From assembly GCF_024169925.1 (NCBI RefSeq), contig NZ_JALJXF010000001.1:1122001-1186000 (forward strand): a stretch of DNA of 64,000 nucleotides, in the 5' to 3' direction. Made by a program: the position numbers and the translations under genes. The stretch is from Methylorubrum extorquens (lineage in GTDB: Bacteria; Pseudomonadota; Alphaproteobacteria; Rhizobiales; Beijerinckiaceae). The notes beneath the pieces were generated by a model. It searched no databases, had not been told where the DNA came from, and saw nothing but the letters and a program-made list of their open reading frames with translations. Below, in pieces: positions 1 to 64,000 of the stretch; the first letter of the stretch is position 1; every line of letters starts with the position of its first letter.

Positions 1-1
1 C

Positions 2-700
2 GAGCACGCGGCGGCGGATGTGCGCGCCCACCGCATCCTGACCCGGCCCGACGTCTCGGTGGTCGACGCCACCGTGATGGGCGTGCCCCTGACCTACCAG
101 CTCGGCACGCCGGGCCGGCACGTCGCAATGAACTCGCTCGGCGTGCTCGCCTGCATCCACGCGCTGGGCGCCGACCTCGCCCGCGCCGCCCTGTCGCTGG
201 CGAGCCTCAAGCCGCCGGTCGGGCGCGGCGAGCGCACGGCGCTTCGGATCGGAGACGGCGAGGCCTTCCTGATCGACGAGAGCTATAACGCCAACCCCGC
301 CTCGATCCGCGCCGCCCTGGCGACGCTCGCCGGGATCGAGACCGGCGCCAAGGGGCGGCGCATCGCCGTGCTCGGCGACATGAAGGAACTCGGCGCGGCC
401 GGCGAAGCGCTGCACCGCGAGTTGGCGGAAGCGGTCGCCGCGAACGGCATCGATCGCGTCTTCGCCGTCGGCCCGCTGATGGCGCACCTGTTCGAGGCAC
501 TGCCGATGCCGGTGCGGGGGACGGCCGCGCCGACCGCCGAGGGTGTCACCGACGCCGTCCTCGCGACCCTGCAGCCGTGCGATGCCGTGATGGTCAAGGG
601 CTCCAACTCCATGCGCATGGTCCGCATTGTCGAAGCGGTCAAAGCCCGCTACGCGGTCGCGCCGGACCCGCGCGAAGCCTCACTGAACGCGGTTCGCTGA
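2..700 (+). CDS. murF: UDP-N-acetylmuramoyl-tripeptide--D-alanyl-D-alanine ligase (3' part)
   Basis: This is the C-terminal half of MurF, which adds D-Ala-D-Ala to UDP-MurNAc-tripeptide in the cytoplasm. The reading frame is open from the first bases of the window, so the start and the P-loop domain lie upstream. Visible are the end of the central Mur ligase domain and the C-terminal domain, with '[13 protein letters not shown]', the typical MurF segment (D-SYNANP), and 'VLGDMKELG'. About 232 residues of a usual 460-480 are present. mraY and murD follow in the standard division/cell-wall order. The identification is firm; only the 5' end is missing because of the window edge. Confidence 0.95.
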
Positions 701-806
701 GCTTTACTCCATCGTCCGGGCCCTCGCGCCCGGCCGTTCCATCCGGCCGCGCGCGACGCCGTGCCGGGCGTGTCGACAAAGAACCTGCCGCGGGCGGACT
801 GAACGC

Positions 807-1889
807 ATGCTCTATCTGCTGTCGGAACTGAGCGGCACGCTCACGCCCCTCAACGTGTTCCGCTACATCACCTTCCGCACCGGCGGCGCGCTGTTCACGG
901 CGGGCTTCTTCGTGTTCTGGTTCGGGCCCTGGATCATCTCGCTGCTGCGCCTGCGCCAGGGCAAGGGCCAGCCAATCCGCGAGGATGGCCCGGCCTCCCA
1001 CCTGACCAAGCGCGGCACGCCGACCATGGGCGGCCTGATGATCCTGGCCGGCGCCGTGGTCTCGATCCTGCTCTGGACCAACCCGCACAACCACTACGTC
1101 TGGGTAACGCTCGCGGTGACCCTCGGCTTCGGGGCGATCGGCTTCTACGACGACTACCTCAAGGTGACGAAGCAGTCGCACAAGGGCTTCTCGGGCCGCT
1201 TCCGTCTGCTGCTCGAATTCGCGATCGCGGGCGCCGCCTGCCTGATGATCTCGCTCTACTCGCCCGCCGGATTGCAGAACCAGCTCGCCTTCCCGGTCCT
1301 CAAGGACACATTGCTGAACCTCGGCTGGTTCTGGGTGCCGTTCGCCGCCTTCGTGATCGTGGGGGCGGGCAACGCGGTCAACATCACCGACGGCCTCGAC
1401 GGGCTCGCCATCGTCCCCGTGATGATCGCCTGCGCCACCTTCGGCGTGATCGCCTACCTCGTCGGCAACGTCATCTATGCCGGCTACCTGCAGGTGAACT
1501 ACGTGCGCGACACCGGCGAACTCGCCGTGGTCTGCGGCGCGGTGATCGGGGCGGGGCTTGGCTTCCTCTGGTTCAACGCGCCGCCCGCGCAGATCTTCAT
1601 GGGCGATACCGGCTCGCTGGCACTCGGCGGCCTGCTCGGCTCCATCGCCGTGGCAGCCAAGCACGAGATCGTGCTCGCCATCGTCGGCGGCCTGTTCGTC
1701 TTGGAGATCATGTCGGTGATCATCCAGGTCGTCTCGTTCAAGCTCACGGGCAAACGCGTCTTCCGCATGGCGCCGATCCACCACCACTTCGAGCAGAAGG
1801 GCTGGAAGGAGCCGCAGGTCGTGATCCGGTTCTGGATCATCGCCGTCATCCTGGCGCTGGTCGGGCTCGCCACGCTGAAGCTGCGCTGA
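807..1889 (+). CDS. mraY: Phospho-N-acetylmuramoyl-pentapeptide transferase
   Basis: MraY transfers phospho-MurNAc-pentapeptide from UDP to undecaprenyl phosphate and makes lipid I at the inner membrane. The 360-residue length is normal for the family. Family signatures are all present: the Asp pair in 'GFYDDYLK', '[10 protein letters not shown]', '[13 protein letters not shown]' and the histidine cluster '[12 protein letters not shown]' near the C-terminus. About ten hydrophobic segments are visible. It lies about 106 nt after murF and 22 nt before murD in the same direction, so the three are probably co-transcribed. Confidence 0.98.
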
Positions 1890-1911
1890 GCCGGGACGAG
1901 AGATACAAACC

Positions 1912-3279
1912 ATGACCCCAGCCACCACCTTCGCCGGCCGGAAGGTCGCCCTGTTCGGCCTCGGCGGGTCCGGGCTCGCCACCGTGCGCTCGCTGCTGGC
2001 CGGCGGCGCCGACGTGCTGGCCTGGGATGACAACGCGGGGAGCCGCGACCGCGCCCGCGAGCAGGGCATCACCGTCACCGATCTCAACGAAGCCGATTGG
2101 TCGGGCTTCGAAGCCCTGGTGCTAGCGCCGGGCGTGCCGCTGACCCACCCCGAGCCGCACTGGACGGTGGGGCTGGCGCGGCAGGCCGGCATCCCGATCA
2201 TCGGCGACATCGAGATTTTCTGCCGCGAGCGTGCGACCCTGGCGCCCGACGCAGCCTTCGTGGCCATCACCGGTACCAACGGCAAATCCACAACCACGGC
2301 GCTCACCGCCCACCTGCTGCGCCATGCCGGGCGCGACGTGCAGATGGGCGGCAATATCGGCACCGCGATCCTGTCGCTGGAGCCACCGGCGGCAAACCGC
2401 GTCCACGTGGTCGAAATGTCCTCGTTCCAGATCGACCTGACCCCCTCGCTCAAGCCCGGCGTCGGCATCCTGCTCAATCTGACGCCGGACCATCTCGACC
2501 GTCACGGCACCATGGAGAACTACGCCGCGATCAAGGAGCGGCTGGTAGCGGGCGCGGATCTCGCGGTGATCGGCGTCGATGACACCTCGTGCGCAGCGAT
2601 CGCCGCGCGCCATACGGGTGAGCGCATTCGCCTCCATGTCGAGGGGCACGGCGACGTGGCGGGCGACTATGTCGGCGCCAACGGTACGGTGCATGGGCCC
2701 GACGGCGCCGTGATCGCGGAAGTCACCGGCATCCAGGCGCTGCTCGGCGACCACAACCTCCAGAACACCGCCGCCGCGGTCGCCGCCGCGATCCGGCTCG
2801 GCCTCACCGGCGCGGAGATCGCGGCGGGGCTGACGAGCTTTCCCGGCCTCGCTCACCGGATGGAGCCCCTGCGCCGGATCGGCCCGACGCTGTTCGTCAA
2901 CGATTCCAAGGCGACCAACGCCGATTCCACCGAGAAGGCGCTGCTGGCCTTCCGCGACATCCACTGGATCGTCGGCGGCAAGGCGAAGGAAGGCGGCATC
3001 GAACCGCTGGCACCGCTGTTCGAGCGCGTGGCCCACGCCTACCTCATTGGCGCATCGAGCGAGGCCTTCGCCGCGACGCTGGACGGGCGCCTGCCTTTCA
3101 CCCGCTGCGACACGCTGGAGGTCGCGACCGAAGCGGCGGCGCGGGCCGCCCAGGCATCCGGAACCGAGGCCCCCGTCGTGCTGCTGTCGCCGGCCTGCGC
3201 TTCCTACGACCAGTTCCCGAACTTCGAGGTCCGCGGCGACCGGTTTCGTGGTCTGGTCGCCGCTCTGCCGGACGCCTGA
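1912..3279 (+). CDS. murD: UDP-N-acetylmuramoylalanine--D-glutamate ligase
   Basis: MurD adds D-Glu to UDP-MurNAc-L-Ala using ATP in the cytoplasm. The 455-residue protein has the N-terminal UDP-binding fold ('[16 protein letters not shown]'), the ATP P-loop '[11 protein letters not shown]' near residue 122, '[10 protein letters not shown]' and the C-terminal domain segment '[10 protein letters not shown]'. It is the last gene of the murF-mraY-murD run. In most Rhizobiales ftsW and murG follow, but here a convergent antiporter gene follows and the two stop codons lie in one hairpin. Confidence 0.97.
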
Positions 3280-3303
3280 GGGCGGGCCGGAGCCCGCTCA
3301 GGC
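3274..3303. terminator. Hairpin shared by convergent murD and antiporter gene ends
   Basis: Arms GCCTGA / TCAGGC enclose a second stem GCGGGC / GCCCGC with loop CGGA and a two-base bulge. The hairpin covers the murD stop (TGA) and the antiporter stop on the other strand. There is no clear T-run, so a bidirectional terminator role is inferred from position and stability only. Confidence 0.45.
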
Positions 3304-5190
3304 GCTCTTGCCAATGGGCCGCGGGCTCGGGGCCGGTTCGGCGGCCTTGGCCTCGGACGGCGTCTCGCGTCCTTTGCCGACCGTGCGGCGGGCGCGGAAG
3401 ACGGGCCGCGCCTCCGCTTCCCGCCGCTTCAGCATGGTGCGGAACTCGTCGCGCCGCTCGTGGATCGAGGCAATGACGTTGCCCATGGGCACGCCGACAT
3501 CGACCAGCACGGCCTCCGAGAGTTGCAGCGAGGCCTCGATCGTCTCGGGCACCGCGTCGTCGACGCCCATCTCGTAGAGCTGTGTGGCGTGGCGTGCGTC
3601 GCGGGCGCGGGCGACGATGGTGAGGTCCGGCCGCTCGGCGCGTGCGGCCTGCACCACCGCCTCCACGGCGCGGGGGTTGTCGAGGGTCACCACGAGCGCG
3701 CGAGCCGTGGCGATGTCGCAGCGGCGCAGCATCTCCGTGTTGGCGGAATCACCGAAATAGACGGGGCTACCGAGCCGACGCTGTTCGGCGACGCGGGCGG
3801 GGTCCGAATCGAGGGCGATGTGCGAAATCGCGTGGCGCTTGAGCATCTCGCCGACGAGCCGCCCGACCCGGCCATAGCCCGCGATGATCACGCGATTCTG
3901 CTCCGGCTCCGGCACCGGCTCCGCTTCCGCCGGACCGGTTTGCTGCCTCAAAGCGCGACCGCCGATGCGGCGGGCGAGCGCGGCGAGGCCGGGGATCGCG
4001 ATCATGGTCACGGTGGTGACGATGAGAGCGGCGCCACCCACCGGCTCCGGCACGAGCCCCGTCGCCATCGCACCGCCGATCAGCACGAAGGCGAACTCGC
4101 CGCCGGGGCCGATCAGCAGGGCGGCCTCCAGGGCGACCGAACGGGACAGCTTCATGATGCGGGCGCCGACGAGTACCACGGCGCCCTTGATGACGAGCAG
4201 CCCGACCGACAGGCCGAGGATCGCGCCCGGCGCCGCGATGAGCTGGGCCGGATCGAGATTCATGCCGACCGAGACGAAGAACACTCCGAGCAGGAGCCCC
4301 TTGAACGGATCGATGGTCGCCTCGATGGCGCGGCGATACTCGGTCTCGGCCAAGAGCAGGCCGGCGACAAAGGCGCCGAGCGTCATCGACAGGCCGCTGC
4401 CCGCCGCGACCAGGGCGGTCGCCACGATGACGAGCAGGCAGGCCGCCATGAACAGTTCCGGCGAGCGGGTGCGCGCGACGAGATGAAAGAGCGGGCGCAG
4501 TGCGACCCGGCCGGCCACGACGATCACCACGAGCGCGATCGCCGCCTGTCCGAGCGCCAGGGCGAGCGCGACCCCGAGGTCGCCGCCATCCTTGCGGCCG
4601 AGCACGGCGATGGCGAACAGGATCGGGGCGACCGCCAGATCCTGGAACAGCAGGATCGCGAAACTGGTGCGGCCGGCCGGCGTGCCGAGCCGCTTCTGCT
4701 CGGCGAGCACCGGGAGCACCACGGCGGTCGAGGAGAGGGCGAGCGCGAGCCCCACCAGCACCGCCCCGGCCACGGGCTGATCCAGGACGACGAGGATCAC
4801 GGCGATCACCGCGGCGGAGGCGATCACCTGGATCGCGCCGAGGCCGAAGACGAGCCGGCGCAACACCCGCAGGCGCTCCCAGGACAGCTCGATCCCGATC
4901 ATGAACATCAGGAAGATGACGCCGAACTCGGCCAGATGCGCGATCTCGGCGCGGTTGCCGATGGTGAACGGCGCGAGCCACGGATGCGCGTCGGCGAAGC
5001 GCCCGAGGCCGAACGGGCCCAGCAGGGCGCCCGCGCCGATGAAGCCGAGCACCGGGCTGATCCGCAGGCGGTGGAACAGCGGCACGACGATGCCGGCGGT
5101 GACGAGAAAGAGGATCGCCTCCCGGTAGCCGCCCGCATGCGCGCCGGCTTCCGCGGCGATCTGGGTTCCGGCCTGCACGGGGTCGGTCAT
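3298..5190 (-). CDS. Kef-type monovalent cation:proton antiporter (CPA2 family) with TrkA-N domain
   Basis: This is a CPA2 antiporter in which a 12-13 helix Na+/H+-exchanger domain (about residues 20-400) is followed by a cytosolic TrkA-N nucleotide-binding domain (about residues 425-545; Rossmann motif 'VIIAGYGRVGRLVGEML'). It probably exchanges K+ for H+ across the inner membrane, gated by nucleotide or a thiol adduct as in KefB/KefC. The 630-residue length fits KefB/KefC. The C-terminal tail of about 60 residues is basic and proline-rich and looks disordered. No KefF/KefG-type quinone reductase subunit is encoded beside it. It stands alone, divergent from the next gene. Confidence 0.9.
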   Translation of the reverse strand: MTDPVQAGTQIAAEAGAHAGGYREAILFLVTAGIVVPLFHRLRISPVLGFIGAGALLGPFGLGRFADAHPWLAPFTIGNRAEIAHLAEFGVIFLMFMIGIELSWERLRVLRRLVFGLGAIQVIASAAVIAVILVVLDQPVAGAVLVGLALALSSTAVVLPVLAEQKRLGTPAGRTSFAILLFQDLAVAPILFAIAVLGRKDGGDLGVALALALGQAAIALVVIVVAGRVALRPLFHLVARTRSPELFMAACLLVIVATALVAAGSGLSMTLGAFVAGLLLAETEYRRAIEATIDPFKGLLLGVFFVSVGMNLDPAQLIAAPGAILGLSVGLLVIKGAVVLVGARIMKLSRSVALEAALLIGPGGEFAFVLIGGAMATGLVPEPVGGAALIVTTVTMIAIPGLAALARRIGGRALRQQTGPAEAEPVPEPEQNRVIIAGYGRVGRLVGEMLKRHAISHIALDSDPARVAEQRRLGSPVYFGDSANTEMLRRCDIATARALVVTLDNPRAVEAVVQAARAERPDLTIVARARDARHATQLYEMGVDDAVPETIEASLQLSEAVLVDVGVPMGNVIASIHERRDEFRTMLKRREAEARPVFRARRTVGKGRETPSEAKAAEPAPSPRPIGKSA

Positions 5191-5496
5191 CGGGCTGATA
5201 CGCTGACGCCTGGAGAGGAGGAGAGGGGTCCGGCCCGTCTCCCTGCATCTTCGATGCCGCGGGAGGAGCCGGCCGCATCATGGGCGGCGAGCCCGCAGCG
5301 GAGCAACCGTTTTCCGTGGCGAGTCGCCGATTTCGCAGCACCTGCTCACCGGGCCTGATCGCTGTGGGCCGCCATCCACCGCTCATCGCCCCGGTCGGCA
5401 CAACTTCGGCACAATACGCCCTTACGCTCGGGTAACCCGATGTTAGGGGATGGCAGGTCCGCCGCTCAGCCGGAGGCCCGCAGCGATCTGAGGCCC

Positions 5497-6735
5497 ATGA
5501 AGTTCTGGCCCATGAAATTCTTGTCCGACACGCCTCCGAGCCGGGACGTGCAGCGCGAGCGGCGCGAATGGATGCTCGACCAGCAGCGCTGGAAGCACCA
5601 GCGCGACATCGAGCGTGGCTACCGCGTCAAGTGGGGCTACGTCGCCATCGCCTATCTCGTCGAGTTCATGGTGATCGGCGCCTCGCTCTGGGGCGCGTGG
5701 CTGTTCGCGGGCACCTACAGCGACGGTGACGACCGGGCGTTCTACTTTATGCTGCTGGCGCCGCTGGTCTACGCCGCGGTGGAGCTATGCCGCGTGCCGC
5801 TCGGCATCCTGGCGCGTACTCAGCGCTCGTGGTTCGTGAAGGGGCTCGCGATCATCGGCATCATCTTCGCCGCGGGCGTCACCACCAAGTCGGTGTCGCA
5901 GCTCGGCGAGATGATGTTCCATCCCCGCCTGATGGACGCGGCCAAGGCCAAGACCGCCCTCAAGGACGCGCAGGCCGACCGCGACAGCATCGACACGCGC
6001 ATCGCGGCGGCCAACGCCCGGGTCGAGCAATACACCACGGAACTGGAGCAGATCGAGCGGCGCTCGGCCGAGAACGCCTCGCAGCTCGCGGGCTTGCCGG
6101 CGCAGCGCTGCGAGCGCGTCTACGGCACCAACAGCCGCGGCATGCGCTACTCGAACCTGAAATGCGTCACCGACCCGCGCACCGCGACGCTCAACGCCGC
6201 GGTGGCCAAGGCGGGCAATGACCGGGGCGCCATCGTCAAGGAGTTGGAAGAGGCCCGCAAGGCCCGCGCCGCCCTCGACCGGGGTGCTGCCGACCGCAAG
6301 GTGGCCGATGCCGAGCAGGCCTACCGCAACTCGGTCAACCGCTCGCAGCTCCACTCCTTCACGGCCATGGTCTACGGCGTCGATCCGATCGACGTGAACG
6401 ACGCGCAGGTCCACGCCTTCCTGCGCATCTTCGTGTTCGTGCCCGCACTCTGCGCCGCCTTCGCCTCGACGATCCTGGCGCTCTCGGCGGTCTCGGTGCG
6501 CAAGACCTTCATGGACGAGGACGACCTCGGCGCCGCCGTAAACCCGGAGGCAACGCCCTACTTGCTCGCGTCGATCGCCGAGGGCGTGCGCCAGGAGATG
6601 GCGCTGGCCCAGCCGAGACCGATGACGCGGGACGCCTCGGTGATCCCGCTGGAGCGGCGCACGGCGCCCGTGGTGCCGCCGCCCCCGCCGCCCGCCAACA
6701 CCTCCGGCAACGCCCCCACCGGCGCCACCGCGTAA
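5497..6735 (+). CDS. Multi-pass membrane protein with central coiled coil, unknown function
   Basis: I do not recognise a family. From the chosen start (ATG at 5497 after GAGG; in-frame ATGs also at 5440 and 5512) the protein has about 412 residues. A charged N-terminus with Arg/Gln/Trp-rich text is followed by three hydrophobic helices ('VAIAYLVEFMVIGASLWGAW', then two more). Next comes a long helical segment with heptad-like spacing and one Cys pair (residues near 200-220), then a fourth hydrophobic helix ('FVFVPALCAAFASTILALSA') and a Pro-rich C-terminal tail. It is followed 24 nt later by another membrane-anchored unknown, so the two probably form one unit. Confidence 0.75.
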   Translation: MKFWPMKFLSDTPPSRDVQRERREWMLDQQRWKHQRDIERGYRVKWGYVAIAYLVEFMVIGASLWGAWLFAGTYSDGDDRAFYFMLLAPLVYAAVELCRVPLGILARTQRSWFVKGLAIIGIIFAAGVTTKSVSQLGEMMFHPRLMDAAKAKTALKDAQADRDSIDTRIAAANARVEQYTTELEQIERRSAENASQLAGLPAQRCERVYGTNSRGMRYSNLKCVTDPRTATLNAAVAKAGNDRGAIVKELEEARKARAALDRGAADRKVADAEQAYRNSVNRSQLHSFTAMVYGVDPIDVNDAQVHAFLRIFVFVPALCAAFASTILALSAVSVRKTFMDEDDLGAAVNPEATPYLLASIAEGVRQEMALAQPRPMTRDASVIPLERRTAPVVPPPPPPANTSGNAPTGATA

Positions 6736-6759
6736 GCCCTTCCAGTCGAGCGCCCGGCC

Positions 6760-7413
6760 ATGAGCATCCACACCGAGGGCACGCACGAGAACATCGTGCT
6801 CGCACAACACGTCAACGGCCGTCTGCGGGCGGAGGCGCGGATGCATTTCGCCCGCGCCTTCCTGCTGCGGGCAATCGGCGCCGGCGCCTTCTCGGCGCTC
6901 GCCGGGATCGGCATCGGCGCGGCCTGCTACGGCTATGCCTACATGAACCAGTTCGACTCGGCCGCCGAGAAGATCGCCAGCGCGATGCAGGCCGCGCTCT
7001 CCGACGTGACGCTGAAGACCAAGGGCGAGGTCACCCTCACCGACAACACCCTGAAGCTCGAAGGCCTGCCCGCGCAGAAGGCCAACGCCGCGCCGACGCC
7101 GACCAAGGCGCAGCTCGGCACCGATGCTGCCCCGGCCTCGCAGGCACCGGTCAACACGACCTTCACGGTGTTCAAGCAGGTGCCCTATCTCGACGGACAG
7201 ATCGTGACCGGCTGGAACTTCAAGGCCAACGAGGAGCGGCCGTTCCAGCAATACTGCTACTTCTCCCGCCGCTCGAACGAGACGAAGGGACAGGTCGAGA
7301 TCAAGATCGACCTCGCCATGGACGGCAAGACGCTGCCCCAGCCGCAGAAGTCGGACGTGAACCTCGGGATCCTGGCCTCGAACTGCGTGTGGCACGACGG
7401 GAAGACGTTGTAG
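6760..7413 (+). CDS. Membrane-anchored unknown protein
   Basis: This 217-residue protein has an N-terminal soluble stretch of about 30 residues, one hydrophobic segment ('AIGAGAFSALAGIGIGAACY') and a C-terminal domain that would be periplasmic. That domain contains an Ala/Pro-rich linker and two Cys residues ('QYCYFSRRS' and 'ASNCVWHDG') that could pair. No family is recognised. The 24-nt gap to the upstream multi-pass membrane gene suggests a shared transcript and possibly a shared complex. Confidence 0.75.
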   Translation: MSIHTEGTHENIVLAQHVNGRLRAEARMHFARAFLLRAIGAGAFSALAGIGIGAACYGYAYMNQFDSAAEKIASAMQAALSDVTLKTKGEVTLTDNTLKLEGLPAQKANAAPTPTKAQLGTDAAPASQAPVNTTFTVFKQVPYLDGQIVTGWNFKANEERPFQQYCYFSRRSNETKGQVEIKIDLAMDGKTLPQPQKSDVNLGILASNCVWHDGKTL

Positions 7414-7507
7414 GGGAGCGCCTCGAGCATCGACCGCCGCGCGAGCGGTTGCCGATCCGCGCCGCCTCGGGTTAGTCCGCCTCATCCCCCTCCCGACGCG
7501 AGGCTCC

Positions 7508-8359
7508 ATGCGCTTCACCGGAACCGAGTCCTACGTCGCGCCGCCCGATCTCACCACGGCGGTCAACGCGGCGATCGTGCTGGAGCGCCCGCTCCTCGTG
7601 AAGGGCGAGCCCGGCACCGGCAAGACGGTGCTGGCCGAAGAGATCGCCCGCGGCCTCGGGGCGCCGCTGCTGACGTGGAACATCAAGTCCACCACCAAGG
7701 CGCAGCAGGGCCTCTACGAGTACGACGCCGTCTCGCGGCTGCGCGACTCGCAGCTCGGCGACCCGCGGGTCTCGGACATCGCCAACTACATCCGCCGCGG
7801 CAAGCTCTGGGAGGCGTTCACCGCCCCGCAGCGGCCGGTCCTGCTCATCGACGAGATCGACAAGGCCGACATCGAGTTCCCGAACGACCTGCTGACCGAA
7901 CTCGACCGGATGGAGTTCCACGTCTACGAGACCGGCGAGACGATCCGGGCAGACATCCGCCCCATCGTCATCATCACCTCGAACAACGAGAAAGAGCTGC
8001 CGGACGCCTTCCTGCGCCGCTGCTTCTTCCACTACATCAAGTTCCCCGACGCCGAGACGCTGCAACGCATCGTCGAGGTGCACTATCCGGGCATCAAGCA
8101 CCGCCTCGTCGAGGAGGCTTTGCGGGTGTTCCTGGAAACCCGCGAGGTGCCGGGCCTCAAGAAGAAGCCCTCGACCTCCGAATTGCTCGACTGGCTCAAG
8201 CTCCTCGTCTCCGAGGACATCGCGCCCGAGACCCTGCGCGAGCGCGACGGCCGCAAGCTGATCCCGCCGCTGCACGGCGCGCTCCTGAAGAACGAACAGG
8301 ATGTGAGCCTGTTCGAGAAGCTTGCCTTCATGATGCGCCGGGAGGGGCGGGGCGGGTGA
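7508..8359 (+). CDS. MoxR-family AAA+ ATPase
   Basis: A 283-residue MoxR-type AAA+ ATPase, usually a chaperone that inserts metals or cofactors or assembles complexes together with a von Willebrand A (VWA) partner. Walker A is 'GEPGTGKTVLAEEIARGL' near residues 38-55, Walker B is 'PVLLIDEIDKAD', and sensor 1 is 'PIVIITSNNEKELPDAFLRR'. The C-terminal lid domain is present. The usual CoxE/VWA partner gene is not adjacent: an aldo/keto reductase follows after about 60 nt. The ATPase call is firm; its client is unknown. Confidence 0.92.
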   Translation: MRFTGTESYVAPPDLTTAVNAAIVLERPLLVKGEPGTGKTVLAEEIARGLGAPLLTWNIKSTTKAQQGLYEYDAVSRLRDSQLGDPRVSDIANYIRRGKLWEAFTAPQRPVLLIDEIDKADIEFPNDLLTELDRMEFHVYETGETIRADIRPIVIITSNNEKELPDAFLRRCFFHYIKFPDAETLQRIVEVHYPGIKHRLVEEALRVFLETREVPGLKKKPSTSELLDWLKLLVSEDIAPETLRERDGRKLIPPLHGALLKNEQDVSLFEKLAFMMRREGRGG

Positions 8360-8417
8360 CGGAGCGCCGCGGCGCCCCAGTTAAGCGGCTCCGACCCGCC
8401 TCCGCGTGACCGACCCT

Positions 8418-9398
8418 ATGCAAACCAAGAAACTCGGCCGTACCGGCCTCGACATCTCGCCCCTCTGCCTCGGCTGCATGACCTACGGCGTGCCGGAGCG
8501 GGGACCGCATCCGTGGACGATGCGGGAGGAGGAGAGCCGGCCGCTGATCAAGCGGGCGCTCGATCTCGGGATCAACTTCTTCGACACGGCGAACTACTAT
8601 TCCGACGGCACCTCCGAGGAGATCGTCGGCCGGGCGCTCAAGGACTACGCCGACCGCGACAGCATCGTGCTGGCCACCAAGGTCTACTATCCGCTCAAGA
8701 GCCAGCCCAATGCCGGCGGCCTCTCGCGCAAGGCGATCTTCTCCGCAATCGACGCCTCGTTGAAGCGGCTCGGAACCGATTACGTCGATCTCTACCAGAT
8801 CCACCGCTGGGATTACGCCACGCCGATCGAGGTGACGCTGGAGGCGCTCCACGACGTCGTGAAGGCGGGCAAGGCCCGGTATATCGGCGCCTCCTCGATG
8901 TTCGCGTGGCAATTCGCCAAGGCGCTCTATACCGCCGACCTCAACGGCTGGACGCGGTTTTCCACCATGCAGAACCATCTCAACCTGCTCCACCGCGAGG
9001 AAGAGCGCGAGATGATCCCGCTCTGTGCCGACCAGAACATCCCGCTGCTGCCCTGGAGTCCACTCGCCCGTGGCCGGCTCACCCGCGACTTCGATGCCGG
9101 CAGCGCCCGGCAGGAGAGCGATCTCGTCGGCAAGAACCTCTATGACGCCACTGTCGACGCCGACCGGCAGGTGGTCGAGGCGGTGGCCGAGGTGGCGAAG
9201 AACCGCGGCGTGCCGCGGGCGCAGGTGGCGCTCGCCTGGGTGATCCAGCGGCCGGGCGTGGCCGCCCCGATCATCGGCGCCTCGAAGCCGGGGCATCTCG
9301 ACGATGCCGCCGCCGCCCTCGACCTGACGCTGACCCAGGACGAGATCGCACGGCTCGAAGCCCCTTACGTTCCGCACGCCGTGGTCGGTTTTCAATGA
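8418..9398 (+). CDS. Aldo/keto reductase
   Basis: An NADPH-dependent aldo/keto reductase of about 326 residues with a cytoplasmic TIM-barrel fold. Family marks are 'LGRTGLDISPLCLGCMTYG', 'FFDTANYYSDGTSEEIVGRAL' (catalytic Asp and Tyr), Lys in 'VLATKVYYP' and His in 'YQIHRWDY'. The C-terminal NADP-binding part is 'PIIGASKPGHLDD'. A GTG at 8406 is an alternative start; ATG 8418 matches family N-termini better. The stop overlaps the next gene's ATG by 4 nt, so the two are translationally coupled. The natural substrate is not predictable. Confidence 0.92.
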   Translation: MQTKKLGRTGLDISPLCLGCMTYGVPERGPHPWTMREEESRPLIKRALDLGINFFDTANYYSDGTSEEIVGRALKDYADRDSIVLATKVYYPLKSQPNAGGLSRKAIFSAIDASLKRLGTDYVDLYQIHRWDYATPIEVTLEALHDVVKAGKARYIGASSMFAWQFAKALYTADLNGWTRFSTMQNHLNLLHREEEREMIPLCADQNIPLLPWSPLARGRLTRDFDAGSARQESDLVGKNLYDATVDADRQVVEAVAEVAKNRGVPRAQVALAWVIQRPGVAAPIIGASKPGHLDDAAAALDLTLTQDEIARLEAPYVPHAVVGFQ

Positions 9399-9925
9399 TG
9401 CGCCGCCTGCTTCTCCTGCGTCATGCCAAATCCGCCTACCCGCAAGGCGTGGCCGATATCGACCGCCCCCTCAATGGGCGCGGGCGGGAGGCGGCGCCGC
9501 TGATGGGCGCCTACATCGCCCGCGAGTCGCTGACGCCCGACCATGTCATGGTCTCACCGGCCCGGCGCACGCAGGAGACCTGGGCCGCCTTACGCGCCGA
9601 GCTTCCCGAGACACCGATGGAGACGGTGCCCTCGATCTACGAGGCGCCGGCCGCGCGCATTCTCGACGCAATCCGCTCCGCCCCGGCGGAGGCGGCGACC
9701 CTGCTCGTCATCGGCCACAATCCCGGACTCGGCGATCTTGCGCTGCGGCTCGTGGGGCAGGGACCGAAGGACTTGCAGAAGGATCTGCGCGAGAAGTTTC
9801 CAACGGCGGCGCTCGCCGTGTTCGCGTTCGAGGGGGAGGGCTGGGAGGACATCGCCGCAGGCGCCGGGCGTCTCCTGCGCTTCGTGCACCCGCGCCAGCT
9901 CGCGGCGGACATGGACGACGATTGA
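9395..9925 (+). CDS. SixA-like histidine phosphatase
   Basis: A 176-residue histidine-phosphatase-superfamily protein. It carries the RHG-type motif as 'LLLRHAKSAYP' near the N-terminus, which is the SixA-like variant, a second basic motif 'SPARRTQETW', and the catalytic His in 'LLVIGHNPGLGDLAL'. SixA relatives dephosphorylate phosphohistidine in signalling proteins. The 4-nt overlap with the aldo/keto reductase suggests co-expression but gives no clear functional link. Confidence 0.88.
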   Translation: MMRRLLLLRHAKSAYPQGVADIDRPLNGRGREAAPLMGAYIARESLTPDHVMVSPARRTQETWAALRAELPETPMETVPSIYEAPAARILDAIRSAPAEAATLLVIGHNPGLGDLALRLVGQGPKDLQKDLREKFPTAALAVFAFEGEGWEDIAAGAGRLLRFVHPRQLAADMDDD

Positions 9926-10017
9926 GGGGTTTCCGCAGCCGTCACAGAACCCTTGCCCGCCTCGCGCCGTTCCCCAACGAGAACAGCCGAGCTGACACCG
10001 CGTGAGGGAAGTCTGGC

Positions 10018-11247
10018 GTGCTCCTCGAAACGCTCCTTGCCCTGACGATCCTGATGCCGCGGATCGAGCCCGCGCTCGACGCCGCGCGGGCGCGCCTGCC
10101 GGCTTTGCCCCGCGCGGCCGAGGCGGCGCCCGTGCCTGCGCCGAGCTTCAGCCTCGTGGCACGGGCCGTCTCGAACTGGCGGGAGCAGGCGGGCGAAAAC
10201 CTCGCGCCGGGCTCGCTCGCCTTCGTCGTCCGGCATGCGGCGACCGAACCCGGCTTCATCGCCCGCTGCGTTCGGCTCAACAATTACTGGTGCATCAAGC
10301 AGGCGCGCTGGAGCGGCGAACTCGGGGGCGACGCGGAGGGCCATACCGGCTTTGCCACCGCCGCCGACGGAGCGGATGCGGCGGTGCAGCTCCTCCGCCG
10401 CTACCAGCGCGACTACGGCCGGCGCTCGGCCCTCGCCATCGTGCGCCGCTGGGCACCCGCCGAGTGCGGCCCGGCTCGCCCCGTCCCGGCTGCGGCGCCC
10501 ACGGGAGGGCCGCGGCGGCCAGCGCGACAGGCCGCAGGAGTCGCGGTGTCGAAGACGACCGCCCCGCAGGGCATCGGCGGAACGCTGCGCGCCCGTTTCC
10601 TCGCGCGGCACGGGCGCGGCGGCGTCGCGCGGGCCGCGCCGAGTGCCGGCGCGGGGCTCCGGGTGCAGCCGTGGTCGGCCCGGGCGCGGCTCGCCGGGCA
10701 TCCTGGCCGGGTGCCCCGCGCCCTGGCACGATCGGCCGTCTCCGTGCCGAGGCCCCCCGCCGCCATCGCGACGGGCGTGATCGAGACACCGACGACCGCG
10801 CAGATCGCGGCTAGACCTTCAGCAGCGATTGCATCAGCTCGCGCTCCCGTCGCCTCCGGCGCGGCCAATCCCGCCGCCCTGCTGGCACCCGACCGGCTCG
10901 CGGCGGAAGCGGCGGCACTGCCCTCGATCGCCGCCTCGCTGCCGAAGGGTAGCCTGCTCGATCTCAGCCTCCCGGCCCCCGTCTGCGCCAACGACGAGAC
11001 GCGCATTCGCAACTACGCCGCGCGAATCGCCGGCAGCGTCGGCCTCAAGCCCGACGACGATCTGCGCCTGTTCCACGACGATGGCCGGCCGAACGGCAAC
11101 CTCCTGCCGGTGCTGCTGGCGATGTCCTCGGTCGAACTCGGCACGCTTCACGCCTCGAAGGCCCTGGTAAGCGCGGCGATCGAGCGGCTGGAGGCGCGCC
11201 TCTCCGGAACTGCTTCGTCGGAGGCGCGGCCGACCTCCGCCTTGTAG
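10018..11247 (+). CDS. Unknown protein with lysozyme-like N-terminal segment
   Basis: A 409-residue protein starting at GTG, with a fair ribosome-binding site (GGGAAG six bases upstream). A short hydrophobic N-terminus is followed (residues about 45-155) by a conserved-looking domain with 'RCVRLNNYWCIKQARW' and 'GHTGFATAADGADAAVQLL'. This faintly recalls glucosaminidase or phage P5-type structural/muramidase proteins; I would not assign it. The centre (about 160-280) is an Ala/Arg/Pro-rich low-complexity linker. The C-terminal about 110 residues look folded and contain one Cys. A compact inverted repeat (11252-11267) lies just after the stop. Confidence 0.6.
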   Translation: MLLETLLALTILMPRIEPALDAARARLPALPRAAEAAPVPAPSFSLVARAVSNWREQAGENLAPGSLAFVVRHAATEPGFIARCVRLNNYWCIKQARWSGELGGDAEGHTGFATAADGADAAVQLLRRYQRDYGRRSALAIVRRWAPAECGPARPVPAAAPTGGPRRPARQAAGVAVSKTTAPQGIGGTLRARFLARHGRGGVARAAPSAGAGLRVQPWSARARLAGHPGRVPRALARSAVSVPRPPAAIATGVIETPTTAQIAARPSAAIASARAPVASGAANPAALLAPDRLAAEAAALPSIAASLPKGSLLDLSLPAPVCANDETRIRNYAARIAGSVGLKPDDDLRLFHDDGRPNGNLLPVLLAMSSVELGTLHASKALVSAAIERLEARLSGTASSEARPTSAL

Positions 11248-11328
11248 GACTGCGCCTCGTGAGGCGCCGACCTGCCCCCGCGCGATGACCCTGCGCGGAG
11301 CGGAGAAGCACTACTCCCAAGGAGGCAG

Positions 11329-11430
11329 ATGATCGTCGCCGTCCCGCTGATATGGTCGTCAAGACGTCTCTCGGGGGCTCGCGGGAAGCCGGGTGAAACA
11401 CCGGCCTGCACATCTCCGGCGACGCGATGA
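11329..11430 (+). CDS. Possible 33-residue leader ORF upstream of the NRPS
   Basis: A short frame preceded by a full AAGGAGG three bases before its ATG, which is a stronger Shine-Dalgarno match than that of most genes here but placed unusually close. It encodes a basic peptide without a regulatory codon run and ends about 150 nt before the NRPS start. It could be a leader peptide or chance. Confidence 0.25.
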   Translation: MIVAVPLIWSSRRLSGARGKPGETPACTSPATR

Positions 11431-11577
11431 CCCTCCTGCTCGTGACGCGAAGGCAGGTGTGCCTCATTGGACGCCCGATCGTCGAGAGCGCCCGGTTCCG
11501 ACCCGGCGGCGCGGCTGGCGTCCGGTGAGGGATGCCCGGCCTTCGCCGATGAGCCGCACGGCCAGACGAGGATCGGG

Positions 11578-14500
11578 ATGTCCTGCATCGACGGCGAGGC
11601 TGTTTTCCAGGCGATCCCGGCCCGTTACGCCGCGCCCGGCTCGGGCGGGGAGGGGCGGCCGGTCGTTCCGCTCGCCGCGCCGACGTCGGAGACGTTGCAG
11701 GAGGTCTTCCGGCATCAGCTCGATGCTGTGTGCCGCGTGGTGGAAGAGCAGCTTCGGACGCTCGCGCTGACCTTCACGGCCGCGCAGGTGGGCCGGCCCG
11801 AGCCACAGGCATCCCCGGCTCCGCCGATGGCGGATCGCGGGGCAGAGCGGCCGCTGACCGACAGGGAGGCCGAGATCTGGCTCGCAGCGCAGTTCGGCGC
11901 CGACGCCAATGCTGCGATGACCGAGATCGTCACCCTGCGGCTCGACGGCCCGCTCGACGCCGAGCGGCTTCTCTCCGTCGTGCGCGTGGTGCTCGGTCGC
12001 CACGGCGCCCTGCGCAGCCGCTTCTCGCCGAGCGGCGAGACCGTGCGGATCGATCCCGCTGGCGTCGTGCCGGTGCGATGGATCGATCTTGCAGGGCAAT
12101 CCGATCCGGAGGCCGCTCTCGCGGTTCACCTTCACGCGCAAGCGGGCCTCTCGTTCGATCCCGTCGCCGGCCCGGTGGCGCGGGCCGACCTCGTCCGCCT
12201 CGGCGAGCGGCGTCACGTTCTTGTCCTCTCGGCCCACCACATCGCCTGCGACGGCTGGTCCTTCGCGGTCCTGGCCGACGCGATCGGAAACGCCTACCGC
12301 GCCGCGCCGGAGCGGCAGACGCCAGCCCCGCATGCCGATGGACCTGCTCCATCGGAGGCGGAGGCGAACCTGGCGTTGCATTACTGGGCCGGGCTGTACG
12401 CGAGTTTGCCCGAGCCGCTCGACCTACCAACCGATCATCCACGGCCGAAGCTGCGCGGCTTTGCCGGCGACACGCGAAGTGCTGCCCTGCCGCCGCTGCT
12501 CGTCGCCGCGCTGAAGGCGCTCGCCGCGCGCCAGGGGCAGACGCTGAACGCGACGCTGCTCGCGGCCTTCCAAGTGCTCCTCGCGCGGCTCTCGGGGCAG
12601 GACGACCTCGTTGTCGGCATACCGATGGCGGGCCAGCCGCGCCTCGGCGAGCCGGACCTCGTCGGGCACCACGCCGATTTCCTGCCGCTGCGGGCCCGGT
12701 TCGACCCGGACGAGCCCTTCGCGGCCCATCTTGCCCGTACCGGCGCGACCCTGGCCGAGACCGCCGCCCACGCTGACTGCACCCTGGGGCGGCTACTGCG
12801 CCACCTCGACCGGCCGCACGATCCGGCGCGCCCGCCGCTGGCGCAGGTGCAGTTCAACCTCCAGCGCTTGCCCGACGCCATCGATTTCGGGGCGGGCCTG
12901 CGTGGCACCCTCGCACCCGCGCCGAAGCGCTTCTCGACCTTCGAGCTCACCGTCAGCCTCACCGAGACGGCCGACGGACTGACCCTTGAAGCCACCTACA
13001 ACCGCACCCTGTTCGAGCCGGCCACGATCGAACGCTGGATCGGGCACTACCTCACCCTGCTCGGGCATCTCGCCCGCGATCCCGCGCAGCCGGTCGGGCG
13101 CGTTCCGCTGCTCGATGCGGCCGAGCGGCAGACCATGCTGGTGGCCTGGAACGCGACCGAAACGGCGCATCCGCTCGAAGTCGGGGCGATGCGGGCCTTC
13201 AGACTTCATGCCCGGCGCGACCCGGACCGGATCGCGATCCGTTTCGGCGAGGAGGCCGTCTCCTACGGCGCCCTCGACCGCTGGGCCGATCGTGTCGCGG
13301 GGGCGCTGCAAGCGAGCGCTCTACCCGAGGGAGCCCGCGTCGGCCTGCTCATGCGCCGCTCGCCCGGCCTCGTCGCGGCGATGCTCGGCGCGCTGCGCGC
13401 CGGTATCCCCTATGTTCCGCTCGACCCGGCCATGCCGCCCGCCCGCCGCGCGGGGATCGTCGCCGATGCCGGGATCGGCGCGATGCTCACGCTTGCGGCC
13501 GACCGGGCGCTCATGCCCGAGGGCGTCCCGCAGGTCATCGAGGTCGATCGTCTCGACAGGCCGGCGCCGACCCGTTTCCCGCGGGTGCCGGCGGAGCGGG
13601 CCGCCTACCTGATCTACACGTCGAGCACGACCGGCGCGCCGAAGGGTGTCGAGGTGCTCCACCGTGGCCTCTCGAACCTGCTGTTCTCCATGGCGCGTGC
13701 ACCGGGGATCGTCCGCGACGACCGGCTCCTGGCGGTGACAACGGTGACCTTCGACATCGCCGGGCTCGAACTGCTGCTGCCGCTGATCCGCGGCGCTCGG
13801 ATCGTGCTCGCCTCCGCCGAGGAGGCCCGCGACGGCCACGCCCTCCTCGCACGCCTCGATCGCAGCGAGGCCACGATGCTTCAGGCCACACCGATGACGT
13901 GGCGGCTCCTGCTGGAGGCGGGGTTCCGCTCCCGTCACGGCTTCAAGATGCTGTGCGGCGGCGAGGCTCTTCCGCTCGATCTGGCCCGGCGCCTGACCGA
14001 AGGCGGGGGCGAACTCTGGAACCTCTACGGGCCGACGGAGACGACGATCTGGTCCTCGGCCGCGCGGATCGATCCGGCAGAGGCGACGGTCACGGTCGGG
14101 CGGCCGATCGACAACACCAGCCTGTTCATCCTCGACGCACAGGGCGAGCCGGTGCCGGTCGGGGTCACGGGCGAATTGCTGATCGGCGGGATCGGGCTCG
14201 CCCGCGGCTATCTCGGACGGCCGGACCTGACGCAGCGGAGCTTCGTCGCGAGCCCCCTGCCGGAATGCGCCGGCGCGCGGCTCTACCGGACCGGCGACCG
14301 GGCCCGCTACCGGCCGGACGGGCGCGTCGAGATCCTGGGGCGGGCCGACCACCAGATCAAGCTGCGCGGCTACCGGATCGAGCCCGCTGAGATCGAGGCG
14401 GTGCTGCTGCGCCAGACCGGGCTGCACGCCGTCGTGGTGCTGCGCCCCGACGCACGCGGCGAGGATCGCCTCGTCTGCTACTTCGTCCGCCCCGAGGGCG

Positions 14501-15042
14501 AGGCAGCGCCCACCTTGCGGAACCTGCGCGCGGCGCTCGCCCGCGAACTCCCGGACTACATGATCCCCGCCGAATGGGTCCGGCTATCGGCCCTACCGCT
14601 GACGGCGAGCGGCAAGGTCGACCGCCGGGCGCTGCCCCCACCCGAGGCCCGGCCCGCCAGCCTCGCCGAGCCGGCCGCCGCGATCCCGCTTCCCCTCAAG
14701 CCCGCTCCGGCTCCGGTGTCCGATGACGGTCTCGAGGCGACCCTGGACGCGATCTGGCGGGAGGTGCTGGGGCTCGCCGTGATCGCGCGCGACGACGACC
14801 TGATCGCGCTCGGGGCGGACTCGCTCAGCGTGTTCCGCATCGTCGCGCGGGCGCGGCGCGAGAACCTGCCGCTCGGGGCCGGCGACCTGTTCCAGGAACG
14901 CACCATCGCCCGGGTCGCGGCCCTGCTGCGCGGGCGTCGCGGGGAGGGGGGAGAGACACCGGCCGCCGCGCGCGCGCCGATCCCCTCGATCCGGCGTCCC
15001 CGGCCCGCCGACGCCGACCGCGCCGCGGTCGGTCAGGCGTAG
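11578..15042 (+). CDS. Nonribosomal peptide synthetase module C-A-T
   Basis: One NRPS module of about 1,154 residues from ATG 11578 (AGGA five bases upstream); a TTG at 11467 would extend it by 37 poorly conserved residues. Order: a linker helix region; a condensation domain with HHxxxDG (H220, H221, D225) of the 'PLTDREAEIWLA' type often seen after polyketide synthase modules; and an adenylation domain with 'YLIYTSSTTGAPKG' (about 676-689), 'NLYGPTETT' (from 815) and 'LRGYRIEPAEIE'. Last is a carrier domain with Ser1082 in GADS. Reading the specificity positions by hand gives D-I-L-Q-L-G-L-I-W-K, a code I associate with glycine. The second NRPS gene starts 11 nt after the stop, so the two work in series. 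Confidence 0.93.
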   Translation: MSCIDGEAVFQAIPARYAAPGSGGEGRPVVPLAAPTSETLQEVFRHQLDAVCRVVEEQLRTLALTFTAAQVGRPEPQASPAPPMADRGAERPLTDREAEIWLAAQFGADANAAMTEIVTLRLDGPLDAERLLSVVRVVLGRHGALRSRFSPSGETVRIDPAGVVPVRWIDLAGQSDPEAALAVHLHAQAGLSFDPVAGPVARADLVRLGERRHVLVLSAHHIACDGWSFAVLADAIGNAYRAAPERQTPAPHADGPAPSEAEANLALHYWAGLYASLPEPLDLPTDHPRPKLRGFAGDTRSAALPPLLVAALKALAARQGQTLNATLLAAFQVLLARLSGQDDLVVGIPMAGQPRLGEPDLVGHHADFLPLRARFDPDEPFAAHLARTGATLAETAAHADCTLGRLLRHLDRPHDPARPPLAQVQFNLQRLPDAIDFGAGLRGTLAPAPKRFSTFELTVSLTETADGLTLEATYNRTLFEPATIERWIGHYLTLLGHLARDPAQPVGRVPLLDAAERQTMLVAWNATETAHPLEVGAMRAFRLHARRDPDRIAIRFGEEAVSYGALDRWADRVAGALQASALPEGARVGLLMRRSPGLVAAMLGALRAGIPYVPLDPAMPPARRAGIVADAGIGAMLTLAADRALMPEGVPQVIEVDRLDRPAPTRFPRVPAERAAYLIYTSSTTGAPKGVEVLHRGLSNLLFSMARAPGIVRDDRLLAVTTVTFDIAGLELLLPLIRGARIVLASAEEARDGHALLARLDRSEATMLQATPMTWRLLLEAGFRSRHGFKMLCGGEALPLDLARRLTEGGGELWNLYGPTETTIWSSAARIDPAEATVTVGRPIDNTSLFILDAQGEPVPVGVTGELLIGGIGLARGYLGRPDLTQRSFVASPLPECAGARLYRTGDRARYRPDGRVEILGRADHQIKLRGYRIEPAEIEAVLLRQTGLHAVVVLRPDARGEDRLVCYFVRPEGEAAPTLRNLRAALARELPDYMIPAEWVRLSALPLTASGKVDRRALPPPEARPASLAEPAAAIPLPLKPAPAPVSDDGLEATLDAIWREVLGLAVIARDDDLIALGADSLSVFRIVARARRENLPLGAGDLFQERTIARVAALLRGRRGEGGETPAAARAPIPSIRRPRPADADRAAVGQA

Positions 15043-15053
15043 GGGCGGGCGGA

Positions 15054-17630
15054 ATGCGGCATTTCACGCAGGAATCGCCGGCCGCGCCCGGCGAGGTTCA
15101 CGGTGACGCCTTCACCGCCCGCTGCTCCCACAGCCAGACGCGGTTCTGGTTGCTCGACCAGTTGCGGCCAGGCGATCCAAGTCTGCACGTCGCCGCCCGC
15201 TGGCGCATCGCCGGTCGGCTCGATGCCGAGATCCTGACCCGAGCCTTCCGCCTTCTCCTCGAACGGCACGAGGCTTTGCGCACCGCGATCATCGGGGAGG
15301 GCGGACGGCCGGCTCAGCGGATCGCCGCGACGGTGCCTCTCGCCTTCTCCGAAATCGACCTCTCCGGCCTGCCCGGCGACCGCCTGGACGAGGCGCAGGT
15401 CATCGCCGAGTCGGAGGCCGTGAAACCGTTCGATCTGGCCCGCGCGCCGCTCCTGCGGGTGACGCTGCTGCGGCTCGGGCGCGGCGATTCCCTGCTGCTC
15501 GTCACCGCCCATCACAGCGCCTGCGACGGCTGGTCGATGGTGGTGCTGGCCCGCGAGTTCGTCGCGATCTACGGCGCCCTGATCCGGGGACAGGCACCAT
15601 CTTTGGCGCCGCCGGCCCTGCACTATGCCGACTTCGCGGAATGGGAGATCTCCCCGGCCCTCGCCGAGGCCGCGGAACGCGACCTCGCGTTCTGGGCGCA
15701 ATCCTTGCGCGATCTCACGCCGTTCGAACTGCCGCCGGATCATCCCCGCCGCCCCGGCCGGGAGCGCCGCTTCGCCGCCGAGACCCGCTCACTCTCCGCG
15801 GATCTCGGCGCCCGTATGGAGGCGTGCGCGCGGGCGCAGGGCGCTACCCCCTTCGTCCTTGCCTGCACCATTCTTTTCGCGCTCCTGAGCGCGCGCACTG
15901 GGCGCAGAGACATCGCCATCGGCACGCAGGTGCTGGGGCGCGACGAGATCGAACTGGAAGGGGTCGTCGGCACCTTCGTGAACACGCTGGTGCTTCGAAC
16001 CCATGTCGAAGCGGAGCAGAGCTTCGCCGAGCGGCTGGCGGCGACGCGCCGGACGATCCTCGACGCCTGCGACCACGCGCTCGCCCCCTTCGACCGAGTG
16101 GTGCAGGCGCTGGCCCCCTGCCGCGACGGGCTGCGGCCGCCGCTGGTCTCTGTCAACGTCCGGATGCGGCCGACGCCCCAGGCGACGCCATCCGGCGGGT
16201 CCTCGGTCGCGGAGCCGGCCTCGATCCGCCTCGTCGATCTCGACTATGCTGCCACCGGCAGCTTCTTCGACCTCGATCTGGAACTCGCGCCGAGCGAAGC
16301 CGGCTGGCGCCTGATCTGCGAATACGATGCCGGCCTCTACACGGCGCAGACCGTTGCCGGCCTGCTCGCGGATTTCGAGCAGGCCGCCCGCGCAGCGGTC
16401 GGGGCGCGGCTGCCCGATCCGACCCCCCTTGGAAGAGGCGGGGAAAGGGTCGCTGCCGAGTGTGAGGAGGCTTCCCCGGGAGGCCGCCGCCGGGAGGCGG
16501 TGGAGGCGCTCGGGTGGACGACGACGGATGCGGCACCTGCCCGTGAGACGGCGTCCCCCTCGGTAGGCGAGGCACCCGACGCGCTTCTGCCCGAGATACG
16601 CGCGATCTGGCGGGAGATGCTCGGCCGCCCCGACCTGTCCGACGACGAGGATTTCTTCGCGGCGGGCGGCCACTCGCTGCTGGCGGCCCGCGTCGTCGCC
16701 CGGATCGAGGCGGCGACGGGCCGAACTGTTCCGCTCTGGTCGTTCTTCGAAGCGGGCACGGTCGCGCGGCTGTGTGCGTTGCTGGACGGCGAGGCGGCGG
16801 CGGCGGGCGTGCGGCACCGCTCGCTTCAGGAACCACCGCCGACCGCGCAGGCGCGGCCCGGCTTCACCGCAATCCACCACGCCGCGGCCGATCAGGAACT
16901 CTACCGGCCCTTGTCCGAGGCCCTGGGGGCGGACCATCCCTTCGCCACGCTCCAACTGGAAAGCCGGGTTCCGCCCCACGAGGAAACCCTGGAGCGGCTG
17001 GCCGGCGCCTATCGCGATGCGATCGATGCCGCCCAGCCGCAAGGGCCGATCCGCCTCATCGGGTTCTGCCGCTCGGGCGTCCTGGCTTTCGAGATCGCCC
17101 GGCAATTCGCGCAGAGCGGCCGGGACGTCGCCCTCGTCGTCCTCATCGATTGCTGGGAGCCCGGCTATGTCAGGCGCCGCGAGCCGCTCGCGCGCATCCG
17201 GGTCATGGCGGCTTACCGGCGCCGCCGGCTCGCCGCGCTCATCCGGCACGTGCGCCGCGATGGCATCGGCTACCTCGGCTCGCGGGCCCATCTCTGGCTC
17301 CGCTCGCATCGCGCCTGGCGCGGGTTGCGGCGCGCCCTGAACCAGGTGGGGCTCGCCTCCCCGAGCCCGGAGGACGCGTTCTGGCAATTGACGGACGAAC
17401 TCGACGCGCTCGCCCTGTCCTACGAGCCGCGCCCCCATTCAGGGCCGGTGCTGATCGTCCGCAGCGAGAGCGTTCCGGTCGGCCCCGCGCTCGACCCGCT
17501 GCTCGGCTGGCAAGCCTATGCCGAGAATGGCGAGAGCGTCAGCGTTCCGGGCTTCGGCCACGAGGGCGCGTTCTCCCCCGCCGGCTGCCGGGTGATGGCG
17601 GCCAAGATCAGCCTGATGGCGTGCCGGTGA
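15054..17630 (+). CDS. Nonribosomal peptide synthetase C-T-TE without adenylation domain
   Basis: This 858-residue protein has a condensation domain (HHxxxDG at H153/H154/D158), no adenylation domain, a carrier domain with Ser541 in 'GGHSLLAARVVARIE', and a terminal thioesterase. The thioesterase nucleophile elbow, normally GxSxG, reads 'GFCRSG': Cys672 replaces Ser, and Ser674 stands in the final Gly position of GxSxG. Probable partners are Asp699 ('LIDCWEP') and His836 ('FGHEGAF'). Between C and T is an Ala/Arg-rich linker of about 70 residues. The carrier must be loaded in trans or by transfer from the upstream module. With the preceding protein the line reads C-A-T / C-T-TE. Confidence 0.92.
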   Translation: MRHFTQESPAAPGEVHGDAFTARCSHSQTRFWLLDQLRPGDPSLHVAARWRIAGRLDAEILTRAFRLLLERHEALRTAIIGEGGRPAQRIAATVPLAFSEIDLSGLPGDRLDEAQVIAESEAVKPFDLARAPLLRVTLLRLGRGDSLLLVTAHHSACDGWSMVVLAREFVAIYGALIRGQAPSLAPPALHYADFAEWEISPALAEAAERDLAFWAQSLRDLTPFELPPDHPRRPGRERRFAAETRSLSADLGARMEACARAQGATPFVLACTILFALLSARTGRRDIAIGTQVLGRDEIELEGVVGTFVNTLVLRTHVEAEQSFAERLAATRRTILDACDHALAPFDRVVQALAPCRDGLRPPLVSVNVRMRPTPQATPSGGSSVAEPASIRLVDLDYAATGSFFDLDLELAPSEAGWRLICEYDAGLYTAQTVAGLLADFEQAARAAVGARLPDPTPLGRGGERVAAECEEASPGGRRREAVEALGWTTTDAAPARETASPSVGEAPDALLPEIRAIWREMLGRPDLSDDEDFFAAGGHSLLAARVVARIEAATGRTVPLWSFFEAGTVARLCALLDGEAAAAGVRHRSLQEPPPTAQARPGFTAIHHAAADQELYRPLSEALGADHPFATLQLESRVPPHEETLERLAGAYRDAIDAAQPQGPIRLIGFCRSGVLAFEIARQFAQSGRDVALVVLIDCWEPGYVRRREPLARIRVMAAYRRRRLAALIRHVRRDGIGYLGSRAHLWLRSHRAWRGLRRALNQVGLASPSPEDAFWQLTDELDALALSYEPRPHSGPVLIVRSESVPVGPALDPLLGWQAYAENGESVSVPGFGHEGAFSPAGCRVMAAKISLMACR

Positions 17631-17742
17631 TCCTGCCCGCTTGCCCTCCGCACACGCGAAAAGCGAACACTGATCCGCTTGCAATCCGATTTCGGCCGGG
17701 CGTAGTTTGGGTTAACAAAAACGTAACGATAAGCGGGGAACG

Positions 17743-17910
17743 ATGACGAGCCTGTCGCTGGTGATCTGTGGTGCGGTCGTCGTCGGATTGCTCGCGATGC
17801 TGTTCCTTCTCCACGAACTCAAGAACGCCCCATACGAAGACGGCCCCGAACCGGAACAGGTGTTGTCCGAACTCGAAAAGCAGCGGTGGCGCTACCTGTC
17901 GCTGGATTAG
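17743..17910 (+). CDS. 55-residue single-pass membrane protein
   Basis: A short gene with one hydrophobic helix at residues about 4-24 ('LVICGAVVVGLLAMLFLLHE') and a polar, acidic, helical C-terminal tail. The GGGGAA just before the ATG is close to the start. The upstream 60 bases are AT-richer than the surroundings (GTTAACAAAAACGTAACG), which fits a promoter. The stop codon TAG is the first part of a dispersed repeat copy, so the C-terminus may have been set by repeat insertion. No family is recognised. Confidence 0.55.
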   Translation: MTSLSLVICGAVVVGLLAMLFLLHELKNAPYEDGPEPEQVLSELEKQRWRYLSLD

Positions 17911-17966
17911 AGCATCATCCCGAAAGGTGATTGCCGGCTTTCGGAAAAAGAGGGCGCAGAAACAAG
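17908..17966 (+). repeat. Dispersed palindromic repeat, family 1, copy 1
   Basis: A 59-bp element containing the inverted arms CCGAAAG / CTTTCGG. It matches 62900-62958 at about 50 of 59 positions by hand count and is in the same orientation. It lies between convergent genes and supplies the stop codon of the upstream small ORF. It is followed at 17972-18010 by another inverted repeat (AGAGCATCCT / AGGGTGCTCT). Confidence 0.75.
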
Positions 17967-17971
17967 AAGCT

Positions 17972-18010
17972 AGAGCATCCTGCAGGATCCGATATCCAGG
18001 AGGGTGCTCT
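17972..18010. repeat. Inverted repeat adjoining family-1 repeat
   Basis: Arms AGAGCATCCT (17972-17981) and AGGGTGCTCT (18001-18010) pair with one mismatch around a 19-nt loop. It lies before the end of the convergent glycosyltransferase gene and could help end transcription from either side. No T-run is seen. Confidence 0.45.
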
Positions 18011-18093
18011 CGCAGAGAAAGGTCGGGCGGGATCCGCAGCGATGATCCTCGGACCTGCTCGTGCGGGCACGACCGAACCGGGTTCACACGTCT

Positions 18094-19266
18094 TCACGCG
18101 ATGGCGCGCCCGTCCCGCATCCGCGCAGCGAGCGCCCTTCGGTAAACCGTCAGCAGCGTGGCGGTCGTCGCCGTCTCGGTCCAGTCGCGCAGGTAGGCGG
18201 CACGGGCGGCCGCGCCCATCCGCCGGGCTTCCTCGGGCCGGGCACGCAGCCGCTCGATGGCCCCTGCAAGCTCGGCCGGATCGCCCGGTGTCACCAACAG
18301 GCCCGTTACGCCGTCCTCGACCAGACCGGCGAGCGCGCCGATCCGCGAGGCGATGACCGGCGTGCCCGCCGCATAGGCCTCGGCCACGACCATCGGCAGA
18401 CCCTCGTACCAGAGCGAGGGTACGACGAGGGCGAGCGCCCGGCCCATCCGCGCCCGCATCTCCGCACGGGGCAGGGCGCCGAGCAGATTGAGCCCCGGCG
18501 CCCCCTCCAGCATCTCGCGCAGCGGGCCTTCGCCCGCGACATCGACCGGTGCGGTGAGGCGTGCAGCGGCCCCCTTCAGGATCTCGACGCCCTTCTCGGG
18601 GCTGAGGCGGCCGGCAAACAGGATTCCCTCGCGCGGGCCGTCGTCCGGCAGCCCCGGATCGGGCAGGCCGTTGGGCTTCACGAAGATGCGGTGCGCGGGC
18701 AAACCCGCCGCGATGAAACGACCGCGGGCGAACTCGGTCAGCGCGACGAAGGCATCGACGTCACGCGTCCAGGTGCCGGTGCGGCGGTGCCGGTCGATCA
18801 TCCGCGCCACGGCGAACGTGCCGAGCCGCGAGCCGCGGTAGCAGCCATGGCGCACCGCCGCGTAGGACGAGCCGGTGAGGCAGGTCTCGCAGGGGGCGCC
18901 GTCGCGCATCAGCATGGCGCCGGCGCAGGCGAGGCGGAAATTGTGCAGCGTCTGTACCGTCACCGGGCCGAGCATCCGCACCGCCCCGTGCATGGCGGGC
19001 GACACGAGCGGAAAGGTGTTGTGGGCGTGGACCACATCGGGCCGGAAGCGCTCCACCGCCTCGACCACACGAGCGACGCCGCGGGGCGCGTGCGGCGCCT
19101 CGAACGCCGTGCGAAGGCGGTCCAGCGGCGTACGGATCTCGTCGTTGTGGAAGGCCAGCGTCTCGACCGTGCAGCCGGCGCCCGCGAGAGCCGCGGCCTC
19201 ATGCTCCACCACCGCGTCCTCGCCGCCCCGGATCTGGTAGTGGTTGTGGACGATGAGGACGCGCAA
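18094..19266 (-). CDS. Glycosyltransferase family 4
   Basis: A GT-B glycosyltransferase (GT4-like, about 390 residues) that probably adds a sugar to a lipid-linked polysaccharide unit at the cytoplasmic face. The N-terminal domain starts 'LRVLIVHNHYQIRGGEDAV'; the C-terminal nucleotide-sugar domain has 'GRLSPEKGVEIL' and the EX7E-type 'EGLPMVVAEAYAAGTPVIAS'. I set the start at TTG 19266 because AAGGAG sits seven bases upstream. The open frame continues far upstream but would overlap the next gene. It is the last gene of a five-gene minus-strand operon, 11 nt after the WecG/TagA gene. Confidence 0.9.
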   Translation of the reverse strand: MRVLIVHNHYQIRGGEDAVVEHEAAALAGAGCTVETLAFHNDEIRTPLDRLRTAFEAPHAPRGVARVVEAVERFRPDVVHAHNTFPLVSPAMHGAVRMLGPVTVQTLHNFRLACAGAMLMRDGAPCETCLTGSSYAAVRHGCYRGSRLGTFAVARMIDRHRRTGTWTRDVDAFVALTEFARGRFIAAGLPAHRIFVKPNGLPDPGLPDDGPREGILFAGRLSPEKGVEILKGAAARLTAPVDVAGEGPLREMLEGAPGLNLLGALPRAEMRARMGRALALVVPSLWYEGLPMVVAEAYAAGTPVIASRIGALAGLVEDGVTGLLVTPGDPAELAGAIERLRARPEEARRMGAAARAAYLRDWTETATTATLLTVYRRALAARMRDGRAIA

Positions 19267-19277
19267 CGGACGGCTCC

Positions 19278-20129
19278 TTACGACCGGCGCGGCTCGGGCT
19301 GCCGCGCCATCTTCCATAGGAAGACCGGTGCCATGACGAGGTAGCGCCGCCATAGCCGCCGGGGCTCGCTCAGGAGCCGGTGCAGCCATTCGAGAGCGAG
19401 CACCTGCATGAGTTTCGGCGCCCGCTTCACCGCACCGGAATGGAAATCGAAGGCGGCGCCGACACCGATCAGCACCATGCCCGGCAAACGGTCGAGGTGA
19501 TCGTTCATCCAGATGTCCTGTTTCGGCGTCGACATGCCGACCCAGACGATGTGCGGCTCGGCCGCCTTGATCGCATCGGTGAGCCGCGCGTCGAGATCGG
19601 GCGCGACGGCGCCGAAGGGCGGGCAGGCAAGGCCGCAGACCTCGCTGCCAGGATATTTGCGGGCGAAATTCGCCGCGACCTCTTCGGCCACGCCCTCCTT
19701 GCCGCCGTAGAGATAGTGGCGGATTCCGATATTCTGCGTGGCCGCGAACATCTCCTCCATCAGCGACGGGCCCGGCACGCGGCCGGTGCCGTGCGCGCGG
19801 AAGAAGCGGCTGATGATGGTGAGCGGCGCGCCGTCCGGGGTGATCATGCTCGCCCGCTCGTGCGCGGCCCTCAGGTCGGGCTGGTCCTGGGCGCACATGA
19901 TGCCGTGCACGTCGCGCACGCAAACCATGCTGGTGCGCCGCGCCCGCGCCCAGCCGATGAGGGTACGGACAGCGAACGGCATGTCGATAACGCTGACCGG
20001 CACGCCGAGGATGCGGGTCGCCGGGAGACGGTGCGCCGCCGGCCCATCCGCTTGGACGAGATAGGGATCGTTCCGGTTGATCCGGAGCGCGTAGGGCCCA
20101 GACGCCGGGATGGCCACGGCATCGCTCAT
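19278..20129 (-). CDS. WecG/TagA/CpsF-family glycosyltransferase
   Basis: This family (GT26) transfers N-acetylmannosamine, ManNAcA or glucose-type sugars onto undecaprenyl-diphosphate-linked sugars. The 283-residue protein shows family marks: 'VRDVHGIMCAQDQPDLRAAH', the Asp motif in 'MITPDGAPLTII', 'YLYGGKEGVAEEVAANF' and 'VGMSTPKQDIWMNDH'. The start at 20129 has AGGGA upstream and leaves 19 nt after the GDP-fucose synthase stop; upstream in-frame ATGs would overlap that gene. Its place in the operon suggests an early transfer step in exopolysaccharide repeat-unit assembly. Confidence 0.9.
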   Translation of the reverse strand: MSDAVAIPASGPYALRINRNDPYLVQADGPAAHRLPATRILGVPVSVIDMPFAVRTLIGWARARRTSMVCVRDVHGIMCAQDQPDLRAAHERASMITPDGAPLTIISRFFRAHGTGRVPGPSLMEEMFAATQNIGIRHYLYGGKEGVAEEVAANFARKYPGSEVCGLACPPFGAVAPDLDARLTDAIKAAEPHIVWVGMSTPKQDIWMNDHLDRLPGMVLIGVGAAFDFHSGAVKRAPKLMQVLALEWLHRLLSEPRRLWRRYLVMAPVFLWKMARQPEPRRS

Positions 20130-20148
20130 AGGCAGGCTTCCCTCGATC

Positions 20149-21087
20149 TCAGGCATCGGCGACGTGCTCCTGGAACCACGCATAGGTCGCGGCGACGCCG
20201 TCCCGCAGCGGAACCTTGGGTGCCCAGCCGAGGCCGCGCAGCTTATCCGCCGACATCAGCTTGCGCGGCGTGCCGTCGGGCTTGCTCGGATCGCGCACGA
20301 TCTCCCCCTCGAACCCGACGACGTCGCAGACAAGGCGGGTCAGGTCGTAGATCGGGATATCCTCGCCCGAGCCGACATTGACGTGCTCGGCCTCCGAGTA
20401 GGTCTTCATCAGGTGGACGCAGGCATCGGCGCAGTCATCGACGTGCAGGAACTCCCGGCGCGGCGATCCGGTGCCCCAGATCACCATCTCCTCGGCCCCG
20501 TTGCGCTTGGCTTCGTGCGCCTTGCGGATCAGGGCGGGCAGGACGTGGCTTGAATTGAGGTCGAAATTGTCGCCCGGCCCGTAGAGATTGGTCGGCATCG
20601 CCGAAACGAAGTCGCGGCCGTGCTGCTGGCGGTAGGCCTGGGCGAGCTTGATCCCGGCGATCTTGGCGACCGCGTACCACTCATTGGTCGGTTCCAGCGA
20701 GCCGGTGAGCAGGCTAGACTCGACGATCGGCTGCTCGGCGAATTTCGGGTAGATGCAGCTCGATCCGAGGAACAGCAGCTTGCCGACATCGGCGCGGAAG
20801 GCCGCCTCGATGACGTTGGCCTCGATCATCAGGTTCTCGTAGAGGAAGTCCGCTGGATAGGTCGCGTTGGCGAGGATCCCGCCGACCTTGGCCGCGGCCA
20901 GGAACACCGCGTCGGGCCGTCGATCTCGCATCCAGGTCCGCACGGCGGCCTGATCGCACAGGTCGAGTTCCACGCGGGTGGCGGTGAGGATCTCGCAACC
21001 CTCACCCTCCAGCCGCCGCACCAGGGCGCTGCCGACGAGGCCGCGATGTCCGGCCACGAAAACGGTCTTGCCCGCCAAACTGTACAT
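20149..21087 (-). CDS. fcl: GDP-L-fucose synthase
   Basis: An extended short-chain dehydrogenase that epimerises and reduces GDP-4-keto-6-deoxy-D-mannose to GDP-L-fucose with NADPH. The 312-residue length is standard. Signatures are the nucleotide-binding '[14 protein letters not shown]', '[11 protein letters not shown]', YxxxK in '[12 protein letters not shown]', '[11 protein letters not shown]', and '[17 protein letters not shown]'. It follows the epimerase gene by 10 nt. The usual partner Gmd (GDP-mannose 4,6-dehydratase) is not recognisable in this window. Confidence 0.93.
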
Positions 21088-21097
21088 CGGTCGGCCC

Positions 21098-22069
21098 TTA
21101 CAGAAGCGGGTTGGAATCGGTCGGCGCCGGGTTCTGCCGGTACCACGCGACCGTGCGCTCGATGCCCTGAACCAGGGAGACGGAGGGCGCGTAGCCGATT
21201 GCCTGCATCTTGCCGATGTCGGGGCAGCGGCGCGGCGTCGCCCCGGCGGCAGCCGGACCGGCGACGAGATCGACGCGCACGCCCAGCGCTTCGGCGGTGA
21301 TCCGGGCGAGATCGCGGATCGCGACCTCCTCCATCGAGCCGATATGGTAGACGTTCATGCTCTCGCCCGAGCGCCACATCCGGACGATGCCGTCCACAAC
21401 GTCGCTGACGTAGCAGAAGGCGCGGGTCTCGCTGCCGTCGCCCTGGAGCGTGATCGACCCACCGTCACCGGCAGCGATGATCTTCTCGATGAGCTGCGGC
21501 ACGACATGCTTCCAGCCCATGTCCGGCCCGTAGATGTTGTGCGGGCGAAAGACTTGGACCTTGCGCAGCTTGTCGCGGCAATAGTTGAAGGCGATCAGTT
21601 CGGAGATCAGCTTCGACCCGCCGTAGGAGTAGCGCGGGTTGAGCGAGTCGGGGATCACCATCTCGATGGTCTCGTCCGTCGGCACCACGCGCGGGGTCTG
21701 GTAGACCTCGGCCGAGGAGGCGACGACGAGATCGGGCACGCCGGCCTCGATGCAGGCTTCCGACACGGCGAGCGCGCCGCGCACGCCGACATCGAGCACG
21801 AGCTGCGGCTGCGTGTAGAAATTCTCCGTGCCGTTGACGGCGGCCAGATGAAACACGCACTCGACGCCCAGGAGCGCCTCGACCAGCGCATCCTTGTCAC
21901 GCACGTCGAGGGTCACCCGCTCGATCGCGCCGGGCGCGTTGGCGAGCCGCGAGGCCTGCCCGCGGATGTAGTTGTCGATCGCGACGACCTCGTGCCCCTC
22001 GGCCAGGAGCGCGCGGGTGAGGTGGGCGCCGATGAATCCGCCCGCCCCGGTGACAGCCAGTCTGCTCAT
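21098..22069 (-). CDS. NAD-dependent nucleotide-sugar epimerase/dehydratase
   Basis: An extended SDR of 323 residues with Rossmann motif '[17 protein letters not shown]', '[14 protein letters not shown]', catalytic YxxxK in '[12 protein letters not shown]' and '[20 protein letters not shown]'. It acts on a nucleotide-linked sugar in the cytoplasm. The exact reaction (4-epimerase, 4,6-dehydratase or other) is not fixed by the sequence; it is shorter than typical Gmd and lacks the Gmd-like text I would expect. Its ATG overlaps the upstream dehydrogenase stop by 4 nt, so it is translationally coupled. Confidence 0.88.
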
Positions 22070-23403
22070 TGAAACTTACCCACGAGGTTGCCCACGGTGA
22101 CGTAGCGATTTTCCAGAACCTCCGCCGGCATCTCGCTGAGGTTGTTCCAGTAATCGTAGACGAAAGCGTCGTCCGACATCGTACCGATGATCGTTTCCAG
22201 ATCGATCTTCGAATATTCCGGGTGGTTGTTGGCGATCACGAGCACGTCGGCGCCCTCGCAGGCGGCGGCGAGGCTGTCGTAGGGCGTCAGGCCCGACGAG
22301 ATCGCCCGGATGTGGTCCATCGGCACCACACCGTCATAGACCCGGATCTGCGAGAACTGCTCGCTCGCCATCATCTCGCGGATGACATGGAGCGACATCG
22401 ACCCGCGCAGGTCGTCGGTCTCCGGGCGGCCCTTGAAGGCGAGGCCCGCGACCACCGCCTTGAACGGTCCGGCGCGGCGCGCCCGCAGCCGCTCGATAAG
22501 GCTGCCCACCGTCTCCGCGGGTTGGCGCTCGTTGACGAGGCGGGAGGCGGCGGTGATTTCGAGGTTCACGCCCTTGCCGGACACCGAGGAGAGCAGGATG
22601 TGCGGATCCTTCTCCAGGCAGGGCCCGCCGACGAGGCCGGGTGCTGCGACGTTGGTGCGGGTGTAGCCGAGCTTGCCGTAGCGGATGACGTCGTTGGCGT
22701 TGATGCCGAGCGCGTCGCAGGCCCGCGCCACCTCGTTGGCGAAGGCGAAGTGGACGTCGCGCGAGGTGTTGTCCACGAGCTTGATCATCTCCGCCGTCTC
22801 CGGGCTCGCAACCCGGACGATGGTGTGGGTCAGGCGGCTGAACAGGGCGGCGGCCGCGTCGGAGGCGTCCGGCGTCTCACCGCCGACGATCTGCGGCAGG
22901 TTGATGAGTTCACGCATCGCGTCGCCTTCGAGCGTCCGTTCGGGGCACATCGCGAGGTGATAGGGCGTGCCGGTGCGGTCGAGGATCGGCTTGACCACGC
23001 CCGTCGTCGTGCCGATCCGCACGGTCGAGCGCAGGATCACCGTCGCGCCGTCGGAGAAGTGCTCGGCCACCTCGTGGGTCGCCTCCTCGATCATGTCGAG
23101 GCGCGGCTCGTGCGAGCCGGGATAGAGCGGGGTGCCGACGGTGATGATGTAGTATTCGGCCTGCGGCACATCCTGCGTCGTGGTGCTCGCGACGAAGCGG
23201 CCCTTCTTCACGACGTCGGCGAGCGCGGCCTTGAGCCCGACTTCGGCGAAATGCGGAACGCCGGCATTGGTCTTCTCGACGACATCGGCCCGCTTCTCGA
23301 TGCCGTAGACCTGGACACCGCGGCGCGCTAGCGCAACGGACAGGGTGAGGCCGACATAACCGAGACCGATGATGACGACGTTGGGAGCTTTTCTGGCGTC
23401 CAT
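22066..23403 (-). CDS. UDP-sugar 6-dehydrogenase (UDP-ManNAcA/UDP-glucose dehydrogenase family)
   Basis: This enzyme oxidises C6 of a UDP-hexose to a uronic acid with two NAD+. The 445-residue protein has 'VVIIGLGYVGLTLSVAL' at the N-terminus, 'RSTVRIGTTTGVV', the catalytic Cys in 'GGPCLEKDPHIL' and 'GLAFKGRPETDDLRGSMSL'. The text is closer to WecC-type (UDP-N-acetyl-mannosamine dehydrogenase) than to plain UDP-glucose dehydrogenases, but I cannot settle the substrate. ATG 23403 is chosen; the open frame extends upstream without conserved text. It is the first gene of the five-gene polysaccharide operon. Confidence 0.9.
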   Translation of the reverse strand: MDARKAPNVVIIGLGYVGLTLSVALARRGVQVYGIEKRADVVEKTNAGVPHFAEVGLKAALADVVKKGRFVASTTTQDVPQAEYYIITVGTPLYPGSHEPRLDMIEEATHEVAEHFSDGATVILRSTVRIGTTTGVVKPILDRTGTPYHLAMCPERTLEGDAMRELINLPQIVGGETPDASDAAAALFSRLTHTIVRVASPETAEMIKLVDNTSRDVHFAFANEVARACDALGINANDVIRYGKLGYTRTNVAAPGLVGGPCLEKDPHILLSSVSGKGVNLEITAASRLVNERQPAETVGSLIERLRARRAGPFKAVVAGLAFKGRPETDDLRGSMSLHVIREMMASEQFSQIRVYDGVVPMDHIRAISSGLTPYDSLAAACEGADVLVIANNHPEYSKIDLETIIGTMSDDAFVYDYWNNLSEMPAEVLENRYVTVGNLVGKFQ

Positions 23404-23935
23404 GACTTGGTCCCGTCTGCGATCGATCGTCGAGGTCTCTGACCCGATTTGGATTCCGGCGCTGCGCACGCGCTGGCTTCTCACCGCGTCATCGCTCCAC
23501 CTCGGGACAGCCAGAGCCGCCGAGGACTGAACTCTGCCGGGTTCCGCAAAGTATGTGCCCGAGGAAAGACGTATCAAATCGGGATCGCCAGCCCGTCAGG
23601 GGACAGAGTGATCGCGTCTCGTGAAGATTTCGGGACTTTCGAAGGTAAACGATCGGAGTCCGGCGAGCGCAGCATGCGATCCATGCCGGATCAGCAAGCC
23701 CGCGCGGCGACTGAGGAGGGATCCCAAATCCGCGGTCCCGAAGGGATCAGCCGGATTTGGTACGAGAGGATCGAACCGTTCACCCGCCACGTCCTTTCAA
23801 TCCCGCTGCGCCTGCGCGGCCCATAGCCTCAGCCCGTCCCGGCGCCGGCCAGGCAACGCTTCGCCGCGCGATTCGTTCGTCCTGCCGGAGACGGCGGGGG
23901 CGCATCGGGCGCCGACGGCCTGGAAGGAGACGCGG
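23404..23935. other. Intergenic region with one dispersed repeat
   Basis: About 530 nt separate the divergent polysaccharide operon and a small plus-strand gene. It must hold the promoters of both. The only structured element I see is the family-2 palindrome at 23724-23767. Short open frames here run through the repeat and look non-coding. Confidence 0.6.
23724..23767 (+). repeat. Dispersed palindromic repeat, family 2, copy 1
   Basis: A 44-bp element with outer arms CCAAATCCG / CGGATTTGG around the inner TCCCGAAGGGA. It matches the reverse complement of 33186-33229 at 39 of 44 positions by hand count. It looks like a REP-type intergenic repeat. Confidence 0.8.
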
Positions 23936-24157
23936 ATGCCGGTTCGGATGACCCAGGAAACGCAGGACGTGAGCGACGGCCGGCGGCAGGTGGTGGTGCG
24001 GGTCCATTTCGGCCGGCCGGATGCGGGACGCGACGTCGTCGAGGTCGCGGCGACGGTGCGGGTGCCTGCCATCGAATCGGAGACGCAGACGGAGGCCGCC
24101 GCGCGGCAGATGGCACGGCGGGCGCTCGAACAGGCGCTGGCAGCCTTCCCGCTGTAG
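23936..24157 (+). CDS. Small hypothetical protein (73 aa)
   Basis: A short gene with a strong ribosome-binding site (AAGGAGA six bases before the ATG), which supports translation. The product looks like one alpha/beta unit: beta-strand text 'RRQVVVRVHFGR' and 'DVVEVAATVRVPAIE' followed by a helix rich in Ala, Arg and Gln. There are no Cys residues, membrane segment or signal peptide. No family is recognised and no functional context exists. Confidence 0.55.
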   Translation: MPVRMTQETQDVSDGRRQVVVRVHFGRPDAGRDVVEVAATVRVPAIESETQTEAAARQMARRALEQALAAFPL

Positions 24158-24288
24158 AGATTTCACAACAGCGCCCGGCCGCCGGACGACTCCCCGTCGG
24201 TCACGGCGGCGCGGCAGGTGCTTCGTGAGAGACACCGGGGATCGCGCCGCGGATGCCCGCTTGCGTCTTCCCCGCCTTCAACCCCGCA

Positions 24289-24678
24289 TCACGACGGGAT
24301 CCGGGCCGGCGACGTCGGCACCTCGGATCCGGCTGCGAGGGTCATGAGGGAGCGCAGGAAGGCGGCCCGCGGCGCGCGCAGGACCGCCTGCGCGTCCCGT
24401 GCATGGACAAGCCGTTCCGTCAGGCGCAGCACGGTCTCGTCGCTGACACGGGCGGCGATCCGCAGTGCCGCCGTCTGCGCCTCGGGGCCGAACCGGCCGC
24501 GGGTGGTGGCGAGAATGGCGCCCACGGTCTGCAGGGGCGGCTGGACGCCGAGACGGTCCACGTACAGATTCCAGATCGGATCGCACGCCATTTCCGTGGC
24601 GAGCCAGATCCGCTCGCCCAGCGTCGTCACATCCTGATCCGACGGGTTCGGCGCGTCACCGGCGGTTCCAAGATTCAT
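24289..24678 (-). CDS. Hypothetical protein (129 aa)
   Basis: An open frame with alphaproteobacterial codon use. The predicted protein is mostly helical, with 'TTLGERIWLATEMACDPIWN' near the N-terminus and a basic, Ala-rich C-terminal half. ATG 24678 is the most plausible start, but no good Shine-Dalgarno is seen and the frame stays open upstream. It converges on the small gene ending at 24157. Function unknown; it could be a chance frame. Confidence 0.45.
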   Translation of the reverse strand: MNLGTAGDAPNPSDQDVTTLGERIWLATEMACDPIWNLYVDRLGVQPPLQTVGAILATTRGRFGPEAQTAALRIAARVSDETVLRLTERLVHARDAQAVLRAPRAAFLRSLMTLAAGSEVPTSPARIPS

Positions 24679-25019
24679 ACGGCCTGTCCCGAGGCTTCGT
24701 TGCGGGAGGAGGCCCGCCCCAACTCGGACCGGCCCGCGGGCTCGAGTCCATTGCCCAAGCCCTTTCATGACCAACGAATGCCGTTCTCGCCTCCATCCGG
24801 CTGCCCTCCGGTGCGTTCGAGGCAAGGTGCGGATTCTCACGCCGCGCAACCATCGGGCCGATTTCGCCTTTTCCTCGTCATTCCCTTGCGGTCGAACCGT
24901 CGGGCATGCCTTAAGTGCACCCGCGAAGGCTGCGCCCTCCGGGGCGAGCGGCCTTGCTCTCACACGCCGTCCCTCTTCGTCCTTCAGGCCGCTCCCGAGC
25001 CTGCATCTCGCCCGGGTTG
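24679..25019. other. Intergenic region upstream of the Mrp operon
   Basis: About 340 nt between a divergent small gene and the antiporter operon, presumably with the operon promoter. I see no repeat, RNA motif or recognisable operator, and no clear Shine-Dalgarno before the mrpA ATG. Confidence 0.5.
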
Positions 25020-27947
25020 ATGTCGTCCAACGCCCTTCTCGCCGCCGCCGCGATCCTCCCCTTCGCGGGCTCCGTTCTCGCGGGTGCTTTGCCGAGCCAT
25101 GCGCGCACCGCAGCCGCCGTGCTCGCCGGGCTCGTAATTCTAGCCAGCCTCGGCTGCATCCTCGCGCTCACGCCGCACTTGGCTGAGGGCGGCACCGTCG
25201 TCCACGCCGTCGAGTGGCTGCCGAGCCTCGGCGTCAACCTCGTCCTGCGGCTCGATGGGCTCGCGTGGCTGTTCGCGGTGCTGGTGCTCGCCATCGGCGC
25301 GCTCGTGGTGCTCTACGCGCGCTACTACATGGCCGCCGCCGACCCGGTGCCGCGGCTGTTCTCCTACTTTCTCGCCTTCGTCGGCGCGATGCTCGGCATC
25401 GTGCTCTCCGGCAACCTGATCCAGCTCGTCCTGTTCTGGGAATTGACGAGCATCGTCTCGTTCCTGCTCATCGGCTACTGGTACGACAACGCCGCAGCCC
25501 GTGACGGGGCGCGGATGTCGCTCACCATCACCGCGGCGGGCGGCCTGTGCCTCCTGGTCGGAACGGTGCTGATCGGGCGCATCGTCGGCAGCTACGATCT
25601 GGCCACCGTGCTGGCCTCGGGCGACACGATCCGCAACAGCCCGCTCTACCTGCCGGCCCTGGTGCTGGTGCTGATGGGCGCACTCACCAAGTCGGCGCAG
25701 TTCCCGTTCCACATCTGGCTGCCGCGGGCGATGTCGGCGCCGACGCCGATCAGCGCCTACCTGCACTCGGCCACCATGGTGAAGGCCGGCATCTTCCTGA
25801 TGATCCGTCTGTGGCCGGTGCTGGCCGGTACCGACGCGTGGTACTGGATCGTCGGCAGCGCCGGCATGGCGACCCTGTTGGTCGGGTCGTGGAGCGCGAT
25901 CTTCCAGCACGACCTGAAGGGTCTGCTCGCCTACTCGACCATCAGCCATCTCGGGCTGATCACGTTGCTGCTCGGCCTCAACTCGCCGCTCGCCGTGGTC
26001 GCCGCGATCTTCCACACGGTGAACCACGCGACCTTCAAGGCGTCGCTGTTCATGGCGGTCGGCATCATCGACCACGAGACCGGCACCCGCGACATGCGCC
26101 GCCTCTCCGGCCTGTGGCGGGCTATGCCCTACACGGCCACGCTGGCCATGGTCGCCGCCGCGGCGATGGCCGGCGTGCCGCTGCTCAACGGCTTCCTCTC
26201 AAAGGAGATGTTCCTCTCCGAGGCGGTCGACAACATGGGCGACCACCCGATCCATATCGCCCTGCCGGTGCTGGCGACCTTGGCCAGCGCCTTCACCATG
26301 CTCTATTCGCTGCGCTTCATCCGCCAGACCTTCTTCGGCCCACCCCCGCACGACCTGCCGGAGACGCCGCACGAGCCGGTGCGCTGGATGCGCATCCCGA
26401 TCGAGATGCTGGTGCTCAACTGCATCGCCATCGGCCTCGTCCCGAACCTGACCATCGGCCCGGCCCTGGAGCGCGCCGTGAGCGCGGTGTTCGGCGACAA
26501 GACCCCGACCTACAGCCTCGCGATCTGGCACGGCTTCAACGCGGCGCTGGCGCTCAGCATGATCGCCCTCGTCGGCGGCGTGCTGCTCTACGTCCTGTTC
26601 GGAAAGCGCATCAACACCAACCCCCGCGGCGGCCCCTGGCTGATGGACCGGCTCGACGGCGGCTGGCTGTTCGAGCGCGCGATGACCGGGCTGACCAAGG
26701 GCGCCCGCGTTCTGGAACGGGCCTTCGGCGCCGAGCGTCTTCAGCCGCAACTGCGCATCCTGTTCCTCGCCGCCCTGCTTGCGGCTTTGGCGACCGGCGT
26801 CGCCCGCGGGCTCGACCTCTTCGCGCCGGGCCGGCTGACGCCGTTCGATCCCGCCTTCGCGCTGATGTGGCTCGTCGGCGGCGCCTGCGCGATCGGCGCG
26901 GCGGAGCGGGCGAAGTACCACCGCCTCTCGGCCACGATCTTCGTCGGCGGGGCGGGGCTCGTCAGCAGCCTGACCTTCCTCTGGCTCTCGGCGCCGGACT
27001 TGGCGGTGACGCAGATCCTCGTGGAGATCGTCACCACCGTCATGCTGCTGCTGGGCCTGCGCTGGCTGCCCAAGCGCGACGCGGCGATTCCCGCGCCCGC
27101 CGCCGAGAAGGCGCGGGCCCGCCGCCGCCGCATCGTCGATCTGTGCATCGCCGGCTTTGCCGGGCTCGGGCTCGCCGGCCTCGCCTACGCCGTGATGACC
27201 CGCCCGGCCGGCGACGGGATCGCGCGCTGGTTCGTCGAGGAAGCCTATCCGCAGGCGGGCGGGCGCAACGTCGTCAACGTGCTTCTGGTCGATTTCCGCG
27301 CCTTCGACACGCTCGGCGAGATCTCGGTGCTCGGCGTCGTCGGGCTCACCGTGTTCGCGCTGCTGCGCCGCTTCCGCCCCGCCCCGGACAGCCTGGAACG
27401 GCCCAAGCAGCAGCACCACCACGACGCCTACGACCGGGCTCGCGAGGGCCGCAAACCCGGCGACACCACCGCCGACGCCCTGATGGTGCCGCGGGTGGTG
27501 ATGACGTGGCTGTTCCCGTTCATCGTCCTCCTGTCGCTGCACCTGTTCCTGCGCGGGCACGACCTGCCCGGCGGCGGCTTCGCGGCGGGCATCGCGCTCA
27601 CCATCGCCTTCATCCTGCAATACATGGCCTGCGGCGCGCAGTGGGTGGAGGAGCGCCTGCGCATCCAGCCGATCTTGTGGATCGGCCTCGGCCTGCTCAT
27701 CGCGGTGGGCGCCGGGGCGGCCTCGTGGGCGTTCGGGCGGCCCTTCCTCACCGCCTACTTCGCCTATTGGGAGCTGCCGCTCATCGGCAAGGTGCCGGCG
27801 GCCAGCGCCTTGGTGTTCGATCTCGGGATCATGATTCTCGTGGTGGGCGCGAGCGCGCTGATGCTGGTGGCGCTCGCCCACCAATCCCTGCGCCGCACCC
27901 GCAGCGCGGAGGCGGACGCCGAACAGGCCGGCGAGGAGACGGCGTAA
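25020..27947 (+). CDS. mrpA: Mrp-type Na+(K+)/H+ antiporter subunits A and B fused
   Basis: The large Mrp subunit of about 975 residues. The N-terminal two thirds is the ND5/NuoL-like proton-translocating part (for example 'LIQLVLFWELTSIVSFLLIG', 'FHIWLPRAMSAPTPISAYLH', 'YSTISHLGLITLLLG'). The C-terminal part contains an MrpB domain ('LHLFLRGHDLPGGGFAAG'). An A+B fusion is the group 2 arrangement known from rhizobial pha loci. It sits in the inner membrane and exchanges Na+ or K+ for H+ in alkaline or salt stress together with the five following products. ATG 25020 is used; an in-frame extension to 24915 lacks conserved text. Confidence 0.95.
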   Translation: MSSNALLAAAAILPFAGSVLAGALPSHARTAAAVLAGLVILASLGCILALTPHLAEGGTVVHAVEWLPSLGVNLVLRLDGLAWLFAVLVLAIGALVVLYARYYMAAADPVPRLFSYFLAFVGAMLGIVLSGNLIQLVLFWELTSIVSFLLIGYWYDNAAARDGARMSLTITAAGGLCLLVGTVLIGRIVGSYDLATVLASGDTIRNSPLYLPALVLVLMGALTKSAQFPFHIWLPRAMSAPTPISAYLHSATMVKAGIFLMIRLWPVLAGTDAWYWIVGSAGMATLLVGSWSAIFQHDLKGLLAYSTISHLGLITLLLGLNSPLAVVAAIFHTVNHATFKASLFMAVGIIDHETGTRDMRRLSGLWRAMPYTATLAMVAAAAMAGVPLLNGFLSKEMFLSEAVDNMGDHPIHIALPVLATLASAFTMLYSLRFIRQTFFGPPPHDLPETPHEPVRWMRIPIEMLVLNCIAIGLVPNLTIGPALERAVSAVFGDKTPTYSLAIWHGFNAALALSMIALVGGVLLYVLFGKRINTNPRGGPWLMDRLDGGWLFERAMTGLTKGARVLERAFGAERLQPQLRILFLAALLAALATGVARGLDLFAPGRLTPFDPAFALMWLVGGACAIGAAERAKYHRLSATIFVGGAGLVSSLTFLWLSAPDLAVTQILVEIVTTVMLLLGLRWLPKRDAAIPAPAAEKARARRRRIVDLCIAGFAGLGLAGLAYAVMTRPAGDGIARWFVEEAYPQAGGRNVVNVLLVDFRAFDTLGEISVLGVVGLTVFALLRRFRPAPDSLERPKQQHHHDAYDRAREGRKPGDTTADALMVPRVVMTWLFPFIVLLSLHLFLRGHDLPGGGFAAGIALTIAFILQYMACGAQWVEERLRIQPILWIGLGLLIAVGAGAASWAFGRPFLTAYFAYWELPLIGKVPAASALVFDLGIMILVVGASALMLVALAHQSLRRTRSAEADAEQAGEETA

Positions 27948-28315
27948 TGGAGATCGTGCTGTCGGCCGGAATCGGCGTCTTCGCCGCCTCCGGCGTGTGG
28001 CTGATGCTGCGCCCGCGCACCTTCCAGGTGGCGCTCGGGCTCTCTCTGCTGAGCTACGCCGTCAACCTGTTCATCTTCGCCATGGGCCGGCTCACCGTCG
28101 GCGCGCCGCCGGTGCTCGGGGCCGGGCCCGAGACCGTCTCGGTCGATGATCCGGTGCCGCAGGCACTGGTGCTGACCGCGCTGGTGATCAGCTTCGCGCT
28201 CACGGCGCTCTTCCTCGTAGTGCTGCTCGCGGCCCGCGGCATCACCGGCAGCGATCACGTCGACGGCCGGGAGCCGCATCACGCCGAACCGACGCCGGAG
28301 AACCCGCATCCATGA
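27947..28315 (+). CDS. mrpC: Mrp antiporter subunit C
   Basis: An NuoK-like subunit of 122 residues with three hydrophobic helices ('FQVALGLSLLSYAVNLFIFA', 'LVLTALVISFALTALFLVVL') and the conserved 'DPVPQALVLTALVI' that marks MrpC. Its ATG shares one base with the mrpAB stop codon and its own stop overlaps mrpD by 4 nt, so translation is coupled along the operon. It has a His-rich polar C-terminal tail. Confidence 0.95.
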   Translation: MEIVLSAGIGVFAASGVWLMLRPRTFQVALGLSLLSYAVNLFIFAMGRLTVGAPPVLGAGPETVSVDDPVPQALVLTALVISFALTALFLVVLLAARGITGSDHVDGREPHHAEPTPENPHP

Positions 28316-29922
28316 ACGCGCCTCTCCTGAGCGGCCCCGGCGCGGTCCTGTGGTCCGACCACCTCGTCGTCCTGCCGATCGTGCTGCCGATCGCTGCGGC
28401 CGGCTTCATGTTCCTGATGGACGAGCGGCGCCACCGCCTGAAATCGGCGATCAGTCTCGCCACGGTTCTGGTGCTGCTTGGCATCGCCCTCGCCCTCGTC
28501 GGCCGGGCGGCGGAGGCGCCGGAGGTCTACCGGCTCGGCAACTGGGCTGCGCCCTACGGAATCGTGCTGGTAGCCGACCGGCTCTCGGCCGTGATGCTGA
28601 CGCTGGCCGGCGTGCTGGGGCTCGCGGCCCTCGTCTTCTCCTTCGCCCGCTGGGGCCGGGCGGGCCCGCGCTTCCACGGCTTGTTCCTGCTGCTGCTGAT
28701 GGGGGTGAACGGCGCCTTCCTCACCGGCGACGTGTTCAACCTGTTCGTGTTCTTCGAAGTGATGCTGGCGGCCTCCTACGGCCTCGTCCTGCACGGCTCG
28801 GGCGAGACCCGCATCCGGGCGGGGCTGGGCTACATCGCCGTCAACCTCGTCGCCTCGCTGTTCTTCCTCATCGGCGTCAGCCTGATCTACGGCACCATGG
28901 GCACGCTCAACATGGCCGACCTCGCCCGGCGGCTCGCGAGCCCGCCCGCCGAGGCCGCCCTGTTCGAGGTCGGCTGCGCCGTGCTCGGCATCGCCTTCCT
29001 CATCAAGTGCAGCGCCTGGCCCCTCGGCTTCTGGCTGCCGACCACCTATTCCGCCGCCACCGCCCCCGCGGCGGCGATCCTGGCGATCCTGAGCAAGGTC
29101 GGCGTCTACGTCGTGATCCGCCTCAGTCTGCTCCTGTTCGGAGACGGCACCTCGGAAGGGTTCGGCCAGGGCTGGATCCTCGCCACAGGCCTCGCGACCA
29201 TCGCCTTCGGCACGATCGGCCTTCTCGCCGCGCGCGATCTGACGCGGGCGGCGGGCTACGCGGTGATGATCTCCTCGGGCACGGTGCTCGCGGCACTCGG
29301 AACCGGCAGCGCGGCGGCGCTCTCGGGCGCGCTCTACTACCTCCTCGGCTCGACCTTCGCCGCCGGCGCCCTGTTCCTGGTCGCCGAGATCCTTCAGCGC
29401 AGCCGCGACCCGGCGGACGCGGCCCAGCCCGTCTTCGCCGACGAGTACCGCGATCCCTTCGACGATGCCGACGCCGTCGAGGTCGGCCGGGCGATCCCCG
29501 CCACGGTGGCGATCCTCAGCGGCGGCTTCCTCATCTGCACGCTGATGTTGGCCGGCATCCCGCCGCTCGCGGGATTCGTCGGCAAGCTGGCGATGTTCTC
29601 GGGGCTGGCTTCGAACACCATGACCGCCTCGGCCTGGTGGCTGATCGGCGCGCTCACGCTCTCCAGCCTCGGCACCCTGATTCCGCTGGTGCGGCTCGGC
29701 ATCTTCAGCCTGTGGGTGCCCCACGACGACCCGCCGCCGGTACTGCGGACGCCGGAACTGGCGAGCCTCAGCGTCCTGCTCGCGGCCTGCATCGCGCTCG
29801 CGCTCTGGGGCGGGCCGGCGCTCGCCTACACCGAGGCCACCGTGCGCTGGCTGTCGCAGCCGCAGGACTACGTCCGCGCCGTCCTCGATACGGGCAAAGG
29901 CGAGGCGGGGTCACGCTCATGA
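28312..29922 (+). CDS. mrpD: Mrp antiporter subunit D
   Basis: An ND2/ND4-like antiporter subunit of 536 residues with about 14 hydrophobic helices. Marks include 'GDVFNLFVFFEVMLAASYGL', 'KCSAWPLGFWLPTTYSAATA' and 'GIPPLAGFVGKLAMFSGL', which match the proton-channel elements of the family. It forms the second large proton-path subunit beside MrpA in the membrane. It overlaps mrpC and mrpE by 4 nt each (ATGA). Confidence 0.95.
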   Translation: MNAPLLSGPGAVLWSDHLVVLPIVLPIAAAGFMFLMDERRHRLKSAISLATVLVLLGIALALVGRAAEAPEVYRLGNWAAPYGIVLVADRLSAVMLTLAGVLGLAALVFSFARWGRAGPRFHGLFLLLLMGVNGAFLTGDVFNLFVFFEVMLAASYGLVLHGSGETRIRAGLGYIAVNLVASLFFLIGVSLIYGTMGTLNMADLARRLASPPAEAALFEVGCAVLGIAFLIKCSAWPLGFWLPTTYSAATAPAAAILAILSKVGVYVVIRLSLLLFGDGTSEGFGQGWILATGLATIAFGTIGLLAARDLTRAAGYAVMISSGTVLAALGTGSAAALSGALYYLLGSTFAAGALFLVAEILQRSRDPADAAQPVFADEYRDPFDDADAVEVGRAIPATVAILSGGFLICTLMLAGIPPLAGFVGKLAMFSGLASNTMTASAWWLIGALTLSSLGTLIPLVRLGIFSLWVPHDDPPPVLRTPELASLSVLLAACIALALWGGPALAYTEATVRWLSQPQDYVRAVLDTGKGEAGSRS

Positions 29923-30407
29923 ACGCGTTTCTGCCCCACCCCTTCCTCTCGGCCGGCCTCATTCTGGTATGGCTGCTGCTGAACGCGCCGCCGACGCCGG
30001 GCAACGTGCTGCTCGCGCTCCTCGTCGGGCTCATCGTGCCGGCGGTGATGCGGGCGCTGCGCCCGAAGCCGGTGCGGGTCCGCCGCCCCAGCCTCGCCGT
30101 GCGGCTGCTGTTCACCGTCCTCTACGACATGCTGCGCTCCAATATCGACGTGGCCCGGATCATCCTCGGCCTGCATCGGGCTGAGCGGCGGACAGGCTTC
30201 GTCTCGATCCCCCTCGACATGACGACGCCGTTCGGCCTGTCGGTGCTGTCGATCATCCTGACCGCGACGCCCGGCACCCTCTGGGTCCAGTACGATTCCC
30301 ATTCCGGGCGCCTGCTGATGCACCTGCTCGACGACACCGACAGCGAGGGCTGGGTCCGCCGCGTCAAGGACCGCTACGAGCGTCCCCTGATGGAGATCTT
30401 CGCGTGA
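29919..30407 (+). CDS. mrpE: Mrp antiporter subunit E
   Basis: A 162-residue MrpE with N-terminal hydrophobic helices ('SAGLILVWLLLNAPPTPGNV'), the basic stretch 'RPKPVRVRRPS' and the family segment 'SIILTATPGTLWVQY'. MrpE is needed for assembly and activity of the complex. Its start and stop overlap the neighbouring genes by 4 nt. Confidence 0.94.
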   Translation: MNAFLPHPFLSAGLILVWLLLNAPPTPGNVLLALLVGLIVPAVMRALRPKPVRVRRPSLAVRLLFTVLYDMLRSNIDVARIILGLHRAERRTGFVSIPLDMTTPFGLSVLSIILTATPGTLWVQYDSHSGRLLMHLLDDTDSEGWVRRVKDRYERPLMEIFA

Positions 30408-30688
30408 GCGCCGCCGCCATCCTCGATTGGGGCCTCGGCCTCGCCCAAGGCATGCTGGTGCTGGCAATGGCGCTGGCCGCGTGGCGGATGCTACGCGGCC
30501 CCCGCGCCCAGGACCGCATCCTCGGCCTCGACACGCTCTACCTCAACGGCATGCTGGCGATCGTCGTCCACGGCATGCGCACCGGCAGCGGGCTCTATTT
30601 CGAGGGCGCGCTGATCCTCGGCATGATCGGCTTCACCGCCACGGTGGCGCTCGCCAAGTTCCTGATGCAGGGCGAGGTGATCCAGTGA
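30404..30688 (+). CDS. mrpF: Mrp antiporter subunit F
   Basis: A 94-residue membrane subunit starting at GTG inside the mrpE stop region (4-nt overlap). It has three hydrophobic helices and the family text 'RGPRAQDRILGLDTLYLNG'. The length is usual for MrpF. Confidence 0.94.
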   Translation: MSAAAILDWGLGLAQGMLVLAMALAAWRMLRGPRAQDRILGLDTLYLNGMLAIVVHGMRTGSGLYFEGALILGMIGFTATVALAKFLMQGEVIQ

Positions 30689-31026
30689 CCGGCGCCGACC
30701 TGCCCGCCTGGGCGGCCTGGATCGTCGTGGCGCTGGCGCTGACCGGCGCCGGCTTCTCGCTGACCGGCGCGCTCGGACTCATCCGCCTGAAGACCTTCTA
30801 CGAGCGCGTCCACGCCCCGACCCTCGGGGCCACGCTCGGCGCCTTCCTGATCCTGGCCGGCTCGATGCTGCTGCTGTCGCTGATCGAGGGTCACATCGTC
30901 CTGCGCGACGTGCTGATCGGCCTGTTCATCACCATCACCACGCCGGTGACGATGCTGCTGCTCGCCCGCGCCGCCGCCCACCGCGACCGCACCGAGAAGA
31001 ACCCGAAGGCCCCGCCCGAGCCGTGA
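30685..31026 (+). CDS. mrpG: Mrp antiporter subunit G
   Basis: A 113-residue last subunit of the operon, starting at GTG with a 4-nt overlap to mrpF. It has three hydrophobic helices and the conserved 'RLKTFYERVHAPTLGATLG'. The C-terminal tail is polar and Pro-rich. With this gene the full A/B-C-D-E-F-G set is present. Confidence 0.94.
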   Translation: MTGADLPAWAAWIVVALALTGAGFSLTGALGLIRLKTFYERVHAPTLGATLGAFLILAGSMLLLSLIEGHIVLRDVLIGLFITITTPVTMLLLARAAAHRDRTEKNPKAPPEP

Positions 31027-31139
31027 TGCTTTCGGCCTGAGGGCCAACGCCGGGCCCGGGCATCGCGCAGGCTCGGGATCAAGGGGCGACGGATGGCCCG
31101 CTTGCCCTTCGTTGAGCTCGCGGCCTTGGCGGCCTATGG

Positions 31140-33182
31140 ATGGACCCCATGGAACTCCGAGCTTCAACCGAGCGATCCCTGGCTCCCTTGGCCTGCAAAC
31201 CGCCCCCCGGAAAGGCTGCGCCATTCCTGCCGATGAGCCGCGCCGAGATGACGGCGCTTGGCTGGGACGCCTGCGACATCGTGCTGGTGACGGGTGACGC
31301 CTACGTCGATCATCCCAGCTTCGGCATGGCGATCATCGGCCGGCTGCTCGAAGCGCAGGGGTTCCGGGTCGGCATCATCGCGCAGCCCGACTGGCAGTCG
31401 GCCGAGCCGTTCAAGGCGCTCGGCAAGCCGCGCCTGTTCTTCGGCGTCACCGGCGGCAACCTCGATTCGATGGTCAACCGCTACACGGCGGACCGTCGCC
31501 TGCGCCATGACGACGCCTACACGGCGGGCGGGGAAGGCGGAAAGCGGCCGGACCGCTGCACCATCGTCTACACGCAGCGCTGCCGTGAGGCCTATAAGGA
31601 CGTGCCGATCGTGCTCGGCGGCATCGAGGCCTCGCTGCGCCGGATCGCCCATTACGATTACTGGTCCGACAAGGTGCGACGCTCGATCCTGGCCGACGCG
31701 AAGGCGGACCTGCTCCTTTACGGCAATGCCGAGCGCGCCGTGGTCGAGGTAGCCAACCGCATGGCAGCCGGCGAGGCGCCGCACGAACTCGAATCCGTCC
31801 GGGGCGTCGCCCTGTTCCGCCGCGTGCCGGAGCATTACACCGAGCTGCCCGCCGACGATCTCGACTCGACGGACGAGGCCGCCGCCCGCCGGCCCGGCGA
31901 CACCGTGATCCGGCTTCCCGCCTACGACGAGGTCAAGGACGACAAGGAAGCCTATGCCCGCGCCTCGCGCGTGCTGCACCGGGAGGCCAATCCCGGCAAT
32001 GCGCGCCCGCTCGTGCAGCGCCACGGCGACCGCGACCTGTGGCTGAACCCGCCGCCGATCCCGCTGACCAGCGACGAGATGGATGCGGTCTACGACCTGC
32101 CCTACGCGCGCGCCCCCCACCCGTCCTACGGCGACGCGAAGATCCCCGCCTGGGACATGATCAAGTTCTCGGTGACGATCATGCGCGGCTGCTTTGGCGG
32201 CTGCACGTTCTGCTCCATCACCGAGCACGAGGGCCGCGTCATCCAGAATCGCTCGGAGGGCTCGATCCTGCGCGAGATTGAGCGGATCCGCGACAAGACG
32301 CCGGGCTTCACCGGCGTGATCTCGGATGTCGGCGGGCCGACCGCGAACATGTACCGGATGGCCTGCAAGGACCCGAAGATCGAGGCGGCGTGCCGGCTGC
32401 CGTCCTGCGTCTTCCCGGACATCTGCCCCAACCTGAACACCTCGCACGACGACCTGATCCGGCTCTATCGCAAGGTCCGCGAGGTGAAGGGCGTCAAGAA
32501 AGTGATGGTCGCCTCCGGCGTGCGCTACGACCTCGCGGTCCGGAGCCCCGAATACGTCGAGGAGCTCGTGACCCACCATGTCGGCGGCCGTCTCAAGATC
32601 GCTCCCGAGCACACCGAGCGTGGCCCCCTTGACCTGATGATGAAGCCGGGCATCGGCACCTACGACCGCTTCAAGGAGATGTTCGACGCCGCCGCCAAGA
32701 AGGCCGGCAAGAAATACTACCTGATCCCGTATTTCATTGCGGCGCATCCGGGCACGACCGACAAGGACATGCTGAATCTCGCGCTCTGGCTCAAGAAAAA
32801 CGATTACCGCGCCGACCAAGTCCAGACGTTCCTGCCCTCGCCCATGGCGACGGCCACGACCATGTACCACACCGAGATCAACCCGCTGCAGGGCGTGCGG
32901 CGCGGCGGCAGCGAGCCCGTCGACGCGATCAAGGGGATGCGCCAGCGGCGGCTGCACAAGGCGTTCCTGCGCTACCACGACCCCGAAAACTGGCCCCTGC
33001 TGCGCGAGGCGCTGCGAGAGATGGGCCGCGCGGATCTCATCGGGCCGAGGCCGGACCAACTGGTGCCGTTCTCGCAGCCGCCGGGAACAGGAGTGGGCGC
33101 GGGGCGGGGCCAGCCGCGCCCGGTACGCTCCCCGGGTGGCGGGCAGCGTTTCACCACCAAGGGCGTGCCGGTGAGGAAATGA
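31140..33182 (+). CDS. YgiQ-family radical SAM protein
   Basis: A large radical SAM protein (680 residues) of the YgiQ/UPF0313 family. The N-terminal domain starts around '[19 protein letters not shown]'. The iron-sulphur motif CxxxCxxC is in '[18 protein letters not shown]', and further family text is '[17 protein letters not shown]', '[18 protein letters not shown]' and 'HPGTTDKDM'. The biochemical role of the family is not established. The start is uncertain (31140 or 31149); conservation begins near residue 35. The gene stands alone, convergent with the next polysaccharide locus across a repeat. Confidence 0.92.
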
Positions 33183-33185
33183 CGG

Positions 33186-33229
33186 TCTCATACCAAATTC
33201 GGCGGATCCCTTCGGGATAGCGGATTTGG
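33186..33229 (-). repeat. Dispersed palindromic repeat, family 2, copy 2
   Basis: The second 44-bp copy of the family at 23724-23767, in opposite orientation and starting four bases after the radical SAM gene. Its arms can fold into a long hairpin between two convergent genes, so it may act as a terminator or mRNA stabiliser. Confidence 0.8.
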
Positions 33230-33396
33230 ACGTCGCTCAGGTGCCGGATGCGGTTTTCGGTTGGTCGTTTTCGTGAACCGTTGATTCCCCACTCCCGGCG
33301 TCGGGGAGCGTGGCGAGGCGGCAGCCGAAGATGAGGGGGCTTGGCCGGAAAGGACTCTTCCCGAGCCGCCCCCAACTCCGCGATCGGCGGATCTCT

Positions 33397-34260
33397 TCAC
33401 CCCCGCAGCCGCGCCACCGCCATCTTCCGCACCCGGCTCGCATAGAACGAGAGAAACCCGCGCTGGGCGTGGTCGCCGGGGGTGCGCAGGACGAGGCCCG
33501 GATCGACCAGCATCCGCCGGCCGGTGGCGGCGGCGATGCGGCGGTTGAGGGTGAGGTGCTCGCAGCGCGCGTAATCGTCGTCGAGATAGGAGCCGAGCCG
33601 GTAATCCGCGCCGCGGTAGAGCGTCAGGCCGTTGAAGGCGGAAAGGCAGGTCGTCTCGCGCTCCCGCGTCAGGGCGCTTTGCGCCGGATAGATCGTGTCG
33701 GAGAAGAAGCGGTAATAGCCGAGCGCCCCGCGGCGGTGGCGGGCGATGTCGTCGAGGAGGTGCTCGTAGCTCACCGCCTCGTCCTCGTAGGCGAGCAGAT
33801 CGTAGTAGTGCGGCTGCGAGGCCGCCGAGACGGCGAACAGGCCCGGCCGCTCCAGCTTGGCCAGCGCTGCCAGAACCGCCCCCGCTTCGGGCGGGCGCGC
33901 CATGACGTTGTCGATGTCGGCGACACAGACATAGGCAGGCGCCGGCCCCTGTCCGTCGAGCACGCGCTTGAGGTGTTCGCGGCCCCGGGCCATCCGTGCG
34001 AGCCGGCCGCGGATGTCGGCCATGAAGGCGGTGGGGACATGGCTGAGCTCGCCCCGCGTCTGCGACGCCCAGAGCAGGGCCCCGGTGCCGTCGCGGGAAT
34101 CGTTCTCGCCGACGAGGGCGCGGCAATCGAGCCCCGCCGCCCTCAAGGAGGACAGGAAGCGCAGGAAGGCGGGGAGGGTGGCCGCACAATTGCGCGCCAG
34201 CGCCAGCACCACGATGTCGGGGCGCTCCGCCTCGACGGAGCCTTGCACCGGGTCGCTCAT
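33397..34260 (-). CDS. Glycosyltransferase, CMT1/GT69-like
   Basis: A 287-residue protein that I judge to be a glycosyltransferase related to alpha-mannosyltransferases of the cryptococcal CMT1 type: 'VLALARNCAATLPAFLRFL', 'LVGENDSRDGTGALL', the DxD-like 'CVADIDNVMARPP', and 'CLSAFNGLTLYRGADYR'. It probably uses a nucleotide sugar in the cytoplasm. Its ATG overlaps the stop of the upstream Wzy/beta-helix gene by 4 nt, so both proteins belong to one polysaccharide unit. The family link is from memory and only moderately sure; the glycosyltransferase role is likely. Confidence 0.75.
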   Translation of the reverse strand: MSDPVQGSVEAERPDIVVLALARNCAATLPAFLRFLSSLRAAGLDCRALVGENDSRDGTGALLWASQTRGELSHVPTAFMADIRGRLARMARGREHLKRVLDGQGPAPAYVCVADIDNVMARPPEAGAVLAALAKLERPGLFAVSAASQPHYYDLLAYEDEAVSYEHLLDDIARHRRGALGYYRFFSDTIYPAQSALTRERETTCLSAFNGLTLYRGADYRLGSYLDDDYARCEHLTLNRRIAAATGRRMLVDPGLVLRTPGDHAQRGFLSFYASRVRKMAVARLRG

Positions 34261-36599
34261 CGCACGGCTTCCTTCGGGGTCTTGGGGAGGGCGGGGGATT
34301 CGGCGGTACGCCCGGCCGTCCGGCAGGCGCAGGCCGGCTGAGCTGCGGTCTCGCGCTGCGGATCGAGGGGCAGCGTCCGGTTGAGGGTCCAGAGCGTGCC
34401 GGCACAGTTCTTGGCGTCCCACCACGGGTTGGGCCGGCCGGTGCGGGCACGCCAATCGACGCTGTTTCCGCTCACCGTCACGGTATGGCAGGGCTCGGCG
34501 TACTGGTTCCAGACCGAGATGCCGACATTGGTGAAGAGCTGCGGCCGGGCAATCACCACGTTGCCGGCGATGGTCATATGGCTGCCGCTCGCCACCGCGA
34601 TCCCGTACTGGCCCGGATCGATCAGCAGGTTGTCGCGTGCTTCCAGATAGGCGCCGCCGCCGTCACCGAGCATGATCCCGCCGCCGGACTGGCTCGGGCC
34701 GCCGCCGACGAGGCGGTTGCGGCTGACCAGGATCGGCCGGCCCGCCTCGCCGCGCGATTGGAACAGGCTGATCGCATCCTCCGGCACGCCACGGCCGGGC
34801 TCGTTCTCGCCGATGTTGCAAGAGATGCCGTTGCCGGGCCCCGTCACCTTGTCGAACTGCACGAACTGGCCGGCCGGGATCGGCCCGCGCACGTTGCGCA
34901 CGCTGTTGCAGCGAACCTCGACCCCGGTGGAGGAGAGCGCGCGGATGCCCGAGAGGGTGTTCTCGATCCGGTTCTCCTCGATGATGACGCCCTCGCTGCC
35001 CTCGATGTAGATGCCGACATTCCCGGTGTCGCGGATCGTGAGATTGCGGATCGTCACGTTGCGTGAGCGCTCGATCCGCACCCCCTCGCCGCCGCACGGC
35101 CCGAGGTCGAGCCCCTCGATCGTACGGTCGGAGACGTCGCGCAGGACGAGGCAGGGGCCGGACGGGTCGCTGAGGGTGCGGCGGGTCTCCTCGGCACGGG
35201 CGGGCGCAGGAGGCCAGGGGGCGAGGAGCGCGAGAGCGGCGAGCGTCGCCAGGGACATTCCCCGCGCCCGTCCGGGCCGGAACGGCGTGTCGGGCGGAAG
35301 GGCGGCGGCCTCCGCCCGGAAGATCATCGCGGCGCCGATGCCGATGCCGATCAGCGTCCAGAACGGAATCGCCAGCATCGGCCCCTCGAGGGCGACGTCG
35401 AAGCTCGCATCGATGATGATCGAGGCGACGTAACAGGCGATGAACAGGAAGAAGCCCTCCCATCTCCGCTCGCCCATCCGCCGCGCTCGCCAGAAGGCGG
35501 CGATCATGGCCGCCATCCAGACGGCGCAGGTGAGGAGCCACAGGGCGAGGCCCGGCACGCCGCCGCGGGCGAGGTAGGTCATGTGGATGCTGTGCGGGCT
35601 GCGCAGGGTCGGCCCGCCATTCTCCAGCCCGACCACGTAGCCGTCGGTCTCGGCCAGATTCGGCCCGAAGCCCTTGCCGGTCCAGAAATAGGGCCCGTTC
35701 ACGGTGTAGCCGAGAATCGTGTTCCACCAGCGCAGCCGCCACTGCTTGGTGTCGTCGAGGTTGCCGCCGCTGCTCGGGGCGACGATGCTGACGATGTTGT
35801 TCACCACCGCCGCCGCGCTCACCGGCCGGTCGCTGTTGGGCAGTTCCACCTCGACATCGAGGGCGGCGGCGGCGCCCAGAAGGCCGGCGCCGAGGATCAG
35901 CGTCGCGGCCATCCGCTTCCATTGGCCGACCGCCAGAAGGGCGAGGCAGACCGGCACTGCAATCGCCAGCATCGAGCCCCGGTTCTGCGCGGCGGCGAGC
36001 ACCGCGCCGAGACCGACGAAGGCGACCCAACCCGGCCCGACCCGGACGAGGCCGACCAGCGCCAGAACGCAGGCACCGGCCAGATGGGCCGAGAGTTCGC
36101 CGGCCCGCGCGGCGAAGAACGGCACGTCGCCGAGGATGAAGGCGATGATCGCCAGCGGGATCACGATGCGCGCGAGCCAGCGGAACATCCGCAGCAGGGT
36201 CCCGAGCCGCCGCGGATCGTCGAGCAGGAGGGCGATCAGGACGAAGGCGTAACCGCCGTAGAGCGCGACCGCACCGTCGCGCAGGGCATCGACCCGGTAC
36301 TCGCGCAAGCCCGTGAGCGTCCGCAGCAGCACCCAGCCCATCAGGGCGGCGAGGCAGAGTGCGGGTGCGGTGGCGAGCCCGGCCGCAAGGTTGATGCCCG
36401 ACCGCGCCCGCAGCACGGCGAGCAGCCCCAGCAGGAACAGCAATTCGCCGGCATAGAGCGGCGGCAGGCCGAGATAGGCGAAGCTCTTGCCGAAGATCAT
36501 GTAACCGGCAAACGCGATGCCGAGCGCCGCCAGGAACAACTCCGCGAGGCGGCTTTCCCGCGACAGGGCCTGGATGGTCGTCGTCGCTGCCATCAACAT
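34257..36599 (-). CDS. O-antigen ligase/Wzy-like membrane protein fused to a periplasmic beta-helix domain
   Basis: A 780-residue protein in one frame. Residues about 1-440 form a 10-12 helix membrane domain of the O-antigen ligase/polymerase (Wzy_C) type, including a periplasmic loop with 'SPHSIHMTYLARGGVPGLAL'. Residue 448 starts 'MSLATLAALALLAPWPP', a hydrophobic stretch ending in 'APARAEE' that looks exactly like a cleavable signal peptide. Residues about 475-760 are right-handed beta-helix text with repeated N-rich turns ('NVTIRNLTIRDTGNVGIYIE', 'SGNSVDWRAR'). The domain may be cleaved off or separately translated from the internal ATG (35258, GGGGA upstream). It is the first gene of a minus-strand pair with the glycosyltransferase. 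Confidence 0.82.
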   Translation of the reverse strand: MLMAATTTIQALSRESRLAELFLAALGIAFAGYMIFGKSFAYLGLPPLYAGELLFLLGLLAVLRARSGINLAAGLATAPALCLAALMGWVLLRTLTGLREYRVDALRDGAVALYGGYAFVLIALLLDDPRRLGTLLRMFRWLARIVIPLAIIAFILGDVPFFAARAGELSAHLAGACVLALVGLVRVGPGWVAFVGLGAVLAAAQNRGSMLAIAVPVCLALLAVGQWKRMAATLILGAGLLGAAAALDVEVELPNSDRPVSAAAVVNNIVSIVAPSSGGNLDDTKQWRLRWWNTILGYTVNGPYFWTGKGFGPNLAETDGYVVGLENGGPTLRSPHSIHMTYLARGGVPGLALWLLTCAVWMAAMIAAFWRARRMGERRWEGFFLFIACYVASIIIDASFDVALEGPMLAIPFWTLIGIGIGAAMIFRAEAAALPPDTPFRPGRARGMSLATLAALALLAPWPPAPARAEETRRTLSDPSGPCLVLRDVSDRTIEGLDLGPCGGEGVRIERSRNVTIRNLTIRDTGNVGIYIEGSEGVIIEENRIENTLSGIRALSSTGVEVRCNSVRNVRGPIPAGQFVQFDKVTGPGNGISCNIGENEPGRGVPEDAISLFQSRGEAGRPILVSRNRLVGGGPSQSGGGIMLGDGGGAYLEARDNLLIDPGQYGIAVASGSHMTIAGNVVIARPQLFTNVGISVWNQYAEPCHTVTVSGNSVDWRARTGRPNPWWDAKNCAGTLWTLNRTLPLDPQRETAAQPACACRTAGRTAESPALPKTPKEAVR

Positions 36600-36875
36600 C
36601 CGCCCATCGACAATCGCCACCGGTTCGATCGGGGCGAAGTCTTGCGGGCGGCGCGCGTCCTGACAATCGAGGCCGGCGGCGCATCGGGAGCGCGCCGGCC
36701 CGTACTTCCGACGTACCCCGAACGATCGAGGAATCGACGCCGCCCCTCCCGATGTCCGCGTGGTGCGCGGACCGGCCTCGTCTAGGGTCGCCGGGCCATC
36801 CTTCCGGCCGGCTTTTCCATCGCCTCGCCCTTCCCTGGACCGCTCTTCCCAGGACCGCCCTTGCCCGGACCAAGC

Positions 36876-38195
36876 ATGCCTGCCCCCCCGCGCGACCTCC
36901 GTGCCCTGGACGGCGCCCGCCGTGCGGTTTTCAGGAGAGGCATTCTCGGGAGAGGGGTGACCGGCCCGGCGCTCTCCGTGGCCGATCAGGCGCTGGTGAG
37001 CGCCTGCAACTTCGCCACCACCATCGTGCTGGCGCACGCGCTCGGCCTCGAAGCTTTCGGCCTGTTCTCGACCGCCTGGATCGCGGTGCTGCTCACCGTC
37101 AGCCTGCAGCTCGGCCTCATCGTCTGCCCGATGATCAGCATCGGGCCGGGCCTGGGCGACGAGGCTCGGCCGGCCTATTACGCCATCGTCCTCGTTCACG
37201 AAGCCGCCTTCCTGGCGCTCGCCGGCGTTGCCGTCGCGATCGGGCTCGCTTTGGCTTTCGGCGACCGGGCGCTGGGGCTCGCGGCGGGCGCGGGCTGCGC
37301 CGCCCACCTCGCCCAGGACTTTTGCCGCCGCTACCTGTTCGCCCGCGGACGGCCGCCGGTCGTTCTGGGGATCGATGCGCTCAACCAGGGGATCAAGCTC
37401 GCCGGCCTGATCCTGCTCAGCCGGGCGGGGATGCTCTCTCCGACCCGCGCCCTGGAGGTCGTCGCGGCCTCGGCCGCCCTATCCTGCCTCTGCGCGATCC
37501 CATTCCGAGGGAAGCTGGCGTGGCGGGCGGGCGAGTTCAGCGCGGCGAGCCGGCGGCAGTGGCATTCCGGACGCTGGCTGGTGCTCACGGGGCTGATGCA
37601 GTGGCTGAGCGGCTATGGCGGCCTGCTCGTCGCCGGCGCCCTGCTCGGCGTGACGCTGATCGGCGTGCTGCGCGCGGCGCAGAGCATTCTCGGGGTTCTC
37701 AACCTGATCCGCGACGCCCTCGAGAACATCGTCCCGCCGATCGCCGGCCGGGCGCTGGCGCAACGCGGCTTGGCCGGTCTGCGGCCGGTCATCGGCCTCA
37801 CCGCCGCCATTGGCCTTGCCGGGGGCCTGAGCTTCACGGCGCTGCTGGCGCTCACCGGCAAGAGCCTGCTCGCGGCGGCGTTCGGGCCCGACATGGCGGC
37901 CTATGCCTGGGTGGTGGCGTGGTACTCGCTGCTGTTTCCGGTCTCACTCGTATCCTTCGCGCAGATCTGCGCGTTTCGCGCTCTGGAGCGGACCGGCGCG
38001 GTCTTCGCCGCGACGGCGGTGGCAGCGGCCCTCAACCTCGCGCTGGTCTATCCGGCCGTGCGCGGGTTCGGCATCGAGGGCCTGCTCGGCGTGGCGATCA
38101 CGAGTGAAGTGCTGGTCTGCCTCGTCCTCGCCGGGCTGCTACGACGCGTTCTGCGGGCCCCATCAGGGACGCTCGGTGCTCTGCAACCGGCTTGA
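36876..38195 (+). CDS. Wzx-like polysaccharide flippase (MOP superfamily)
   Basis: A multi-pass membrane protein of about 439 residues with 12-14 hydrophobic helices and MOP/oligosaccharide-flippase character ('VSACNFATTIVLAHALGLEA', 'FRALERTGAVFAATAVAAAL', 'AVRGFGIEGLLGVAITSEVL'). It would turn undecaprenyl-linked repeat units to the periplasmic face. ATG 36876 is chosen; ATG 36861 is also in frame. It is divergent from the Wzy/beta-helix gene (about 276 nt apart), so the two probably share a regulatory region. A repeat follows the stop. Confidence 0.85.
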   Translation: MPAPPRDLRALDGARRAVFRRGILGRGVTGPALSVADQALVSACNFATTIVLAHALGLEAFGLFSTAWIAVLLTVSLQLGLIVCPMISIGPGLGDEARPAYYAIVLVHEAAFLALAGVAVAIGLALAFGDRALGLAAGAGCAAHLAQDFCRRYLFARGRPPVVLGIDALNQGIKLAGLILLSRAGMLSPTRALEVVAASAALSCLCAIPFRGKLAWRAGEFSAASRRQWHSGRWLVLTGLMQWLSGYGGLLVAGALLGVTLIGVLRAAQSILGVLNLIRDALENIVPPIAGRALAQRGLAGLRPVIGLTAAIGLAGGLSFTALLALTGKSLLAAAFGPDMAAYAWVVAWYSLLFPVSLVSFAQICAFRALERTGAVFAATAVAAALNLALVYPAVRGFGIEGLLGVAITSEVLVCLVLAGLLRRVLRAPSGTLGALQPA

Positions 38196-38198
38196 AAG

Positions 38199-38318
38199 AT
38201 CGGGTTTCGAAAGGGATCATCCCTTTCGCGGGTCCAGGGCAGAGCCCTGGTTGAGGGAAGCCGGGGCGCTGCCCCGGCGCCCCGCCAAAGGGATGATGAT
38301 CCCTTTGGGAACCCGGAT
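38199..38318. repeat. Nested-hairpin intergenic repeat, family 3
   Basis: About 120 bp that consists almost wholly of palindromes: GAAAGGGAT/ATCCCTTTC (38209-38227), CCAGGGC/GCCCTGG (38234-38250), CCGGGGC/GCCCCGG (38261-38277) and CCAAAGGGAT/ATCCCTTTGG (38285-38308), inside weak outer arms. It fills the space between two convergent genes. I recall elements of this style in Methylobacterium genomes, but only one copy is present here. Confidence 0.7.
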
Positions 38319-40150
38319 CACAGGCGCAGACGGCCCAGAGCGATCTCCGCGTAGAGCGCCGCATCAATCCGGCGGTAGGCGCCATCGCGGTCGATATAGA
38401 GCGGGTCGTCGGTCCGATCCGGATCGAAGCCGTCCTCGGCCAGCGTGACCTTCTTCTGCTTGAAGGTCTCGGTGTGGCCGAGTTCGTCGCTCAAGCGTAG
38501 GAACAGAGGCCGGGCGTAGACCGGAAGCCGGGCTTCCATCTCGGCGTGCAGGTACCCGAGATCGAAATCCGGCCCGACCGCGAGCGCCGCCATGCCGGCG
38601 CGGCCCTCCGCCCCGGGCACGGACACGCCGTAGACGTTGGCCTCACGCACGCCCGCGACGCGGTGAAGCGCCTCGGCCACCTCGGTGGTGGCGACGTTCT
38701 CGCCTTTCCAGCGGAAGGTGTCGCCAATTCGGTCGACGAAGCTGAAGAAGCCCTGCGCGTCACGGCGCATCAGGTCGCCGGTGCGCATCCAGGCATCACC
38801 GGGCTCGATCACGTCGCGTAGCACCTTGCGCGCGCTCTCGGCGGCGCTGGTATAGCCCTCGAACGTGTATTCCGCCCGCTCCGAGAGCCGGCCGAGCAGT
38901 TCGCCGGCCTCGCCGAATTCGGCCGGGATGCAGCGCCCCTGCGCGTCGCGGGCGGGCAGGCCCGTGGTGACGTCGTGGCGCACGATGAGGGCCGGCGAGC
39001 GCCGGGCCATGAAGGAGGGCACACGCCCCACCGCGCCGACCCGGCCCTCGACGTTGTAGAGCGAGAGCGTGCCCTCGGTCGCGGCGTAGAATTCGAGGAT
39101 ACGGGGGATCGCAAAACGGTCCTGGAACGCCTCCCAGACGTCCGCGCGCATCCCGTTGCCGGTGCAGAGCCGCAGGCGGTGCCGTCTCTCGAAGGGGTCG
39201 GGGGCGGCGAGCGTGAGGTAGCGACACAGCTCGCCGATATACTGAAACAGGGTCGCGCCGGACTCCGTCACGTCGGCCCAGAACCGGCTGGCGGAGAACT
39301 TCTCGCGGATCACCACCGAGCCGCCGCCGAGCAGCACCGAGCCTGGCGCCACCACGCCGCCGACACTGTGATAGAGCGGCAGGCAATCGTACATGCGGTC
39401 GTCGGGCGTCGGGTCGATCAGGCCGGCGAACCAGTGGGTCCACATCATCACCCGGTGGTGGCTAACCCGCGCGGCCTTCGGCAGGCCGGTGGTGCCGGAG
39501 GTGTAGATCAGCAGCGCGGGATCGCGCAGCGTAACGGAGGTCGCCTCGCCCGATCCGAGCGGAGCCTCGTCGAAGCCCGCCGACGCCGCGGCAAGTGAAT
39601 CGTTCGCGTCCGGCCCCTGCCACACGATCTCCGGCGGCTCGGCGAGATGGGGCAGGGCCCCGTCCCACACGTCGGCGAGGTCGGCGGCGGCGATGACGAG
39701 GCAGGGGGCGGCCACTGCGAGGCAGTGGGCGAGGCCGGCGCCGCGCAGATGGGTGTTCAGCAATGCCACGCAGACGCCGACGCGGGTGAGTCCGAGCCAG
39801 ACCGCGAGGTAGTCCGGGCCGTTCCGCATCAGGAGGGCGACGGTGTCCCCCTTGGTCAGGCCGCGCGCCAGCGCCCAGCGGGCGTAGCGGTTGCGGCGGG
39901 CGGCGAAGGCCCCATGGCTCAGGGTCTCGTCATGACCGATCAGCGCCGGCGCGTGGGGGCGCTCGGCGGCCACCGCATCGAGCACGAGGGGGAAGATGCG
40001 CTCCGGGCTGGCGTCGATCCGCGCCGTGCGGGCCAGGGCGCCGAGCCAGCCGGCCGTTGAGGAGGGCCGGGGCGGCGGGGCCGCGCCGTCTGGCTCCGGG
40101 CTTCCGGCGAGCGGATCGGGGGCGAGGGCTGTGGCGGAAAACTGATCCAT
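38318..40150 (-). CDS. Very-long-chain/long-chain acyl-CoA synthetase (FATP-like)
   Basis: An AMP-forming acyl-CoA synthetase of 610 residues from the FATP/very-long-chain branch. The AMP motif is 'LLIYTSGTTGLPKAARVSHH'. Branch marks are 'LCTGNGMRADVWEAFQDRF', 'EFYAATEGTLSLYN', 'WMRTGDLMRRDAQGFFSFVD', 'DTFRWKGENVATTEVAEAL' and the C-terminal 'TETFKQKKVTLAEDGFDP'. It activates fatty acids with ATP and CoA in the cytoplasm or at the membrane. It starts 11 nt after the metA-like stop, so it is probably the third gene of the methionine unit, an unexpected pairing. Confidence 0.92.
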   Translation of the reverse strand: MDQFSATALAPDPLAGSPEPDGAAPPPRPSSTAGWLGALARTARIDASPERIFPLVLDAVAAERPHAPALIGHDETLSHGAFAARRNRYARWALARGLTKGDTVALLMRNGPDYLAVWLGLTRVGVCVALLNTHLRGAGLAHCLAVAAPCLVIAAADLADVWDGALPHLAEPPEIVWQGPDANDSLAAASAGFDEAPLGSGEATSVTLRDPALLIYTSGTTGLPKAARVSHHRVMMWTHWFAGLIDPTPDDRMYDCLPLYHSVGGVVAPGSVLLGGGSVVIREKFSASRFWADVTESGATLFQYIGELCRYLTLAAPDPFERRHRLRLCTGNGMRADVWEAFQDRFAIPRILEFYAATEGTLSLYNVEGRVGAVGRVPSFMARRSPALIVRHDVTTGLPARDAQGRCIPAEFGEAGELLGRLSERAEYTFEGYTSAAESARKVLRDVIEPGDAWMRTGDLMRRDAQGFFSFVDRIGDTFRWKGENVATTEVAEALHRVAGVREANVYGVSVPGAEGRAGMAALAVGPDFDLGYLHAEMEARLPVYARPLFLRLSDELGHTETFKQKKVTLAEDGFDPDRTDDPLYIDRDGAYRRIDAALYAEIALGRLRL

Positions 40151-40161
40151 TGCGGGCACCG

Positions 40162-41181
40162 TCACGCGGCGAGCGCGGCGCGGGCCGAGACCAGCGCGAG
40201 CCAGTTGCGGAACAGCCCGGCGGCGCCCTCCTGCCAATCGGCGGGGCGGGGCGGGGTCTCGGCCATGGTCGGGAAGTCGGCGTGCAGGGCCGGCGAGCGA
40301 TCGGCCCGCGCCACCGCGGCGAAGGTGTCGAGACGCAGGGCGGCCTCGTCGGCGTAGTAATTCTCGGGCAGCGCCGGGCAGATGTCCCGCTCGCCATCGA
40401 GGAAGCGGCCGACATCCCGGCGGTACTCGCGGGCGAGCGTGTCGCCGTCATATTCCGGGTGGCCCTGGAGGAAGACCATCGGGGCGCCGCCCTCACGGAC
40501 GAACAGATCGACGCCGACCCTCTCGGAGCGGCGCAGGATGCGGTAGCCGCGGTCGGTCAGCGCCTGTTCGGGCAGGTCGTTCCAGCGCGAATGCGGCACC
40601 GGCACGCGCGCCGGCATTCCGGCCAGCACCGGATGGTCGGCGACCGTGGTGCAGGCGTAAACGCCGGAATGCTTCGTCAACAGCGGCCGGCGCTCGATGC
40701 CATCAAGGTGCAGCACGGCCGCGTGCGCGGCCAGACACGAGAACAGGGTCGGGATGCCGCTGGCATCCGCCCAATCCACCACCGCTGCGAGCGCCGGGAA
40801 GAATGGCTCGTCGGCAAGGTGCTTGGCCTTCGGCTCGGCCCCGGTGACGACGAGGGCATCGAGCCCGGCTTCGGCCAAGGCCTCGTCAGCCCGCTTGCCC
40901 GGCGTCGCGTAGAAGCGGTCGAGATGCGCGCGGGCGAGGGGACCGCGCGGCACCGTGTCGAGGCTGAACAGGCGCAGCTCGACGCCTGGGCCGATCAGGC
41001 GCCGGAACTGCCGCTCCGTCTGCACCAGGGCGCTGTCGGGCATGTTGTTGAGGAGGCCGACGCGAAGCTTCGGCTGCACCGGCTCGGGCCACGCGAAGCC
41101 GCTGTCCTGGCCGCTGCCCTGGCCGAGATCCAGCTCTGCGGACCGGCTCACGGAGCGAATCGGGGTGCCGTGGTCCAGCAT
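40162..41181 (-). CDS. Homoserine O-acyltransferase, MetA family
   Basis: A MetA-family (glutamine-amidotransferase-fold) protein of 339 residues that acylates homoserine for methionine synthesis. Text matching the family: 'LRVGLLNNMPDSALVQTERQ', catalytic Cys149 in 'LFSCLAAHAAV', 'VPVPHSRWND', and His241/Glu243 in 'FLQGHPEYDGD'. The Cys to His spacing is close to that of E. coli MetA. The elbow differs from the common SCWGAQA. I cannot tell succinyl from acetyl use, but the neighbouring MetY prefers O-acetylhomoserine in this family. It follows metY by 34 nt. Confidence 0.85.
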   Translation of the reverse strand: MLDHGTPIRSVSRSAELDLGQGSGQDSGFAWPEPVQPKLRVGLLNNMPDSALVQTERQFRRLIGPGVELRLFSLDTVPRGPLARAHLDRFYATPGKRADEALAEAGLDALVVTGAEPKAKHLADEPFFPALAAVVDWADASGIPTLFSCLAAHAAVLHLDGIERRPLLTKHSGVYACTTVADHPVLAGMPARVPVPHSRWNDLPEQALTDRGYRILRRSERVGVDLFVREGGAPMVFLQGHPEYDGDTLAREYRRDVGRFLDGERDICPALPENYYADEAALRLDTFAAVARADRSPALHADFPTMAETPPRPADWQEGAAGLFRNWLALVSARAALAA

Positions 41182-41215
41182 GGCGGGTCTCCTCCGAAAA
41201 GCGATGGGGAAGGGC

Positions 41216-42508
41216 TCAGGCCGCGAGCGCGGCGGGGGCTACGGCGGCGAGCGCCTGGTCGAGGTCTTCGAGAATGTCGTCGATATGCTCGATGCCGACG
41301 CTGAGCCGGATCGTCTCCGGCAGCACGCCCGCGACCCGCTGCTCGTCGGGGGTCATCTGGCGGTGCGTGGTCGAGGCCGGGTGGCAGGCGAGCGACTTGG
41401 CATCGCCAATGTTGACGAGGCGCTTCACCAGTTTCAGCGCGTCGTAGAACGTCTTGCCGCCCTCGAACCCGCCGGCGACCCCGAAGGTTAGGAGCGAGGA
41501 GCCTTCGCCCTTCAGGTACTTTCGCGCCATCGGGTGGTTCGGGCTGTCCACGAACCCGGCATAGTTCACCCAGGCGATCTGCGGATGCGCCCGCAGGTGC
41601 TCGGCGACCTTGCGCGCGTTGGCGACATGGCGCTCGACCCGCAGCGCCACCGTCTCGATGCCCTGCAGCAGCAGGAAGGCCGACATCGCCGGCAGCACCG
41701 CCCCAGTGGTGCGCTGGTAGACGCTGCGCGCCCGCGCGGCGAAGGCGCCGGGGCCGAAATGGTCGGCGTAGACGAGGCCGTGATAGGAGACGTCCGGCTG
41801 CGTGAACATCGGGAAGCGCTCAGGCGCCGCCTTCCAATCGAAGCGGCCGGAATCGACGATGATGCCGCCGAGCGTGGTGCCGTGGCCGCCCATGAACTTG
41901 GTGAGCGAGGCGATGACGATGTCGGCGCCGTAATCGATCGGCCGCATCAGGATCGGGGTCGGCACGGTGTTGTCGACCACCAGCGGCACGCCGTGGGCGT
42001 GGGCCACCGCCGCCAGCGCCTCGATATCGCAGATGTTGCCGGCCGGATTGCCGATCGATTCGCAGTAGACGGCGCGGGTGTCGCCATCGATCAGCGCCGC
42101 GATGTCCTCGGCCCGGTCGCTCGCGGCGAAGCGGCAGGTGATGCCCTGGCGCGGCAGGACGTGGGCCAGCAGCGTGTGCGTCGTGCCGTAGAGCTGGGGC
42201 ACCGCGACGATGTTGCCGCCGTGATCCGCCAGGGTGGCGATGGCATAGTGCAGGGCAGCCTGGCCGCTCGCGACTGCCAGCGCCGAATGGCCGCCCTCCA
42301 ATTCCGCCACGCGCCGTTCCAGCACCGCGACGGTGGGGTTGGCGATCCGGCTGTAGCGGAAGCCTTCCTCCTCCAAATTGAACAGGGCGGCGCCGTGGTC
42401 GGCGCTGTCGAAGGCGTAGGCGACGCTCTGGTAGATCGGCACCGCGACCGCGTGCGTGGCCGGATCGTGGTCGAAGCCGGCATGAAGGGCGATCGTTTCG
42501 CTGCGCAT
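41216..42508 (-). CDS. metY: O-acetylhomoserine sulfhydrylase (aminocarboxypropyltransferase)
   Basis: A PLP enzyme of the Cys/Met-metabolism family (430 residues) that makes homocysteine from O-acetylhomoserine and sulfide. It has 'ETIALHAGFDHDPATHAVAV', 'PIYQSVAYAFDSADHGAALF', the PLP lysine in 'ASLTKFMGGHGTTLGG' and the C-terminal 'LSVGIEHIDDILEDLDQAL'. ATG 42508 is chosen; the longer open frame has unlike text. It is the first gene of a minus-strand unit metY, metA-like, acyl-CoA synthetase. I saw no SAM riboswitch in the about 480-nt leader. Confidence 0.94.
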   Translation of the reverse strand: MRSETIALHAGFDHDPATHAVAVPIYQSVAYAFDSADHGAALFNLEEEGFRYSRIANPTVAVLERRVAELEGGHSALAVASGQAALHYAIATLADHGGNIVAVPQLYGTTHTLLAHVLPRQGITCRFAASDRAEDIAALIDGDTRAVYCESIGNPAGNICDIEALAAVAHAHGVPLVVDNTVPTPILMRPIDYGADIVIASLTKFMGGHGTTLGGIIVDSGRFDWKAAPERFPMFTQPDVSYHGLVYADHFGPGAFAARARSVYQRTTGAVLPAMSAFLLLQGIETVALRVERHVANARKVAEHLRAHPQIAWVNYAGFVDSPNHPMARKYLKGEGSSLLTFGVAGGFEGGKTFYDALKLVKRLVNIGDAKSLACHPASTTHRQMTPDEQRVAGVLPETIRLSVGIEHIDDILEDLDQALAAVAPAALAA

Positions 42509-42987
42509 GTCTTGAAGTCGTCCCGAAACCGCGAAGTTGGGGCCTTGGGCGCAAGGCCTGGACCAGACTTTGCCGTACCGGAACGGGATGAACTCTTGCG
42601 GGACTTGGTGAACGCGAATCTCCGACAAGTCTTGGTTGACGACTTCGAGCGAGGGGGAAATCGTCCGAGTGACAGCGGCTGTGGCCGCGCGGCAATGTCT
42701 TTCCGGTACAAACAACGCCGTCCGGCACCTGTCCCGAAACGGAGCAAGCGTGCCAAATCGGCCCTAGTCTTGATACGATGACAGATCGGCCGAAACTCGA
42801 CAGTCTTCGCCCGCCCCCGCGTTAGTGATAATCGTACAACCGACTTGTCATCCGATTAGAACCGTGGTTTCCGATAGGCTGAGCGCTTGCGGAACGATCC
42901 CGAACGCCTGCTCCCTTTGTCATCAACGCGTTCTCCTGCGCCGAACCGGCGCCCCGATCGGCGGAAGAGCGCTTCAGCGAGGATGCC
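42509..42987. other. Divergent intergenic region between metY and the cupin gene
   Basis: About 480 nt that must carry the leaders and promoters of both genes. It contains a small hairpin (GGCCTTG/CAAGGCC, 42541-42558) in the metY leader and an AT-richer patch around 42820-42870. No SAM-II or SAM-I consensus was recognised on either strand. Confidence 0.5.
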
Positions 42988-43437
42988 GTGTCGACCACAG
43001 CGATGATTCCGTCCGTAACTTCGGGCGAGCTGCGCGCCGCCCCGATCGAGCCGAGCTGGATCCAAGAGGGACAGCCCGTGGCCCGCAACACCATGCTCTC
43101 GCGCAGCGCCGACGGCATGGCCTGGACGCTCGTCTGGGACTGCACCGCCGGCCGGTTCGCGTGGCATTACGACATCGACGAGACGATCCACTTCATCGAA
43201 GGGTCGGCCACGATCAGCGACGGCGTCTCCCCGGCCAGGACCTTCCGGGCCGGCGACGTGCTGTTCATTCCCCGCGGCGCGGTCTGCCACTGGCATGTCG
43301 AGAGCTACGTGCGGAAGGTCGCCTTCTGCCGGAAGACCCAGCCGAAGGTCGTGACACTCGCCCTGCGCGCCGCCGGCAAGGCCAAGCGGATGCTGAGCCG
43401 CCGCGCCGGTTCGGGCGGCCAGCTCGAAGCCGCCTGA
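42988..43437 (+). CDS. Cupin-domain protein (cupin_3/EutQ-like)
   Basis: A 149-residue small beta-barrel protein starting at GTG with GAGGA five bases upstream. The single cupin fold shows 'RFAWHYDIDETIHFIEGSAT' and 'FRAGDVLFIPRGAVCHWHVE', which resemble the cupin_3 group (ureidoglycine aminohydrolase C-terminal or EutQ-like). The metal ligands typical of cupins are only partly kept (His, Glu, His). The function is unknown. The aminotransferase gene follows 28 nt later, so they may be co-transcribed. Confidence 0.85.
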   Translation: MSTTAMIPSVTSGELRAAPIEPSWIQEGQPVARNTMLSRSADGMAWTLVWDCTAGRFAWHYDIDETIHFIEGSATISDGVSPARTFRAGDVLFIPRGAVCHWHVESYVRKVAFCRKTQPKVVTLALRAAGKAKRMLSRRAGSGGQLEAA

Positions 43438-43465
43438 GACAGCCTCTTTCACAGGATCGGACGCG

Positions 43466-44332
43466 ATGACGACGCCGGAGCACGATACCTGGACGTTCTT
43501 CGAGGGCGCGTGGCACCCCGGCAACGTCCGGATCATGGGGCCGCGCACCCACGGCGCGTGGCTCGGCTCGACGGTGTTCGACGGCGCCCGCGCCTTCGAG
43601 GGCGTCGCGCCCGACCTCGACCTGCACCTCGCCCGGGTCAACCGCTCGGCCACCGCCCTCGGGCTCACGCCGAAGGTCGCGGTCGAGGAATGGACCCGCC
43701 TCGTCGCCGAGGGGCTGACGCGCTTTGCGCCCGAGGCCGAACTTTACATCCGGCCGATGTACTGGGCCGAGAGCGGGTTTGCCGGCGGCGTGCGCTTCGA
43801 CCCCGCCTCCACCAATTGGTGCCTGTCGCTCTACACGGCGCCGATGCCGCTGCCCTCGGGCGTCAAGGCGACGCTCTCGCCCTTCCGCCGCCCGTCGATC
43901 GAGACCGCTCCCGTCGATGCCAAGGCCGGCTGCCTCTACCCCAATGGCGCTCGGGCGCTGACCGAAGCGCTGTCGCGCGGTTTCGGCAATTGCCTGATGC
44001 TCGACGGGCTCGGCAACGTCGCCGAGTTCGCCAACGCCAATGCCTTCTTCGTGCGGGAGGGCATCGTCTACACGCCGGTCCCGAACGGCACGTTCCTGGC
44101 CGGCATCACCCGCGCCCGCGTCCTCGCGCTGCTGCGTGGGGCCGGCGTCCCGGTGGTGGAGAAGACGCTGCGCTACGAGGATTTTCTAAGCGCCGACGAG
44201 GTCTTCACCGCCGGCAACTTCGCCAAGGTCGCCCCGGTCACCGGGCTCGACGACGTGCGCTTCGAGCCGGGGCCGGTGTTTCGAAAGGCGCGCCAGCTTT
44301 ACTGGGATTTCGCGCATGGGCGGCTGTCGTAG
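43466..44332 (+). CDS. Class IV (branched-chain type) aminotransferase
   Basis: A fold-type IV PLP aminotransferase of 288 residues, the group that includes branched-chain aminotransferase, D-amino acid transaminase and aminodeoxychorismate lyase. Marks are 'GSTVFDGARAFEGVAPDLDL', the probable PLP lysine in 'DAKAGCLYPNGARAL', 'MLDGLGNVAEFANANAFFV' and 'TPVPNGTFLAGITRARVLAL'. It would transfer amino groups in the cytoplasm. The stop codon lies in a hairpin (44327-44365). Substrate unknown; being near the carrier-protein cluster could be relevant. Confidence 0.9.
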   Translation: MTTPEHDTWTFFEGAWHPGNVRIMGPRTHGAWLGSTVFDGARAFEGVAPDLDLHLARVNRSATALGLTPKVAVEEWTRLVAEGLTRFAPEAELYIRPMYWAESGFAGGVRFDPASTNWCLSLYTAPMPLPSGVKATLSPFRRPSIETAPVDAKAGCLYPNGARALTEALSRGFGNCLMLDGLGNVAEFANANAFFVREGIVYTPVPNGTFLAGITRARVLALLRGAGVPVVEKTLRYEDFLSADEVFTAGNFAKVAPVTGLDDVRFEPGPVFRKARQLYWDFAHGRLS

Positions 44333-44365
44333 CGGGTCAAAGTTCAGGCTTCGTCCCCGCTACGA
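44327..44365. terminator. Inverted repeat at the convergent ends of aminotransferase and secreted-protein genes
   Basis: Perfect 10-bp arms TCGTAGCGGG and CCCGCTACGA with a 19-nt loop, overlapping the aminotransferase stop codon and ending 11 bases before the next gene's stop. It could terminate from both sides; no T-run. Confidence 0.45.
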
Positions 44366-44376
44366 GCGAATCCCGG

Positions 44377-44700
44377 TCAGCAGCTCAGACGTCTGCGCTC
44401 ACGCCGGCCGAAGGTCTGGTAGTGCACGGCACCGGATTCCATCTGGCCCCGTCGGACCGCGCGGAGCACGTCGGGATTGCAGCGCAGGTATTCGCGCTCA
44501 TCGAAGCCGTAATCACGGCGGCCATAGCCGCGGCCACCATAGCCACGGCCGCGATCCTCGTCGTCGTAACCGCGGCCACCGTAGCCGCGGCCCCGTTCTT
44601 CGTAGCCATAGTCACGGCTGCCGTAGGGCTGGGCCGAGACTGAAGCGATGGAACCCATCAAGCCCAGGCCGACGGCCGCCACTGCATAGATCGCCTTCAT
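44377..44700 (-). CDS. Small secreted Gly/Tyr/Arg-rich protein
   Basis: A 107-residue protein with a clear Sec signal peptide ('MKAIYAVAAVGLGLMGSIAS', cleavage likely after VSA). Next is a low-complexity part with repeated RGYGGRGY-type units and Asp/Glu. The C-terminal segment 'CNPDVLRAVRRGQMESGAVH' followed by YQTFGRRE resembles the NPDV..AV..G....HY..FGR motif seen in some secreted or glycosyltransferase-linked proteins. Two Cys residues flank that motif. It would act in the periplasm or outside. Function unknown. Confidence 0.75.
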   Translation of the reverse strand: MKAIYAVAAVGLGLMGSIASVSAQPYGSRDYGYEERGRGYGGRGYDDEDRGRGYGGRGYGRRDYGFDEREYLRCNPDVLRAVRRGQMESGAVHYQTFGRRERRRLSC

Positions 44701-44896
44701 ATCGGGTGGTCTCCTCATCCGCCTCTAGGAACGCGACGAGACGAATTTAGGTTCGCGGCCGGCACCGAACGGCCATGCTTGTGTCTCGCATCCCTCGCCC
44801 GAACGGTCTCGGGGGTCGACTTCGATGTTCCAGACTCGCCGCCCGAACCCTCGTGCCCTCACGTGGGAAAGGCGTCGCCGAAAACCTTCCCCGTTC

Positions 44897-46600
44897 TCAC
44901 CCGCCCGCCAGGGCCTTCTCGCGGATCGCCGTGAGGCTCATGCCCGGCGTGATCGCGTCGACCGAGAACTTCACGTGGACGATCGCTGGGCGCTGCGCCG
45001 CCCGAGCCTCCGCCAGAGCCGCCGGAAAATCCTCCGTCCGCTCCACGGTGAAACCGACGCCGCCGAAGGCGCGGGCATAGGCGGCGAAATCCGGGTTCAC
45101 GAGATCGGTCGCGAGGACGCGGCCGGGGAAATCGCGTTCCTGATGCATGCGGATCGTGCCGTAGCTCGCATTGTCGGCGACGATGCAGACGAGGTTCAGG
45201 CCGTACTGCACGGCGGTCGCGAATTCCTGGCCGTTCATCAGGAAATCGCCGTCGCCGTTGATCGAGATCACCGTGCGGTCGGGGAAGATCCGCTTCATCG
45301 CAACCGCCGCCGGCACGCCGTAGCCCATCGAGCCGGAGGTCGGCGCGAGGTGGGTCGCGGGGCGGCGGAAGCGGTAGAAGCGGTGGATCCAGGCGGCGTA
45401 GTTGCCCGCGCCGTTGCACAGGATCGCGTCCTCCGGCAGCGCCTCGCGTAAATGCACCATCACCTGCCCGAGATTGACCGGGCCGGGCTGCGGCGTCGGA
45501 GTCTCCGACCACGCCAGATAGTCCGCATGGGCCGCGCGGGTCTCCGCCGCCCACGGGACGGTGGCCGGCGCCGCGAGCCGCGCCAGGGCCGCCGCCATCC
45601 GGGCCGGCGCGGCGGTGATGCCGAGATGGGGCACGTAGACCCGGCCGAGTTCCTCCGCTCCGGGATGGATGTGGACGAGCCGGGTGCGGGGCGCCGGGAT
45701 GTCGAGGAGCGAGTAGGTCTGGCTCGCGACCTCGCCGAGGCGGCCCCCGAGCACGATCATCAGGTCGGCGGCCTTGGCCCGCGCCACCAGCTTCGGGTTG
45801 GCGGCAAGCCCGAGATCACCCGCGTAGTTCGGGTGCAGCGGGTCGAACAGCGGCAGGCGGCGGTAGCTCGTGGCCACCGGCAGATCGAAGGCCTCAGTGA
45901 AGCGGCAGATGTCGGCATAGGCCTGCTCGGTCCAGCGGCTGCCGCCGAGCACCAGGAAAGGGTTTTTCGCCTCAGCGAGCAGGGCGGCGAGACGCTCCAG
46001 ATCCTCCGCGCCGGGCGCCGCCTCGATGGCGGCGAAGGGCGGGGCCAGCGGGCCCTCTGCGGCGTCCTTCAACATGTCCTTCGGCAGCGCCACCACCACC
46101 GGGCCCGGCCGGCCGCCGGTGGCGGTGTGAAAGGCGCGCGAGACGTATTCCGGTATCCGCGCGCCGGTCTCGATCTCGGTGGCCCATTTCGCGATCGGCC
46201 CGAAGGCGGCGCGGTAATCGACCTCCTGCCACGCCTCGCGGTCGCGCAGACCCCGCTCGATCTGCCCGACGAACAGGATCATCGGCGTCGAATCCTGCTG
46301 GGCGATGTGGATGCCGGCCGAGGCGTTTGTGGCGCCGGGCCCGCGGGTGACGAAGCAGATGCCGGGCCGCCCCGTCGCCTTGCCATGCGCCTCCGCCATC
46401 ATCGCCGCGCCGCCCTCCTGGCGGCAGACGGTGAGCGCGATGCCCGATTCGTAGAGCGCGTCGAGCACCGGCAGGTAGCTCTCCCCCGGCACCGCGAAGA
46501 CGTGGGTGACGCCGTTGGCCGCGAGTTGATCCACGAGCGCCTGGGCGGCGGTCCGTCCGCCGGTTCGGGCGGGGAGGGCGGCGTCTGGGCTCTGGGACAT
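44897..46600 (-). CDS. Thiamine-diphosphate enzyme, acetolactate-synthase-like
   Basis: A 567-residue ThDP enzyme with the three usual domains. The N-terminal PYR domain has the cofactor-activating Glu in 'VCRQEGGAAMMAEAHGKATG', there is a central Rossmann-like domain, and the C-terminal PP domain has the GDG...N motif ('INGDGDFLMNGQEFATAV' to 'VADNASYGTI'). It is like acetolactate synthase large subunits or related benzoylformate decarboxylase/benzaldehyde lyase types; no small subunit gene is adjacent. ATG 46600 is used. It is divergent from the flavin reductase gene that opens the carrier-protein cluster. Confidence 0.88.
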   Translation of the reverse strand: MSQSPDAALPARTGGRTAAQALVDQLAANGVTHVFAVPGESYLPVLDALYESGIALTVCRQEGGAAMMAEAHGKATGRPGICFVTRGPGATNASAGIHIAQQDSTPMILFVGQIERGLRDREAWQEVDYRAAFGPIAKWATEIETGARIPEYVSRAFHTATGGRPGPVVVALPKDMLKDAAEGPLAPPFAAIEAAPGAEDLERLAALLAEAKNPFLVLGGSRWTEQAYADICRFTEAFDLPVATSYRRLPLFDPLHPNYAGDLGLAANPKLVARAKAADLMIVLGGRLGEVASQTYSLLDIPAPRTRLVHIHPGAEELGRVYVPHLGITAAPARMAAALARLAAPATVPWAAETRAAHADYLAWSETPTPQPGPVNLGQVMVHLREALPEDAILCNGAGNYAAWIHRFYRFRRPATHLAPTSGSMGYGVPAAVAMKRIFPDRTVISINGDGDFLMNGQEFATAVQYGLNLVCIVADNASYGTIRMHQERDFPGRVLATDLVNPDFAAYARAFGGVGFTVERTEDFPAALAEARAAQRPAIVHVKFSVDAITPGMSLTAIREKALAGG

Positions 46601-46897
46601 CGCTTCGATCTCGCTTGACGGCAGGGCGCGTCCCGGTTCGGGACCGCCCCTCGGCACATCCTGCGGTTCGTACCGGAACTGAACAATTTCCGGCCCGTCC
46701 AGCCGGGCCCTGGACTTGCACAGACGAGCCGCAAGGACAGGCAACAGCATAGAGATGAACCGATAACGTCCGGTTTCGACCGGGGCGAGACGGGCAAGTT
46801 TCACAAGGTCCCATTTCAGATCGACGAACGGATTGCGAACCATGCTTGCGCGCCGGAGATCATCGACACCCCGCGACCGCGCCCGCCCGTTCGACGG
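46601..46897. promoter_or_regulatory. Divergent region between ThDP enzyme and flavin reductase genes
   Basis: About 300 nt between two divergent starts, so promoters for both are expected here. No repeat or recognisable operator is seen. Confidence 0.35.
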
Positions 46898-47461
46898 ATG
46901 GGGCGCGTGATGGGCGCCGCCGCCGCGCTGGCGCCGGAGCCCGCCATGGACGGGGGGCTCCTCAAGCAGGCGATGCGCCGCCTCGTCGGGGGGGTCGTCG
47001 TGATCACCGCCGGAAGCGGCGAGGACCGGGTCGGGCTCACCGCGACTTCGGCGGTCTCCCTCTGCGTCGATCCGCCGACCATGCTGGTCTGCGTCAACCG
47101 AAGCTCGTCGAGCTGGCCGGTCATCGCCCGGCGGCGGCATTTCTGCGTCAGCATCCTCGGAGCCGGGCAGCAGGGCATCGCCGAGCGCTTCGCCGGCATC
47201 GGCGGCCTGCGGGGCGCCGCCCGCTATCTCGGCGCGGATTGGACGATCATGGAATCGGGTGCCTCCGGCCTCACCGAGGCGCAGGCCATCGTCGATTGCA
47301 CGCTGGCGGAGGTCATCGAGCGGCACAGCCACGCCATTCTGCTGGGCGCGGTGCGCGAGGTGCGGCTGAACCGGGCGGAACGGCCCGCCCTGGCCTATGG
47401 CGGCGGGCGCTTCATCGGGATCTCACCGGATGGATCGCCCCCCGACACGGACCGAATCTAA
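46898..47461 (+). CDS. Flavin reductase (FMN/FAD, HpaC/DIM6-NTAB type)
   Basis: A 187-residue flavin reductase-like protein that would reduce free FMN or FAD with NAD(P)H and hand it to a two-component flavoenzyme. Family text: 'AMRRLVGGVVVITAGSGEDR', 'GLTATSAVSLCVDPPTMLVC', 'SSSSWPVIARRRHFCVSILG' and 'HAILLGAVREVRL'. It is about 160 nt upstream of a carrier protein gene and two genes before an acyl-CoA-dehydrogenase-fold protein, a likely oxygenase partner. The start could be 46898 or 46910. Confidence 0.88.
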   Translation: MGRVMGAAAALAPEPAMDGGLLKQAMRRLVGGVVVITAGSGEDRVGLTATSAVSLCVDPPTMLVCVNRSSSSWPVIARRRHFCVSILGAGQQGIAERFAGIGGLRGAARYLGADWTIMESGASGLTEAQAIVDCTLAEVIERHSHAILLGAVREVRLNRAERPALAYGGGRFIGISPDGSPPDTDRI

Positions 47462-47620
47462 AACCCGGCCCAACCAAATCAGATTAACCAGCAACATACT
47501 TAACATCAATAAACGCTTTTTCCGCATAATCAGCAAGAGTATTTATAAAACCGCGGATGTATTGCAGTCGAAGCGGCCACAGACCAATCCAGTCGGCACA
47601 GGCTAAAGGGAAAGAGGACA
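47462..47620 (+). promoter_or_regulatory. AT-rich leader upstream of carrier protein gene
   Basis: About 160 nt of much lower GC than the surroundings, with short AT-rich runs such as ATTTATAAAA and TTAACATCAATAAA. The carrier gene has AAAGAGG three bases before its ATG. It probably holds a promoter separate from the flavin reductase gene; no exact -10/-35 is claimed. Confidence 0.45.
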
Positions 47621-47890
47621 ATGTCGCAAGCGGTGACAGCCAGCGTCGCGGATCGGACCATGGGCCTCGCCTACGCGATCGCCGCCCGCCACGCGATCAA
47701 GCCGGAATTCGAGAAGTCGGACGCCCTGGTCGATGTCGGGCTCTCGTCCCTCGATCTCGTCAACCTGATGGTCGCGGTCGAGGCGGAGTTCGACATCATG
47801 ATCCCGCCGGCGAGCCTGACGCCGAAGAACTTCTACTCGATCGAGGCCATCGCCCGGATGGTCGAGAGCGTGCGCGGCCCGAGCGCCTGA
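47621..47890 (+). CDS. Acyl/aminoacyl carrier protein
   Basis: An 89-residue stand-alone carrier protein. The phosphopantetheine site is 'DVGLSSLDLVNLMVAVEAEF', where Ser43 aligns with the attachment Ser (the usual DSL reads SSL). The helix pattern and acidic residues after it fit the fold. Immediately downstream are an acyl-CoA-dehydrogenase-fold gene and an aminoacyl:carrier-protein ligase, so this protein is the likely amino-acid carrier of that ligase. It is the first gene after an AT-rich promoter region. Confidence 0.9.
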   Translation: MSQAVTASVADRTMGLAYAIAARHAIKPEFEKSDALVDVGLSSLDLVNLMVAVEAEFDIMIPPASLTPKNFYSIEAIARMVESVRGPSA

Positions 47891-47956
47891 CCCTCCCTCA
47901 CGAACATCCCTGACGTGCCGCCGGCCCGGCCGGCTTCAGTCCAACGGAGCCCAGCC

Positions 47957-49153
47957 ATGACGATGCAGCCCACGCCGGACGGTCGAGTCGGCGATGCCGC
48001 CGACCTTCTGACCCGCGCCGCCGCCGCCGCCGCGATCGCCGCCGCCCATGCGGATGCGGTGGATCGCGACGGGCGCTTCCCCGAGGAAGCCGTCGCCGCC
48101 TTCCGTTCGCAGCGCCTGCTCGGCGCGGCCGTGCCGATCGAACTCGGCGGGGAGGGCGCCTCGGTCCGGATGCTGGCCGAGATCGCCTACGTGCTGGGCC
48201 GCGCCTGCGCCTCCTCGGCGATGATCTTCGCCATGCACCAGACCAAGATGGCCTGCCTGATCCGGCACGGCCGCGGCGAGCCCTGGCAGGACGGCCTCCT
48301 GCGCCGCATCGCCGACGAACAGCTCCTGATGGCCTCCTCGACGACCGAGGGCCAAGGCGGCGGCAACGTCCGCTCCTCCGCCGCCGCGATCGAGGCCGAC
48401 GGCGAGGCGATCACCCTGGAGCGGGCCGCGACCGTGATCTCCTACGGCGCACAGGCCGACGGCGTCGTCACCGTCGCCCGCCGCTCGGCCGAGGCCGGAG
48501 CGTCCGACCAAGTGCTCTGCATCTTCCTGAAGGAGGATTACACCCTGGAGCGCCTGAGCGGCTGGGAAACGCTCGGCATGCGCGGCACCTGCAGCAGCGG
48601 CTTCCGCCTCGTCGCCCGCGGGATTCCGCAGCAGGTGCTCGCCGCCCGCTACGGAGACATCCACAACCAGACCATGACGCCGGTCTCGCACATCCTGTGG
48701 TCGAGCGCCTGGGCCGGCATCGCGGCCTCCGCCGTCGATCGCGCCCAGGCCTTCACCCGCACGGCGATGCGGGGTGCGGGCGGCGTCGCCCCGCCCGGCG
48801 CGCTGCACTATGCGCGCGCTGTCTCCAGCCTGAAGCAGGCCCGCGCCCTCATCACGCAGGCGCTCGACACCTTCGAGGGCACGCAAGGCGACCCGGCGGC
48901 GCTGGCCGGCCTCGACGTGCAGACCGCGCTGACGATGCTCAAGGTCGAGGTCTCGGAACTCGCCGTCGCCACCGTGTCGAGCGCGCTGCGCGCCAACGGG
49001 CTGGCCGGCTACCGCCAGGACGGTGCGTTCAGCATCGGCCGGGCGCTGCGCGACATCCTCTCGGCGCCGATCATGATCCACAACGACCGGATCATGGCCA
49101 ACCTCGCCACCGCGACGCTGATGTCGCCCGTCGCCGCCTCGCTGAGCGCCTGA
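47957..49153 (+). CDS. Acyl-CoA-dehydrogenase-fold flavoprotein lacking the catalytic Glu
   Basis: A 398-residue member of the acyl-CoA dehydrogenase (ACAD) superfamily: N-terminal helical domain, central beta domain ('LMASSTTEGQGGGNVRSSAA', 'GWETLGMRGTCSSGFRLVAR') and C-terminal helical domain ('SIGRALRDILSAPIMIHNDR'). At the place of the usual 'IYEGT' catalytic Glu it reads IMIHND, with His375. This is typical of ACAD-fold flavin monooxygenases and unlike ordinary dehydrogenases. With the nearby flavin reductase and carrier protein it could oxidise a carrier-bound amino acid. It lies 66 nt after the carrier gene. Confidence 0.88.
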   Translation: MTMQPTPDGRVGDAADLLTRAAAAAAIAAAHADAVDRDGRFPEEAVAAFRSQRLLGAAVPIELGGEGASVRMLAEIAYVLGRACASSAMIFAMHQTKMACLIRHGRGEPWQDGLLRRIADEQLLMASSTTEGQGGGNVRSSAAAIEADGEAITLERAATVISYGAQADGVVTVARRSAEAGASDQVLCIFLKEDYTLERLSGWETLGMRGTCSSGFRLVARGIPQQVLAARYGDIHNQTMTPVSHILWSSAWAGIAASAVDRAQAFTRTAMRGAGGVAPPGALHYARAVSSLKQARALITQALDTFEGTQGDPAALAGLDVQTALTMLKVEVSELAVATVSSALRANGLAGYRQDGAFSIGRALRDILSAPIMIHNDRIMANLATATLMSPVAASLSA

Positions 49154-49196
49154 AGGCGCCGACCCGCTCCCGTCTCGCCCGAAGGACTTGCTCGCC

Positions 49197-50129
49197 ATGA
49201 ACATGCCCGTGATGAACGCGCCGGCCTCGCCGCCCGCGACCGACCCGCTCGACGCCCTGTTCGACGCGATGTTCAAGCCGATGAACGCGCAGGGCGTCTA
49301 CGCCCGCACCGGCGCCTACGAGTCGGTGGTGGAGGCGCTGGCCGCCTTCATCTCGGCGCGGCGCGAGGACGGCACGGAGGTGTTCCGCTTCCCGCCGGTG
49401 ATGAGCCGCGCGCATCTGGAGCGGCACGGCTACCTCAAGAGCTTCCCGAACCTTCTCGGCTGCGTCTCCTGCCTGGAAGGCAGCGAGGCGGAGATCCGCG
49501 CCTCCGCCGACAAGCACCTCGAGGGCGGCGACTGGACCACGGGCCTCGAAACCGCCGACCTCGTTCTGACCCCGGCCGCCTGCTACCCGGTCTACCCGAT
49601 CGCCGCCGCCCGCGGGGCGGTGCCCGCCACCGGCTACCGCTTCGACGTCGCCTGCGACTGCTTCCGCCGCGAGCCCTCGCGCCATCTCGACCGGCTGCAA
49701 TCCTTCCGGATGCGCGAATACGTCCGCATCGGCACGCCGGAGCAGATCGTCGCCTTCCGCGAGAGCTGGATCGCCACCGCCACCGCCATGGCCGACGAAC
49801 TCGGGCTCCCCTACACGGTGGAGACCGCGAGTGACCCGTTCTTCGGCCGGCTCGGCCAGATCATGGCCTTCAGCCAGCTCGAACAGGCCTTGAAGTTCGA
49901 GCTGCTGATCCCGCTGCGGGGCGCGGCCGCCGGCACCGCCTGCATGAGCTTCAACTATCACCGCGAGCATTTCGGCACGACCTGGGGCCTGAACCTGGAG
50001 GACGGCGAGCCCGCCCATACCGGCTGCGTCGCCTTCGGCATGGATCGCCTCGCAGTGGCCCTGTTCGCCACCCACGGCGAGAGCATCGACGCGTGGCCGG
50101 CCGCGGTCCGCGCGGCGCTGAAGCTCTGA
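49197..50129 (+). CDS. Amino acid--[carrier protein] ligase (truncated seryl-tRNA-synthetase homologue)
   Basis: A class II aminoacyl-tRNA-synthetase-like catalytic domain of 310 residues without a tRNA-binding N-terminal domain. These ligases make an aminoacyl-adenylate (Gly or Ala in the Bradyrhizobium enzyme) and load it on the phosphopantetheine of a small carrier protein. Motif 2 is 'CDCFRREPSRHLDRLQSFRM' and motif 3 is 'GMDRLAVALF'. Probable zinc ligands are Cys129, Glu174 and Cys277, with the same spacing that I recall for the Bradyrhizobium enzyme. ATG 49197 (AAGGA upstream) is chosen over TTG 49188. It follows the flavoprotein gene by 43 nt. Confidence 0.92.
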   Translation: MNMPVMNAPASPPATDPLDALFDAMFKPMNAQGVYARTGAYESVVEALAAFISARREDGTEVFRFPPVMSRAHLERHGYLKSFPNLLGCVSCLEGSEAEIRASADKHLEGGDWTTGLETADLVLTPAACYPVYPIAAARGAVPATGYRFDVACDCFRREPSRHLDRLQSFRMREYVRIGTPEQIVAFRESWIATATAMADELGLPYTVETASDPFFGRLGQIMAFSQLEQALKFELLIPLRGAAAGTACMSFNYHREHFGTTWGLNLEDGEPAHTGCVAFGMDRLAVALFATHGESIDAWPAAVRAALKL

Positions 50130-50153
50130 ACGCGACACGCCCGGAGCCGTCCG

Positions 50154-51083
50154 ATGCCGCTCGATCCGCATGTCAGCCGCTTCCTCGACATGATGGCGCT
50201 CGGGAGTTCGGACGGCATCACCCTCGACGCCCGCCGGGAGGGGATGCGCGGGCTTAGCCGCCTCGCCGGGCTGAGCGCCGAGGGCGTCGCGACCCACGAC
50301 CTCGTCCTGCCGGGCCCGGCCGGGCCGCTTTCCGCGCGGCTCTATGCGCCGGAGGGCAGCACGGGCGGCCCCGGCCTCGTCTACCTGCACGGCGGAGGCC
50401 TCGTGACAGGCGGCCTCGACACCCATGACGGGATCTGCCGGGTGCTCGCCGAGTCCGGCAGCCTCCGCGTCGTCTCGGTCGATTACCGGCTCGCGCCCGA
50501 ACACCCGTTCCCGGCCGCCCTCGACGACGCGCTGGCGGCGCTGGATTCGGTCGCCGCGCAGGCGGACGCGCTCGGGATCGATCCGGCCCGGCTCGGCATC
50601 GGTGGCGATTCCGCCGGCGCCGGCCTCGCGGCACGGGTTTGCCAGGAGCGGCGCGGCGCGATCCGGGCGCAGCTCCTGATCTGCCCCGTGCTCGACGTGC
50701 ACGGCAACCACGCCTCGCGCCGCGATTTCGCCCGCGGCTACTTCCTCGACGAGGCGACGATCCGGCGCGACCTTGCGGCCTGCGGGCCTGAAGCCGCCGC
50801 GCCGTCGCCCCGTCTCTCGCCCCTGCGCGAGGCGGACCTGACCGGCCTGCCGCCGGCCCGCATCCACACCGCGGAATACGATCCGGTTCGCGACGAGGGG
50901 GCGGCCTATGCCGAGCGTCTGAAACGGGCGGGCATCGCGACCGCCCACACCGTTCACGCCGGCATGGTCCACTTCTTCTACGGCCTCGGGCGGCTGGTAC
51001 CGCGCGGCCGGCCGATCCTGTCCGAGATCGCCCGCGACTTCGGCGAATGCCTCCGCGGCGCCCCCCTTTCTATCCATCCTTGA
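50154..51083 (+). CDS. Alpha/beta hydrolase, hormone-sensitive-lipase (HSL) type
   Basis: A 309-residue esterase-family protein of the HSL group. The oxyanion-hole motif is 'YLHGGGLVTGG', the nucleophile Ser153 lies in 'GDSAGAGLAARV', and the probable Asp and His are in 'EYDPVRDEGAAYAERL' and 'HAGMVHFFYG'. In this cluster it could release a product from a carrier thioester or cleave an ester in the product. It is 24 nt after the ligase gene and 11 nt before the second carrier gene, so co-transcription is likely. Confidence 0.9.
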   Translation: MPLDPHVSRFLDMMALGSSDGITLDARREGMRGLSRLAGLSAEGVATHDLVLPGPAGPLSARLYAPEGSTGGPGLVYLHGGGLVTGGLDTHDGICRVLAESGSLRVVSVDYRLAPEHPFPAALDDALAALDSVAAQADALGIDPARLGIGGDSAGAGLAARVCQERRGAIRAQLLICPVLDVHGNHASRRDFARGYFLDEATIRRDLAACGPEAAAPSPRLSPLREADLTGLPPARIHTAEYDPVRDEGAAYAERLKRAGIATAHTVHAGMVHFFYGLGRLVPRGRPILSEIARDFGECLRGAPLSIHP

Positions 51084-51094
51084 GGAGAGCCCCC

Positions 51095-51352
51095 ATGTCC
51101 CTGCGTGAGACCGTCTTTTTCGAGATCGCCGCGATCGCCGCCGAGCAGGAGAAGCGGATGCCGCCGATCACCGACGACCTGGTGATGCTCGACACCGAGT
51201 TCGACTCGCTCTGCTTCGCGCTCCTCGTCGCGCGGATGGAAGATCTCACCGGCGCCGACCCGTTCGGCGAGATGGACGCCTCCGACCTGCCGGTGACGGT
51301 CGGCGACCTCGTCGCCCTCTACGACCGCGCCGCGGCCCGGCAGGCGGCCTGA
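51095..51352 (+). CDS. Second stand-alone carrier protein
   Basis: An 85-residue carrier protein with GAGGAG upstream of the ATG. The attachment site is Ser38 in 'LDTEFDSLCFALLVARMEDL'. It differs strongly from the first carrier of the cluster (47621-47890), so the two probably serve different partners. The AMP ligase gene starts 5 nt after its stop, and an adenylation enzyme directly behind a carrier gene is a common loading pair. Confidence 0.88.
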   Translation: MSLRETVFFEIAAIAAEQEKRMPPITDDLVMLDTEFDSLCFALLVARMEDLTGADPFGEMDASDLPVTVGDLVALYDRAAARQAA

Positions 51353-51357
51353 GCCCG

Positions 51358-52719
51358 ATGATCCTGCGCGAGCGCCTTCTGGCGGCGGGCGGTCTTGAGG
51401 GCCTGTTCCTGTCCGACTACCGCAGCAAACAAGATGTCGCCGGGATCGTCTCCGGTGAGCCTGACGCCGCCGCGACCGCGGCGCTCGCCGGCCGCCGGGT
51501 GCTGCTCGCCGTCGGCGGGCAGATGGCGGCGGGCCGGGCCATGATCGCGCTCGACGGTCTCGCGGCCCGGCTCGCCCTCGTCCCCCCGAAGCTGGCGCCG
51601 GAGCACATCGCCCGGATCGCGTCGGATTCCGAGGCCGAGATCTGCGTCACAGACGCCGAGGGACTGCCCCCCGACGCGCTGCCGGGCCTGCCCCGGATCG
51701 ACGCGGCCGACGCGTTCCGCGCGGGCTCCGAGACGCCGCGGGAGACGGAATGGGCACTGGCCACCTCCGGCACCACCGGCGCACCGAAGCTCGTCGCCCA
51801 CACCCTCGACGGCTTGGCCGGCGGCATCAACACCGCCGCCGCGCCGGAGCCCGGCACAGTGTGGAGCACCTTCTACGACATCCGCCGCTACGGCGGCTTG
51901 CAGGTCTTCCTGCGGGCGATGCTCGGGCCGTCCTCGCTCGTGCTCTCCGACGCAGGCGAGCCGGTGCGCGACTATCTCGTCCGCGTCGGCGCGGCGGGCG
52001 TCACCCACATCCTCGGCACGCCCTCGCACTGGCGCCTCGCCCTGATGAGCGCGGCGCTCGACCGACTCAGCCCCCGCTACGTGCGGCTCTCGGGTGAGAT
52101 CGCCGACCAGAACATCCTCGATGCGCTTGGCGACACCTTCCCCGAGGCGCGCATCGCCCATGCCTACGCCTCGACCGAGGGCGGGGTCGGCTTCACCGTC
52201 GAGGACGGGCGGGAGGGTTTTCCGTCCGCGCTGATCGGCACCCGCGCCGGGATCGAGATCACCGTGCGCGAGGACAGCCTGTTCGTGCGCTCCGGCCGCA
52301 CCGGGCGGCGCTATCTGGGTGCCGTGCCCGAGGCGCTGATCGCCGAGGATGGCTTCATCGATACCGGCGACCTCGTGGAGCGAAGGGGCGAGCGCTACCA
52401 CTTCCTCGGCCGGCGCAGCGGCGTGATCAATGTCGGCGGCGCCAAGGTGCAGCCTGAGGAAGTCGAGACCGTCATCAACGTCTTCCCCGGCGTGTCGATG
52501 TCCCGGGTGCGGGCGCGACCCAACCCGATCCTCGGCGCGGTGGTCGAAGCGGAGGTGGTCCTGCACGCCGACGCGGGCGCGGATCAGGCGGCGCTGAAGA
52601 AGGCGATCATTGCCCATTGCCGCCCGCGCTTGGCCGGCCACAAGGTGCCGGCGAGCGTGAAGTTCGTGGACACGCTGCCGATCACGTCCGGCGGCAAGCT
52701 GGTGCGGAGGGGCGCGTGA
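51358..52719 (+). CDS. AMP-dependent acyl/aryl ligase (stand-alone adenylation enzyme)
   Basis: An adenylate-forming ligase, short for the family (453 residues). The AMP motif is 'ALATSGTTGAPKLVAHTLDG'; further marks are 'HAYASTEGGVGFTVEDGREG', 'IDTGDLVERRGERYHFLGRR', 'GVINVGGAKVQPEEVE' and the C-terminal catalytic Lys in 'LPITSGGKLVRRG'. The N-terminal subdomain is reduced to about 130 residues. It probably activates a carboxylic acid and loads the preceding carrier protein. The stop overlaps the next gene's GTG by 4 nt. Confidence 0.9.
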   Translation: MILRERLLAAGGLEGLFLSDYRSKQDVAGIVSGEPDAAATAALAGRRVLLAVGGQMAAGRAMIALDGLAARLALVPPKLAPEHIARIASDSEAEICVTDAEGLPPDALPGLPRIDAADAFRAGSETPRETEWALATSGTTGAPKLVAHTLDGLAGGINTAAAPEPGTVWSTFYDIRRYGGLQVFLRAMLGPSSLVLSDAGEPVRDYLVRVGAAGVTHILGTPSHWRLALMSAALDRLSPRYVRLSGEIADQNILDALGDTFPEARIAHAYASTEGGVGFTVEDGREGFPSALIGTRAGIEITVREDSLFVRSGRTGRRYLGAVPEALIAEDGFIDTGDLVERRGERYHFLGRRSGVINVGGAKVQPEEVETVINVFPGVSMSRVRARPNPILGAVVEAEVVLHADAGADQAALKKAIIAHCRPRLAGHKVPASVKFVDTLPITSGGKLVRRGA

Positions 52720-53474
52720 GCGACGTTTCCAGGGACGGCCTCAAGACCGGGCGCCTCGTCGTCGTCACCGGGGCGAGCCGCGGGCTCGGCCTCGCCATGG
52801 CCGAAACGCTCGCCGCCGACGGGTTCCGCGTGGTGGCGCTCGCCCGCCGCCCGAGCGAGGCGCTGGAGGCAGCGCAACGGGCCGCCGGTCCCGGCCGGAT
52901 CGAATTCATGGCGGCCGACCTCGGCGAGATCGACGCGCTCCAGCCGCTCGCCCAGCGCATCCGGGCCGAGCACGGGCCGGTCTACGGCCTCGTCAACAAC
53001 GCAGCCCTCGGCACGCCCGGCCTGCTGACGACGATGCCGGCCGCCAGAATCGCCGAACTCGTCCACCTCAACACCCTCGCGCCGATGGTGCTGACCAAGT
53101 ACCTCGCCCGCGGGATGATGACGGCCGGCGCGGGGCGGATCGTCAATGTCAGCTCGATCATAGCCTTCACTGGCTACAACGCGCTCTCGGTCTACGCGGC
53201 CACCAAGGCCTCGATGATCGGCTTCACCAAGTCGCTCGCCCGCGAGGTCGGGCGGCTGGGGGTGACGGTGAACGCGGTGGCGCCCGGCTTCATCGAGACG
53301 GCGATGACCGGCGAGATGGCCGAGGCCGAGCGCGGGCGTGTAGCCAACCGCAGCGCCCTCAAGCGTTTGGCCGAGCCGCAGGATGTGGCCGACGCCGTCG
53401 CCTACCTGATGTCGGACCGCGCCCGCAACGTCACCGGCACCGTTCTGACCATCGACGCCGGCAGCACTGCCTGA
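52716..53474 (+). CDS. Short-chain dehydrogenase/reductase, FabG-like
   Basis: A classical SDR of 252 residues starting at GTG in a 4-nt overlap with the ligase. It has 'VVVTGASRGLGLAMAETLAA', 'GLVNNAALGTPGLL', 'GRIVNVSSIIAFTGYNALSV' with YxxxK in 'YAATKASMIGF', and 'VAPGFIETAMT'. The text is close to 3-oxoacyl-ACP reductases, so reduction of a carrier-bound keto intermediate is plausible. It is the last gene of the carrier-protein cluster; the next gene has its own AT-rich upstream region. Confidence 0.92.
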   Translation: MSDVSRDGLKTGRLVVVTGASRGLGLAMAETLAADGFRVVALARRPSEALEAAQRAAGPGRIEFMAADLGEIDALQPLAQRIRAEHGPVYGLVNNAALGTPGLLTTMPAARIAELVHLNTLAPMVLTKYLARGMMTAGAGRIVNVSSIIAFTGYNALSVYAATKASMIGFTKSLAREVGRLGVTVNAVAPGFIETAMTGEMAEAERGRVANRSALKRLAEPQDVADAVAYLMSDRARNVTGTVLTIDAGSTA

Positions 53475-53751
53475 CGCCGGCCGGCGGCTTTGAGCCGGGG
53501 CTTGCTTCAACAGCAAATTGCGGAAAATCAATAGAGTCCGACTTGTCTGGACAAAAAAATCAAGGCCTATACTAATTCAAACAACAAGACCGGCAATCCC
53601 GAAACGGCATCGGCCGGCTGGCATTGATTTCGCTCTGTTTCGCGCACGTCTCCGAGCGGGACGACAACGCGCCTGGCTCACGGTTCGATCGCGCGGAACC
53701 GTGGGACGAAAACAGGTGCCGGACAGCGCGACGAGCCGGAGGGGGACGCCG
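53475..53751 (+). promoter_or_regulatory. AT-rich region upstream of the third polysaccharide locus
   Basis: About 277 nt with a clearly AT-rich core at about 53510-53590, including GGACAAAAAAATCAAGG and CTATACTAATTCAAACAA, and a short inverted pair GTCC.../...GGAC. It probably contains the promoter of the GNAT gene and marks the border between the carrier-protein cluster and the polysaccharide locus. Confidence 0.45.
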
Positions 53752-54696
53752 ATGACTGGGGTGAACGAAACCGTGGAAGACGTCCCACCCGCGGGGGAGG
53801 GCGTTCGCAGCACGCGGGCCAAGGTCCGCTGCCGCACCATCGAGGAGGACGACCTCGCATCCGTCGTGCGGTTGCTGCGGGTCGGCTTCCCCGACCGTTC
53901 CGAAACCTATTGGCGCACCGGGCTTGACCGGCACCGCACCCAGCCGCTGCCCGACGACGTGCCGCGCTACGGCTATGTGCTGGAACGGGACGGGGCGATC
54001 GTCGGCGTCCTGCTCGCCCTGTACCGGACGGTGACGGACGAGGCCGGCACGCATCTGCGCTGCAACTTGTCGAGCTGGTACGTGCTGCCGGAGTTCCGCG
54101 CGCTCGGCACGCTGCTCGACGGCTTCGCCATGCGCGACCGGCGGGTGACCTACACCAACGTCTCGCCCGCCCCGCAGACTTGGCAGATGCACAAGGCGCG
54201 CGGCTTCAAGCCGGTCTGCTCGGGCCAGATGCTCGTCATGCCGCTGCTCGCCGGCTTCGGCCGGGGGCGCCGCGTCCGCGCGGCCACGCCTGAGACCCTG
54301 CGCCTGCTGCCGGAGCCGGAGGCCCGGCTGGTGGCCGACCACATCGCCTATGGCTGCATCGGCCTCGTCTGTTCGGATGGCGAGAAGGCGTGGGCCGTCC
54401 TGTTCCAGCGGCGCGCCATCAAGCTGCGGCCGGGGGAGACGCGCTGGCCACGCCTGCCTTGCCTCCAGCTCGTCTATCGCTCGACGGCGCTCGACCTGTC
54501 CGCCTTCCTCGGCGCGATCGGCCGGCATCTCATCCTGCACCACGCCATGCCGTGGTTCGTGCTCGATGCCGTGGGCAAGCTGCCCGGCCTCGTCGGACAC
54601 TTCTTCGAGGGCCGCGCCCCGAAATACGCCCGCGGCCCGAACCCGCCGGCCACCGGCGACCTCACCTATACCGAGGTCGTCCTGTTCGGCGCCTGA
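53752..54696 (+). CDS. GNAT-like acyltransferase
   Basis: A protein of about 314 residues that looks like a GNAT-fold acetyl/acyltransferase: an N-terminal acceptor part ('RTIEEDDLASVVRLLRVGFP'), a central sheet ('YGYVLERDGAIVGVLLALYR', 'SSWYVLPEFRALGTLLDGFA') and 'QMHKARGFKPVCSGQML', typical of the GNAT C-terminal motif. The last 130 residues are an extra domain with no family that I can name. Similar proteins occur in exopolysaccharide loci, where they could acylate sugars. ATG 53752 is chosen; the open frame extends upstream into AT-rich DNA. Confidence 0.7.
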   Translation: MTGVNETVEDVPPAGEGVRSTRAKVRCRTIEEDDLASVVRLLRVGFPDRSETYWRTGLDRHRTQPLPDDVPRYGYVLERDGAIVGVLLALYRTVTDEAGTHLRCNLSSWYVLPEFRALGTLLDGFAMRDRRVTYTNVSPAPQTWQMHKARGFKPVCSGQMLVMPLLAGFGRGRRVRAATPETLRLLPEPEARLVADHIAYGCIGLVCSDGEKAWAVLFQRRAIKLRPGETRWPRLPCLQLVYRSTALDLSAFLGAIGRHLILHHAMPWFVLDAVGKLPGLVGHFFEGRAPKYARGPNPPATGDLTYTEVVLFGA

Positions 54697-55014
54697 GGGC
54701 GCTCTTCGTCGAAACAGCGGCTATTTGGGACGGAGAACCTGTCGAACACGGATCCTTGCGGCTTCCGGTCGATGTCATCGCGAGCCTCAACGATGCGATG
54801 CGCGGAGCGTAAACCGGCATTCCGGTCGGGCCGCTGCGAAATCGATTCTGCAGCATTCCGAATGGTCACGGCGTCGCGCATGCGCCTCACAGCCCGAAAG
54901 ACGCCATAAACCAAGACTCCACAGAGTGTTGGCCCGCACGGGATCGGCGGGGCACGAAATCGGCTTTCTCGATACCCGGACCAGGCTGAGACGACGTTCC
55001 ATGGAACCGCCGGA
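54697..55014. other. Intergenic region without recognisable elements
   Basis: About 318 nt between the GNAT-like and polymerase genes. Both strands were read; no repeat, convincing short gene or RNA motif was found. A promoter for the polymerase gene could lie here. Confidence 0.5.
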
Positions 55015-56385
55015 ATGCTGAACTTCCTCTTGGTCGTCGCGGTGGCAGTCTGGTTCGTGCTGCTCTACCCGCTGGCGCGCCATAGACTGGAGACCCGGAT
55101 GGGGCCGCTGAACGGTCCGGTCGCGGTCCCGTTCGCCCTGATGACGCTCTTCGCGCTGCTGCCGCTGGTCTTCAACGTCCCGCGGGAGGACGGCAACGCG
55201 GTGCTGGAGCAGGGGCTGACGGCCTCCAACCTCGCGCTCATCGTCATGACCGGGCTGACCGGGCTCTATCTCATGGCCCGGATCGCGGTGGACCGGCGCA
55301 TCCTGCTGGTGGCGTTCTCGATGCCGTACCTGCCATTCACGCTGATGATCCTCGTGAACGGCCTCAGCACCGCATGGTCGATCGTGCCGAGCTACACCGT
55401 ATACCGAACGGTGGAACTGGCGATCTTCACCCTCGCCTCGATTATGATCTTCGACCGCAGCGACATCGAGCGGCGGCTCGCCAACCTCTTCGCGCTGTTC
55501 ACCGTCGCGTGGCTGGTCGCCACGGCACCGATCATCCTCGACAACTTCGCGCATGGGATCGTGTTCTCGTCGGCCAAGCACAATCTGATGCCCTATCTCT
55601 GCGCCGCCTACGCCTTCCTCGTCATCTTCGACGACCGCATCCCCCACCGGCGCGCCCACCTCCTGTTCGCCTTCGTCGGCTTCGTCATCGCCGGCTCGGC
55701 CGCGAGCACCGCCTCGCTCGTCGCGGCGGCCCCCGGCATGATGGTGGCGTCGCGCCACCGCCGGCTGCGCCTCCTCGGCTACGCGGGTTTCACCGTCTAC
55801 CTGGTCCTGTTCCTTGTGCTGATGGGGGGCCTGTCCGCCTTTCCGGCCCTGCTCGATGTGATTTCGACCGTGCTCCAGAAGCCACCGGAGGAGCTGGCCG
55901 ACGCCACCGGGCGCGGCACCTTCTGGCCGGTCTTCATCGAGGCGACCAAGGACCGCTTCGTCGGCGCCGGCTACGCGGCGGGAGACCGCTTCATCCAGCT
56001 CCTGATCCCGACTACGGCTTTGGCCGAGACGTTGGCGCGGGACGCCGTGTTCATCTCGTCCTCGCACAACATGCTGCTGAGCGCCTGGGCCGGCACCGGC
56101 CTGATCGGGCTCGGCCTCTGCGCGATGGTGCTGGGGACCGCCCTGCGCTGGGGGATGAAGCTCGATCGTCCAGGGCGCCGCCTCGTCGCCACCTGCGTGT
56201 TCTTCCTCATCCTCAACGGCATGACGACGCCGGGCATCTTTCAGGACTGGAACATCAACGTCCTCACCTTCGTGGGGCTGCTGGCCTATGCTCGCATCGG
56301 TGCCCTTCGCCGGGAACCGGCGGGCGCAGCCACGCCCGTTCCGTCCGCCACCGCCTTTGGTCTTCCGCCTGCGGCGCCCGCGTGA
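55015..56385 (+). CDS. O-antigen ligase/Wzy-like polysaccharide polymerase
   Basis: A 456-residue membrane protein with about 11 hydrophobic helices. The Wzy_C-type periplasmic loop is visible with 'TGRGTFWPVFIEATKDRFVG' and 'ISSSHNMLLSAWAGTGLIGL' (the conserved His region). It would join lipid-linked repeat units in the periplasm. The Wzz-like gene follows 178 nt later and a secreted beta-helix gene after that, a typical late polysaccharide-assembly set. The C-terminal tail is Ala/Pro-rich and short. Confidence 0.87.
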   Translation: MLNFLLVVAVAVWFVLLYPLARHRLETRMGPLNGPVAVPFALMTLFALLPLVFNVPREDGNAVLEQGLTASNLALIVMTGLTGLYLMARIAVDRRILLVAFSMPYLPFTLMILVNGLSTAWSIVPSYTVYRTVELAIFTLASIMIFDRSDIERRLANLFALFTVAWLVATAPIILDNFAHGIVFSSAKHNLMPYLCAAYAFLVIFDDRIPHRRAHLLFAFVGFVIAGSAASTASLVAAAPGMMVASRHRRLRLLGYAGFTVYLVLFLVLMGGLSAFPALLDVISTVLQKPPEELADATGRGTFWPVFIEATKDRFVGAGYAAGDRFIQLLIPTTALAETLARDAVFISSSHNMLLSAWAGTGLIGLGLCAMVLGTALRWGMKLDRPGRRLVATCVFFLILNGMTTPGIFQDWNINVLTFVGLLAYARIGALRREPAGAATPVPSATAFGLPPAAPA

Positions 56386-56563
56386 TGGGCATCCTGGCGC
56401 AGATCTTGAAGCCTGAGACCCGAACCGCCTCCGGACTCCGGCCGCTGTCCCAAAACGGGAAGGATCGTCCCCGGACGACCCACTCGGGGACGGGAACGGC
56501 GGACCGGATCGGTTGCTGCGGGTCGGCTGCACCTGCAGGCGTGTATTGTTCGAGAGTTTTGCA

Positions 56564-58687
56564 ATGACGATGATCGAGCGGATGCCTTCGCGATTCTTCG
56601 TCGGCGCCGAGCCGGGCAAGCCGGACGTGACGCCTGAACCCTGGTTCCTCGACCCGCGGGAGATCGGGCAGGCCCTGCGTGCGCGCTGGGCGCTCGTGCT
56701 GGCGCCGGCCGTGCTGCTCCTGGTGGCCGCGGTGGCGTGGCTCGCTCTGGCGCCGCCGCTCTATGCCGCCGTGACGCAGATCCTGATCGACCCACGCGGC
56801 ATCCAAGTGGTCAAGGACGGCGTGACGCCTTCGGATCAGGCGAGCGATGCGAGCCTGCTGCTCGTGGACAGCCAGCTCCGCGTCCTCATCTCCGACGACG
56901 TGCTGCGGCAGGTCGTGAATCGGTTCAAGCTCGATCGGGACGCGGAGTTCGTCCGCCCCTCCTCGCCGTTGGAGGCGCTCAAGAGCCGCATCTCCTCCCT
57001 GTTCGTCAGCACCGGCGGCCCTGCCGACGACACGCTCACCGCCCTGCGGACCCTGCGCGACCGCACGACCGCGCGCCGCCTGGAGCGCAGCTTCGTGGTC
57101 GAGCTCGCCGTCACCAGCCAGGAGCGCCAGAAATCCGCCGAGCTCGCCCAGGCCATCGCCGAGACCTACCTGACCACCGTCTCGCAGGCGCAGGCGCAGG
57201 TCACCCGCAAGGCCGGCGAGGCAGTGTCGAGCCGCCTCGGCGAGTTGCAGGACGACCTCCGCGAGGCCGAGGACAGGGCGCAGAAGTTCCGCGCCGCCAA
57301 CAACCTCGTCGGCACCCGCGGCCAGCTCGTCAGCGAGCAGGCGCTGACCCAGCTCAACCAGCAGCTCGGCGCGGCGCGCGCCCGGGCCGGCGAGCTGCGC
57401 GGGCGGCTCGCCCAGATCGAAGCGGTCGCCAACGGCCGGGCCGACCTCAACTCCGTGACCGAGATCGTCCAGTCCACGACCGTCGCGCAATTGCGCGCCC
57501 AGCTCGCCCAGATCGAGGCGGCCCGGGCCGACACCCTATCCAACCTCGGCCCCCGCCACCCCACCCTGCGCACCGGCGAGTTGCAGGTGCAGACCCTGCG
57601 CAACGACATCAACGCCGAGATCCGACGCATCGCCGCGGCTACGCGTAACGACTACCGCTCGGCGCAGGCCAACGAGGCCTCGCTCGCCGCCACCCTGGAG
57701 AGCCGCAAGAAGGAGGCTCTGTCCGTCGACAAGAGCTTTGTGCGCCTGCGCGAATTGGAGCGGCAGGTCGAGGCGAGCCGTGCGGTCTACGAAGCCTTTC
57801 TCGTCCGCGCCCGCGAGCTACAGGAACAGCAGCGCCTCGACACCTCGACCTCGCGCGTCATCTCGCCCGCCTCGCTACCGGAGCGCCGGCTCGGACCGCC
57901 GATCCCGGTGATCTTCGCCGCGGCTCTGGCGGCCGGCCTCGGCCTCGGCACCGCGCTCGCCCTCCTCGCCGTGCCGGCCGCAGGGCGGATCGGCTCGCGC
58001 CGCCGGCTTCAGCAGCTCGCCGGGCTCCCCGTGGTCGCCGCCCTGCCGGCCAAGGTGCCGAGCAGGACGCGGAGCAAGGCGGGCAGCGAATCCCTGCGCG
58101 CCGACACCGCCTACGACGTGGCCGTGGCCCGTCTCGGCAGCCGTCTGCAGCGCGACTTCGGCGCCACGCGGCCGACAATCGTCCTCGTCACCTCGGCGGA
58201 CGACCGGAGCGGCAAGTCGGAGCTGGCCCGCAGCCTCGCCGCCTCGGCCGCCCTCGACGGCCAGCGGGTGCTGCTCGTCGATGCCGACCCGGAGGCGATG
58301 ATCTCGGGCGATCTCCGGAGCAAGGCCAAGCGCGGCACCGCCGACGTGCTGAGAACGCATTCGGGCCTCGGCGACGCGCTGGTCGAGGGGCCGAACGGGG
58401 TCAAGATCCTGCCCTTCGACGACGCGGCCCTGCGCCTCGGCACCGCGGCCTATACCGGCGCGATCCTGACGGCGGCGGCCGCCTTCGACACGGTCTTCGT
58501 CGATATCGGGCTGATCGGCACCGACATCGCCGCCGAGCGCCTCGCCCAGGACCAGCGTTTCCCGGCCCTGCTGCTGACGGCGAGCGCCCGCCGCAGCGGC
58601 ACCGCCCGGCTGCGGCGGGCGCTCGACGCCCTCGGCCGCGACGCGCGGGTGCAACTCGTCATGACCGACGCGGAAGCCGAGGCGTGA
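56564..58687 (+). CDS. Wzz/GumC-type chain-length protein with degenerate BY-kinase domain
   Basis: A 707-residue polysaccharide co-polymerase. The N-terminal Wzz part has a first membrane helix ('WALVLAPAVLLLVAAVAWLA'), a long periplasmic coiled coil and a second helix ('IPVIFAAALAAGLGLGTALA'). The C-terminal about 180 residues resemble the bacterial tyrosine kinase (BY-kinase) ATPase fold with 'VLLVDADPEAMISGDL' (Walker A'). The Walker A reads 'TSADDRSGKSELARSLAA', without the usual Gly at its start, and there is no Tyr-rich tail. It probably sets polymer length; kinase activity is doubtful. ATG 56564 is chosen. The stop overlaps the next GTG by 4 nt. Confidence 0.88.
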   Translation: MTMIERMPSRFFVGAEPGKPDVTPEPWFLDPREIGQALRARWALVLAPAVLLLVAAVAWLALAPPLYAAVTQILIDPRGIQVVKDGVTPSDQASDASLLLVDSQLRVLISDDVLRQVVNRFKLDRDAEFVRPSSPLEALKSRISSLFVSTGGPADDTLTALRTLRDRTTARRLERSFVVELAVTSQERQKSAELAQAIAETYLTTVSQAQAQVTRKAGEAVSSRLGELQDDLREAEDRAQKFRAANNLVGTRGQLVSEQALTQLNQQLGAARARAGELRGRLAQIEAVANGRADLNSVTEIVQSTTVAQLRAQLAQIEAARADTLSNLGPRHPTLRTGELQVQTLRNDINAEIRRIAAATRNDYRSAQANEASLAATLESRKKEALSVDKSFVRLRELERQVEASRAVYEAFLVRARELQEQQRLDTSTSRVISPASLPERRLGPPIPVIFAAALAAGLGLGTALALLAVPAAGRIGSRRRLQQLAGLPVVAALPAKVPSRTRSKAGSESLRADTAYDVAVARLGSRLQRDFGATRPTIVLVTSADDRSGKSELARSLAASAALDGQRVLLVDADPEAMISGDLRSKAKRGTADVLRTHSGLGDALVEGPNGVKILPFDDAALRLGTAAYTGAILTAAAAFDTVFVDIGLIGTDIAAERLAQDQRFPALLLTASARRSGTARLRRALDALGRDARVQLVMTDAEAEA

Positions 58688-60750
58688 GGCTCGGCCTGCC
58701 GCGGAGCGCAGCCGGGTTCCTCGCCGCCGTCTTGCTCGCCATCTTCCTTGGGCCGCCGCTCTTCGGCCTCGCTGCAGAGGTTCGGGGCGGCGAGGCGAAA
58801 GCGCCGCTGGTCTTGCAGGTTGCGCCCACCGGCGACGTCAGTGCCCGTCGCAACGACCGCTTCGCGGATCTGCCGATGGCGCTCGCCCGCGTCGCGGCGC
58901 TGCGCCGCCAGGGGGAGGGGCGAGCGATCGTGGTCGCGCTAGAACCCGGAACGCACCGGATCTCGGCGCCCGTCCGGATCGGCCCCGACCATGCCGGCAC
59001 GGCCGGGGCGCCCCTGATCCTGCGCGGGGCGGCCGACGGATCGAGCCGGCTCGTCGGCAGCATCGCCCTGGCGCCCGCATCGTTGCCGCCGCGCCTGCGC
59101 GCGCGGCTGCCGGCGGCCGCCCGCGACGCGGTGCGCGCCTACCGTCTGCCCGAGGCTTTGCGCCGGGAGCCCGCCTACCGCGCGCCGCGGCGCTTACGCG
59201 AGACGCATCCGCGCGTCACCGAGATCTTCGATGCGGGCGGCGCCCTGCGCCCGGCGCAGTGGCCGAATCCCGGGCCGAACCCCGGGCCCGGTTCCACCTG
59301 GACGACGGTTGCCGCGGCCGAGGCAGGGGGCCTCGACTTCACCCTCAAGGGCGCGCCGGGTCTGCCCGACCTGTCCCTGGAACGCGACCTGTGGGCAGAG
59401 GGCTTCTGGCGCTGGGACTGGCTCTTGGAAACCCTCCACGTCGCGGCGGTCGATCAGCGCCGCCGCCGGCTCGAACTGGATGCGCCGCCCTACGAGGGCA
59501 TCCGCGAGGGCGCCCGGATGCGGCTGGTCCACGCCCTCGGTGCCCTCGATGAGCCCGGTGAATGGTGGCGCGACGGCGAGAGCGGCCTGCTGCTGGCATG
59601 GCCGGCTCCCGGCGCGGCCGACCTCGAAGTCGGCCTTGCCGAGACGCTGATCCGGGCCGAGGGCGCGCGGCACCTGCGCATCGAGCGGCTTCGGCTGGAG
59701 CGCGCGCGCGGCGATCTGATCGTCGTGCAGGGCGGCGAGGATATCGAGATCCGCGCGAGCGAGCTGGCCTGGGCGGCGGGTCGCGCTGTGGTGTTCGAGG
59801 GGGTGACCGGGGGCGGCGTCTCCGGCAGCACGGTGCGCGATATCGGCGCGAGCGCGGTCCGCCTCGTCGGCGGCGACCGTGCCACGCTCCGGCGCGGTGG
59901 CCTGTTCGTGCGCGACACCCGCTTCACCCGCTTCTCGCGGCTGAGCCAGACCCAGAGTTCCGCGATCGAACTCGACGGCGTCGGCGCGGAAGCGAGCGGG
60001 AACCTCATCACCGACGCGATCGGCTACGCGATCTACCTGCGCGGCAACGATCACGTGTTTCGCGGCAACGAGGTCGCCCGCCTCATCCACGGTTTGAGCG
60101 ATACCGGCGCGATCTATGCCGGACGCGACTTCACCGCCCGCGGCTCGATCATCGAGGACAACTACGTCCACGACATCCGCACCGTGCCGGGAATGGAGGT
60201 GAAGGGCGTCTATCTCGACGACATGGCGAGCGGCTTCACCATCCGCCGCAACCTGTTCGTCGATGTGGATCAGCCGGTCTTCATCGGCGGCGGCAGCGAC
60301 AACACGATCACCCGCAACGTCTTCGTCGCTTCGAGCCCGATGGTCGCCCTCGACGCACGCGGGCTGACTTGGATGAAGCCGTCCCTGAACGAGGCGGATT
60401 CGGAATTCCGGGCCGCCTTCGCCGCGATGCCGCTCGACGCCCCGCCCTGGCGGATGCGCTACCCGAAGCTCGCGGAGGCGCTGACCGACGAGCTCGGCGT
60501 GGCGCGCAACAACCAGATCGTCGACAACGTGACCATCGGCGGCGACGAACTTGCCCTCACCGAAAAGGCGGAGGCGGGCCGGCAGATCATCCTGTTCAAC
60601 ACCCGCCTCGACGGCCCGGCCCCGAAGCCGGGCGACCTCGGCGCCCTGGTCCGTTTCATCGCCGAGCGCGGCATCACGCTGCGCCTCGACCCGTCGGCGA
60701 TGCGGCGGGACGGGCTGCCGGCCTCGCCGTTCACCGACGCGCGGCGCTGA
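58684..60750 (+). CDS. Secreted right-handed beta-helix protein (putative polysaccharide-modifying enzyme)
   Basis: A 688-residue protein starting at GTG in a 4-nt overlap with the Wzz-like gene. It has a hydrophobic N-terminal signal ('SAAGFLAAVLLAIFLGPPLF'), an N-terminal region like the front part of pectate-lyase-fold proteins ('LPMALARVAALRRQGEGRAI') and a long beta-helix part with repeated turns ('EASGNLITDAIGYAIYLRGN', 'FTIRRNLFVDVDQPVFIGGG', 'SDNTITRNVFV'). Such proteins are polysaccharide lyases, hydrolases or epimerases acting in the periplasm. No catalytic residues were assigned. Confidence 0.85.
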   Translation: MRLGLPRSAAGFLAAVLLAIFLGPPLFGLAAEVRGGEAKAPLVLQVAPTGDVSARRNDRFADLPMALARVAALRRQGEGRAIVVALEPGTHRISAPVRIGPDHAGTAGAPLILRGAADGSSRLVGSIALAPASLPPRLRARLPAAARDAVRAYRLPEALRREPAYRAPRRLRETHPRVTEIFDAGGALRPAQWPNPGPNPGPGSTWTTVAAAEAGGLDFTLKGAPGLPDLSLERDLWAEGFWRWDWLLETLHVAAVDQRRRRLELDAPPYEGIREGARMRLVHALGALDEPGEWWRDGESGLLLAWPAPGAADLEVGLAETLIRAEGARHLRIERLRLERARGDLIVVQGGEDIEIRASELAWAAGRAVVFEGVTGGGVSGSTVRDIGASAVRLVGGDRATLRRGGLFVRDTRFTRFSRLSQTQSSAIELDGVGAEASGNLITDAIGYAIYLRGNDHVFRGNEVARLIHGLSDTGAIYAGRDFTARGSIIEDNYVHDIRTVPGMEVKGVYLDDMASGFTIRRNLFVDVDQPVFIGGGSDNTITRNVFVASSPMVALDARGLTWMKPSLNEADSEFRAAFAAMPLDAPPWRMRYPKLAEALTDELGVARNNQIVDNVTIGGDELALTEKAEAGRQIILFNTRLDGPAPKPGDLGALVRFIAERGITLRLDPSAMRRDGLPASPFTDARR

Positions 60751-60771
60751 CGCCCTGCGGCCCCGGAGGCT

Positions 60772-61290
60772 TCACGCAGCCTTGGACGGCACCTCGGTGA
60801 GGGCCGAGAACTCGCTGACGATGGCCTCGTGCACCTGCTTCAGCCAATCCTCGGCGATCCGCGCACGCTCCTCGGCGGCCTCGGCCCGCTCTTCCGCCGC
60901 GCGAATGCGCTGCTCGGCCTGCGCCTGCACATGGGCGGCCTTGGTCTCCGCGGCCCGGACCCGCTCGCTGGCGAGCTTGACGTCGTCACGAACCCGCTCC
61001 AGCAGTTCGTGCACGCGCTGCTCCTGCTCCTGGGCCTGCGCCTCGACTTCGCGCGTCCGCTGAGCAGCGGCCCGCACCCGATCGATCAGGTTCGCCCAAT
61101 CCTGAGAGGAGGAGGGCGAAGCAACCGCCACGGAGGCGTTCGCATCGGCATCCGATTGGACGAGACGCAGAATGCTCGTCAGGCTATCGGTCTGCTTCGG
61201 AGCGTCGTGAGAAGCGACAGTCATATCTTGAGACTCGACGTGATCAAGATCAAGTGGACGCTCCCAGCGCATTTTCTTGATTATGTCCAT
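60772..61290 (-). CDS. Coiled-coil protein, unknown function
   Basis: A protein of about 172 residues from ATG 61290 (GGAAG nine bases upstream; ATGs at 61224 and 61314 are alternatives). Residues about 70-155 are one uninterrupted Ala/Glu/Arg/Gln-rich coiled coil ('REVEAQAQEQEQRVHELLER'), followed by a short C-terminal helix ('DWLKQVHEAIVSEF'). There is no signal peptide or membrane helix. It is convergent with the beta-helix gene (22 nt) and stands within the polysaccharide locus. A structural or polar-localisation role is possible but not shown. Confidence 0.65.
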   Translation of the reverse strand: MDIIKKMRWERPLDLDHVESQDMTVASHDAPKQTDSLTSILRLVQSDADANASVAVASPSSSQDWANLIDRVRAAAQRTREVEAQAQEQEQRVHELLERVRDDVKLASERVRAAETKAAHVQAQAEQRIRAAEERAEAAEERARIAEDWLKQVHEAIVSEFSALTEVPSKAA

Positions 61291-61717
61291 TTTGAAACGC
61301 TTCCAGCGAGACATGGATGCCAAGCGGACACAAGCGGGCGAGGAATGATCCGCAACATCACAATCGTGCAAAATAAACAGCCGAAGCAAGTCAAATTTTT
61401 AAGGATGATATTGCCAAGTTTCCCTTCCAGTAAGATGTTGTAAAAATATCACAAATAGGTCTCGTGTATTCCCAATTTGATATAGAATGTTATTCGCTTC
61501 CGCATGAGGCGCTCGACAGCTCGATAAAGCTGAGTCGTATCCGTTTCGGACTATCGACCAAGGCTTGACCCTGAGCCGCCTGGATACATCGAGCATCGGC
61601 GCATTTGCGATCGAATCTAGCCTCGGCCCGGAGGGGCGGCAAACCTTCCCCCGCCGTCAGCACCACGAACAAATTCGAATACACCTCTCGGCGAGCGTCT
61701 CGAAACGGGTGGCGCGG
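61291..61717. other. AT-rich intergenic region
   Basis: About 430 nt between two minus-strand genes. The part at about 61370-61500 is far richer in A and T than the rest of the window (for example AAATTTTTAAGG and TTGTAAAAATATCAC). It probably contains the promoter of the coiled-coil gene. No RNA motif was recognised; short frames here look like chance. Confidence 0.5.
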
Positions 61718-62848
61718 TCAGGTGCGCGCCGCCAGAAGGGGTTCGAGGGCATCGAGATATCCGGTGACGGCCGCCTCGACCGTGAAGTGCGGGAGCGCGC
61801 GCTCCGCCGCATGTCGCAGGTCCCGGCGGCGGCCTTCGTCGTCGAGGAGCTGCAGGGTTGCCTCGACCCAGTCCGCCACCGCCATCGGCCGCACCTCGCC
61901 GCAGCCATAGGCGTCGAGGAGACCACGGGCCGCGCCGGAATGGGGTGAGGCCAGCACCGGCGTCCCGCTCTGGAGCGCCTCCTGCACCACGATTCCCCAG
62001 ACGTCGCCGCGGCTGGGAAACAGGAAGAGTCTGGCCGAGGCGTAGACCTCGGGCAACGCCTCCTGGCCCAGGAAGCCGTCGAAGCGAGCGGTGAGGCCGG
62101 CCCCCGCGAAGCGCGCCTCCATCTCCCCCCGCAGCGGGCCGTCCCCCGCGACCCGGACCGACAGGCGTCGGCCGCGGGCACAGCAGCCGAGCACCACGTC
62201 GGTGAAGAAGCGTGCACCCTTCACCTCCTCGTTCAGCATGCCGCAGAACAGGAGGTCGTAGGTCCGCTCGGTGTCGGGCGGGGGCGGGCCGGGCGGCGTC
62301 CAGGCCGGAAAGAGCGGGCTCAGGACGAAGTTCCGGGCCGGCAAGCCGTAGCGGGCGAGCACGGCGCCGCTGCCCTGGCTCGGTCCGATCCCGGCGGCGG
62401 CCCCCGAGACGATGGCGCGGCGCAGCCAGCGATGCGGGGCCGAGCGCGCGCCCGGATCGGTCTCGGGCACCCCGTCGGTGCGGATCAGCGTCGGGATGCG
62501 CCGCAGGCGCGCGGCGCCCGCCGCGAACAGCATGGTCGGCGAGAAGTCGTTGAGCACCAAAGCCGCCGGCTGGAGAGCCGCGAGCCGCGTCACCACCGCC
62601 GGGTTCACGTAGAGGTTGCGGATCGAGGAGCGGTGCCAGCGCAGGCCCGGCAGCACCGTGTGCCGGTAGAGCCGCGGCGGCGGCATCACCCATTGCCGGG
62701 CGCTCTCGCGCGGGGTGCAGGACAGGACGTGCAGGGCCCGGCCGTCACGGCCAGCGAGCCGTTCCGCCAGACGCTCGTAGAGGACGTGCGTGTAGGGCGC
62801 GAGCGCCCCGGTCACGACGACGATCGGGCGCATCGCACCGGCTGCCAT
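61718..62848 (-). CDS. Glycosyltransferase family 4
   Basis: A GT-B fold glycosyltransferase of about 376 residues with the GT4 C-terminal domain: 'YDLLFCGMLNEEVKGARFFT', 'VRVAGDGPLRGEMEARFAGA', 'PEVYASARLFLFPSRGDVWG' and the EX7E-like 'VQEALQSGTPVLASPHSGAA'. It acts on the cytoplasmic side in polymer assembly. The start is ATG 62848 or 62833; the frame continues upstream through a dispersed repeat, which I do not take as coding. The deacetylase gene is upstream on the same strand. Confidence 0.88.
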   Translation of the reverse strand: MAAGAMRPIVVVTGALAPYTHVLYERLAERLAGRDGRALHVLSCTPRESARQWVMPPPRLYRHTVLPGLRWHRSSIRNLYVNPAVVTRLAALQPAALVLNDFSPTMLFAAGAARLRRIPTLIRTDGVPETDPGARSAPHRWLRRAIVSGAAAGIGPSQGSGAVLARYGLPARNFVLSPLFPAWTPPGPPPPDTERTYDLLFCGMLNEEVKGARFFTDVVLGCCARGRRLSVRVAGDGPLRGEMEARFAGAGLTARFDGFLGQEALPEVYASARLFLFPSRGDVWGIVVQEALQSGTPVLASPHSGAARGLLDAYGCGEVRPMAVADWVEATLQLLDDEGRRRDLRHAAERALPHFTVEAAVTGYLDALEPLLAART

Positions 62849-62899
62849 GGAGGGCGACCTCAGGTCAGGCGCCGCAGGCCCGGCGCCGGTCAGTTGGGA

Positions 62900-62958
62900 T
62901 AGAGCATCGTGCCGAAAGGTGATCACCGGCTTTCGGAAAAAGACGATGCGGACACAAG
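62900..62958 (+). repeat. Dispersed palindromic repeat, family 1, copy 2
   Basis: The second 59-bp copy of the element at 17908-17966, same orientation, about 50 of 59 positions equal by hand count, with the arms CCGAAAG / CTTTCGG kept. It sits between two minus-strand polysaccharide genes, 20 nt before the deacetylase stop. Confidence 0.75.
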
Positions 62959-62978
62959 AGTCGAGAGCGGGAATCGTC

Positions 62979-63809
62979 TCAAGCAGTCTCCCGCGCCCGC
63001 CATCCCGTCCTGCGGCCGCCCATCAGCGCTTCGAAATCGGAGACCGGCCAATGCGGCTCGACCACGTGGCGGGGCATCGCCGGCAGATCCGCGGCACTCA
63101 GCGCCCGGCCGCGCCGCGTGGTGAAGAAAGTCCGGTAGCCGCTCTCCAGGGCCAGCGCCGGGTCATGTTCCGGATCGAAATCGTGGACGGCGACACCCCA
63201 GGGGCAGGCGAAATGGCGGATCTCCCGACCGGTGAGGGCCGCAAGGTCGCGACGGGAACGGGCGATCTCGTCGGCGACCCGCGCGCGGTCGAGCCGACTC
63301 AGGCGCTGGTGCGTGGCGGTGTGGGATCCGATGTCGAGACCGTCGGCGCACCAGGCCGCGATCTCGGCCCGGCTCATGTAGAGGCGCCCGCTCGGGGACA
63401 GGGACGGCGCCCGGTCGAGGCCGGGCGGCGCGTTCGGCGGCGCGTCGATCCAATCGCTGATCAGGAAGACGATGCCCGGAATGCCCAGGGCCCGCAGAAC
63501 GGGACGCGCCACCTCGAAGGTGTCGGCATAGCCGTCGTCGAAGGTGACGAGGAAGGCGCGGTCGCGGGCGGGCCAGCCCGCGGCGAGACGCTCGGCAGCC
63601 CCGTCGGCATCGATGAAATCGCCGTGCCGGCCGAGATGGCGCAGTTGCGCGGCGAAACGATCCTGCTCGGCTTCGGGCACCTGATGGTAGCATAGGGTGT
63701 AGAGACCGGGCTCTGCACAGGCCAGGGACTTGAACAGGGCGCTCCCGCGCAGGGCGAGTGCGCGCAGGGCCGGAGCGCGGCGCAACGTCGTCTTGACCCA
63801 GTGCTTCAT
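62979..63809 (-). CDS. Polysaccharide deacetylase (NodB-like)
   Basis: A NodB-homology carbohydrate esterase (CE4) of 276 residues. Metal and catalytic motifs are 'VTFDDGYADTFEVARPVL' (catalytic Asp pair) and the HxxxH in 'DIGSHTATHQRLSRLD'. It would remove N-acetyl groups from polymer or precursor. There is no classical signal peptide; the N-terminus is basic with one moderately hydrophobic stretch. ATG 63809 has GAGG upstream. It lies 130 nt upstream of the GT4 gene, with a family-1 repeat between them. Confidence 0.9.
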   Translation of the reverse strand: MKHWVKTTLRRAPALRALALRGSALFKSLACAEPGLYTLCYHQVPEAEQDRFAAQLRHLGRHGDFIDADGAAERLAAGWPARDRAFLVTFDDGYADTFEVARPVLRALGIPGIVFLISDWIDAPPNAPPGLDRAPSLSPSGRLYMSRAEIAAWCADGLDIGSHTATHQRLSRLDRARVADEIARSRRDLAALTGREIRHFACPWGVAVHDFDPEHDPALALESGYRTFFTTRRGRALSAADLPAMPRHVVEPHWPVSDFEALMGGRRTGWRARETA

Positions 63810-64000
63810 CCCGGCCTCACCCTCCCATGCAAGCACCTATCACAGCAATAACCTGATGGCATCTGAACAAATCATCCCGATCACCCGTGGTTAATCTCGC
63901 ATATTGGTTTCATTATTACTGACGGTGCGCTGGCTCGCCCCTTGCTGATCAGTGTCAGGCAGGCCATGGCCTGTCCCGCGCCGGAACGGCCGGCACGGAA
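63810..64000 (-). promoter_or_regulatory. AT-rich region upstream of the deacetylase gene
   Basis: The last 190 nt of the window are AT-richer at about 63837-63930 (for example TATTGGTTTCATTATTACTG) and probably contain the deacetylase promoter. No gene is seen up to the window end. Confidence 0.35.

What the first reader, a model, noticed from the sequence alone, without database searches (positions are those of the whole stretch)
46898..53474. Carrier-protein cluster built round an aminoacyl:carrier-protein ligase
A truncated seryl-tRNA-synthetase homologue (49197-50129) with putative Zn ligands C129/E174/C277 lies between two carrier proteins, a flavin reductase, an ACAD-fold flavoprotein, a hydrolase, an AMP ligase and an SDR. 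Aminoacyl:carrier-protein ligases are known to load Gly or Ala on carrier proteins (Bradyrhizobium work), but I know of no assigned end product. Here the set of tailoring enzymes looks complete enough to make a small amino-acid-derived metabolite.
Basis: partly seen in the sequence, partly recalled or inferred. Interest (0 to 1): 0.85.

Follow-up and report, generated by a model that had tools for sequence, protein, structure and literature searches.

The report
Glycine-carrier and homoserine amino-acid gene cluster
A Methylobacterium gene cluster in which an enzyme that loads an amino acid (probably glycine) on a small carrier protein is inherited together with homoserine-modifying enzymes, which gives an enzyme of long-unknown purpose concrete pathway partners and makes its end product searchable.

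Summary
In detail: all eight named genes are at the stated places, and the ligase is a close relative of crystallised Bll0957 of Bradyrhizobium (E 7.7e-137). The cluster is larger than reported, about 38318-54696. It adds an acyl-CoA synthetase, a MetA-type homoserine acyltransferase (HTS), an O-acetylhomoserine-sulfhydrylase homologue (MET), a cupin, a branched-chain-type aminotransferase, a ThDP enzyme and a tandem-GNAT acyltransferase. New result: this ligase clade (type 1) and the MET orthologue co-occur. In the home genus 24 of 24 type-1 genomes have MET and 1 of 87 others does; in the genus of G361 (taken to be Bradyrhizobium) it is 64 of 64 and 0 of 34, often far apart on the chromosome. 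None of 48 home-genus genomes with only the other ligase clade (type 2) has MET. Best reading: a dedicated pathway that oxidises glycyl-carrier protein and joins it, or its product, to a homoserine-derived C4 unit by PLP gamma-replacement, followed by acylation. The product is unknown. The flavin reductase is not in the conserved set (7 of 80 loci). No biochemistry was possible; the co-occurrence tests are not corrected for phylogeny.

The parts
38318..40237 (-). AMP0: FATP-type acyl-CoA synthetase (probable start near 40150)
   Evidence: NCBIfam PRK08279 751.8 bits, cut-off 625; in 14 of 80 ligase loci and 11 of 12 compact loci of the G361 genus
40162..41181 (-). HTS: MetA-type homoserine O-acyltransferase
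   Evidence: NCBIfam MetA 436.6 bits, cut-off 358; GHPEY motif and a Cys (SCLAAHA) in the sequence; at 56% identity or more in the same 25 of 111 genus genomes as MET
41216..42715 (-). MET: O-acetylhomoserine-sulfhydrylase-family PLP enzyme (probable start near 42508)
   Evidence: TIGR01326 580.6 bits, cut-off 495.1; PLP-lysine motif SLTKF kept; co-occurs with the type-1 ligase
42988..43437 (+). CUP: EutQ-like cupin
   Evidence: PF05899 68.1 bits; 14 of 80 loci
43466..44332 (+). AT4: branched-chain-type class IV aminotransferase
   Evidence: PRK13356 467.3 bits, cut-off 262; 18 of 80 loci; at 70% identity or more in all 25 MET genomes and 14 others of 111
44897..46621 (-). TPP: acetolactate-synthase-like ThDP enzyme
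   Evidence: PRK08199 884.6 bits, cut-off 539; 13 of 80 loci
46898..47461 (+). FR: flavin reductase, lineage-specific addition
   Evidence: PF01613 110.2 bits; 7 of 80 loci
47621..47890 (+). CP1: carrier protein, GLSSLD motif, presumed partner of the ligase
   Evidence: PF00550 27.5 bits; nearest NCBIfam PRK07081 51 bits, below its cut-off of 72; 80 of 80 loci
47957..49153 (+). ACAD-fold flavoprotein without a Glu at the usual acyl-CoA dehydrogenase position; probable monooxygenase
   Evidence: 80 of 80 loci
49197..50129 (+). LIG: aminoacyl:carrier-protein ligase, type 1 (Bll0957-like)
50154..51083 (+). HYD: HSL-family alpha/beta hydrolase
   Evidence: PF07859 207.6 bits; 21 of 80 loci, 0 of 12 compact loci
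51095..51352 (+). CP2: second carrier protein (FDSL motif)
   Evidence: no hit itself; orthologue over the PF00550 cut-off; 19 of 80 loci
51358..52719 (+). AMP: short AMP-forming acyl ligase, probably charging CP2
   Evidence: PF00501 57.6 and PF13193 42.6 bits; 19 of 80 loci, in company with CP2 and SDR
52716..53474 (+). SDR: FabG-like reductase (GTG start overlapping the AMP stop)
   Evidence: PF00106 170.5 bits; start read; 19 of 80 loci
53752..54696 (+). GNA: tandem-GNAT acyltransferase without a Pfam or NCBIfam family
   Evidence: no family; AlphaFold model pLDDT 82 matches tandem GNATs and N-myristoyltransferases; 68 of 80 loci

Best explanation
The cluster is one biosynthetic pathway for a small acylated non-protein amino acid built from two amino-acid units. 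Step 1 (close homology, not assayed): the ligase adenylates an amino acid, most likely glycine, and loads it on CP1. Step 2 (inferred): the ACAD-fold flavoprotein oxygenates the carrier-bound glycine, most likely on nitrogen; reduced flavin comes from the adjacent reductase here and presumably from other reductases in relatives. Step 3 (family level): HTS acylates homoserine. Step 4 (inferred): MET displaces that acyl group by PLP gamma-replacement and couples C4 of the 2-aminobutyrate unit to a nucleophile derived from the CP1-bound or released, oxidised glycine. Step 5 (inferred): AMP, CP2 and SDR (and the acyl-CoA synthetase AMP0) prepare an acyl group that the tandem-GNAT protein puts on an amine. 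The hydrolase, ThDP enzyme, aminotransferase and cupin are accessory or tailoring steps. That the carrier module and the homoserine module serve one pathway is the best-supported part; the bond that MET makes is the least certain.
For: Bll0957-type ligase with invariant C129/E174/C277. CP1, ACAD and LIG in 80 of 80 loci. Co-occurrence of type-1 ligase with MET: 24 of 24 against 1 of 87, and 64 of 64 against 0 of 34. HTS (56% identity or more) is in the same 25 genomes as MET, and in the second genus in 64 of 64 against 3 of 34, one of them weak. Linked and unlinked arrangements both occur: LIG-MET-HTS run together in compact loci among L101-L112 and in L128, while MET lies 0.9 to 2.2 Mb from the ligase by contig coordinates in G412, G432 and G433. 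Copy numbers match in 62 of 64 genomes of the G361 genus. MetX-like proteins in 111 of 111 home-genus genomes and nine further MET homologues in G000 (the three listed are 45-49% identical) leave ordinary methionine synthesis covered. ACAD: the usual acyl-CoA dehydrogenase Glu position is Ile, followed by His/Asn-Asn-Asp, in 11 of 11 sequences. GNA: tandem GNAT fold.
Against: No enzyme of this locus was assayed. Fisher values are not corrected for shared ancestry. In the class sample MET orthologues also occur in three genomes without a ligase hit: G246 (contig starts at MET), G320 and G239. In the home genus G419 has MET and HTS without a ligase hit. G494 and G540 keep HTS without LIG or MET. 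Sequence and fold scores do not separate oxygenases from dehydrogenases for the ACAD, and its best PDB match, the dehydrogenase 7p98, has Thr (YTGT) at the same position, so lack of Glu there does not exclude a dehydrogenase. MET passes the ordinary OAH-sulfhydrylase cut-off, so sulfide or methanethiol could still be its nucleophile. AMP0, AMP, CP2, SDR, AT4, TPP and CUP are not within 10 kb of most Bradyrhizobium ligase loci and were not sought elsewhere in those genomes.
Confidence: 0.5

Rival explanations
1. Cell-surface sugar modification: the carrier-bound, monooxygenated amino acid is transferred to an amino sugar, as Iyer et al. proposed in 2010 for this ligase family.
For: Note in proof of PMC2922099 (section read whole) describes ligase, ACP, redox enzyme, glycosidase and an uncharacterised ORF. 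Type-2 loci here carry DUF1839 and, in L118-L120, a GH2-like glycosidase family. In the window exopolysaccharide genes flank the cluster, and in Bradyrhizobium-type MET-HTS loci a polysaccharide-deacetylase gene follows HTS (L060 and L113 scanned; same families in L063, L114, L117).
Against: Type 1 and type 2 ligases fall on two sides of a branch with 100/100 support in a 23-sequence tree. DUF1839 is in 0 of 80 type-1 loci and not in the window. None of 48 home-genus genomes with only a type-2 ligase has MET. In L071, one Bradyrhizobium ligase locus, none of seven flanking genes scanned is a polysaccharide gene.
Confidence: 0.18
2. HTS and MET are an ordinary extra homocysteine or methionine supply; co-occurrence reflects shared ancestry or a pathway that merely consumes methionine or SAM.
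For: HTS and MET pass the cut-offs of the ordinary MetA and OAH-sulfhydrylase families. The tests ignore phylogeny. G320 and G239 have MET and HTS without a ligase hit. In L071, genes of the PNP_UDP_1 and IF-2B families, which look like the methylthioadenosine salvage genes mtnP and mtnA (recalled), lie beside CP1.
Against: MetX-like in 111 of 111 genomes and nine further MET homologues in G000. Sharp identity gap (81 to 50% in one genus, 69 to 51% in the other). LIG directly next to MET in compact loci. Copy-number match in 62 of 64. Association with type-1 and not type-2 ligases.
Confidence: 0.2
3. The ACAD-fold protein is a dehydrogenase that makes imino- or glyoxylyl-CP1, which the ThDP enzyme or the aminotransferase then elaborates.
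Against: No Glu at the aligned usual position; nitrososynthase, KijD3 and DszC are among the hits with scores close behind; a flavin reductase adjoins it in the window.
Confidence: 0.27
4. The product is a rhizobitoxine- or aminoethoxyvinylglycine-like enol-ether amino acid.
For: The C-terminal part of RtxA resembles OAH sulfhydrylase and serves as dihydrorhizobitoxine synthase; Bradyrhizobium makes rhizobitoxine (PMC3222319, passages).
Against: No desaturase among the 15 genes scanned and no aminotransferase fusion on MET.
Confidence: 0.1

Closest known systems
Bll0957 aminoacyl:carrier-protein ligase of Bradyrhizobium (PDB 3mey, 4h2s and others)
   Same: E 7.7e-137 over residues 4-308; the 63 loci L038-L100, mostly Bradyrhizobium and Rhodopseudomonas, encode ligases 65-68% identical to the window's; bll0957 and an acyl-CoA dehydrogenase gene bll0958 are listed together in PMC10888616 (passages)
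   Different: No product or homoserine link was named in any text I could reach
Type-2 aaCP ligase loci with DUF1839 and glycosidase (the arrangement of Iyer et al. 2010, PMC2922099)
   Same: Ligase and ACAD-fold redox enzyme, with a carrier protein in the published description
   Different: DUF1839 and glycosidase instead of HTS, MET and GNAT; separate ligase clade. That the uncharacterised ORF of Iyer et al. (Atu2574) is DUF1839 was not tested
RtxA / rhizobitoxine pathway
   Same: Homoserine-derived amino acid made with an OAH-sulfhydrylase-like enzyme
   Different: No fused aminotransferase, no desaturase, and a carrier-protein module that rhizobitoxine lacks (the last from recall)
Valanimycin VlmH/VlmR/VlmL/VlmA logic
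   Same: ACAD-fold N-hydroxylase, flavin reductase, SerRS homologue and GNAT-fold transferase (VlmL/VlmA from PMC2922099, passage; VlmH fold recalled)
   Different: VlmL works with tRNA; here a truncated ligase presumably charges a carrier protein
PLP gamma-replacement enzymes on O-acyl-homoserine in secondary metabolism (FUB7; LolC recalled)
   Same: MET scores 442 bits against FUB7 in the PDB
   Different: Ordinary OAH sulfhydrylases score about the same (451 and 446 bits), so no specific relation is shown

Membership tests
Aminoacyl:carrier-protein ligase (Bll0957 type) | SerRS-like class II core without a tRNA-binding N-terminal domain | tested here: met
   310 aa; NCBIfam PRK07080 471.8 bits, cut-off 357; the SerRS models and chain match only by their C-terminal part
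Aminoacyl:carrier-protein ligase (Bll0957 type) | Zn ligands Cys-Glu-Cys | tested here: met
   C129, E174, C277 invariant in 10 of 10 sequences; that these are the ligands is recalled
Aminoacyl:carrier-protein ligase (Bll0957 type) | Cognate carrier protein encoded beside it | tested here: met
   CP1 over the PF00550 cut-off, in 80 of 80 loci
Aminoacyl:carrier-protein ligase (Bll0957 type) | Loads Gly or Ala on carrier protein and not on tRNA | not testable with these tools
   needs an assay
ACAD-fold flavin monooxygenase (N-oxygenase type) | ACAD fold | tested here: met
ACAD-fold flavin monooxygenase (N-oxygenase type) | No Glu at the usual acyl-CoA dehydrogenase position | tested here: met
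   I374 in 11 of 11; not exclusive, since dehydrogenase 7p98 lacks it too; the model is of low confidence there; identity of the Glu position recalled
ACAD-fold flavin monooxygenase (N-oxygenase type) | Closer to oxygenases than to dehydrogenases | tested here: inconclusive
   scores overlap, best match a dehydrogenase
ACAD-fold flavin monooxygenase (N-oxygenase type) | Dedicated flavin reductase | tested here: inconclusive
   near the ligase in 7 of 80 loci only
OAH/OAS sulfhydrylase family | Family score and PLP lysine | tested here: met
   TIGR01326 over cut-off; SLTKF
MetA homoserine O-acyltransferase | Family score and His/Glu motif | tested here: met
   PRK05368 over cut-off; GHPEY present
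Type-2 aaCP ligase / DUF1839 / glycosidase system | DUF1839 beside the ligase | tested here: not met
   0 of 80 loci and none in the window
Rhizobitoxine cluster | RtxA fusion and RtxC desaturase | tested here: not met
   MET has PLP-enzyme domain hits only, over one region; no desaturase among the 15 genes scanned
Modular NRPS | Condensation domain in the cluster | tested here: not met
   no PF00668 among the 15 genes of 38318-54696 scanned; the NRPS at 11467-17630 is separate

The most novel reading that the evidence does not exclude
MET uses an N-hydroxylated glycine unit, bound to CP1 or released, as nucleophile on O-acyl-homoserine and forms an aminooxy (canaline-type N-O-C) amino acid, later N-acylated by the tandem GNAT: a new class of hydroxylamine-ether amino acid whose glycine half is loaded by an aminoacyl-tRNA-synthetase relative and built on a carrier protein.
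Probability: 0.17. Interest if true: 0.88.

Novelty: new variant of a known kind. Interest (0 to 1): 0.64.

Why it matters
Aminoacyl:carrier-protein ligases have been known, with crystal structures, since about 2010, but I found no text that names their product. Splitting them into two clades, and showing that the Bll0957-like clade is inherited together with a homoserine-activating pair across two genera and in linked and unlinked arrangements, gives a concrete pathway hypothesis, names the enzymes to combine in one tube, and predicts which mutants must lack the same compound. Many of the hosts are plant-associated or nodule bacteria, so the product may bear on those lifestyles.

Tried and rejected
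Rejected: the NRPS at 11467-17630 as part of the system (C-A-T and C-T-TE genes; about 20 kb from the cluster, beyond the flanks examined in other loci, so its conservation was not tested). Rejected: the flavin reductase as a core member (7 of 80 loci). Set aside: the exopolysaccharide genes as functional partners; in 81 loci with the window, the window's Wzy-type gene 55015-56385 has its family in 3 and the Wzz-type gene in 10, but a polysaccharide deacetylase follows HTS in some Bradyrhizobium-type loci, which is counted for the rival. Considered: the joint increase of bll0957, bll0958 and bll1105 (metZ) in a Bradyrhizobium phaR mutant (PMC10888616, passages) as support; left out because bll1105 was not shown to be the MET orthologue. 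Fold and sequence searches could not separate oxygenase from dehydrogenase. A comparison of 50 MET orthologue rows with three paralogues of G000 gave 15 distinguishing positions but no functional reading. The first ligase tree, with a long outgroup row (L013), was uninformative; it was rebuilt without that row and without L004, L005, L006 and L012. A correlation of ligase and MET distances (r 0.84, 0 of 999 permutations, 38 rows, some of them from the same genome) is not used, because relatedness alone can give it. Counts left out: a 97-residue ligase fragment in G547 was dropped before the copy-number count. In the class sample only the best 4 or 5 candidates per genome were scored. Ten paper searches found no text naming a product or the homoserine link: 40 of 122 listed; 20 of 36 listed; only open-licence papers are held and the Mocibob 2010 paper is not, so this is weak evidence of novelty.

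Full report
Where it is. G000 has one match to this ligase.

Checking the observation. All eight genes are present with the stated families. The ligase passes the NCBIfam model for amino acid--[acyl-carrier-protein] ligase (471.8 bits, cut-off 357) and matches Bll0957 in the PDB at E 7.7e-137 over residues 4-308. C129, E174 and C277 are invariant in a 10-sequence alignment reaching down to 46% identity. CP1 has the carrier motif GLSSLD and CP2 FDSL (sequences); CP2 has no family hit itself but an orthologue passes PF00550.

How large the cluster is. By tblastn with bit-score limits of my choice, of 80 loci CP1, ACAD and LIG are in 80, GNA in 68, MET 21, HYD 21, CP2 19, AMP 19, SDR 19, AT4 18, HTS 16, AMP0 14, CUP 14, TPP 13 and FR 7. 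Much of the wider set is found together in Rhodopseudomonas (L045, L050, L059, L075), Bosea (L036), several Methylobacterium (for example L028, L032) and two betaproteobacterial MAGs (L040, L051), in different orders and strands. The two MAG loci share a further gene between MET and CP1 and another between HYD and CP2; scanned in L040, these are a PLP decarboxylase and a SnoaL-like protein. Twelve compact loci from the G361 genus (L101-L112) hold, in the fullest cases, SDR-AMP-CP2-AMP0-CP1-ACAD-LIG-MET-HTS-GNA-AT4: LIG, MET and HTS in 12 of 12 (they were picked for LIG beside MET), CP1, ACAD, CP2, AMP and AMP0 in 11, SDR and GNA in 9, AT4 in 8, CUP and TPP in 5, HYD and FR in 0. So the functional unit in the window is about 38318-54696.

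Co-occurrence. In 111 genomes of the home genus, a ligase of at least 75% identity is in 24 genomes; a MET orthologue of at least 81% is in those 24 and in G419 (90% complete, 730 contigs), and the next best MET homologue listed is 50%. HTS of at least 56% is in exactly those 25 genomes; five further matches lie at 34-37%. In 98 genomes of the G361 genus the ligase (at least 60%) is in 64, MET (at least 69%) in the same 64, and in the other 34 the best is 51%. HTS (at least 40%) is in the 64 and in G494 and G540, with a weak hit in G569. Fisher values are 1.9e-23 and 4.0e-27 but take genomes as independent, which they are not. Copy numbers of ligase and MET agree in 62 of 64; the exceptions are G504 (3 against 2, two of its ligases giving the same score) and G570 (2 against 1, where a second HTS copy is split in two). 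In the home genus ligase and MET are on different contigs in G393, G414, G429 and G478 and 0.9-2.2 Mb apart by contig coordinates in G412, G432 and G433. In a class-wide sample of 385 genomes, 4 of 4 genomes with a ligase of at least 60% have MET of at least 65%, and 3 others have MET without a ligase hit: G246, where the contig starts at MET and goes on with HTS, AMP0, SDR, AMP, CP2 and GNA, and G320 and G239, where of the 15 families only MET and HTS are found in the 20 kb at the limits used. G494 and G540 hold what look like decayed clusters without LIG, ACAD and MET.

Controls. HTS and MET are probably not the only route to methionine: a MetX-like protein (best match 412-477 bits; below the curated cut-off of 500, which none of the 14 control genomes reached either) is in 111 of 111 genomes, and G000 has nine further MET homologues, of which the three listed are 45-49% identical. 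AT4, another cluster gene, is less strict: at 70% or more in the 25 MET genomes and 14 others. Ligases of the second clade are the specificity control: 48 home-genus genomes have a ligase of 51-57% identity and no type-1 ligase (two more, G455 and G456, have only marginal hits), and none of them has the MET orthologue.

Two ligase clades. In a tree of 23 ligases, seven of 47-54% identity form one side of a branch with 100/100 support; the other 51-57% ligases of the genus are assigned to this clade by identity only. DUF1839 was found in 7 fetched loci, all of this second clade (L007 and L118 are the same locus), in none of the 80 type-1 loci and not in the window; L118-L120 also share a GH2-like glycosidase family and a double alpha/beta-hydrolase family. 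The window's ligase belongs to the other clade. Two facts still favour a surface role: the exopolysaccharide genes that flank the cluster here and a polysaccharide-deacetylase gene that follows HTS in L060 and L113.

Mechanism. See Best explanation. Shown here: gene content, families, conserved motifs, co-occurrence and clade split. Inferred: substrate of the ligase (from Bll0957, whose glycine preference is recalled; PMC5370406 passages say Gly or Ala), reaction of the flavoprotein, nucleophile of MET, order of steps, and the product.

What is known and what is new. A review of 2022 (PMC9437257, passages) treats these ligases as enzymes that attach amino acids to carrier proteins; ten paper searches (listed in Tried and rejected) found no held paper that names a product or links them to homoserine enzymes. 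The finding is a new variant of a known kind: a carrier-protein amino-acid pathway started by an aminoacyl-tRNA-synthetase relative, coupled to an O-acyl-homoserine gamma-replacement module.

Noticed in passing
window 11467-17630: A separate two-gene NRPS (C-A-T, then C-T-TE) about 20 kb from the cluster.
   Followed up: partly
window 34260-36500, 55015-64000: Exopolysaccharide genes (Wzy-type ligases, Wzz/GNVR protein, beta-helix protein, glycosyltransferase, polysaccharide deacetylase) on both sides of the cluster.
   Followed up: partly
L118, L119, L120: Second clade of aaCP ligases with ACAD-fold protein, DUF1839, GH2-like glycosidase family and a double alpha/beta-hydrolase family.
   Followed up: yes
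L135, L136: What look like decayed versions of the cluster without ligase, flavoprotein and MET but with HTS and CP1.
   Followed up: partly
L040:2820-4240, L040:8163-8540: A betaproteobacterial MAG locus with a PLP decarboxylase and a SnoaL-like protein inside the cluster; a second MAG (L051) has family members at the same places.
   Followed up: partly
L030:11846-12736 (same family in L028): An enoyl-CoA hydratase family gene between the hydrolase and the SDR in two Methylobacterium loci.
   Followed up: no
L071:2603-7839: Beside CP1 in a Bradyrhizobium locus lie PNP_UDP_1 and IF-2B family genes (like methylthioadenosine salvage genes), a HAD hydrolase, a trypsin-like gene and an FMO-like monooxygenase gene; their families recur in 47-53 of 81 loci.
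   Followed up: partly
PMC10888616 Table 1: bll0957, bll0958 and metZ bll1105 are all raised at RNA and protein level in a Bradyrhizobium phaR mutant; whether bll1105 is the MET orthologue is open.
   Followed up: partly
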